From a virus, in the IMG/VR virus record IMGVR_UViG_3300027906_000078, positions 1 to 31,890 of that record: DNA of 31,890 bases. One strand, 5' to 3'. Numbering within the stretch: the stretch's first letter is position 1; the number at the start of each line of letters is the position of its first letter. Under the pieces are notes generated by a model. That model ran no database searches, was not told the DNA's origin, and saw only the letters and a list, made by a program, of their open reading frames with translations. Position numbers and translations under genes: made by a program. This document shows, piece by piece, positions 1 through 31,890 of the stretch.

Positions 1-44
1 ATTATCGGAGTATACAGTGTAAGGTTTACTGCAGCCGCGCATAT

Positions 45-239
45 CTACACCTTGATCGGCGGAACTAAACCGCCGTCTTTATATTTCCGTACCAAACCAC
101 CTTTTGACATCTTTTTACCCTTGGGTGCTTCTTTCCTAGGGTCAAAACCTTTTGATAGAAAAAATTGCAACAGGCTCATGCTATCAGAGGCTGGGCCATC
201 AAAATACTCTGCTCTTAAGTCTTTTTCTTTATTGGTCAT
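45..239 (-). CDS. Small conserved phage protein, 64 aa, function unknown
   Basis: Encodes a 64-aa charged protein with no membrane segment. Its C-terminal third is a Gly/Lys-rich tail with the repeated pattern GGLVRKYKDGGLVPP, a type of tail I associate with small proteins near terminase and structural genes of marine podoviruses; its function is unknown. The ATG at 239 is preceded by GAGGG about nine bases upstream on the minus strand. The gene lies downstream of the large terminase in the same direction, but a terminator-like hairpin stands between them, so it may have its own promoter. The opposite-strand frame over the same bases shows no supporting motif. I am fairly confident it is real and do not assign a role. 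Confidence 0.65.
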   Translation of the reverse strand: MTNKEKDLRAEYFDGPASDSMSLLQFFLSKGFDPRKEAPKGKKMSKGGLVRKYKDGGLVPPIKV

Positions 240-307
240 TCGGTAAACCCTCTTTTTATATACCTACAGTGTACACTTTAGCTTATACATGGCAACAAGT
301 TTCAACG

Positions 308-353
308 CAAGTAAAAGAAATTACCCCCTGCAGGGGCAATCTGCAGAGGGTAA
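308..353 (-). terminator. Intrinsic terminator downstream of the large terminase gene
   Basis: On the minus strand, 22 bases after the terL stop, a 13-bp stem (321-333 pairing with 341-353, one mismatch) with a 7-base loop is followed by a T-rich tract, TTTCTTTT. The arms contain CTGCAG. Position, stem strength and trailing T run fit rho-independent termination of the packaging operon. It is not followed by a comparable T run on the plus strand. Confidence 0.6.
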
Positions 354-374
354 GAGAGGTAACTATGAAGGTTG

Positions 375-1760
375 TCAAGTCCAGCCTGCCGCCGCAACTC
401 TTCTAACGTCTCTACGTTGCAGCATAACCGAACCCTCACCTGCAGTTGATACATGCAACATGAAGTATTGTAAAGCTTCAGCTACATGCGAATGTTTATT
501 TTTATCTATTGTGCCATTTTTGTAATGAAATCTATAACCACCCATCATAGCTGCTTTTAACTGTGAGCATCTAGGATCTACTAAAAACGCGCTGTCGCCG
601 TCTACATGTCGCATCAGGAAGTCATCTACCGCAGACAAACGTGCTGACACGTTGTTCGTCTTGGCTGATATAACTCTGAAACCTTCTGCTCTAATTATGT
701 CAACTGCCGAACGTTCATCTGTTTGCGCCCGCTGAATACCGGCTGGATCGGTCACAATCAGTATAGGCGCTCCGCTAAAGCGTTCATACAGGATAGGTTT
801 GAGAATGGTGCGGACAAATCTCTGTATTCCCATGTCGAAGGACACTGCCTCATCGAGAACTAAGACTCGTCCGCGAGGGTCTTGTTGCCCTATAATAGCA
901 GCTGGTGTCAAGCCCAAATCCATACCGACAACGACAGGGCGCACACCATTAAGAATAGGCTGCAAAGCTTCATTGGCCATGTGATAGTCTGGCCTGAAAT
1001 ACTTGTAGACTGGCTGTCCTGCCGAGCTAAGTCCGTACTCTCCGTCAATGAATACTCTGATATATTCTTCGCTACGTCCTTGGGTGTCATAATATCCATC
1101 TGGTAAATTCTCCACATTTTCGGCATGGATGCTTCGCCCAGACGGCTGTTTGAACACATCCCACCCGTTATCATTTACACTGACCCCATCCTTCGGATCA
1201 AGTTTCTCCATCTGATAATACCACCATGTATCCATAGTCGGGGGGTTAGTGTCACCCCACATACCGTGCCATGATGGCCCGCCGTCTTTCTTAGATGGAA
1301 AACGCCCGATACGTTTAGACATCGCGTCTACAATCTCGGCGTTAATATCTCTGCACTCGTTAAACCACGCAAACGTAAGCTCTAATGAGTTCAGGTTTGC
1401 TACATCGTCTGCATCGTCGAGCGCACGAAACATAATCTCGCACTCAACATCGCCTACCTTAAAGAAATAAGTTTTAGTTGTACGCATAAACTGACCGCAC
1501 GGGCCAGGTGGAAACCAGTCAAGAAACGTTTTAATCGTCGTATCTGTCAGCTGACGTACAGTTTCACGCACAACAGCGCACCGCGATTTGCGTATACCCT
1601 GTTCGTTCGGCTCCTGTGCACTCGCCCGCCGCACAATTTCAAAACAACTAGCGACAGACTTACCAGACCCAACCGGCCCCATAAGCACCCGCATCTTAGA
1701 ATCTGACTGCATAAACTTCGTCGCAGTCATAGACGGTGTAAAGTCAATATCGAGAGGCAC
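375..1760 (-). CDS. terL: Terminase large subunit (packaging ATPase and nuclease)
   Basis: The motor that pumps phage DNA into the prohead and cuts it. Of 461 aa, the N-terminal ATPase half has a Walker A GPVGSGKS at residues 28-35 and a Walker B region ending in TFAWFNE with the likely catalytic Glu at about 135. The C-terminal half is an RNase H-like nuclease with the first acidic residue in VVVGMDLG (Asp281), a second in VTDPAG (Asp338) and an AEAL helix near the C-terminus. Length is normal for podovirus terminases. The start is GTG at 1760, supported by GGAGGA eight bases upstream, inside the preceding gene (17-bp overlap). It is the last gene of a minus-strand packaging operon and is followed by a hairpin terminator. 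Confidence 0.93.
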   Translation of the reverse strand: MPLDIDFTPSMTATKFMQSDSKMRVLMGPVGSGKSVASCFEIVRRASAQEPNEQGIRKSRCAVVRETVRQLTDTTIKTFLDWFPPGPCGQFMRTTKTYFFKVGDVECEIMFRALDDADDVANLNSLELTFAWFNECRDINAEIVDAMSKRIGRFPSKKDGGPSWHGMWGDTNPPTMDTWWYYQMEKLDPKDGVSVNDNGWDVFKQPSGRSIHAENVENLPDGYYDTQGRSEEYIRVFIDGEYGLSSAGQPVYKYFRPDYHMANEALQPILNGVRPVVVGMDLGLTPAAIIGQQDPRGRVLVLDEAVSFDMGIQRFVRTILKPILYERFSGAPILIVTDPAGIQRAQTDERSAVDIIRAEGFRVISAKTNNVSARLSAVDDFLMRHVDGDSAFLVDPRCSQLKAAMMGGYRFHYKNGTIDKNKHSHVAEALQYFMLHVSTAGEGSVMLQRRDVRRVAAAGWT

Positions 1761-1953
1761 TCTCGTCTTCCTCCAGTTTATTTAACGCGTTTGAAAGCTC
1801 TTCTGCCGACATGTCAAGTATAGACTTCTGCTCCCAAGGCGGAGTCGCTAGCGTTATGATTTTCTTAGATGGATCTACAGACTGTCGTCTATAGGCCAAC
1901 CATTCTTTTTCCTGCGCTGTCCAGCGCCTTGGTTGGCGTTTTTTCTTATTCAT
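1744..1953 (-). CDS. Small basic-acidic protein between zinc-ribbon protein and terminase, 69 aa
   Basis: A 69-aa protein with a Lys/Arg-rich N-terminus (MNKKKRQPRRW) and an acidic C-terminus. I do not recognise a family. The ATG at 1953 overlaps the stop of the upstream gene as ATGA and has GGGGTGG a few bases before it; a GTG nine bases earlier (1962) is a weaker alternative. The 3' end overlaps the terminase start by 17 bases and carries its ribosome binding site, so the two are probably translationally coupled. Given its place it could help packaging, but that is inference from position only. Confidence 0.6.
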   Translation of the reverse strand: MNKKKRQPRRWTAQEKEWLAYRRQSVDPSKKIITLATPPWEQKSILDMSAEELSNALNKLEEDESASRY

Positions 1954-2243
1954 CCTGGCCACCCCATTTTATTAGACAAGTCCGTATACTCATCCAGCCA
2001 TGTGATATCCCCACAGGCTTTACACCAGTTCCACTGTGTTGTCTCTGCACCGCAATGCGGACAAGTCTGTTTAAACTGTTGTTCATCTAAAGCAAGCAGA
2101 TGATCAGGATTGTCGAGGAGAGTTATTGCGTAAGGACTAGTTAATGTCTTCTTCCTCCTGATCATCTGCTTGTATCGTACACCCAGTTGCGTGAGAACTC
2201 TCGCGCACCGTTCGCACTCATCCAGCGTCGAGAAAGTGGCCAT
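1950..2243 (-). CDS. Zinc-ribbon protein of the packaging operon, 97 aa
   Basis: The C-terminal half has a four-cysteine zinc ribbon, CPHCG at residues 61-65 and CKACG at 74-78, the kind of knuckle used for nucleic-acid or protein contacts. The N-terminal half is helical and basic and contains a further Cys pair (CERC, 10-13). I chose the ATG at 2243, which overlaps the small terminase by only 26 bases and has AGGGG about nine bases upstream. An in-frame ATG at 2375 would add 44 residues, but all of that extension would lie inside the small terminase gene. Its position between terS and terL suggests a packaging accessory or DNA-binding role; function not known. Confidence 0.65.
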   Translation of the reverse strand: MATFSTLDECERCARVLTQLGVRYKQMIRRKKTLTSPYAITLLDNPDHLLALDEQQFKQTCPHCGAETTQWNWCKACGDITWLDEYTDLSNKMGWPG

Positions 2244-2724
2244 CTTCTGCCCCTTGTACCTCTCCGTGAATCTCGTCAATAGGTTCGTGATCAATGACAC
2301 TCGCTGTGTGGTCTTGACCCCCGAGGTTAATTGTAATTTTAACTCCACCGCCTGCTGCCTCCGTATTAGCCTCATTCTTTGGTTCTAGGCCACCCCACTT
2401 TACTGTTGATTTAATTAGGTCTGCTTTTACAGCTGCAGAAACATCTGAGCTATGAATTAAAGTCCAGCTTGTTGTCAGGAGTTCTTCTGCCTGTGCTCGG
2501 GCCTTTAGTTTGAACGTCATGCCTTTTTCACGAACCTCTTCGCGGTATGACTCGACCTTCTTTAAAAACACGGGATCTTTATTAAATATCAAAAGATTAC
2601 TGGCGTCTACGCTGTGCCTGTCTTTAACTTCATCTAAAGTTTCACCGCTGCCTTCAAGCATAAGAGCCATATCGAAAGCTAGGCGGTCTGACCATTTTGT
2701 ATGTTTTAACGGTAGTGTGTCCAT
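2218..2724 (-). CDS. terS: Probable terminase small subunit
   Basis: A 168-aa protein, first in the minus-strand operon that ends with the large terminase. The first ~60 residues look like a helix-turn-helix region (LAFDMALMLEGSG..LDEVKDRHSVD), followed by a long helical segment and an acidic, Gly-rich C-terminus. That is the usual layout of small terminases, which recognise the packaging site and load the large subunit. The assignment rests on this layout and on synteny. Two starts are possible: ATG at 2724 (chosen) and an in-frame TTG at 2760. Neither has a good ribosome binding site, and the TTG lies inside a TTGACA that could be a promoter -35 box. Confidence 0.7.
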   Translation of the reverse strand: MDTLPLKHTKWSDRLAFDMALMLEGSGETLDEVKDRHSVDASNLLIFNKDPVFLKKVESYREEVREKGMTFKLKARAQAEELLTTSWTLIHSSDVSAAVKADLIKSTVKWGGLEPKNEANTEAAGGGVKITINLGGQDHTASVIDHEPIDEIHGEVQGAEDGHFLDAG

Positions 2725-2760
2725 AATAGGAATGTAGTTCGTAAGCCACAGGGCTGTCAA
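2725..2760 (-). promoter_or_regulatory. Candidate sigma70-like promoter for a leaderless terS transcript
   Basis: Read on the minus strand, TTGACA (2760-2755) is followed after 18 bases by TACATT (2736-2731), then six bases and the terS ATG at 2724. If used, transcription would begin at or next to the start codon, which would explain why the ATG lacks a ribosome binding site. The -10 matches only four of six consensus bases. The alternative reading is that the TTG of TTGACA is itself the start codon. Confidence 0.25.
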
Positions 2761-2870
2761 GAAACTTTCAAAACTTTACACCTTTATTTTTTCGGCTCTT
2801 GTTATATGAGGTTTACTTATATGGGGGCGGGGGGTGCAACGCCAGTCCATGTGCCCCCCTATGCGTGCGT

Positions 2871-2912
2871 GTATTACCTGGGAAATATTAAGTATTACCT
2901 GGGAAATATTAA
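2871..2912. repeat. Perfect 21-bp tandem repeat, two copies
   Basis: Two identical abutting 21-bp units, 2871-2891 and 2892-2912, with core ACCTGGGAAATATT. A 21-bp period is two helical turns, so a protein bound to each unit would sit on the same face of the DNA. The repeat lies in the divergent control region just upstream of an AT-rich tract and the early promoter candidate, consistent with an operator pair or iterons. What binds is unknown. Confidence 0.85.
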
Positions 2913-2946
2913 ATAATATAGCCGCTAAAAAACCTATAAAAACAGG

Positions 2947-2982
2947 CTAACTTGACATATTTGTAAAGTTAGTGCCTTATGT
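2947..2982 (+). promoter_or_regulatory. Candidate early promoter within an inverted repeat
   Basis: TTGACA at 2952-2957 is a perfect -35 box; possible -10 sequences are CCTTAT at 2975-2980 (17-base spacer) or TTATGT at 2977-2982 (19-base spacer), both weak. The -35 overlaps an inverted repeat, CTAACTT at 2947-2953 with AAGTTAG at 2966-2972, and also holds the recurrent 9-mer AACTTGACA (2949-2957). It would drive the rightward block beginning at 3072. The -35 is clear; the -10 is not. Confidence 0.35.
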
Positions 2983-2988
2983 AGATGT

Positions 2989-3003
2989 CGCTGATGATCA
3001 GCG
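2989..3003. promoter_or_regulatory. 15-bp palindrome, possible operator
   Basis: CGCTGAT and ATCAGCG form a perfect 7-bp inverted repeat around one central base. A one-base loop cannot fold as RNA, so a dimeric DNA-binding protein is the more natural reader. It lies about where transcription from the upstream promoter candidate would start, a classic repressor position. No regulator gene is adjacent; HTH proteins are encoded at 11974 and 18854. Confidence 0.4.
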
Positions 3004-3071
3004 GCAGGCGGAGGCGGGGCTTCCCACAACCCGCCACGTTATTTGAAATTGTGGGTATATAGGAGAGTGTA

Positions 3072-3434
3072 ATGAGTACACGTTCTTTTGAAGGTCGCTT
3101 CGACGTTAAACTTAACAAAGAAGCAAAGGTAATCAGCCTAGCCAAGGCAGTCAACGGTAAATATTCAGCCGAGCATGCCGAGGAAGTTGCTAAACTGGTG
3201 GTCGAAGCCGCTAAGAAGCGCAAGGCAAACCTCGACCGGTGGAGCTTTTACATCCCGGGCGTCAGTCAAAATCTTGGGGAATCCAAGGTGATGGCGGCAA
3301 CCGAGATCACAGAAGCGGTGAAGCGCGGTAACAAGCCAGTCATCAAAGCTGGCAAGTGGGGCAAGCCAAGGCTAGATCTGGTAAATCCAGACGCACCGAC
3401 CGGCAAGCGTAACGACAATATAGTTACTCTTTAA
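3072..3434 (+). CDS. Early small protein, paralogue A, 120 aa
   Basis: First gene of the rightward block, with AGGAGAG before the ATG. I do not recognise a family. It is clearly paralogous to the 123-aa protein at 4521: both start with an S/T-rich segment then FEG-x-F, share RW-x-FYIP in the middle and end in AVKRG..PV..AGKWGKP..DNIVTL. The conserved Trp, Phe-Tyr-Ile-Pro and basic C-terminus suggest a compact fold that might contact nucleic acid or a host protein. Its codons appear richer in G and C than those of its paralogue, so the pair may not be a recent tandem copy. A GC-rich hairpin follows the stop. Confidence 0.8.
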   Translation: MSTRSFEGRFDVKLNKEAKVISLAKAVNGKYSAEHAEEVAKLVVEAAKKRKANLDRWSFYIPGVSQNLGESKVMAATEITEAVKRGNKPVIKAGKWGKPRLDLVNPDAPTGKRNDNIVTL

Positions 3435-3442
3435 CTCAACCA

Positions 3443-3465
3443 GAGGGGCGGCAAGCCCGCCCCTC
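3443..3465 (+). terminator. GC-rich hairpin after paralogue A
   Basis: Nine-bp perfect stem GAGGGGCGG (3443-3451) with CCGCCCCTC (3457-3465) and a five-base loop, nine bases after the stop codon. There is no T run after it and the next gene's ribosome binding site follows closely. An mRNA-stabilising or processing hairpin, or an attenuator, is more likely than a full terminator. Confidence 0.5.
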
Positions 3466-3483
3466 GATCAACCGGAGGCAACT

Positions 3484-3648
3484 ATGAAAGTTGAAAAACT
3501 AAGACGCTACTGTGTAGATTGGGTTGAGACTGGCACAATATACTTCAGATACTACAAAACTGAAGGTGCCGCGAAAAACTACGCTCTTCACCTGATACAC
3601 GACGTAAAAATACCAAAACACTTGGTAAACGTCACTCAGGTCAGATAG
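3484..3648 (+). CDS. Small early protein, 54 aa
   Basis: A 54-aa basic protein rich in Tyr, Lys and Arg, with a typical local ribosome binding site (GGAGGCAACT then ATG). Function not recognised. Its N-terminus MKVEKLRR is encoded by an 18-bp stretch (3489-3506) repeated exactly at 3794-3811, in the next gene, where it again encodes VEKLRR. The gene sits between two GC-rich hairpins, so each small early gene here has its own RNA structure. The strong ribosome binding site and spacing make it a likely real gene despite its size. Confidence 0.65.
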   Translation: MKVEKLRRYCVDWVETGTIYFRYYKTEGAAKNYALHLIHDVKIPKHLVNVTQVR

Positions 3649-3657
3649 CGAAGAAAA

Positions 3658-3684
3658 GAGAGCGGGCGAGCAATCGCCCCTCTC
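3658..3684 (+). terminator. Hairpin with GCAA tetraloop after the 54-aa gene
   Basis: An 11-bp stem with a single bulged C (GAGAG, C, GGGCGA pairing with TCGCCC and CTCTC) closed by a GCAA tetraloop of the stable GNRA class. No T run follows, so an RNA stability or processing element is at least as likely as a terminator. It resembles the other hairpins in this early region. Confidence 0.45.
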
Positions 3685-3710
3685 ACTAACCTAAACAAAG
3701 CGAGGAAACT

Positions 3711-3917
3711 ATGTACACTTTAGAAGAAATAAGCGACACACTAATATTAACTGGTGAAGATGTAAGATACATGTTTGACGCAACTACAACGAGAGTTGAA
3801 AAACTAAGACGTGCAATCAGAGATAATAACTTAGATTCACTACCACGCATCGCTAAGTTTGTAAGACCAACAGACAAGCGAGTGTCATGGGATCACTTCT
3901 GGACACGATCAAACTAA
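3711..3917 (+). CDS. Small early protein, 68 aa
   Basis: A 68-aa protein with an acidic N-terminal half (TLEEISDTLILTGEDVRYMF) and a basic C-terminal half. The alternation of predicted helices with a polar turn is compatible with a small DNA-binding fold, but I do not recognise a family. The ribosome binding site is GAGGAAACT before ATG. It contains the 18-bp repeat shared with the preceding gene (3794-3811, encoding VEKLRR). A strong UUCG terminator follows directly, so it ends the first early transcript. Confidence 0.65.
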   Translation: MYTLEEISDTLILTGEDVRYMFDATTTRVEKLRRAIRDNNLDSLPRIAKFVRPTDKRVSWDHFWTRSN

Positions 3918-3922
3918 GGATT

Positions 3923-3945
3923 GGGGCTTCGGCCCCTTTCTTTTT
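3923..3945 (+). terminator. Rho-independent terminator with UUCG loop
   Basis: GGGGC (3923-3927), TTCG tetraloop, GCCCC (3932-3936), then TTTCTTTTT. A short GC stem, very stable UNCG loop and T-rich tail make this the most convincing terminator in the window. It closes the first early gene group and marks the left edge of the 603-bp non-coding region. Confidence 0.88.
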
Positions 3946-4008
3946 GTGTCAAGTTTCTACTATCTGAGAGAATACTCCCATTGCTCGGGGGGTTTTGGCT
4001 CGCTCTAG

Positions 4009-4043
4009 TGTAATGTTTTAGTGCATTAATGTAATGTTTTAGT
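4009..4043. repeat. Two 14-bp direct repeats with 21-bp period
   Basis: TGTAATGTTTTAGT occurs at 4009-4022 and 4030-4043. The spacing of 21 bp is the same period as the tandem repeat at 2871-2912, though the sequences differ. The second copy runs straight into an ACTATCT motif. Iteron-like. Confidence 0.8.
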
Positions 4044-4177
4044 ACTATCTATAACGTGCCAGGACTATCTAACAATAAGTTGACACGTTATTGGGGGTTT
4101 TAGATACCTAAACTATACATTCGTATGACAGTAAGTCCATATAAATCAGTATATTAGGAGCCATATGTATAGTATTA

Positions 4178-4302
4178 GTATCTAAACTATCTAAAATATA
4201 TAGTTTTTTTTAATATACCCTTTCCTAAATTAAAATATCCAGTAATAATACTATATGAGCGTAGCGCCATATCATTGAGATTTTAGTAGATAGTTTAGAT
4301 AC
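4178..4302. repeat. Perfect 16-bp inverted repeat flanking an AT-rich core
   Basis: The left arm GTATCTAAACTATCTA (4178-4193) is exactly complementary to the right arm at 4287-4302. The 93 bases between are AT-rich, with a run of eight T near 4205. Each arm contains the ACTATCT motif seen elsewhere in the region. The arrangement could form a cruciform or serve as paired binding sites around a DNA-unwinding element. Confidence 0.85.
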
Positions 4303-4423
4303 CTTACATCTAACCCGTTGTTTATACTCATCTTCTCACTATCTGTTCTCAGTAGATACTCTCAATCTGCGCCCCCCTCTCTAGTCTGACTTTATAGATA
4401 CCTATCAAATCTAAAGGTGGGGC

Positions 4424-4457
4424 AAACTTGACATCTCGGGTCGGTTGTGTCAAGTTT
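4424..4457. promoter_or_regulatory. 10-bp inverted repeat AAACTTGACA / TGTCAAGTTT, possible operator
   Basis: Perfect 10-bp arms (4424-4433 and 4448-4457) separated by 14 bases. The same TGTCAAGTTT is found alone at 3947-3956, and the 9-mer AACTTGACA at 2949-2957 overlaps the early promoter candidate. Each arm contains a TTGACA, but I see no good -10 at the right distance, so protein binding is favoured over promoter function. It lies about 65 bp upstream of the gene at 4521. Confidence 0.5.
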
Positions 4458-4474
4458 CCGCTTGGCTTTTCGCC

Positions 4475-4489
4475 ACCCTCTTAGAGGGT
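4475..4489 (+). promoter_or_regulatory. Leader hairpin or palindrome upstream of paralogue B
   Basis: ACCCTCT (4475-4481) and AGAGGGT (4483-4489) form a 7-bp inverted repeat around one base; as RNA it could fold with a 3-base loop. It lies 31 bases before the ATG at 4521 and is followed by CTTTG. It may be a leader structure, a weak terminator or an operator. Confidence 0.35.
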
Positions 4490-4520
4490 CTTTGAAACTT
4501 AACATTAACTGGAGGTCATT

Positions 4521-4892
4521 ATGACTACATCTAAGACTTTTGAAGGTAACTTTAACTTAACATTTAACAAGACTACTGAACTGCTTGAACTAAAGCCTCA
4601 CACTGAGGGCAAGTATACTGCTGAGACAGCAGGTGAGTGTTTAGCTTCCGCTATGGCATTCTGTGATGCTAACTCTAATGCAGGATTTAATCGTTGGGAC
4701 TTTTATATCCCCAATGTTAACCAGACTATTGAGCGTGATGACAAGGTTCTTAGAGCCGAGCATGTCAGAGACGCTGTAAAGCGTGGTGATACACCAGTCG
4801 TTAGAGCAGGTAAATGGGGAAAGCCTAAGATGACTATTGCTGGTCCTGTAACACACATTAAAAAGTCTGACGATAACATTGTCACTCTTTAA
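4521..4892 (+). CDS. Early small protein, paralogue B, 123 aa
   Basis: Paralogue of the 120-aa protein at 3072, sharing FEG-x-F near the N-terminus, RW-x-FYIP, AVKRG, AGKWGKP and the C-terminal DNIVTL. Most other positions have diverged. Function unknown; the strict preservation of the C-terminal block suggests that it is the active or binding part. The ribosome binding site is GGAGGTCATT before ATG. It opens the second early gene group, right after the repeat-rich region, as paralogue A opens the first. The two copies may therefore be controlled separately by the shared AACTTGACA elements. Codons appear more AT-rich than in paralogue A. Confidence 0.8.
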   Translation: MTTSKTFEGNFNLTFNKTTELLELKPHTEGKYTAETAGECLASAMAFCDANSNAGFNRWDFYIPNVNQTIERDDKVLRAEHVRDAVKRGDTPVVRAGKWGKPKMTIAGPVTHIKKSDDNIVTL

Positions 4893-4903
4893 CATCATCA
4901 TTC

Positions 4904-4940
4904 AGGGAGCGCTACTTAGTGGCGTTCCCTTTCTCTGTTT
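4904..4940 (+). terminator. Terminator-like hairpin after paralogue B
   Basis: AGGGAGCGC (4904-4912) pairs with GCGTTCCCT (4922-4930) over nine bp including one G-T wobble, with a 9-base loop, followed by the T-rich TTCTCTGTTTCTC. Position just after the stop fits partial termination. A new ribosome binding site and gene follow within 30 bases, so read-through is probably needed. Confidence 0.5.
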
Positions 4941-4965
4941 CTCAACCCTTATTAAAGAGGTCACT

Positions 4966-5127
4966 ATGCAAGAAGTTTATTTATCAGTTACAAGGTCAGG
5001 TATACTAGGTTACTTTACAGGTAACTTCCTAGTGTGGAACTTGACTAGAGAAGAATATGATATGCCATCTGATTGGCATGTTGATAATTGTCAACGTAAG
5101 GGGTTTCTCTATGTCACCAGATCTTAA
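4966..5127 (+). CDS. Small protein, 53 aa
   Basis: A 53-aa protein beginning MQEVYLSVTRSG, not recognised, without a clear membrane segment. I place the start at the ATG at 4966, which has AGAGGT five bases upstream. The frame is open further 5', but that part overlaps the terminator hairpin and has no ribosome binding site. Its 3' end overlaps the next gene by 17 bases, suggesting coupling. Confidence 0.55.
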   Translation: MQEVYLSVTRSGILGYFTGNFLVWNLTREEYDMPSDWHVDNCQRKGFLYVTRS

Positions 5128-5404
5128 CCCCCCTATTGAGCCAGATGAAAGTCTGGCTTTTAATTCCCCTGATGAAGTTGCCGAATGTTGGTCGGGTATA
5201 GACGCAGGTTCGGAACTTTATGCTAAACTCTGGTCAATGACCGAGTTTTATGATCGCTCTTTCAGTGAAGAGCCTGATCCTGAGAAGAATAACACCGCTT
5301 TATTCTGGGACAAGTTTACCTACGAGCAGAAGGTTGCACTAAATGCAGCCGCTAAGAAACGTAATGAGCAGTGGGATTTAGCTGTAGAATGGAAGGAGGA
5401 ATAA
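5111..5404 (+). CDS. Acidic hypothetical protein, 97 aa
   Basis: A 97-aa acidic protein beginning MSPDLNPPIEPDES. I do not recognise a family. The chosen ATG at 5111 follows AAGGGG at a suitable distance; an upstream ATG in frame at 5057 would add residues from within the preceding gene and has no better ribosome binding site. Many Trp and acidic residues suggest a soluble protein. It ends four bases before the next ATG and supplies that gene's GGAGG, so it is part of a coupled early operon. Confidence 0.65.
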   Translation: MSPDLNPPIEPDESLAFNSPDEVAECWSGIDAGSELYAKLWSMTEFYDRSFSEEPDPEKNNTALFWDKFTYEQKVALNAAAKKRNEQWDLAVEWKEE

Positions 5405-5407
5405 CTA

Positions 5408-5707
5408 ATGGAGCAATCAATATTTTTACTATTCACTGCACGGGAGTACTATCCGAACGGAGGTATAGACGATTGCAAAGGCATATTCGCCACACTTCAA
5501 GGCGCAATAAACTATGCAGTTAGCAAGCAACCATCAGGTTGGTTAGACAATACTCATGTATTGGAACTAGGCGTTGGAGGCAACTTAATGGTGCATTATA
5601 TCAAGCCTGATACTGGCACTCTAGAGAACTCAAAAGCGTTAGAAGAGGTCATAGAAAATCAATTTGAGCCAGATGAATATATGGGATATTCAGATTATGA
5701 TGGGTGA
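5408..5707 (+). CDS. Hypothetical protein, 99 aa
   Basis: A 99-aa soluble-looking protein with a hydrophobic N-terminal strand (MEQSIFLLFTAREYY), a Gly-rich middle and an acidic C-terminus rich in Asp, Glu and Tyr. No family recognised. A strong ribosome binding site (GGAGGAATAACTA then ATG) lies in the end of the previous gene. Its stop overlaps the start of a very small hydrophobic reading frame. Confidence 0.65.
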   Translation: MEQSIFLLFTAREYYPNGGIDDCKGIFATLQGAINYAVSKQPSGWLDNTHVLELGVGGNLMVHYIKPDTGTLENSKALEEVIENQFEPDEYMGYSDYDG

Positions 5708-5798
5708 TATGTTCTGGTGGATTTTATTCTGCGCTGTAATGGCAGGGCTAGTCAGCCTTGCCGACAGCTTTTTCGATCTTGGTCTCTATGCTTTCTAG
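5700..5798 (+). CDS. Tiny membrane peptide, 32 aa
   Basis: A 32-aa reading frame, MGDMFWWILFCAVMAGLVSL then a short tail, almost entirely one hydrophobic membrane segment. The first ATG (5700) overlaps the stop of the previous gene and a second ATG is at 5709. There is only a weak GGGTGAT before it, so translation would depend on coupling. It overlaps the next small membrane protein. Single-segment peptides of this size are found among phage lysis and membrane-modifying proteins, but nothing in the sequence proves function. Confidence 0.4.
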   Translation: MGDMFWWILFCAVMAGLVSLADSFFDLGLYAF

Positions 5799-5970
5799 GA
5801 GTGTAGAGATTATAGGAAGCCTGCTACTCTGCGTAGCGGTAGGTTTTCTTATCGCCTTCATAGCCATCAATTTTATTCTTGGCTGTGAAACATGGGACGA
5901 GTCGTTATGGACTGATACGAACTCGTGCTTAACATTAACACAAATCATGGAGGTAACTACACATGACTAA
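5788..5970 (+). CDS. Small single-pass membrane protein, 60 aa
   Basis: A 60-aa protein with a ~24-residue membrane segment (GSLLLCVAVGFLIAFIAIN and neighbours) near the N-terminus, followed by a Cys in ILGCE and a polar tail. ILGC is close to a lipobox, so a lipoprotein is conceivable but not established. The ATG at 5788 overlaps the stop of the 32-aa frame; an in-frame TTG at 5758 is an alternative. Its end overlaps the next start by eight bases and carries that gene's GGAGG. No enzymatic lysis gene is nearby, so a holin or spanin label is not justified. Confidence 0.5.
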   Translation: MLSRSVEIIGSLLLCVAVGFLIAFIAINFILGCETWDESLWTDTNSCLTLTQIMEVTTHD

Positions 5971-6151
5971 GTCCGCACTGAAACTCTTTGTGCTTCGGTA
6001 CATCAAGGGTGGAGCAATAGTCACCGAGAATGGTAAGCCACTATTCTTCAGTGACAAACGTGCCGCTAAGCACAAGCGAGACCCCGACACTATGAAGGTG
6101 TCCTTTGGCCCTGACCATAATAAGTTCCAAGCATATAAGGAGGTACTATAA
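5963..6151 (+). CDS. Small basic protein, 62 aa
   Basis: A 62-aa Lys/Arg-rich protein with no recognised family. The ATG at 5963 has GGAGGT ten bases upstream inside the preceding gene. The stop TAA abuts the ATG of the MoxR ATPase, and this gene's end (AAGGAGGTACTATAA) provides the ribosome binding site for it. Tight coupling suggests shared expression with the ATPase, perhaps as a small partner, but this is inference. Confidence 0.6.
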   Translation: MTKSALKLFVLRYIKGGAIVTENGKPLFFSDKRAAKHKRDPDTMKVSFGPDHNKFQAYKEVL

Positions 6152-7147
6152 ATGCGAGCCGAACTATTGAAACAGACTATTAAGGATTTATTTCCTATGA
6201 AACGTCCCATCTCTATCGTCGGTGCTCCTGGCGGTGGTAAGACAACCATTGTGAGAACAGCTGCTCAGGAGATGGGTATTGGCTACATCGAGAAGCATAT
6301 GCCAACGATGCTAGTCGAGGACTTTGGTATCCCTGACGTTGCCACTGAGGGTGAGTCATTCGGATACAAACTACCTGACTGGTATCCTGCCGTTGATCGT
6401 ACTGACATACCTGAAGAGGGTATACTGTGCTTTGATGATCGTAACCAAGCAGGTGATGACTTGCAGAAAGTGCTTGCCAATATCCAACAGGCTAGAACAC
6501 TGCATGGTGTCAAGCTCAAGGCAGGTTGGAGTGTCGTCTCTACTGGTAACAGGAAAGAGGACAGAGCAGGCGCTCAGAAGATACTTACCCACCTTGCTAA
6601 CCGCGAGACTGTACTCGAACTAGATACGCACCTTGACGACTCTCGTCGGTGGATGATTGATAACGATGTTAAGACTGAGGTCGTTTCATTCATTGGCTTT
6701 CGTCCTGCTCTATTGCATGACTTTGATGCACAGCGTGAACAGAACCCTACACCACGTTCTTGGGTCGAGGGTGTCAGTGCAATACTAGGTACTGTCAGTC
6801 CTGAGGCTGAGTTCGAGTGCTTCAAGGGTGCTGTAGGTGAGGGTGCAGCGGCAGAGTTTGTTGGCTTTATACGGATCTATCGTAAGCTACCTAACCCTGA
6901 CAACATCATTATGAATCCTAAGACTGCTGATGTTCCGACTGACCCTGCTACTTGCTACGCATTGTGTGGGTCTATCGCAGAGCGAGCTACTGAGAACAAC
7001 TTCGAACGTGTTTGTACTTATGCAGAACGTATGGAGCCAGAGTTCTCTGTACTGACCGTATCATATGCGGCTCGTAAGAAGCCTGAGTTAGCCTCGACGC
7101 AAGCGTTTACTAACTGGGCTGTTAACCATCAAGACGTGCTATTCTAG
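6152..7147 (+). CDS. MoxR-type AAA+ ATPase
   Basis: A 331-aa AAA+ ATPase of the MoxR/CobS kind. Walker A is GAPGGGKT at residues 24-31; Walker B is ILCFDD, with Asp in place of the usual catalytic Glu; the sensor 1 region is VVSTGN. MoxR ATPases act with VWA-domain proteins to remodel or activate targets, as in cobalt and magnesium chelatases (CobS-CobT, BchI-BchD). Exactly such a VWA protein lies two genes downstream at 8013. The start follows AAGGAGGT. The target in this phage is unknown; remodelling of a host or phage protein complex is the likeliest general role. Confidence 0.85.
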   Translation: MRAELLKQTIKDLFPMKRPISIVGAPGGGKTTIVRTAAQEMGIGYIEKHMPTMLVEDFGIPDVATEGESFGYKLPDWYPAVDRTDIPEEGILCFDDRNQAGDDLQKVLANIQQARTLHGVKLKAGWSVVSTGNRKEDRAGAQKILTHLANRETVLELDTHLDDSRRWMIDNDVKTEVVSFIGFRPALLHDFDAQREQNPTPRSWVEGVSAILGTVSPEAEFECFKGAVGEGAAAEFVGFIRIYRKLPNPDNIIMNPKTADVPTDPATCYALCGSIAERATENNFERVCTYAERMEPEFSVLTVSYAARKKPELASTQAFTNWAVNHQDVLF

Positions 7148-7161
7148 AAACGGAGGTAACT

Positions 7162-8013
7162 ATGAAACTATCAGATAAAGCACTACTTGTTCGATTGGGT
7201 ATATCCCAATGGACTGCTCGTAAGTTTGACAAGAAGGCTACCGAACAGGTAGCCTCAGCCAATAATGCGGCTGTTAAATCAGGCAGATACAATAAGTCTC
7301 TGCTTCCGATGAATGACTTTCTGACTAGTGTACACCAGAAGTCTACACTCATTCGCAAGAAGTACTATGTAAACACTCTACCGTGGGGTATTGATGGCAC
7401 ACAGATTTTGCCTAGTGCTAACTACCTGTCCTTTATGACCGAGTTCCGCAAGGAAAAGTATGAATGGCAGATGGTAGTTAACTCGTTCTTGTCCGAGTAT
7501 ATGCGACTCAAGACCCATGCTCGTATATCTCTCAACACGTTGTACAACGAGGCAGACTATCCATCGCAAGATGAAGTTGCATCTAAGTTCAGTATGGATA
7601 TGTCAATCATGCCAGTGCCAGACGGTGACTTCAGAGTTGACGTTGCAGAGGAAGAGCTTGCTCGTATTACTGCTGACGTTGAACGCAGGGTTGTTGACGC
7701 ATCGCAGAACGCCATGAAGGAAGCATGGACTAGACTGCATGACCGAGTGAAGCATATGGCTGAGAAGCTAGATGACCCCAAAGCTGTATTCCGTGACACT
7801 CTCGTCGAGAATACTAGGGAGATATGTTCTGTTCTTACTAGACTGAACTTCACCGATGACCCCAACCTTGAGACTATGCGTCAAGAGGTTGAGAGTTCAT
7901 TAACCAAGCATCATCCTGATGCACTACGCAATGACCCAGACTTACGTCGTGATAAAGCCGCAGAAGCCAAGGCTATCATGGCTAAGATGGGTGCTTTTAT
8001 GGGAGCTAACTAA
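7162..8013 (+). CDS. DUF3150-like protein between MoxR and VWA genes
   Basis: A 283-aa protein. The central part has a pattern I associate with DUF3150 (TLPWG..G..ILP, F..EF, then YP..DEVASKFSM...PVPDGDFRVDV), followed by a long charged helical C-terminal region. DUF3150 proteins typically lie beside MoxR-like ATPase and CobT/VWA-like genes in phages and mobile elements, as here; their function is not known. A GGAGGTAACT ribosome binding site precedes the ATG, and the stop overlaps the next start as TAATG. The family name is from memory of its pattern and context and should be confirmed by profile search. Confidence 0.6.
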   Translation: MKLSDKALLVRLGISQWTARKFDKKATEQVASANNAAVKSGRYNKSLLPMNDFLTSVHQKSTLIRKKYYVNTLPWGIDGTQILPSANYLSFMTEFRKEKYEWQMVVNSFLSEYMRLKTHARISLNTLYNEADYPSQDEVASKFSMDMSIMPVPDGDFRVDVAEEELARITADVERRVVDASQNAMKEAWTRLHDRVKHMAEKLDDPKAVFRDTLVENTREICSVLTRLNFTDDPNLETMRQEVESSLTKHHPDALRNDPDLRRDKAAEAKAIMAKMGAFMGAN

Positions 8014-9113
8014 TGGAGATTAGTAGAAGACTGAGCAAGTCTAAGACTGCTCTTGTGCTTGAACATCCGTTCATTGGCAATGTCGCTATGAATATGCCGT
8101 TCAAGCTGAGTGAAGATGTACCGACTGCCGCCACTAATGGTAAGCAAGTCGTGTTTAATCCTAACTTTTGTGATGAGTTGAATGATGAGGAGCTAAAGTT
8201 CCTCATCGCTCACGAATGTATGCATCCTATGATGGAGCATAACTTCCGCAGACAGAGTCGTGATCCACGCAAGTGGAATCAAGCCGCAGACTATGTCATC
8301 AACAAGCTGTTGTCAGACGAGGGCATTGGTAAGATGCCTGATTGTGGCCTATTGAGTGACGACATCTATGATTCAGGTGGCGGTACTAGTGATGGTATCT
8401 ACAAGATTCTACCAGATACACCAGAGGGGCAAGGTGACCCACTTGATGACTGCCAAGATGGTGAGGGTTCACCTGCTGAACTAGAACAGCAAGCGGCAGA
8501 GTGGAAAGTCAAGGTTGCTCAAGCGGCTCAAGCCGCCAAGATGATGGGCAAGATGAGTGCAGGACTAGAGCGTCTGGTCGATGAGATACTACAACCCAAA
8601 GTAAACTGGGCTGAAGTGATGAATAACTTTCTCGTCAAGAAGCGTACCAGTGACAGAACATTTGCTAGAGCTAACAGGCGTTTCATACAGCAAGGATTGT
8701 ATCTGCCTAGTATAACTGGCGAAGCACTAGGTGAGATAGCTTTCTGTGTCGATTGCTCTGGCTCTATTGGTCAAGAGGAACTCAACCAGTATGCGGCAGA
8801 AATAATCAAAGTCCATGAGGATCTGCATCCTGAGAAGATACATGTTCTCTACTTTGACTCTGAGGTATCACACTATGACATGTATGAGCAGAACGAATCA
8901 CCTGTAATCAAACCGCATGGAGGCGGTGGTACTGCGTTCAGTCCTTGCTTTCGATACATGGAAGAACACGACATCAACCCTGTTGCTTGTGTGTTTCTAA
9001 CTGACCTGTACTGTAACGACTTTGGTGATACACCAGACTATCCTGTATTGTGGATTTCAACCACTGATGAAGACCAAGTGCCGTTTGGCGAAGTAGTAAA
9101 GATGGAGGTATAA
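8013..9113 (+). CDS. Putative metallopeptidase with VWA domain (DUF2201-like)
   Basis: A 366-aa two-part protein. The N-terminal part has the zincin motif HECMHPMMEH (H67, E68, H71, and H76 as a possible third ligand). The C-terminal part is a von Willebrand A-like domain with a complete MIDAS: DCSGS at 247-251, T307 in GGGGTAF and D331 in LTDLY. An acidic linker at 130-160 separates them. This matches the DUF2201 architecture (metallopeptidase-like N-terminus, VWA-like C-terminus), which commonly pairs with MoxR ATPases. Together with the genes at 6152 and 7162 it probably forms a metal-dependent ATPase-adaptor complex. Whether the peptidase is active cannot be told from sequence alone. Confidence 0.85.
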   Translation: MEISRRLSKSKTALVLEHPFIGNVAMNMPFKLSEDVPTAATNGKQVVFNPNFCDELNDEELKFLIAHECMHPMMEHNFRRQSRDPRKWNQAADYVINKLLSDEGIGKMPDCGLLSDDIYDSGGGTSDGIYKILPDTPEGQGDPLDDCQDGEGSPAELEQQAAEWKVKVAQAAQAAKMMGKMSAGLERLVDEILQPKVNWAEVMNNFLVKKRTSDRTFARANRRFIQQGLYLPSITGEALGEIAFCVDCSGSIGQEELNQYAAEIIKVHEDLHPEKIHVLYFDSEVSHYDMYEQNESPVIKPHGGGGTAFSPCFRYMEEHDINPVACVFLTDLYCNDFGDTPDYPVLWISTTDEDQVPFGEVVKMEV

Positions 9114-9117
9114 TACT

Positions 9118-9795
9118 ATGGCTACTGTAAGATTTTCCGATTCACTATGTGAAGACATTCGTAACAATGCGAGGGCTATGTTTAGCAAATCCATTGAAGA
9201 TGCTAAGGCGGATGTACCTGCACACTGGGCTGATAAAATGTATCAGTCCTTTTTCCCTTCTGACGTTATCTCTAAGTTCAATTCGTTGCCAGATTACGCA
9301 ATGAAAGAAGAATTAATGGTGGCCTTTGCAGGGTTCTCTAATGCACCAGAGGATGTATTCCAGACCGCTGAGTTTTCTAGTAAAGCCTATAAATGTGATG
9401 AGATACAGCTACACTTTAGTAAACCTATGCGTTGGCCTCATCAGTTTCAAGCAGAGGTTACAGGTTTCGAAGCAAACTGGCGGTCTGGCAAAGCTGACTT
9501 TCGTGACAGCCGTTGGGATTGGCTCAAGCCTGAGTTCAAAGAGTATGTTCGTAAGATATTCGAAGTGGAAGCTAAGCAAGCGAAGTTCCTAGAGGGTATC
9601 AAAACACTTATGAAAACATATTCTACGTTGGCTCCTGCACTGAAGGCTTTCCCTGCACTGTGGGACTTAGTTCCTGATGAAGCTAAGGAACGTCACAAGA
9701 AGATAGTAGAACGCAAGAAGGCCGAGGTAGATGTCGATAGTATGGACATCAAGGGCATGACTGCGGCAGTAACATTTTCCAAACTAACGAGGTAA
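9118..9795 (+). CDS. Hypothetical phage protein, possibly Nmad5-like, 225 aa
   Basis: A 225-aa soluble protein starting MATVRFSDSLCEDIRNNARAMF. The N-terminal helix, the following DKMYQSFFP segment and the C-terminal part (TLAPALKAFPALWDLVPDEAKERH) loosely resemble phage proteins labelled nucleotide-modification-associated domain 5. I am not sure of this, and there is no evidence here of DNA modification. It follows the VWA gene by four bases, so it is in the same transcript. Otherwise function unknown. Confidence 0.6.
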   Translation: MATVRFSDSLCEDIRNNARAMFSKSIEDAKADVPAHWADKMYQSFFPSDVISKFNSLPDYAMKEELMVAFAGFSNAPEDVFQTAEFSSKAYKCDEIQLHFSKPMRWPHQFQAEVTGFEANWRSGKADFRDSRWDWLKPEFKEYVRKIFEVEAKQAKFLEGIKTLMKTYSTLAPALKAFPALWDLVPDEAKERHKKIVERKKAEVDVDSMDIKGMTAAVTFSKLTR

Positions 9796-9797
9796 CA

Positions 9798-10172
9798 ATG
9801 CGACAAGAACAATGGATTGCACTGAAAACTGTGCTTAAACACACTAAGGATTACGCTGAACAACAGCGTAAGAAAGACTGTTCATCAAGGGCTGAGCTTA
9901 ATCAGCATTGGTCAAACAGCCACCAGTCATTGTCAGATATGGTTGAGTTCCACAAGGGGGAATACATCTACCATTCTATTCTGAACAATGTCGATATAGA
10001 TGAGATTATTTTGGCTGTAGAAGCCTATAATCCTTCGGTCGATAGGACTGTATTGGAAACGCAAGACCCTGAGTTGGGTTCGCTTAACGATAAGGAAAGA
10101 ATATACAAGCGAGAACGTTTATTAGATAAAATTAAATTACTTCAAAATCATTGGGTATGGAGGAAAATATGA
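9798..10172 (+). CDS. Hypothetical protein, 124 aa
   Basis: A 124-aa mostly helical charged protein without a recognised domain. The ATG two bases after the previous stop has GAGGTAAC upstream. It ends in an ATGA overlap with the next gene. The many Lys, Gln and Glu residues suggest a soluble partner protein. The operon position links it to the MoxR-VWA group or to the following unknown protein, but no function can be given. Confidence 0.6.
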   Translation: MRQEQWIALKTVLKHTKDYAEQQRKKDCSSRAELNQHWSNSHQSLSDMVEFHKGEYIYHSILNNVDIDEIILAVEAYNPSVDRTVLETQDPELGSLNDKERIYKRERLLDKIKLLQNHWVWRKI

Positions 10173-11092
10173 GTAGTTGGTTAGAGATAACACCTAAAGG
10201 TGTAGACAGTTATGAAAAAGCCGAGAGGCTATGGTCAAGGGTGCGTAGTCCACACAAGGGCAAGCCTATCACTGGTTGGTTGCGTATGTTCAAGGAGGGT
10301 AACGGCACGTTTGTATTCAAGTTGCAGAGTTACTCTGATACGCCAGACCTATGTCGGCTGACGCCTGACAACAGGCTGACGTTCGTTGCCTCGGAAGGTT
10401 GTTTCAAATCTCATTCCCAAACGCTAGTGTCATCACTACACAGGTGGCTACCGCTTACCACTGTGCGTCATAAGACAGGTCTTTATCGCATGGCAGGTAC
10501 AGACATTGTCCAGAAGAAGATGCAGAAAGCATACGACGATGACCCTGATAACAAGGGCAATACAGGCAACTACTCACCGCATTACTGGGAGATGTATGGT
10601 CACTATATGCCAGTGATGAGAGCAGAAGCGTACTACTTCCAAGGCATTGAGTTCGATATGATAAGCGGTGAGTGCCTTAATCCACAGCCAGATATAAAAA
10701 TGATAGAGAAACCAGAAGAACGTAAGAAGTGGCGCAGAGCATTGACTGCTTTCAAGAAAGGTATCAAGGCTCGTGTCAGAGTTCATGCGTTTGATGGCAT
10801 CATTGATAAAATGTGGGCAGAGCGTAACACTAAAGACAGGTGGGATTGGCAACAACCACAATGGGATTCAAACCAATGGCTAGACTTACTTGAGAAGTGC
10901 ATACGTCAGAACGAGTTCCCACCTGAGTTACTCATGGGGCTAGCACAGACTACGACTGACGGTTACTACATGAGTAGCAAACCAGAAGGTAGTCATATAC
11001 TCAAAGCATTAGAGTATGTATGTAATGGGCAGAGTATTGCATTGCGTAGACGCTTCAATGTGTTTGAAGAAGAACCCCAGAAGGCGGCGTAA
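10169..11092 (+). CDS. Hypothetical protein, 307 aa
   Basis: A 307-aa Trp- and Lys-rich protein not matched to a family I know. The ATG at 10169 overlaps the preceding stop (ATGA) and has GGAGG five bases upstream, which decides the start over an in-frame TTG at 10151. The N-terminal half alternates strands and loops (WLRMFKEGNGTFVFKLQSY); the C-terminal half is helical. No Walker motif, no obvious nuclease motif and no membrane segment are seen. Expressed with the MoxR-VWA operon. Confidence 0.7.
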   Translation: MSSWLEITPKGVDSYEKAERLWSRVRSPHKGKPITGWLRMFKEGNGTFVFKLQSYSDTPDLCRLTPDNRLTFVASEGCFKSHSQTLVSSLHRWLPLTTVRHKTGLYRMAGTDIVQKKMQKAYDDDPDNKGNTGNYSPHYWEMYGHYMPVMRAEAYYFQGIEFDMISGECLNPQPDIKMIEKPEERKKWRRALTAFKKGIKARVRVHAFDGIIDKMWAERNTKDRWDWQQPQWDSNQWLDLLEKCIRQNEFPPELLMGLAQTTTDGYYMSSKPEGSHILKALEYVCNGQSIALRRRFNVFEEEPQKAA

Positions 11093-11093
11093 C

Positions 11094-11330
11094 ATGATCG
11101 AATATTTCACTGCTCTTGTAATCGCATATACTCTACAAGGTTACGACATTGAAACTGCTGTATGGTTCAAGAACGAAAGACATTGTTTAAAAGCCATGAA
11201 TAACAGAAGTGCAGATATGATGTATGATTACCTATATGAGTTGTACGGTAATGAAATTTCTATGGGCTGTTACCCATCCGATAAAATATCGAAATTACCA
11301 AGACCAAAGATTAGACCAGAGAGGAATTAA
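11094..11330 (+). CDS. Small protein with hydrophobic N-terminus, 78 aa
   Basis: A 78-aa protein beginning MIEYFTALVIAYTLQGYD. The hydrophobic N-terminus could be a weak signal or membrane anchor, and there are two Cys (in HCLKAM and GCYP). The C-terminus is basic and Pro-rich. The start is placed at the ATG one base after the previous stop; the frame is open further upstream but only within the preceding gene. The ribosome binding site is weak (AAGGCGG). Function unknown. Confidence 0.5.
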   Translation: MIEYFTALVIAYTLQGYDIETAVWFKNERHCLKAMNNRSADMMYDYLYELYGNEISMGCYPSDKISKLPRPKIRPERN

Positions 11331-11331
11331 A

Positions 11332-11481
11332 ATGGTAGGAACCCCTAGGAAGCAGAGTAGGAAGGCTACTAAAAGCCAGAAGAAAACTGCTGTACTCGAC
11401 AGGTTTACTATAAAGCCTGATAAATCTGCGTTACTTGCAAGGATGAAAAAGGTAGCTGACGAAAGGAGGGCTAAAGAATGA
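11332..11481 (+). CDS. Small basic protein, 49 aa
   Basis: A 49-aa protein with a strongly basic N-terminus (TPRKQSRKATKSQKKT) and a helical C-terminus. The ATG at 11332 follows GAGAGGA, and the stop overlaps the next ATG as ATGA, indicating coupling with the Ntn-hydrolase gene. The frame is open further upstream only within the preceding gene. Its basic character suggests nucleic-acid binding or an adaptor for the hydrolase, neither of which can be shown here. Confidence 0.55.
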   Translation: MVGTPRKQSRKATKSQKKTAVLDRFTIKPDKSALLARMKKVADERRAKE

Positions 11482-11996
11482 CAGTTGTAGTATGGGATGG
11501 AAAGACCTTAGCCACTGATAGGCAAGCCAATGATGGCTCTATGAAGTGGGAGGCAGAGAAGGCTTGGTATGTAGCCTATAAAGTAGAGAAATATATGAAA
11601 GGCGCTACCAACAATCCTTTGTATGTTAACAAACACGCTATCGTATCAGGCATTGGAGTACTGGGTAGTATACTAAATATGCGAGATTGGTTCGTGAGTG
11701 GTGCCGATCCTGCGAAGCTAGATGTACAGCCCAACTCAGCAGAACTTATTGTCGTGTCTGAAAAAGGTCTGGCTGTCTGGTCAGCTAATGGAACATCCGT
11801 GGAGCTATCAGCACCTATGGCTTTCGGAGAAGGTAGGGAGTATGCGCTTGGCGCAATGGCAATGGGAGCGACAGCACAAGAGGCTGTGCAGATTGCTAAT
11901 GAATATTCTTTACATTGTGGCAAAGGTGTATCATGCTATACCTTACAAGGTAGTAAGGTTCTAGGAGGAATAAATGGCGAACCGAAGAAAGTCTAA
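11478..11996 (+). CDS. Proteasome beta / HslV-like Ntn hydrolase
   Basis: A 172-aa protein with the layout of proteasome-type Ntn hydrolases. Met is followed by Thr2, the expected nucleophile after Met removal, in TVVVWDG; next come TLATDRQA, which gives the conserved Asp, and a Gly-rich IVSGIGVLGS where HslV and proteasome beta subunits have a similar strand-turn. Length is close to HslV (about 175 aa). No HslU-like unfoldase gene is adjacent; the only AAA+ ATPase of this operon is the MoxR protein. The ATG overlaps the previous stop (ATGA). It could be a self-compartmentalising peptidase or an inactive relative; fold assignment is fairly confident, activity is not. Confidence 0.75.
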   Translation: MTVVVWDGKTLATDRQANDGSMKWEAEKAWYVAYKVEKYMKGATNNPLYVNKHAIVSGIGVLGSILNMRDWFVSGADPAKLDVQPNSAELIVVSEKGLAVWSANGTSVELSAPMAFGEGREYALGAMAMGATAQEAVQIANEYSLHCGKGVSCYTLQGSKVLGGINGEPKKV

Positions 11997-12531
11997 GAAA
12001 GAAAAGGTATGGGCTTACCTGTTGAAAAACAAACTAGCCACTGGCAAAGAAGTAGCTAGAGCTACAGGTGTTTCGTATACCTATGTTAATAAACTAATGA
12101 AAGGTATAGGTACACCGAGGGAGGTATTCGAACAGGAAGAAGAGTTCTCAATAGACGAGATACTTGAACCTAATAAGGGCGAAGATTATCCAAAGCCTAT
12201 GGGTAGGGCTGAGATCCTACAGGAAGCAACACGCCTGACAACAGATGCTCGTGAGAAAACACACGGCACTATGGCCGATAACCTTGGTTGTATTGCTGAC
12301 TTGTGGAACGCATATCTCAAGGGCAGATGGCATGGGCTAAACGGTAGTGATGTTGCTCTAATGATGACACTAGTCAAAGTGTCTCGTGCTAAAAACAATC
12401 CATGTCATGCAGATAACTGGGTAGATGGCGCAGGTTATATGGCTTGCGGTGGAGAGATTGGCACAGAGCTTGTTGAGTTCGCAGACTTAACCAACGATAT
12501 GACACCGCTTGCAGAAGGGCAGGGTCTATAG
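11974..12531 (+). CDS. HTH plus DUF6378-like protein, 185 aa
   Basis: The N-terminus (residues 8-45) is a helix-turn-helix of the winged type (TGKEVARATGVSYTYVNKLM), suggesting DNA binding. The C-terminus (about 78-162) has the pattern of DUF6378, common in phages: RAEILQEATRLTT, ADNLGCIADLWNAYL, SDVALMMTLVKVSRAKNNP, NWVDGAGYMA. The function of that domain is not established. The gene starts 23 bases inside the preceding one, with TAGGAGGAATAA before the ATG, and ends just before the DNA polymerase gene. It is a candidate regulator for the switch into replication. Confidence 0.75.
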   Translation: MANRRKSKKEKVWAYLLKNKLATGKEVARATGVSYTYVNKLMKGIGTPREVFEQEEEFSIDEILEPNKGEDYPKPMGRAEILQEATRLTTDAREKTHGTMADNLGCIADLWNAYLKGRWHGLNGSDVALMMTLVKVSRAKNNPCHADNWVDGAGYMACGGEIGTELVEFADLTNDMTPLAEGQGL

Positions 12532-12532
12532 C

Positions 12533-14407
12533 ATGGACATCGTCACCATTGATTTTGAAACTTATTACGATAGGGAATATTCGCTGTCTAAAATGACAAC
12601 GGAAGCCTATGTTCGTGACCCTCGCTTTGAGGTGATAGGTGTATGCGTCAAGGTGAACGACTTTCCTACCGATTGGTATAGTGGTGATAATGTGGGTAAG
12701 TTTCTTAACTCGTTAGACTATTCTGACAAGGCGATACTTGCTCACAACACTGCGTTTGATGGGGCTATCTTGTCATGGCACTATGGAATCAAGCCTAAGT
12801 TCTGGTTCGATACCATGTCTATGGCAAGACCCTTACACAATGCTACAGTAGGTGGCTCACTGAAAGCACTAGCCTCTTACTACAAGTTAGGTGAGAAAGG
12901 TGATGAAGTGTTCAATAACATGGGCCGTCACAAGAAGGACTTCACACCAGAACAACTTGACAGGTATGCTGCGTACTGCATCAAGGACGTAGACCTGACG
13001 TATCAACTATTCAAAAAATTAAAGGTGGGTTTTCCTGTGTCTGAACTAATGGTTATTGACCAGACGCTAAGGATGTATACCCAACCTGTCATACAACTCG
13101 ACACGGAAGTGCTTGCACAGCACTTAGAGAAAGTAAAAGCAGACAAGCGAAAGCTGATTGAGGACTTGGCACTCAAGGGATTGGGTGAGGAGAAGGTAAA
13201 GAAAGCTCTCATGTCTAATCAAATATTTGCTAAGCTACTTACTACGGTAGGTGTTGAACCCCCCATGAAAACAAGTCTACGCACAGGTAAGGAAACATAT
13301 GCCTTTGCTAAGACAGATAAAGAGTTCACTGCTTTACTTGACCATCCAGACCCACGCATACAAAACCTAGTGGCGGCAAGGTTAGGTACTAAATCTACAA
13401 TCGAAGAGACACGCACTGAGAACCTGATGAGGGTGGCTGAGCGTGGCGCATTACCTATCATGCTTAACTATTATGGCGCACATACAGGTAGGTTTTCTGG
13501 TGGAGATAAACTTAACCTACAGAACCTACCACGCAACGGAAAGATACGAAGCGCACTGACTGCGCCCATAGGAGAGATACTAGTAGCTTGTGATTCGTCA
13601 CAGATAGAAGCTCGTATGGTTGCTTACATCGCAGGTCAATATGATCTAGTGCAAGCGTTCAAAGAAGGGCGTGATGTTTACAGTGAGTTCGCATCTGAGG
13701 TCTATGGTAAGACAGTTACTAAGGCTGACAAGATTGAACGGTTCGTTGGTAAGACCTGTATACTTGGGTTAGGTTATGGTATGGGGCATGTAAAGTTCCG
13801 TAACACACTTGCGCTTGGGCAGGGAGGTATCTCTGTTGATATAGATGAGAACGAAGCACAACGTATTGTTAGATTGTATCGACAGAAGAACCACAAGATT
13901 GTATCCCTCTGGAATAAATGCGGTCATGCTTTGACTACTATGGTAGCAGGAGGAAGCGGCAATATTACTGACCTATTACCATACGACAACAACGGCATAA
14001 TTTTACCCAGTGGTTTACGCATAAAGTATAATGCGCTAAGGCAGACACCAGATGGCTTTGAGTATATCGCAGACGCACGAACTTATAAGAAACTAGTCAA
14101 AGCCAGAGTGACTACAGGTGAGGAGATAACTATAGATTGGACACGCATCTATGGTGGGAAGGTAACAGAGAACGTAGTCCAAGCATTAGCTAGGATTGTG
14201 GTCGCAGAACAAATGACATCTATCGGGCAGTCATACCATGTTGCGTTTCAAGTACATGACGAGATCATCATAAGCTGCCTGGAAGAGCAAAAGACACACG
14301 CACAGGAACTTGTTGAGAGGAGAATGTCTACGCCTCCCAGCTGGGCACAGGATTTACCTGTTGCTTGTGAGTCGGGCATCGGCTATAACTATGGTGATGC
14401 TAAGTAA
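12533..14407 (+). CDS. polA: DNA polymerase, family A, with 3'-5' exonuclease
   Basis: The replicative polymerase, 624 aa. The exonuclease domain is intact: Exo I in VTIDFETYYD (Asp7, Glu9), Exo II in AHNTAFDGAI, Exo III in YCIKDVDLTY. In the polymerase domain motif A is LVACDSSQIEAR, motif B is the O-helix R403-K407-L411-Y415-G416, and motif C is FQVHDEI. There is no 5'-3' exonuclease domain, as usual for T7-like phages. The residue equivalent to E. coli Phe762 is Leu411. The ATG at 12533 puts Exo I at the N-terminus as expected; an in-frame TTG at 12509 would overlap the previous gene. First gene of the replication module. Confidence 0.95.
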   Translation: MDIVTIDFETYYDREYSLSKMTTEAYVRDPRFEVIGVCVKVNDFPTDWYSGDNVGKFLNSLDYSDKAILAHNTAFDGAILSWHYGIKPKFWFDTMSMARPLHNATVGGSLKALASYYKLGEKGDEVFNNMGRHKKDFTPEQLDRYAAYCIKDVDLTYQLFKKLKVGFPVSELMVIDQTLRMYTQPVIQLDTEVLAQHLEKVKADKRKLIEDLALKGLGEEKVKKALMSNQIFAKLLTTVGVEPPMKTSLRTGKETYAFAKTDKEFTALLDHPDPRIQNLVAARLGTKSTIEETRTENLMRVAERGALPIMLNYYGAHTGRFSGGDKLNLQNLPRNGKIRSALTAPIGEILVACDSSQIEARMVAYIAGQYDLVQAFKEGRDVYSEFASEVYGKTVTKADKIERFVGKTCILGLGYGMGHVKFRNTLALGQGGISVDIDENEAQRIVRLYRQKNHKIVSLWNKCGHALTTMVAGGSGNITDLLPYDNNGIILPSGLRIKYNALRQTPDGFEYIADARTYKKLVKARVTTGEEITIDWTRIYGGKVTENVVQALARIVVAEQMTSIGQSYHVAFQVHDEIIISCLEEQKTHAQELVERRMSTPPSWAQDLPVACESGIGYNYGDAK

Positions 14408-14412
14408 ACTTT

Positions 14413-14442
14413 ACCGTGGGTGGTTAATACCGCCTTCACGGT
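14413..14442 (+). promoter_or_regulatory. Intergenic hairpin between DNA polymerase and nuclease genes
   Basis: ACCGTG (14413-14418) pairs with CACGGT (14437-14442), and inside it GGTGGT can pair with ACCGCC across a TAAT loop. The result is an extended stem-loop a few bases after the polymerase stop. No T run follows. It may stabilise the upstream mRNA or damp read-through into the nuclease gene, whose ribosome binding site TGGAG lies about 10 bases downstream. Confidence 0.4.
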
Positions 14443-14461
14443 GCAACCCTATGGAGTTTTA

Positions 14462-15121
14462 ATGCAGATAGCACATTCTTTCTCGGCAATTAAGATGTAT
14501 GAGAACTGTCCTAAACGGTACTATCATCAGAGAGTAACTAAAGAAGTTCAAGATACAGGGAGCGAAGCAAGTATATATGGCAACCGCATCCACGAGTTCC
14601 TAGAGCAACGCCTTGTGAACGACACAGTCTTACCACAAGAGGCTGCTAAATACGAAATACTTTGCCAGACTATAGAGAACATGGCAAAGGGTGGAGAGTT
14701 ACACGCAGAGAGACAGATGACGCTGACAGAAAACCTTACACCAACAAGTTGGTTTGCGGAGGACGCTTGGTTTAGATCCATACTCGACGTTTTAATTATT
14801 AAAGATGGCACAGCTATAGTTGTAGATTGGAAAACAGGTAAGCGCAGACCAGACTTTACACAGCTTGAGATGTTTGCGTTGCAAGTATGGAAACATTTTC
14901 CTGAGATTGTGCAGATAAAAACTTTATTTGTATGGCTCAAAGAGATGAAGATGGACTCAGAAACGTACAGTCGAGAGCAATCAGAAGAGCTATGGCAGAA
15001 TTTACTAGGTCGCATCAATAGAATACACCAATCAGTAGAGCATGAGAACTGGCCTGCTAAACCCAGTGGCTTATGTGGTTGGTGTCCTGCAAAAAATATT
15101 TGCGAATATGCACAGATATAA
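14462..15121 (+). CDS. Cas4/RecB-like PD-(D/E)XK nuclease with Fe-S cysteines
   Basis: A 219-aa exonuclease of the PD-(D/E)XK superfamily. Seen: His44 in GNRIHEFLE, Asp109 in ILDV, D122-W-K124 in VDWKTGK and Gln134 in QLEMFALQV, the RecB/Cas4 active-site series. Cys16 in the first helices plus Cys205, Cys208 and Cys214 near the C-terminus give the four-cysteine pattern that holds a 4Fe-4S cluster in Cas4 and AddB. The ATG at 14462 has TGGAG seven bases before it; the frame opens earlier at a GTG (14420), which would overlap the hairpin. It probably processes DNA ends in replication or recombination; no CRISPR genes are present. Confidence 0.88.
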   Translation: MQIAHSFSAIKMYENCPKRYYHQRVTKEVQDTGSEASIYGNRIHEFLEQRLVNDTVLPQEAAKYEILCQTIENMAKGGELHAERQMTLTENLTPTSWFAEDAWFRSILDVLIIKDGTAIVVDWKTGKRRPDFTQLEMFALQVWKHFPEIVQIKTLFVWLKEMKMDSETYSREQSEELWQNLLGRINRIHQSVEHENWPAKPSGLCGWCPAKNICEYAQI

Positions 15122-15141
15122 CTTGACGAGTATGTAATCTT

Positions 15142-15465
15142 ATGGCATCTACACCAGAAGGTAAGGTAAAGAGTAAACTTGACAAGATGCTGAAGGCAGA
15201 AGGCATCTGGTATTACAACCCCCAAGCAGGACCGTTTGGTAGGGCAGGTATACCTGACAAGGTTGCGATAATAAGTGGACGATTTATAGGAATTGAGTGT
15301 AAGGCGGATAAGACAAAGAAACCTACAGCACTACAACTAAAAGCGATGAAGGAGATAGAGATGGCAGGGGGCAAATGCTTTCTCGTATATGACGAAGATA
15401 CCATAGAGGAAGTTCGTCAGTACATTAAGAGTAAACAAGACACGAGTTGGGTAGAGTTAGAATGA
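15142..15465 (+). CDS. VRR-NUC domain nuclease, 107 aa
   Basis: A stand-alone VRR-NUC endonuclease, common in phage replication modules and thought to act on branched DNA such as Holliday junctions. Seen: Glu6 in PEGKVK, GRAGIPD with Asp39, IECK with Glu52 and Lys54, and Gln65 in LQLKAMK, the full PD-(D/E)XK-type set. The length is typical of the minimal phage form. The ribosome binding site is weak (GAG). The stop overlaps the helicase start as ATGA, so the two are co-translated. Confidence 0.9.
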   Translation: MASTPEGKVKSKLDKMLKAEGIWYYNPQAGPFGRAGIPDKVAIISGRFIGIECKADKTKKPTALQLKAMKEIEMAGGKCFLVYDEDTIEEVRQYIKSKQDTSWVELE

Positions 15466-17012
15466 TAGTAGTAGAGCAAGCAAAGGCTCTAGCACTAAAC
15501 CTTACAAAACCAAACAGAGTGTTAGAGACAATACCAACTGCGAAGATACTTAACTTCAAAGGTAAAGACCTAGTGGTAACACCGCATGGTCAAGATGAAG
15601 TGAAGGTACTACGCAACCTAGGGATAAAAGCACCTGCACCTATTCTATATTATTACGATTGGGTAGGTCAGTTTACACCGTATGAACACCAGAAGATGAC
15701 TGCCGCCTTTCTAACTATGAACCAGAAGGCATTGGTTCTTAACGAGATTGGAACAGGTAAGACACAGTCCGCACTGTGGGCGGCTGACTACCTTATGAGA
15801 ACAGGTTCTGTTAAGAAAGTCCTAATCATATCCCCGCTATCCACGCTTGAACGTGTATGGGGTGACGGTATCTTTATGGGCTTTCCTAATCGTAAGCATG
15901 TAACTTTACATGGTACTGCGGCTAAGAGGAAAAAACTATTACATGTAGATGCTGACTTCTTTATTATAAACCATGATGGTTTCCCTATCATAGCCGAGGA
16001 AGCCCTTGATATGTTCGACTTAGTTATAGTTGACGAGGTGGCTGTCTACCGCAATCCGTCTACAAACAGATTTAAGATCTTGAGGAAGTGGATGGGGAAG
16101 AATACAGGAACACGTTTATGGATGATGACAGGTACACCCACGCCGAATGACCCGACAGATGCTTGGGCATTAGCAAAGCTAGTGGATAGCCCACACTGCA
16201 CCAAGACCTACACTGCGTTCAGAGAACAGGTGATGATGAAGATAGGCCAGTGGAAATGGATACCAAGACCAGAGTCAGTGGAGACTGTAAAACATATCTT
16301 GCAACCTGCTGTTAGGTACACAAGGGATGAGTGCTTTGATCTACCTGACACAGTATTCCAGACACGAAAGGTCGATCTAACAAAGGAACAGAGCGATCAC
16401 TATACAAAGATGCTTCGTCATTTCGTTATAGAGATGGCAGAGGAAGGTACTATCACCGCTGTTAATGAAGCGGTCAAGTTACAGAAACTTGTTCAGATAG
16501 CTTGTGGCGTAGCCTATGGGGATGATGGTCGCCACATTGAACTAAACTGTTCCCCAAGAGTGAAACTAGTAGAGGAGGTAATAGATGAAGTAGGAGGTAA
16601 AGTTATTATATTCGTACCATTGACAGGTACGCTACGCATGTTGGAGCGAGAGCTAGGAAAGAAGTGGTCAGTCGGTGTAGTGAATGGCGAAGTATCTGCC
16701 AAGAAGCGCAACGAGATATTCTACAACTTTCAGAATAGCAAAGATCCACATGTATTAATTGCTCACCCTGCAACGATGGCGCATGGGCTAACCTTAACAT
16801 CTGCATCGACAGTGATTTGGTATGGGCCAGTAACAAGCAATGAACAATATGTTCAAGCGAATGGGCGGATTGAGCGAATAGGTAAAAAACATGTATCAAA
16901 TGTAATTCACATTGAAAGTACAGAAGTAGAGTACCGAATGTATGAACGGCTCAAGAACAAGCAGAAACTACAGGGCTTGCTACTTGATTTGATACAACAA
17001 GAAACGAGGTAA
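15462..17012 (+). CDS. SNF2-type superfamily 2 helicase/ATPase
   Basis: A 516-aa SF2 ATPase of the SNF2/DEAD-like type seen in phage replication modules. Q-like motif YEHQ; motif I NEIGTGKTQ (GTGKT 97-101); motif II VIVDEVAVYR with DEVA (191-194) in place of DEAH; motif III MTGTPTPN; the second RecA domain has VIIFVPLTGT; motif VI QANGRIERIG. It probably translocates on duplex DNA, remodelling forks or branched intermediates together with the VRR-NUC nuclease it is coupled to (ATGA overlap). The ATG at 15462 is chosen over an upstream frame opening at 15447. Confidence 0.92.
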   Translation: MIVVEQAKALALNLTKPNRVLETIPTAKILNFKGKDLVVTPHGQDEVKVLRNLGIKAPAPILYYYDWVGQFTPYEHQKMTAAFLTMNQKALVLNEIGTGKTQSALWAADYLMRTGSVKKVLIISPLSTLERVWGDGIFMGFPNRKHVTLHGTAAKRKKLLHVDADFFIINHDGFPIIAEEALDMFDLVIVDEVAVYRNPSTNRFKILRKWMGKNTGTRLWMMTGTPTPNDPTDAWALAKLVDSPHCTKTYTAFREQVMMKIGQWKWIPRPESVETVKHILQPAVRYTRDECFDLPDTVFQTRKVDLTKEQSDHYTKMLRHFVIEMAEEGTITAVNEAVKLQKLVQIACGVAYGDDGRHIELNCSPRVKLVEEVIDEVGGKVIIFVPLTGTLRMLERELGKKWSVGVVNGEVSAKKRNEIFYNFQNSKDPHVLIAHPATMAHGLTLTSASTVIWYGPVTSNEQYVQANGRIERIGKKHVSNVIHIESTEVEYRMYERLKNKQKLQGLLLDLIQQETR

Positions 17013-17016
17013 TACT

Positions 17017-17421
17017 ATGAATCTTAATGTAGACCAAGTGATAGAAGCGTACCTCAAGTATCGCAATAAGAAGGAAGCCCTTGAAGCTCAGATCAAAGAA
17101 CAGGTCAAAGAACTCAAGGATAAGATGGCGAAACTTGAAGCGTGGATAAAGACAAAAGCTGATGCCGAGGGGGTAACGTCTTTCAAGACAGCACATGGCA
17201 CTGCCTTTGTCACAACCAATGACTACGCTAACGTAGCAGACTGGGATGCTGTTCTTTCTTTCATTAAAGAGAACGATGCATACGACATGCTAGAGAAGCG
17301 AGTTAGTAAACAAGCTGTTCGTGGATATATAGACCAGAAAAAGTCTGTACCATCTGGCGTAAACTACGGCACACGCATAGATGTAAACGTCCGCAAACCT
17401 GTAGCAAAAGTGGATGACTAA
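17017..17421 (+). CDS. Conserved phage replication-module protein, 134 aa
   Basis: A 134-aa protein. The first 50 residues form a Lys/Glu-rich coiled coil, followed by a compact domain (SFKTAHGTAFVTTNDYANVADWDAVLSFIKEND) and a tail ending GVNYGTRIDVNVRKP. I have a sense that this pattern recurs in phage genomes beside SSB or recombination genes, but I know no established function. A Gam-like or SSB-partner role is possible; the coiled coil argues for dimers. It follows the helicase by four bases, with a GAGGTAATACT ribosome binding site, and overlaps the next start by one base. Confidence 0.7.
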   Translation: MNLNVDQVIEAYLKYRNKKEALEAQIKEQVKELKDKMAKLEAWIKTKADAEGVTSFKTAHGTAFVTTNDYANVADWDAVLSFIKENDAYDMLEKRVSKQAVRGYIDQKKSVPSGVNYGTRIDVNVRKPVAKVDD

Positions 17422-18116
17422 TGTTTAATTCTAGACTTTCAATTAAGGATTCTAGATTCCATGTGAGTACGCCAATGCTTGATGCACAACTTGAGGCAAC
17501 AAGTTTAGGTGTGATTATTGTTGGTGCTAACCCACACTTGTCTAAAGAGTGGTACGAGCAATCGTATGACGGAGACAAAGGGTCATCTACACCAAGTTGT
17601 TTTTCTCTTGATGGTCAAACACCTAATGAGAAAAGTAAGCTACCACAAAATGACCTATGCGCTTCTTGTCCACAGAACGCATGGGGTTCAAGACTTACAC
17701 CAGAGGGGCGTAAGATAAAGGCGTGTTCAGATCAGAAGCGTCTTGCTCTAGTGATGGCTGATAAGGCAGGTGGAGAAGTCTACCTACTAAAAGTCACACC
17801 TGCATCTCTGAGTAACTTGAACACATATCAAAAGACTTTGATGACTAGAGGCATTGCTCCTGAGATTGCAGTGACCACTGTCTCATTCGACACAGATGTA
17901 CGCTTCCCTAAGTTGAAGTTTGCGTTTGGCGGATTTGTTGATGCTAGCGCACAACATATAGTTGATAAGTTAATCGGTTCTGATGATGTAAAGATCATCA
18001 CAGGAGAACTTGCTTATGCAAGTGGGCAAATACCTACTGCATCGGACTTCGGTTTTGGTGAGGAAGTAGGTTTCATTCAAACTAAACATGAACTAGGAGG
18101 TTCAAATGACGACTAA
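17421..18116 (+). CDS. Putative zinc-binding protein of the replication module, 231 aa
   Basis: A 231-aa protein with a cysteine cluster, Cys60, Cys80, Cys83 and Cys102 (CASCPQNAWGS, then KACSDQKR), likely to bind zinc or a metal cluster. The C-terminal half is strand-rich (FPKLKFAFGGFVDA). This type of protein often lies directly upstream of a T7 gp2.5-like SSB in phages, as here, but its activity is not known to me. It overlaps the SSB gene by 11 bases and contains that gene's ribosome binding site. A single-strand DNA-binding partner or recombination mediator is a reasonable guess. Confidence 0.65.
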   Translation: MFNSRLSIKDSRFHVSTPMLDAQLEATSLGVIIVGANPHLSKEWYEQSYDGDKGSSTPSCFSLDGQTPNEKSKLPQNDLCASCPQNAWGSRLTPEGRKIKACSDQKRLALVMADKAGGEVYLLKVTPASLSNLNTYQKTLMTRGIAPEIAVTTVSFDTDVRFPKLKFAFGGFVDASAQHIVDKLIGSDDVKIITGELAYASGQIPTASDFGFGEEVGFIQTKHELGGSNDD

Positions 18117-18861
18117 TGCATTTTTTACAACTGCAAAGGGTGAAGCATATTACCCTTACATCTCTGCACCTGACACTAAATTTGATGAGTCGGGTCACTA
18201 CAAAGTAAACCTGTGTCTTTCACAAGAGGATGCGGCTCCAGTGCTTGAGATAATCAAGAACATCATTGCCGAGAACAAGGCATCACTAGAGCAAGCAGGT
18301 CAAGGCAAGAAGCTAAAGAAGGCGGCTCCCCTACCATTCGAACAAGAACTGGATGAGGATACCAACGAACCTACTGGTAATATTATCGTTAAGTTCAAGT
18401 CTAAGGCCGCATACAAACCTGCTGTCTTTGATGCAGATGCTCAGATGATGAACAAACACAACATCTATGGTGGCTCTAAGATAAAGGTTAGCAGTAAGTG
18501 CGACTTCTATAATTCACCTAGTATTGGCTATGGCGTGGCTCTGAGGCTACGAGCAGTACAAGTACTTGAGTATGTTGAAGGCTCAAGCAATGGTAATAAG
18601 TTCGGCTTCGATCAAGAAGAAGGCTTTACTATTGGTGAAGAGTTTACTGCTGAAGCTACTCCTGCACCTGAGCCAGTCGCACAGGAACCTGTTGCTGTAG
18701 CTGTTGCCGAAGTCCCTAAGCCTGCACCTACCAAGGTTGTAGAAGCTCCGAAGCCTACCCCAAAGGTAGCTGAAGAGCCTGCACCTGCACCTGCTGTTAA
18801 TAGTCAGGCTAATGACTTAGCCGCAGAGATTGCTGATTTGATTGGAGCGGCTGATGACTAA
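18106..18861 (+). CDS. Single-stranded DNA-binding protein (DUF2815/gp2.5-like)
   Basis: A 251-aa SSB. The N-terminal ~180 residues have the pattern of the DUF2815/T7 gp2.5-type OB-fold (FFTTAKGEAYYPYISAPD, FKSKAAYKPAVFDA, GSKIKVSSKCDFYN, GVALRLRAVQVLEY). Next come a Pro/Ala/Val/Glu-rich linker of about 50 residues and an acidic, hydrophobic tail ending IADLIGAADD. Such tails recruit polymerase and helicase partners. The linker is longer and more repetitive than usual for gp2.5. AGGAGGTTCAA precedes the ATG. It coats ssDNA at the phage fork and coordinates polymerase and primase-helicase. Confidence 0.85.
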   Translation: MTTNAFFTTAKGEAYYPYISAPDTKFDESGHYKVNLCLSQEDAAPVLEIIKNIIAENKASLEQAGQGKKLKKAAPLPFEQELDEDTNEPTGNIIVKFKSKAAYKPAVFDADAQMMNKHNIYGGSKIKVSSKCDFYNSPSIGYGVALRLRAVQVLEYVEGSSNGNKFGFDQEEGFTIGEEFTAEATPAPEPVAQEPVAVAVAEVPKPAPTKVVEAPKPTPKVAEEPAPAPAVNSQANDLAAEIADLIGAADD

Positions 18862-19138
18862 TACGCCACCGCTAGACTTCACGAAAGTGGAAGCACTGCG
18901 GAAACATATGCTACTTACTACAGGTAATATGGCTGAACTGTTTGAGGTATCACGAATGACTTACTACGCATGGGTAAAGGGTAAGCCTATTCGTAAGAAG
19001 AATGATAAGAAAGTACGACTTGCCTTGAAGCAGTTGTTATCCATTATGTCTAATGGGTGGCCAGAGCCAGAAGTTATTGCTATGGAACAGAAGTATCGTT
19101 TTCAAAGGCTTCTTGAGATTTTAAATAAAGAAGAGTAG
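18854..19138 (+). CDS. Small HTH DNA-binding protein, 94 aa
   Basis: A 94-aa protein with a central helix-turn-helix (TGNMAELFEVSRMTYYAWVKGK), followed by a basic stretch and C-terminal helices. It resembles small phage regulators of the Cro/excisionase kind but is not a clear member of either. The ATG at 18854 overlaps the end of the SSB gene by eight bases and has GGAG seven bases before it. A terminator follows, so it is the last gene of the long middle transcript and could act on the promoters or operators noted elsewhere, including those around 2947-3003. Confidence 0.7.
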   Translation: MTNTPPLDFTKVEALRKHMLLTTGNMAELFEVSRMTYYAWVKGKPIRKKNDKKVRLALKQLLSIMSNGWPEPEVIAMEQKYRFQRLLEILNKEE

Positions 19139-19148
19139 AGTAGACGAG

Positions 19149-19168
19149 AGGGGGTTAACACCCCCTTT
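19149..19168 (+). terminator. Rho-independent terminator before the primase-helicase gene
   Basis: AGGGGGT (19149-19155), loop TAAC, ACCCCCT (19160-19166), then TTC. The stem is strong; the T run is short (TTT). It separates the SSB-HTH end of the operon from the primase-helicase gene, whose ribosome binding site GAAGGTAAC follows about 10 bases later. Partial termination that lowers primase expression is likely. Confidence 0.65.
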
Positions 19169-19191
19169 CGAAACTGTGAAGGTAACAACAA

Positions 19192-22050
19192 ATGGATACG
19201 CTGAAATTTTTACAGCGAGTCCTACCGTCCGAAGGGTATTATGTAACTACACTTATAGCTCCTGATGGCAAAGTCCAACAAGGGTTTTTTGATACGGTAG
19301 AGGAACTCGCTACGGCCTGTAAAAGGCTATCAACATCACAGCCAGATAAGAACGTCTATTTCGCTGTGTCTGCTTTCGGTAACAAGGGCAATAGAAAGCA
19401 AGACAATGTACGAGCGACAAAGATAGTAGCTGTTGATGTGGATTGTGGAGAGGGTAAGCCTTTCCCCACATGGAAAGAAGGGCTAGTTGCACTGGGTAAA
19501 TTTGTTTCTGAGATGAGACTACCCAAGCCACTAATCATACACTCTGGTAATGGACTGCATGTCTACTGGGTGCTTGATGAAGAACTAGAACCAGATAATT
19601 GGAAGCCTTTAGCCGAGGCTATGAAGCAAGCCTGTGTAGCAAAAGGGTTTGATGTTGACCCTGCTGTACCTGCTGATAGCGCAAGAGTACTGCGCCCTGT
19701 TGGTACGACAAACATAAAGGGTGGCAACGAAGTAAAGCTACTTGTTGACGCAGAACCTATAAGCGTTTCAACTCTGAGGGATTGTCTAAGTTATTACTTC
19801 CGAGCAGCGCCTGGGACTAGTGAAGGTCATACTCGTGAGAACTCGTTGCTAGATAATCTAGCAGTAAAACAGGAGTTTCCACCTGCTGTTGGGTCAGTGG
19901 TGGCTAGCAAATGTAAACAGATAGAGTGGGCTATAGCTAACCAGAACGAGGTCGATGAGCCACTATGGTACAACCTTATTGGTGTAGCCGCACACTGTAT
20001 TAATCCAGAGGACACAGCAAAAGAATGGAGTAGCCAACATCCCGCGTATGATGAGAAGGCAACCATACAGAAACTTGCTCACTGGAAAGAGTCAACTACT
20101 GGGCCAACAACTTGTGCGAAGTTTGAAGCAGATAGACCGAACGGATGTAGAGGTTGTAAGTTCAAGGGTAAGATTGGTTCACCTACTAGACTTGGGGTGC
20201 AGTATCAGGAAGTAGCTGTTCCACAGGAAGCGTTAGATAAAGTAGCTAACTCTGTGCCTATGCCTAAACCTTTCAAGCGTACAAAGGATGGCATCAAAGT
20301 AACCATAGACGATACAGATATTGATGTATGTAAGTTCGACATCTATCCAGTTGGCTATGGGTATGATGAGTCACTGGGTTATGAGACTGTTAGGTTTCAT
20401 TGGAACAGACCGCATATGGGGTGGCAAGAAATCACATTGAGGCAGGCGCACTTAGCGGAGGGCAGTCGAGAGTTTGCAACGGCAATCGCAGACCAAGGTA
20501 TTGTCCTATATAACAAAAGACAAACGGAGTATTTTCAACTTATGATGCGGTCATATATGGAAGAGCTTAGACAAATCCGTGCCATGACCAATCTCTACTC
20601 TACTATGGGATGGAAGGAAAACAATACGGCATTTGTTCTAGGTGACACAGTCATTAAGCGTGAGGCTAATGGGGTAGTGTCAGAAGAAACTATAAAGCTA
20701 TCGTCTGGAGTACAAAGACAAGGCAGTGAACTATACCAGACTAAGGGTACACTGGAAGGATGGGCATCACTAACATCCGTACTAGAGAAGGCAGATCTAA
20801 AAGCACATATGTTTACACTAGGCGTGGCTTTCTCTGCCCCACTTTATAACTTCACTGGACTCAAAGGACTGACAGTGTCGCTCTACGGTGCGACAGGTGG
20901 AGGTAAAACTCTAGCACAGTACTGGGCGCAGTCGATATACGGCAACCCTGACAAGCTACACTTTGCGGCTAAGTATACACAGAACAGCTTGTTCTCACGA
21001 CTTGGTACATACGCTAACCTTCCGCTGACCATAGACGAAGTCACTATGATGAATGATAAAGAGGTCGGAGACTTCTGCTATTGGGTAACTCAGGGGCGAG
21101 ACAAAGCTAGGCTAAACCGCAACGCAGAAGAACGAGATGCAAAGACTTGGGCTACACCAGTGGTAGTATCCACCAACAAGTCTCTGCAAAGTAAACTGAT
21201 TGCGTCTGGCTTGGACACAGATGCACAGATGGCTAGACTACTGGAGGTTACAGTACCACAGAGTCCTATCTTTATTAGGAACTCAGAGGCAGGGCGTAAG
21301 ATATACGAAGCAATACACTCTAACTATGGTCACGCAGGTAGGGTCTTTATAAAGAACCTTATGGAGATGGGCGAAGATGGCATACAAGCCGCCATAGCAG
21401 AGGCATCACAGACATTTACTAGTAAGTATAAAGCAAAGTTTAGTGGCGAAGAACGCTACTGGGAACAGTCTATTGTGTTAGCTGATTTAGGTATGAAGTT
21501 AGCGAATGACTGGGGGCTTCTACAATTTGATTATCGACAAGCAACCGAGTGGGTACTGTCACAGATCGGAGCTATCCGCAGAACAGTACAAGAGAACCAA
21601 GTTGATTCGTTCGATCTTATTGCAGAGTATATGGCTGACAGTGCAGATGCACAGGTAACAGTCATGCACACAGCAGGGCAGAAACCACAGCCTGATTACA
21701 GCCGTATGCCACGAGGAGATATTAGAGTTCGTCTTGATGTGTTCCGTAAATCTGCGGCTGACCCATTCGATAAGGGTACTATGATGATTGACCGCACTCA
21801 CTTCCGCAAGTGGTTGTCGGTTCGAGGAGCTGACTACAAGTCATTCAAACAGGAACTTACTGTGGAGAATGTAGTAGCCACACCTAAATCAGAGAAGGCA
21901 TCGCTAGGTAAAGACACACCGATTAAGCTAGCGCAGTCGTATGTCATAGGCTTTAACCTAACGCATCCACGTTTTCAGAGCTTGCTAGAGAACGCTGATG
22001 TTACCGCTGATGATATGGCATACGGTCAGATGCAAGTAGTACAGGACTAG
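19192..22050 (+). CDS. Primase-polymerase with DUF927-like helicase domain
   Basis: A 952-aa fusion. The N-terminal archaeo-eukaryotic primase (PrimPol) domain has VAVDVDCG (Asp82, Asp84), SGNGLHVYW (118-126) and RVLRPVGTTN. A Cys cluster follows (C308, C319, C322), probably zinc-binding. The C-terminal ATPase resembles DUF927, with Walker A GATGGGKT at 566-573, Walker B LTIDEV (D615, E616) and a sensor strand VVVSTN. It would both prime and unwind at the fork, which explains the absence of DnaB/DnaG-like genes in the module. GAAGGTAAC precedes the ATG. Its stop codon interlocks with that of the convergent giant gene within one CTAG. Confidence 0.88.
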   Translation: MDTLKFLQRVLPSEGYYVTTLIAPDGKVQQGFFDTVEELATACKRLSTSQPDKNVYFAVSAFGNKGNRKQDNVRATKIVAVDVDCGEGKPFPTWKEGLVALGKFVSEMRLPKPLIIHSGNGLHVYWVLDEELEPDNWKPLAEAMKQACVAKGFDVDPAVPADSARVLRPVGTTNIKGGNEVKLLVDAEPISVSTLRDCLSYYFRAAPGTSEGHTRENSLLDNLAVKQEFPPAVGSVVASKCKQIEWAIANQNEVDEPLWYNLIGVAAHCINPEDTAKEWSSQHPAYDEKATIQKLAHWKESTTGPTTCAKFEADRPNGCRGCKFKGKIGSPTRLGVQYQEVAVPQEALDKVANSVPMPKPFKRTKDGIKVTIDDTDIDVCKFDIYPVGYGYDESLGYETVRFHWNRPHMGWQEITLRQAHLAEGSREFATAIADQGIVLYNKRQTEYFQLMMRSYMEELRQIRAMTNLYSTMGWKENNTAFVLGDTVIKREANGVVSEETIKLSSGVQRQGSELYQTKGTLEGWASLTSVLEKADLKAHMFTLGVAFSAPLYNFTGLKGLTVSLYGATGGGKTLAQYWAQSIYGNPDKLHFAAKYTQNSLFSRLGTYANLPLTIDEVTMMNDKEVGDFCYWVTQGRDKARLNRNAEERDAKTWATPVVVSTNKSLQSKLIASGLDTDAQMARLLEVTVPQSPIFIRNSEAGRKIYEAIHSNYGHAGRVFIKNLMEMGEDGIQAAIAEASQTFTSKYKAKFSGEERYWEQSIVLADLGMKLANDWGLLQFDYRQATEWVLSQIGAIRRTVQENQVDSFDLIAEYMADSADAQVTVMHTAGQKPQPDYSRMPRGDIRVRLDVFRKSAADPFDKGTMMIDRTHFRKWLSVRGADYKSFKQELTVENVVATPKSEKASLGKDTPIKLAQSYVIGFNLTHPRFQSLLENADVTADDMAYGQMQVVQD

Positions 22051-25000
22051 AACTTCTCATCATTCAAAGCGTAGATACGCATTAGCTCTTCCAAGTCGTT
22101 ACGGATAGCGGTTGGCGCAGTCTTCAGATATCTCTGTCCAGTAGGCATAGCCGCAGACTTAGCTGACCGCTTAGCTCGTTTCTCAAAGTCCTTGAACTCA
22201 AAAGCTGTTCCTCTGTGAATTATATTCCAATCCCTAACCATACCTACAACCTCTCGCATACGAGCGCGGTCTTTCTCGACATAGGCTTTGACGTAAGCGG
22301 CAGTGTAATCTCCACGAAGATACTTAACATACTCAGCTTTAAACTTACCTAGCCGTACTATGTCGTTCTCTCTAGTAGCTACGGATGGGTAGAAACCTGC
22401 GGCACGCAGAGCTATCTGCGCCCAATCAGCAGATGGATCAATCACTTTACCCTGCGAGTTTGTTACTGCGCCAGTATCAAAGTAAGTGTGAGCATCAATG
22501 ACACCTCGTAATCCGGCGACGGGGAGGTTTCGTAAAGACCCAGTGAAACTTGATGTCTGGTCTCTGAGTCCAACTACTCCGGCAGCATACTTGCTAAAGC
22601 TACCTGCTGTTACAAACGCTCCTTCAAGACCTGAGTATACTGGCCCAAAGAAGTTCGTTAATTCCCTAGACGAATCAGCACCTGCTCTTAGTGCGCCAGT
22701 TAAAGGAATAAGATCACCAAAACCTAAACGAGTGGAGAATGTACCTGCTGATATTTGATCAAGAAATCCTCTCATCATCCACTTTGCAGAGCCGGGGGCT
22801 AAGCCCTCAAACAACCTGATAACTTCTTCCTCTACGCTTGCCTTCTTGATACCGAAGAGTTGGAGCAGAGTGTCAATCAAATCAGCTAGGTCATCTGCGA
22901 ATGGTAGACCTTTTATTCCAGACATAAGGAATAGCATACCTAAGAACATCAATCTACCCTGCGGACTCATGCCTTTCATCATCTGTATGGTGATGATTGA
23001 GAACTGTTTGTATATGAACAAGTACTGACCTACGTTACCACGAGCCATCTCTGGGCGATTAAACATACCGTATTCACCCTGAGAAGTATTCACCGCAGTA
23101 CGAGCAAACTCAGTGGCTTCCGAATTTATTCGACCTTCTAGATCTAGGAATTTTTCTTGTACCCCTCTTTGCTCTCTAAGGCTTTCTCCTAAGGCTTCTA
23201 GCTGAGTGTATTCTGGTGAGTTTGCTATTGCTCTTTTCTTATGCAGACGGAAAGCTGCTAGTGCAGTGGATCTTCTGTTAAGTTGTTCTGTATAAGAGAA
23301 CATCGACATCCATGCTTTTACTGCGCCCTGTAGTTTGTTGCTGTGAATACCGCCTCTAGCTGTGCCTATTAAGGCGTTAGCCTGTGCAGCCTGTAGAACA
23401 CCTTCAGATGTAGCGCTTGCTAAGAACTTTGCTTCGTCGTTAGTAATCCCATACTTATCCAATAGCTGTTGTTTGCCGATAATATTAGTGATGTATGTCG
23501 CATCAGACAATTTAAAATCGAACATATTTCTAGCTGCTAGTTGCATCTCTAGCGCAGCGTTACTGATACCAAATCCGCCCCCGAAGCCTCTAGCTTCATT
23601 GTAGGTAGCTAAGTAAGGCACACTATGTGTCATCATTGAGACCGTGTTTATAAATGCGGTTGCAACTGAACCGCCCAACTGAGCAACAACTGTCCACATC
23701 TTCAGACGAGAGCCTGTTTCACCTGACAACAAGTCCTCGGTTGAGTCATTAATGTTAGCTACATCAGCGTAGAACTGTTGAAGTCCTAATGCAGCAGCCC
23801 TGTAGTCTTCACCTCTACCGAGGTTCTTCATAGGCTTACCTGTAACTCTGTTAATAGCCTGATTTCTACCATCACCTGCCATATACTGATACATGTAAGC
23901 ATACTTATCGTATTCAGTATTTGCTCTACGCATATCCTCTGGATCTAGGTCAGTGCGCTGTGTCTGTGCATACAGCTTCCTTAGTTTTGATTCATCGCCA
24001 CGCCAGAAACTATCTCGTAACATGATGTTGTTTAGGCGGTGTCGATAGAAAACCTGCCCTGAGATGTGTCCTTGTGTCTCAAGGTATTCTGCTGTGCTAC
24101 GAACTACATCTTCATCCCAACCTGGAACACCTGTTCTTTCTAAACTTCTACGAGCACGGTCAGTCTGCTTAGTCAAAGCCTCTGTAATACGTTCTAGTTC
24201 AGTTGGGTTAATGTTTACATCAAGCCGTGCTAGTGTAGCCGTAAAGTCCTCAAGGCTAAACTGTTGTCCTAAGACAGAACCCTGACGCTTCTTCTCGGTA
24301 ATTGCGCGGAAGGTTATGGTTCGTTCCTGTCCGGTATCATCTTCAATGGTAAACTCTGTACCGCCAAACTCATCGTTAAGGTTCTTCGCTATAACTCTAG
24401 CATCATCACGCCCCTGAGCTTGGTAGTATGGAAGAACAGATTTCCAAATGTCATTTAGTTTTACTTCTTCGTTGTTATCATTATATGCCACGAGTCTTAT
24501 CTGGTGGTCGCCTCGTCGTGTAAACGGCACATACGATGTCATAATAGTCCGCTTGGCGTTAAACTGTGCGTTTGCCATATTTACTTCTAGTAGATACAGA
24601 TTGCCAATGGCAGAGGTAATTAAGTTTGCCTGCTCTTTAGAATAGTTCTTATCTGACAGAGAATCTAAACCATCTATGATAGGCTGGAAGTCTACCCCTT
24701 GAAACTTAGCTGTTTTTTCGCGTGCTTCTTTCCAATCTTGTACTTTATCTTTATTAAACAATGCACGGTTAATCTCTCTTAGAAAGTCTCTTGCGTCTTG
24801 CAGTGACTCTTGATTGTAAGTTAATGTACCGCCCTCGTTCTTTGCGTCCTTCTGATAGATGTCCACATAGCGATCCATAACACGTCGCATAACAGAAACG
24901 TCTTGGTCAGACATTCTGTAGGATTCCTTGAACGATGATATTGTTGCGTCTTTCTGAGCAATGGCACCTTCTATTGTAGATCGAACCACATCGAGTGCAG

Positions 25001-28000
25001 ATTGGTTTACAGCCTCACGTTGCTCATTATAGATTCTCCACACCCTATCAGTAATAGGAACCCCTAGATCGAACGGTTTAGTTTCAACCGCTCCTGTTTG
25101 TGGATTTTCTACTGATGTAATTACGTTACCGTTAGCAAAATCTTCACGGCTTACTTGACCTACTTGTTTTGCTGCTTCGAACAACTCACGGTGGATACCT
25201 ACTTTACCGTCTTGGATAAAGACAAGGTCTTTGAGCTGAGTCTCACCGTCAAGGTCTGTCACTGACAAGTCTCTGATTTCAGCGTCTGTTACTTGGTCAG
25301 CTTTATATAGCGCACCGTGAGCTAATAGTTTACCGGCTTGTAGAAGTTCTTCACGAGTTGGCCCGCCCTGTTTGTTACCGTTCTCGTCTGTAAAGCTAAA
25401 GGCAGAGTTAGAGAACGCTGTAAGACTTTCGTAGTTGGAAAGAAAACGTCTGGCACGGTTAGCACGAGCTTGGAATATATTAAACACCTGCTGCAGACCA
25501 TCGCTACGAGTAGCCATATTATCTAACGACTGTACGTTCTCTGCAAGTTTACCAAAGAAAACACCTACATCTGTAATCTTTTCTATATCTTTTAGATCAG
25601 CAATCATCTTCTTGAGTGCACGCATACCACCATAGTTGCCGCTGCGCTTGACGTAAGCATTAGAGTTTAAGGCTCTTGTGGCAACGTCTGCAGTATCTTC
25701 TGCAAGAGAATAACGCACCAACGTGTTGTCACGTTGTAAGCTCTGCAAGTTACGTCCTAGTTCCTGCATTGATACTAGACCGCTACCGCCCTGCAACAAG
25801 TTTCTGCGTGATTGACGTAGCATGTACCTGGCCAGATCATCGGTAAAGTCAAAGCCTAGTTTATTCAGAGCATCTTTGACAGCGTACCAAATCTGTTTAA
25901 TGACGCTGGAGTCTAGGTCAGCGGCTCTGTTTGCCATCTCTTCTTCGATAGCTTCGATACGCTCCATGCCCATCTCGACACGACGATTAACCATTACGCG
26001 CAGACTTGAGTCAGATAGGTACACATTCTCTAGGTTCTTCTCTAGAGTTTTCCTATCCATAAACGCGCCCATGCCAAAGTGACCCATAGCTTCGTGAGCT
26101 ACTACGAACTTGGCTTGCTTCTCTGTCTTAATTCTATCACTAAATATAACAATCTCATCACCTAGCGATACACCTGCAGCAGGAGCATCAGCAAAGTTAG
26201 GTCGTCTTTCAGCTATACGTTTATAAAGCTCTGGGTTAGTACGCAGTAGATCGTTCTGATCTCTAAACACAGATACCTTAGGTTTTACTTTTAGCTTACT
26301 AATAGCTTTGTTTACGATAGCTTGGACACGCAGTTTAGGCAGCGGATTATTAATAGGTGTACCATCTTCCATGAGGAAGAAGCGTCCTGTCTTCTCATCT
26401 GCAGCTTTCATTGCTGCGTCCATTGTATCTGAGTCTTCCTCAACTGCTGGCGCTGCGTTAGTCAGAGGCGCTTGGGCATTACCCATAATAGCCTCGTGTG
26501 GCTTACCTGTAATCTTAACATCTTTAGCAATTCTCTCTACAAGACCACGGCGTGTAGCATATTCATACCACGGCTTAATAGAAGATAGTGAGTCATAGGT
26601 CAGTGCGTATTTGACAAAACGTTTGTCAAGCATTTTTAACTGGCCTTCACTAAAGTCAGATGGTGCTGTAAACGCTTTGTCTACATATGCTTTAGCTCTT
26701 GTTCTGGCAGCTTTTTCATCTACGGCTGCAGCGTTACTGCCTGTAGGTGCAGGTGCCCAGTAAGCTATATCCATAAGATAGTTAGCTTCAGTATCTATAT
26801 CAGATAGAGTTTTACCTTGGTCGTTTTCAAACTCTTCGATTACTTCTAGGATTGCAATCTCTTCGGCGTTCTTCTCAGGGTCTAGAGCTACTTGAACAGT
26901 TCCCCCCTGTACGCTATCTTCCTGCGTACCTTGTTGACTGTCAGCTTCCCTAGTGGCTGCTTCAGCTTCCTCAGCTGCGCTTGCTTTCTTGCGATCTTGC
27001 GCTTCTCTGAGGCGCTCTTTAGACCTATCCTTTCTGGTAGTTCTTTGTTCTTGGGTGTCTGGCTGGCCAGTTCCTGTGCCAACTCCGGCAGATTCTCCAC
27101 CATCCACCTCTGCTGGGCTTTGCTCTTGAACGACATTATCTTGTGCCTCCTGTAGCTTAGCGACTTGCTGCTGTAGTTTATTAACCGCCTCAGCAACAAC
27201 AGGGTCAACTTGAGGCGGAATGTTTAGTTGAGATATATCAACTTGTTGTGGTGTGGTTGTCTCCTCTACCGCCCGGCGTAAGTTAGTTAATGCTTGAGAT
27301 GCAATAGGCTGTATTGCAGCTACTGTAGGTTGGCCACGCTGAGTAAATAATGCTCCTTGACCTGCGGCTCGTGCCTCAGCTGGAGTCATTGGGCGTGCTG
27401 CTTCTTCAGCTGCCTTCTCTGCTTCACGCTCCTGCTTACGGCGTAGACGATTAGCTTTGTTGATTGCTTTCTGTTCCGCTTTGGAAGGTTTTGGGAGCTG
27501 CACTACTCCACGAAACAAATCTAACTGGCGAGGCGGAGCAACAGGAACTGGTACAGTTGGGAGATCCTGAACCGGCGCTGCCACGGGAGGAAGATCTGGC
27601 TGCGTCACGCCTTGCTGCTCCGCCTCATAGGCCGCAATCTCCTCTGCTGCACGCTCTTGTTCAAGAGATGTAAGGAGTTCGCGGTTATTCCGTTCAATCC
27701 GTTGGTTCTCTACCCTTAGCGACTCTGCACGAATGGCTTCATTCTCTGCCTGTAATTGGGCTTGTCTTTCTGCTTCAGCATCAGCCTCTACTTTACGCTG
27801 TGCTGCTTCCTGCATACGTTCTTGCAACAAGTTTGGTTGCTGTTGCGCTGCTGCAGTTCGTTGTATAGTTTTTACTACATCCTGTACAGGTCTAGGATCA
27901 ATAGGTGCAGGCTCTGGCATAGGCGGTGTAGCCGTAGTTCCTTCGCCAAACAGATCAGCTTGTGCGCCTACAGGTGCTACAAGTTCCATCTCCTGCTGCA

Positions 28001-29621
28001 CTGGCTGTGGTTGCGCCATAAGTTGCTGCTGTCCAAACGGCAACTCCATCTGAAATCCTGGCTGTTGTGATGGAATCACAGGCTGATCGAATAGTTCTAA
28101 CTGGTCTACATTACCTACGCCTAGGTTCTGATCTGGAAATAACTCTCCTTGTGTAGGCTCAACAGGCTGCGTTGGCGCAGTACCAAGGTCTGTATCTTCT
28201 GGGAACATCTCCTGCTGTGTTGAACCTTCTGGCATCCCAGGCTCAGCAGGGCTTGCATCTGTATCTTCAGGCGGCGTACCTTGTAGCAGGTCAGCCTCAG
28301 TAGCTTTCTTGAGGTTAGCCACGCCACCGATAGGTGCACCGATAGCAAAGCCTGCGGCAAAAGAGTTAATTAATCTAGCTAGGGTTTCATCGCCCTCGTA
28401 CTCTCGTCCTGTATAAGCGCTTGTTGCACCCATGACGATGGCTTCTTGGCCTGCTTCTGTGACACCTTCTAGTGCGCCACCTACCCCTGCACCTGTAGCT
28501 CCTCTGCGTAGCCTGTTGCCTTTTGACCCTCTTCTTATATTACCGAATATCTTGGCACCTACTACAAACTCAGGGATTGTATCTAATAGAGCATACGGAA
28601 CACCTGCGCTTAACGCAGTCATCTTAGCACCAAAGTCACTGGGGTCTATGCCGCTTTCCAAAAGCTCTGAGTAAACATCAGATGATGCAATACCAAAGTT
28701 GTTTGCGTAGCCTAACGTAACTGCTCCCGCAATGCCTGATGCACGTTTGAGCGTCTTACCCTTGTCAGTCTTTAGGAAGGCTTTGGCCGCTGCCTTGCCG
28801 TCCCTAGCTTTAATTGTTGCATATTCTTCTGCTGCTTCTTTAACAGCTTTTTTAAACGCAGCTTTACCTGTAATACCTGCAATCGTACCGCCTATAGAAC
28901 CTAATCCTGGCCCTGCTGTAGCAGAACCTGCGACAAAACCTATGGCTCCTGCGGCAATAGTCTCAAGAAGCATTGGCCCTTGTGTACCAAGTACACCTAC
29001 GAACCATTCAACTGGGCCTAGGTCTGCATCAGCACCAAACCCAACGTCAGTAAACTCACCTGTAAATGGACTGTTCTTACGGATGTCTTCTTCTGCACGC
29101 TCCATGACACCAAGGCCATACTCATCAGCACCTACCAGTACAGCACCTGCACCGAATAGAGAACGTAGCTGAGCTATACCTGTACTCCAGTTCTCGGCAA
29201 AGCGGCGTTTTAGTGTAGGGTCAGTAATAGATTTAATATATCTACCGTACTCATCTGGCGTTATCTGTTGCCAGCTTCCAGCAGGTGCAGCCTGCCTTGG
29301 CTTATCTAGAAACTCACGAGATTTTACAGCAGCATCAGCGTCGTCAAGATCAAACAATGACCCGTTTACAAACACTTTGTTTTGCTGTGGATCAAATAGA
29401 ACATTAGGGCCAGTTGGGGCAGGACGTTTTACTTCAGGCAGTGCGAACTGAGATATACCTTTATTATACTCAGCATCAATCTCTGTACCAAGTGCTTCTC
29501 TCTTACCTATAAGATTGCCTAGTCCGATATTTGGCGCTGGATCATAGGGATTACCGTAGGGATTTAGATCCATTGCGCCGAGTGTAGAACTACCAAAAGA
29601 TTTAAGTCCTGCTTTTGCCAT
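22047..29621 (-). CDS. Giant polyvalent virion protein with metallopeptidase domain
   Basis: A ~2524-aa protein, nearly a quarter of this window. The ATG at 29621 has GGAG upstream and lies 7 bases after the previous stop; an earlier in-frame start (29678) would overlap that gene. Order seen: short N-terminal region; Gly/Ala-rich hydrophobic segments (about 190-440) that could insert in a membrane; a long Gln/Pro/Glu/Ala-rich linker (about 450-930); a zincin with VVAHEAMGHFGMG (H1176, E1177, H1180); a long helical body; and a C-terminal region typical of PLxRFG/LPD38-bearing polyvalent proteins (RPEMARGNVGQYLFIYKQF, GLPFADDL, FGDLIPLTGAL). Such proteins are packaged and injected with DNA; the peptidase may act on host proteins. 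A second gene is nested in the linker. Confidence 0.85.
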   Translation of the reverse strand: MAKAGLKSFGSSTLGAMDLNPYGNPYDPAPNIGLGNLIGKREALGTEIDAEYNKGISQFALPEVKRPAPTGPNVLFDPQQNKVFVNGSLFDLDDADAAVKSREFLDKPRQAAPAGSWQQITPDEYGRYIKSITDPTLKRRFAENWSTGIAQLRSLFGAGAVLVGADEYGLGVMERAEEDIRKNSPFTGEFTDVGFGADADLGPVEWFVGVLGTQGPMLLETIAAGAIGFVAGSATAGPGLGSIGGTIAGITGKAAFKKAVKEAAEEYATIKARDGKAAAKAFLKTDKGKTLKRASGIAGAVTLGYANNFGIASSDVYSELLESGIDPSDFGAKMTALSAGVPYALLDTIPEFVVGAKIFGNIRRGSKGNRLRRGATGAGVGGALEGVTEAGQEAIVMGATSAYTGREYEGDETLARLINSFAAGFAIGAPIGGVANLKKATEADLLQGTPPEDTDASPAEPGMPEGSTQQEMFPEDTDLGTAPTQPVEPTQGELFPDQNLGVGNVDQLELFDQPVIPSQQPGFQMELPFGQQQLMAQPQPVQQEMELVAPVGAQADLFGEGTTATPPMPEPAPIDPRPVQDVVKTIQRTAAAQQQPNLLQERMQEAAQRKVEADAEAERQAQLQAENEAIRAESLRVENQRIERNNRELLTSLEQERAAEEIAAYEAEQQGVTQPDLPPVAAPVQDLPTVPVPVAPPRQLDLFRGVVQLPKPSKAEQKAINKANRLRRKQEREAEKAAEEAARPMTPAEARAAGQGALFTQRGQPTVAAIQPIASQALTNLRRAVEETTTPQQVDISQLNIPPQVDPVVAEAVNKLQQQVAKLQEAQDNVVQEQSPAEVDGGESAGVGTGTGQPDTQEQRTTRKDRSKERLREAQDRKKASAAEEAEAATREADSQQGTQEDSVQGGTVQVALDPEKNAEEIAILEVIEEFENDQGKTLSDIDTEANYLMDIAYWAPAPTGSNAAAVDEKAARTRAKAYVDKAFTAPSDFSEGQLKMLDKRFVKYALTYDSLSSIKPWYEYATRRGLVERIAKDVKITGKPHEAIMGNAQAPLTNAAPAVEEDSDTMDAAMKAADEKTGRFFLMEDGTPINNPLPKLRVQAIVNKAISKLKVKPKVSVFRDQNDLLRTNPELYKRIAERRPNFADAPAAGVSLGDEIVIFSDRIKTEKQAKFVVAHEAMGHFGMGAFMDRKTLEKNLENVYLSDSSLRVMVNRRVEMGMERIEAIEEEMANRAADLDSSVIKQIWYAVKDALNKLGFDFTDDLARYMLRQSRRNLLQGGSGLVSMQELGRNLQSLQRDNTLVRYSLAEDTADVATRALNSNAYVKRSGNYGGMRALKKMIADLKDIEKITDVGVFFGKLAENVQSLDNMATRSDGLQQVFNIFQARANRARRFLSNYESLTAFSNSAFSFTDENGNKQGGPTREELLQAGKLLAHGALYKADQVTDAEIRDLSVTDLDGETQLKDLVFIQDGKVGIHRELFEAAKQVGQVSREDFANGNVITSVENPQTGAVETKPFDLGVPITDRVWRIYNEQREAVNQSALDVVRSTIEGAIAQKDATISSFKESYRMSDQDVSVMRRVMDRYVDIYQKDAKNEGGTLTYNQESLQDARDFLREINRALFNKDKVQDWKEAREKTAKFQGVDFQPIIDGLDSLSDKNYSKEQANLITSAIGNLYLLEVNMANAQFNAKRTIMTSYVPFTRRGDHQIRLVAYNDNNEEVKLNDIWKSVLPYYQAQGRDDARVIAKNLNDEFGGTEFTIEDDTGQERTITFRAITEKKRQGSVLGQQFSLEDFTATLARLDVNINPTELERITEALTKQTDRARRSLERTGVPGWDEDVVRSTAEYLETQGHISGQVFYRHRLNNIMLRDSFWRGDESKLRKLYAQTQRTDLDPEDMRRANTEYDKYAYMYQYMAGDGRNQAINRVTGKPMKNLGRGEDYRAAALGLQQFYADVANINDSTEDLLSGETGSRLKMWTVVAQLGGSVATAFINTVSMMTHSVPYLATYNEARGFGGGFGISNAALEMQLAARNMFDFKLSDATYITNIIGKQQLLDKYGITNDEAKFLASATSEGVLQAAQANALIGTARGGIHSNKLQGAVKAWMSMFSYTEQLNRRSTALAAFRLHKKRAIANSPEYTQLEALGESLREQRGVQEKFLDLEGRINSEATEFARTAVNTSQGEYGMFNRPEMARGNVGQYLFIYKQFSIITIQMMKGMSPQGRLMFLGMLFLMSGIKGLPFADDLADLIDTLLQLFGIKKASVEEEVIRLFEGLAPGSAKWMMRGFLDQISAGTFSTRLGFGDLIPLTGALRAGADSSRELTNFFGPVYSGLEGAFVTAGSFSKYAAGVVGLRDQTSSFTGSLRNLPVAGLRGVIDAHTYFDTGAVTNSQGKVIDPSADWAQIALRAAGFYPSVATRENDIVRLGKFKAEYVKYLRGDYTAAYVKAYVEKDRARMREVVGMVRDWNIIHRGTAFEFKDFEKRAKRSAKSAAMPTGQRYLKTAPTAIRNDLEELMRIYALNDEKF
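26888..27136 (-). CDS. Nested gene: SKAQQR-type small phage protein, 82 aa, overlapping the giant gene
   Basis: Lies entirely inside the giant gene, same strand, different frame. Its ATG (27136) has a perfect AGGAGG (27151-27146) nine bases upstream. The protein begins MSFKSKAQQRWMVENLPELA and continues with PKNKELPERIGL, then a very basic helix. FKSKAQQR-W/F-M followed by a PEL/PEM helix and K-x-LPER is a pattern I know from small stand-alone phage proteins near structural genes, of unknown function. Such a pattern would not arise by chance in a shadow frame. In the main frame the same bases encode only low-complexity linker (QEQSPAEVDGGES and similar), so the overlap costs the host protein little. 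Confidence 0.85.
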   Translation of the reverse strand: MSFKSKAQQRWMVENLPELAQELASQTPKNKELPERIGLKSASEKRKIARKQAQLRKLKQPLGKLTVNKVRRKIAYRGELFK

Positions 29622-29628
29622 TATTATC

Positions 29629-31890
29629 TCACTCCGATGCGGATTTATATGCTTCCGCTGTTGCGCTTGCGTCTGCACTACCCGTGTTTAACGCCATAGC
29701 TTGTGAAGGACTTAGCGGCGTAAGTTTAGGTCTTACTACCGCTTGACCGTCTACAGTAACTGTGTCGGCTTGCGGCTCTAATAAGAAGTACTGTCCATTA
29801 TCATAGATTAATGCGTACCCATCTCCTAGTGCTTTGAACTCACCCTTGCGTGCTTTTAGCTCTTCAAGGTATGCCTTACCTGCGTTCTCAAGGTTCTTGA
29901 GTTTAAGGTCGCCTAGTAGTTTATCCCGTTGTTTAGTTAGCTCTGCTTCAAGATCAACATTCTTCTCGAACAAGTATGTTTCTTTCTTAGTTTTAGCATC
30001 ACGATACTGTGCGCTGTATGTAGATTGTAGTTTATCTATTAGCTGATTGTAGGTGTAAGTGGCTTGTGTCTGCCCCTGAACTACAACGTCAAACCTACCA
30101 TCAGAACGTGGTACAACTTGAATATCCAAGCCTGAGTAAGCTGACAACACTGCCCCTGCGCGAGCAGTCGAACCGTAGGATAAATCCTGTAGTGCCTGTG
30201 CGCCTTGTACAAACAGCAGTTTGTTATCAAACTCAGCCATCTGTTCAGTAGCTGCTCTTTTTAGCCCTATAGCACCTGGAAACTGTTGGCCATCAGAGGT
30301 AATACCACCTTCTAAAAGAAGAAAGTTTTGCTCGCGTAGTGCTTCTGCTTGCGCTCTAAGCTCATTATATCTAGTTAGGCCACCTGGCTGGATAGCAGCA
30401 ATCTCTGCTAAACGCTCTAGTTCTCTAGCTTTCTGATTGTTTCTTTCTACTCTGCGGTTGATGAGATTAATATTTTCATTGACAGTATCTACAACACGCT
30501 TGCGTTGATCCAAAATGTTTTGGATTTCTATACCAATCTTAGGTGGATCTTGAAGAAACTTAATAATCGTATCATCTTCAGGCTCTACACCATCGTTTGC
30601 AAGAGATGGCGTTTCTTCCCCATCTGAACCTTTTACCACGACCTCAGGTAGTACAACAACTTCAGTAGACGTATCTGTAGACGTATCTGTAGACGTATCT
30701 GTAGATGTGGACGTAGTCGTGTCAGTTTCAGTAGTCTGTGTGCTTGTCGGAGTTACACCAAACTGCGCCCCGTAAGTATTATATATGTGGTTATACAGCG
30801 TGATATACGCACGGCTGTAGTCAGAGTTGGTAATGTTGCCATCGTGAGCTTTTAGTGGACGGCCTTTTTCTAATACAGTATTGGCGTTAGCTTGATACCC
30901 AGCACCCCAGAGGGACTTATCAAGACCGATAGCTTTGTTGTATACAAGCTGAGCAAGGCCACCCATCAAATCGCTAGCAGGAGACTGTGGGCCTTGGCCT
31001 CTGAAGTTTGGCTTACGCATGTTAGAAAACGAAGCAATAGCCAGTTCCATACGCGCTTGGTCAATAGTACCATCTTCACGTTTGAAAGCGTTTGCAATTA
31101 CTGGACGATTAGCAGGATCAGCAAAAAAACTTTTTAGTCTTTCAAACTGGGCTGGCATAACTTGCATACCGCCTTTAGCACCTGCTCTACTGGTATCTTT
31201 GCTTCTACCAAAATCAGATTCAATGCCATAAATTGCAAGCGCAGCAATAGGATCAATACCAAGCTTGTTAGCTAAATCTATAAGCTCTCTAGTCTTGGGT
31301 TTATTTAAAGAATCCGGTAGCGTACTGATTCTACCAGAAATAAGTTTGTCAGTTTGTGCAGTGCTGCTTTGTACAACACGAGAGGTAGTACGCTCATCTC
31401 TTTGATTTATATACTCTAAAGCAAATACCAGTGGATCTTGTTTAGCTATCGGTATAAGGTTTGGGTTGTTATAGAAAAGAGTAAAAGCCTCTTCACTGTT
31501 ATACCAAGAGTGTGCATCACCCTGCTCTTTAGTTACATTCCGAGTACCCATCCCGCCTTTGCGGCGAATACCCGTGCCTTTATAGATGTCTGCAATAGAC
31601 CTCTTCAAATCATTCTGGCGTTTTCTTTCGAGTCTAGCTGCAGAAGATTTACCGCTAGCATCTGGTACAACAGGGCCAGGCATGGGTAGTAAACCTGCTG
31701 TACCTTCAGCAAACGGATCTGCAAGAGTAACAGTTTCAGTCTGCCGCAAAACATCATCAAACGCAGTAGACACATCAGTATCTGTAGTCGTGTCAGTAGT
31801 CGTGTCAGTAGTTGTATCAGTAGTATCCGTAGTCGTGTCAGTAGTTGTATCCGTAGTCTGATCTGTCTTTTTATCTGTGGTCACAGGTGG
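29629..31890 (-). CDS. Virion protein with lytic transglycosylase domain, 5' end beyond the window
   Basis: At least 751 residues; the frame is still open at the right edge, so the true start probably lies outside (the GTG at 31884 has no support). Residue numbers count from that GTG. Asp/Thr repeats at 8-37; a soluble transglycosylase-like domain at about 195-370 with catalytic Glu222 in IYGIESDFGRS and GAKGGMQVMP at 235-244; a second Ser/Thr/Asp repeat (about 389-411); then coiled-coil helices. It probably cuts peptidoglycan locally during DNA ejection, like T7 gp16. It is followed seven bases later by the giant protein, and both are likely internal or ejected proteins. GH23 versus GH103 cannot be settled by eye. 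Confidence 0.85.
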   Translation of the reverse strand, partial: PPVTTDKKTDQTTDTTTDTTTDTTDTTTDTTTDTTTDTDVSTAFDDVLRQTETVTLADPFAEGTAGLLPMPGPVVPDASGKSSAARLERKRQNDLKRSIADIYKGTGIRRKGGMGTRNVTKEQGDAHSWYNSEEAFTLFYNNPNLIPIAKQDPLVFALEYINQRDERTTSRVVQSSTAQTDKLISGRISTLPDSLNKPKTRELIDLANKLGIDPIAALAIYGIESDFGRSKDTSRAGAKGGMQVMPAQFERLKSFFADPANRPVIANAFKREDGTIDQARMELAIASFSNMRKPNFRGQGPQSPASDLMGGLAQLVYNKAIGLDKSLWGAGYQANANTVLEKGRPLKAHDGNITNSDYSRAYITLYNHIYNTYGAQFGVTPTSTQTTETDTTTSTSTDTSTDTSTDTSTEVVVLPEVVVKGSDGEETPSLANDGVEPEDDTIIKFLQDPPKIGIEIQNILDQRKRVVDTVNENINLINRRVERNNQKARELERLAEIAAIQPGGLTRYNELRAQAEALREQNFLLLEGGITSDGQQFPGAIGLKRAATEQMAEFDNKLLFVQGAQALQDLSYGSTARAGAVLSAYSGLDIQVVPRSDGRFDVVVQGQTQATYTYNQLIDKLQSTYSAQYRDAKTKKETYLFEKNVDLEAELTKQRDKLLGDLKLKNLENAGKAYLEELKARKGEFKALGDGYALIYDNGQYFLLEPQADTVTVDGQAVVRPKLTPLSPSQAMALNTGSADASATAEAYKSASE
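30665..30724. repeat. 12-bp tandem repeats encoding D-T-S-T units
   Basis: Three perfect copies of GTAGACGTATCT (30665-30676, 30677-30688, 30689-30700) followed by two diverged units (30701-30712, 30713-30724). On the coding (minus) strand they give an Asp-Thr-Ser-Thr linker. The unit length keeps the frame, so slippage would only lengthen or shorten the linker. Confidence 0.9.
31784..31865. repeat. 12-bp tandem repeats encoding D-T-T-T units
   Basis: About seven units related to GTAGTCGTGTCA (perfect at 31784-31795 and 31796-31807, then variants, one of nine bp). They encode a Thr/Asp-rich stretch of the transglycosylase protein. The unit is a variant of that at 30665-30724, so the two linkers probably share an origin. 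Confidence 0.85.

Follow-up and report, generated by a model that had tools for sequence, protein, structure and literature searches.

Does the 82-codon open reading frame that lies out of frame within the giant polyvalent gene of this virus encode a protein, and if so, which of the two frames came first? The window, i.e. the whole stretch of 31,890 nucleotides analysed here, carries both frames on the same strand (Table 1). We find it very likely that (i) the small frame is a genuine protein-coding gene nested in the +1 frame of a PLxRFG giant, (ii) this small frame is the older of the two, and (iii) it occupies an exchangeable slot; translation of the small gene, the direction of overprinting, the recombination route and the function of the product are inferred.

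Table 1. Positions of the features discussed, numbered along the window.
Feature	Position	Strand	Remarks
Giant polyvalent gene (PLxRFG domain)	22047..29678	minus	ORF 2543 aa; contains the nested gene in +1
Nested small gene	27136 (ATG)..26888 (stop)	minus	82 aa; SKAQQR family, with a weak phrog_1375 match
Shine-Dalgarno AGGAGG	27151-27146	minus	9-base spacer to the nested ATG
Upstream gene, possible internal virion protein	29629..31890	minus	Weak lytic-transglycosylase (SLT) match; open at the record end

The giant matches the NCBIfam model NF032893 (PLxRFG domain-containing protein) with 169 bits and E 1.3e-49, exceeding the curated cut-off of 100 bits. It is a multi-domain protein of ~2,520 aa with a Zn-peptidase-like HExxxH motif, recognised by eye, in addition to the PLxRFG region, and its last ~550 residues resemble the giants of Pseudomonas phage F116 and relatives with ~25% identity. 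Because the alignments of relatives begin at residue 19-20, the ATG at 29621 is the likely start rather than the GTG of the mechanical ORF. Polyvalent proteins have been described as injected with the phage DNA (PMC7824862), and we read the giant of the window as a polyvalent injected protein. The SLT match of the upstream gene (E 0.0042) is under the Pfam curated cut-off.

The nested ORF lies wholly within the giant ORF, and its product is MSFKSKAQQRWMVENLPELAQELASQTPKNKELPERIGLKSASEKRKIARKQAQLRKLKQPLGKLTVNKVRRKIAYRGELFK, with the N-terminus MSFKSKAQQRWM. The original prediction of a complete gene out of frame inside a giant polyvalent gene holds with respect to the ORF and the coding selection acting on it; detection of the product is lacking. 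The predicted AGGAGG nine bases before an ATG and the 82-aa product were likewise confirmed, on the minus strand, as was the claim that the giant frame here encodes only low-complexity linker: the giant-frame residues over the nested gene (NVVQEQSPAEVDGGESAGVGTGTGQPDTQEQ...) form a Q/E/G/T/A-rich linker.

Selection on both reading frames

Taken alone, an open +1 frame of 82-codon length is unremarkable, as shown by shuffling the synonymous codons of the giant: the +1 frame stayed open in 14% of the shuffles, and stayed open with its ATG kept in 5%. The conservation, the ribosome site and the codon-phase pattern of the nested gene are far outside chance. Eleven giants were aligned by codon, and for 13 pairs the giant-frame pS over the nested gene was compared with that in all other alignment windows. 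The nested region ranked lowest of all in 10 of these pairs, and in the remaining three it was among the lowest 1.5%. Between the giant of the window (W) and its relatives, pS in the nested region versus elsewhere was 0.036 versus 0.424 (W/L001), 0.345 versus 0.659 (W/L016) and 0.277 versus 0.682 (W/L020), and overall the diverged W pairs had a giant-frame synonymous divergence of 0.28-0.35 over the nested gene versus 0.66-0.74 elsewhere. The same suppression was observed in other clades (L083/L088, 0.120 versus 0.505; L079/L080, 0.127 versus 0.466; L097/L098, 0.186 versus 0.624).

In most pairs the differences cluster at the first codon position of the giant frame, equivalent to the third of the small frame, and in diverged pairs the small frame has a dN/dS of 0.16-0.39. 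Small-frame pS between W and distant relatives is 0.59-0.69, nearly matching the synonymous divergence of the rest of the gene, and the region is therefore not merely slow or recently exchanged. Small-frame amino-acid identity is 0.55-0.76 versus a maximum of 0.34-0.45 in the synonymous shuffles, and in diverged pairs the giant linker frame is less conserved than the small frame. The dual-coding criterion, i.e. synonymous suppression in the outer frame together with purifying selection in the inner frame, is met. Selection acts on the nested small frame as a coding sequence while the giant frame stays intact, a conclusion reached without expression data.

Very close pairs have too few changes to be informative (W/L002 gives a dN/dS of 1.1, and L077/L078 is not distinctive). 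No synonymous suppression was found in L112/L110 and L093/L090, in which the nested starts are out of register in the pairwise alignment. The giants of L112 and L110 are 86% identical, and the protein divergence in their nested region is higher than in the rest, possibly reflecting slot recombination or misalignment.

Distribution of the nested gene and occupancy of the slot

Searching with the small protein initially returned three relatives, and searching with the giant returned eleven loci; in every one of the eleven loci covering the region, the small ORF lies at the same place and in the same frame. A profile built from giant sequence beyond the downstream end of the slot, which is blind to the small gene, fetched 79 giants, about 16 of which are in records truncated before the slot and cannot be scored. 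By our count of the output, the small gene is present in 45 of the 79, always inside the giant and always in +1, and none of the loci in this set carries a free copy. Other searches gave further nested cases: L029/L030, with a very divergent giant; L035-L037, with giants 26-38% identical; and L049/L015, in which the giant is broken 44 codons past the small gene and its second half follows a set of head/tail genes, 4 kb downstream. In L015, the two ORFs of the split giant span 608-3391 and 7378-13257 with head/tail-type genes between them, and the nested gene is in the N-terminal half. A genome-collection search added two distant giants (L136 and L137). No relative of the nested protein of the window was found among 50,697 phage records, and all nested cases are therefore from uncultured metagenome phages.

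The start signals were surveyed at 45 nested starts, comprising 41 of the SKAQQR family and four of the second family described below. Shine-Dalgarno duplex energy has a mean of -9.5 kcal/mol at these starts versus -2.4 at 1,823 other +1 ATGs (p 7e-28). A start codon is kept at all 45, as ATG except for GTG in three, and the upstream ribosome site is weak in two or three (L035, L127, L130).

The slot is occupied differently in close relatives. Four of the 79 giants (L086, L087, L104 and L117) have another small gene (MPLKKGSSNKVVSANV...) at the same alignment column, in +1 and with its own Shine-Dalgarno; it matches phrog_2423 (E 6e-8), and two more giants (L140 and L141) have a gene of this second family nested in +1. 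The second family is also dual-coding, with L086/L117 differences of 21/4/4 at giant positions 1/2/3 and a pS of 0.082 versus 0.743. L090 (SKAQQR) and L087 (second family) have a nucleotide identity of 84.5% before the slot and 89.7% after it, and have the ribosome-site stretch TCTGAAAAAGGGAGCACC in common; the main differences between them lie in the nested gene and in the ~100 bases that follow. A similar exchange is seen in the more diverged pair L097/L117. L091, which is 93-94% identical to L086, has neither nested gene, and its giant is in frame. Assembly chimaeras are an unlikely source of these slot states because several contigs carry each state, although no read-level data bear on this point. 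Phages without the nested SKAQQR gene had no copy elsewhere in the records searched, which may be incomplete; because the gene is absent in L091 and the phages lacking it carry no other copy, natural absence shows that it is not essential to the phage group.

Other +1 and +2 ORFs in giants without the SKAQQR gene look like chance frames, the second family excepted. In L167 and L168, which are identical, a phrog_2423-like gene (5001-5165) is nested in +1 of a 2536-aa giant that has no similarity to the giant of the window by blastp; this nested pair is a single distinct sequence.

A bolder reading of the slot, which we consider likely, is that the disordered linker serves as a permanent docking site: complete out-of-frame genes with their own ribosome sites would be gained, lost and swapped there by recombination, and would be movable as cassettes.

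Stand-alone relatives, origin and rival explanations

Free SKAQQR relatives were found in L031, L032, L034, L041-L043, L047, L050, L051 and others, including Streptomyces phages, cyanophage P-RSP2 and phage C75C1. Such free genes lie directly behind the portal gene (L034), the terminase gene (L052) or the tail fibre gene (L041 and L043), or near the terminase gene (L045). Similarly, the second family has many free relatives, and these lie directly behind portal genes in L144, L148, L152 and L164. The short free SKAQQR genes of phage C75C1 (L054, 6001-6102) and cyanophage P-RSP2 (L057, 5001 onward) are not annotated as such in the records. In L033 (5001-10145), a 1714-aa ORF carries an SKAQQR protein as an in-frame N-terminal fusion, provided that its ATG is the start.

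The window protein matches phrog_1375 weakly (E 0.004); among its relatives in other phages, nested as well as free, E values run from 1e-4 to 0.02, and two nested ones are without a match. In a 41-sequence alignment, M1, S5, Q8, P17, A20, L33 and P34 are invariant and common to nested and free members. Pfam and NCBIfam searches gave no family for the small protein, and we found nothing on SKAQQR in the open-access literature searched. Weak matches to a transposase (phrog_5389, E 0.11), an antitoxin (phrog_4692, E 0.07) and an ABC transporter (E 0.13) were dismissed. Given that stand-alone relatives occur in unrelated phages, some of them beside portal or terminase genes, we infer that the small frame is likely older than the giant linker frame and that the linker is the overprinted novelty.

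Combining these data, we suggest that ribosomes would initiate separately on the mRNA of the giant at the Shine-Dalgarno of the nested gene, and that giant-frame ribosomes would read the same bases as disordered linker. The giant frame would have been extended through an older small gene, one of a phage family with free members as well, and this would leave a linker slot from which the nested gene may be absent without breaking the giant or in which it may be traded for a PHROG 2423-like gene, presumably by recombination in the slot flanks. The product is predicted to be a small basic helical late protein linked to virion assembly or DNA ejection. By inspection the protein is basic, and its structure model (mean pLDDT 83) has confident helices at 6-15, 17-26 and 42-59 and is confident over the N-terminal ~60 residues. 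A PDB sequence search and Foldseek against the PDB gave no useful match, and the best hits in a viral structure library include only uncharacterised small phage proteins (best E 3e-3). A late role in virion assembly or ejection is suggested by the portal/terminase neighbourhood common to both free families and by the placement inside a polyvalent gene; as an inference from neighbourhood only, it remains a tentative proposal on which, on balance, we would not rely.

Alternatively, the small frame was overprinted de novo in the linker of the giant and the free genes are escaped copies. The family tree, in which most nested copies group together, offers some support for this model. However, the nested copies are not one clade, and at least two label changes are forced by well supported branches, albeit in a short alignment; moreover, free relatives are diverse and occur widely, in Streptomyces phages, in cyanophage P-RSP2 and at terminase/portal loci, the giant linker frame is the less conserved frame in diverged pairs, and a second, unrelated free family is present in the same slot. 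We consider de novo overprinting very unlikely. A conserved RNA or DNA signal rather than a protein, i.e. a translation pause, a frameshift site or a structure, could also be envisaged, as the strong internal Shine-Dalgarno could pause giant-frame ribosomes. This possibility is all but excluded by substitutions that track the small-frame codon phase over 80 codons, likewise in the second family, by the free homologues of the protein, and by the absence, as judged by eye, of a common slippery sequence at the nested starts. The overlap of the two frames on the same strand would also be compatible with the small product being a frameshift variant of the giant instead of a free protein, but the start codon is kept at every nested start surveyed with a clear Shine-Dalgarno at most, no conserved slippery motif is evident by eye at the entry, and the free homologues are stand-alone proteins, leaving hardly any room for this explanation.

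Capture of an older small gene, one of the two origins offered by the original prediction, thus fits better than de novo overprinting. The prediction had also held that SKAQQR-type proteins are normally stand-alone, and the checks it proposed, i.e. homologues as separate genes and synonymous suppression in the giant frame over the small gene, were both positive. Among the observations that would have refuted it, loss of the ATG or AGGAGG in relatives was not borne out, the start and a Shine-Dalgarno-like site being kept where the gene is present, with the site weak in only the two or three cases listed above; and disruption of the small frame with the giant intact was not seen, absences being clean (L091) or replacements (L087) without frame decay.

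Comparison with known systems

The classic precedent is lambda Rz1, located in the +1 frame inside Rz; spanin genes are known in free, overlapped and embedded forms (PMC6139136). As in Rz/Rz1, the +1 frame of a larger phage gene accommodates a complete small gene with its own start, such small genes occur both free and embedded, and gene callers often miss them. Unlike the nested gene described here, Rz1 pairs functionally in lysis with its host Rz, which is a short gene. The nested gene instead lies within the coding sequence of a polyvalent protein of ~2,500 aa and is swapped at its site for an unrelated one, and its product is without lysis signals, the 82-aa sequence having no lipobox or hydrophobic stretch on reading of the sequence only, such that the spanin criterion is not met.

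The host gene meets the family cut-off of the polyvalent PLxRFG giants (NF032893; Iyer et al. 2017, cited in PMC7824862). Neither an out-of-frame gene nested in a PLxRFG giant nor nested-gene swapping came to light in the open-access literature searched, and within that scope the slot exchange of embedded genes is without precedent. The nested gene resembles phrog_1375, of unknown function, in its N-terminal SKAQ.R.M..N.P..A motif, and its free relatives match at E ~1e-4; the window member differs in being longer (82 aa), in its extra basic helical C-terminus and in its weak match. Similarly, the alternative slot occupant matches the profile of phrog_2423, also of unknown function, and differs from other members in being nested in +1 of the giant in the six loci named above.

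The usual picture of embedded overlapping genes is that double constraint locks them in place. Here, the same position in related giants has one small gene, an unrelated other one, or neither, and the outer frame is intact. The slot system provides direct test material for the origin and movement of overlapping genes, and it suggests that small genes thrown out by standard annotation lie hidden in giant phage genes.
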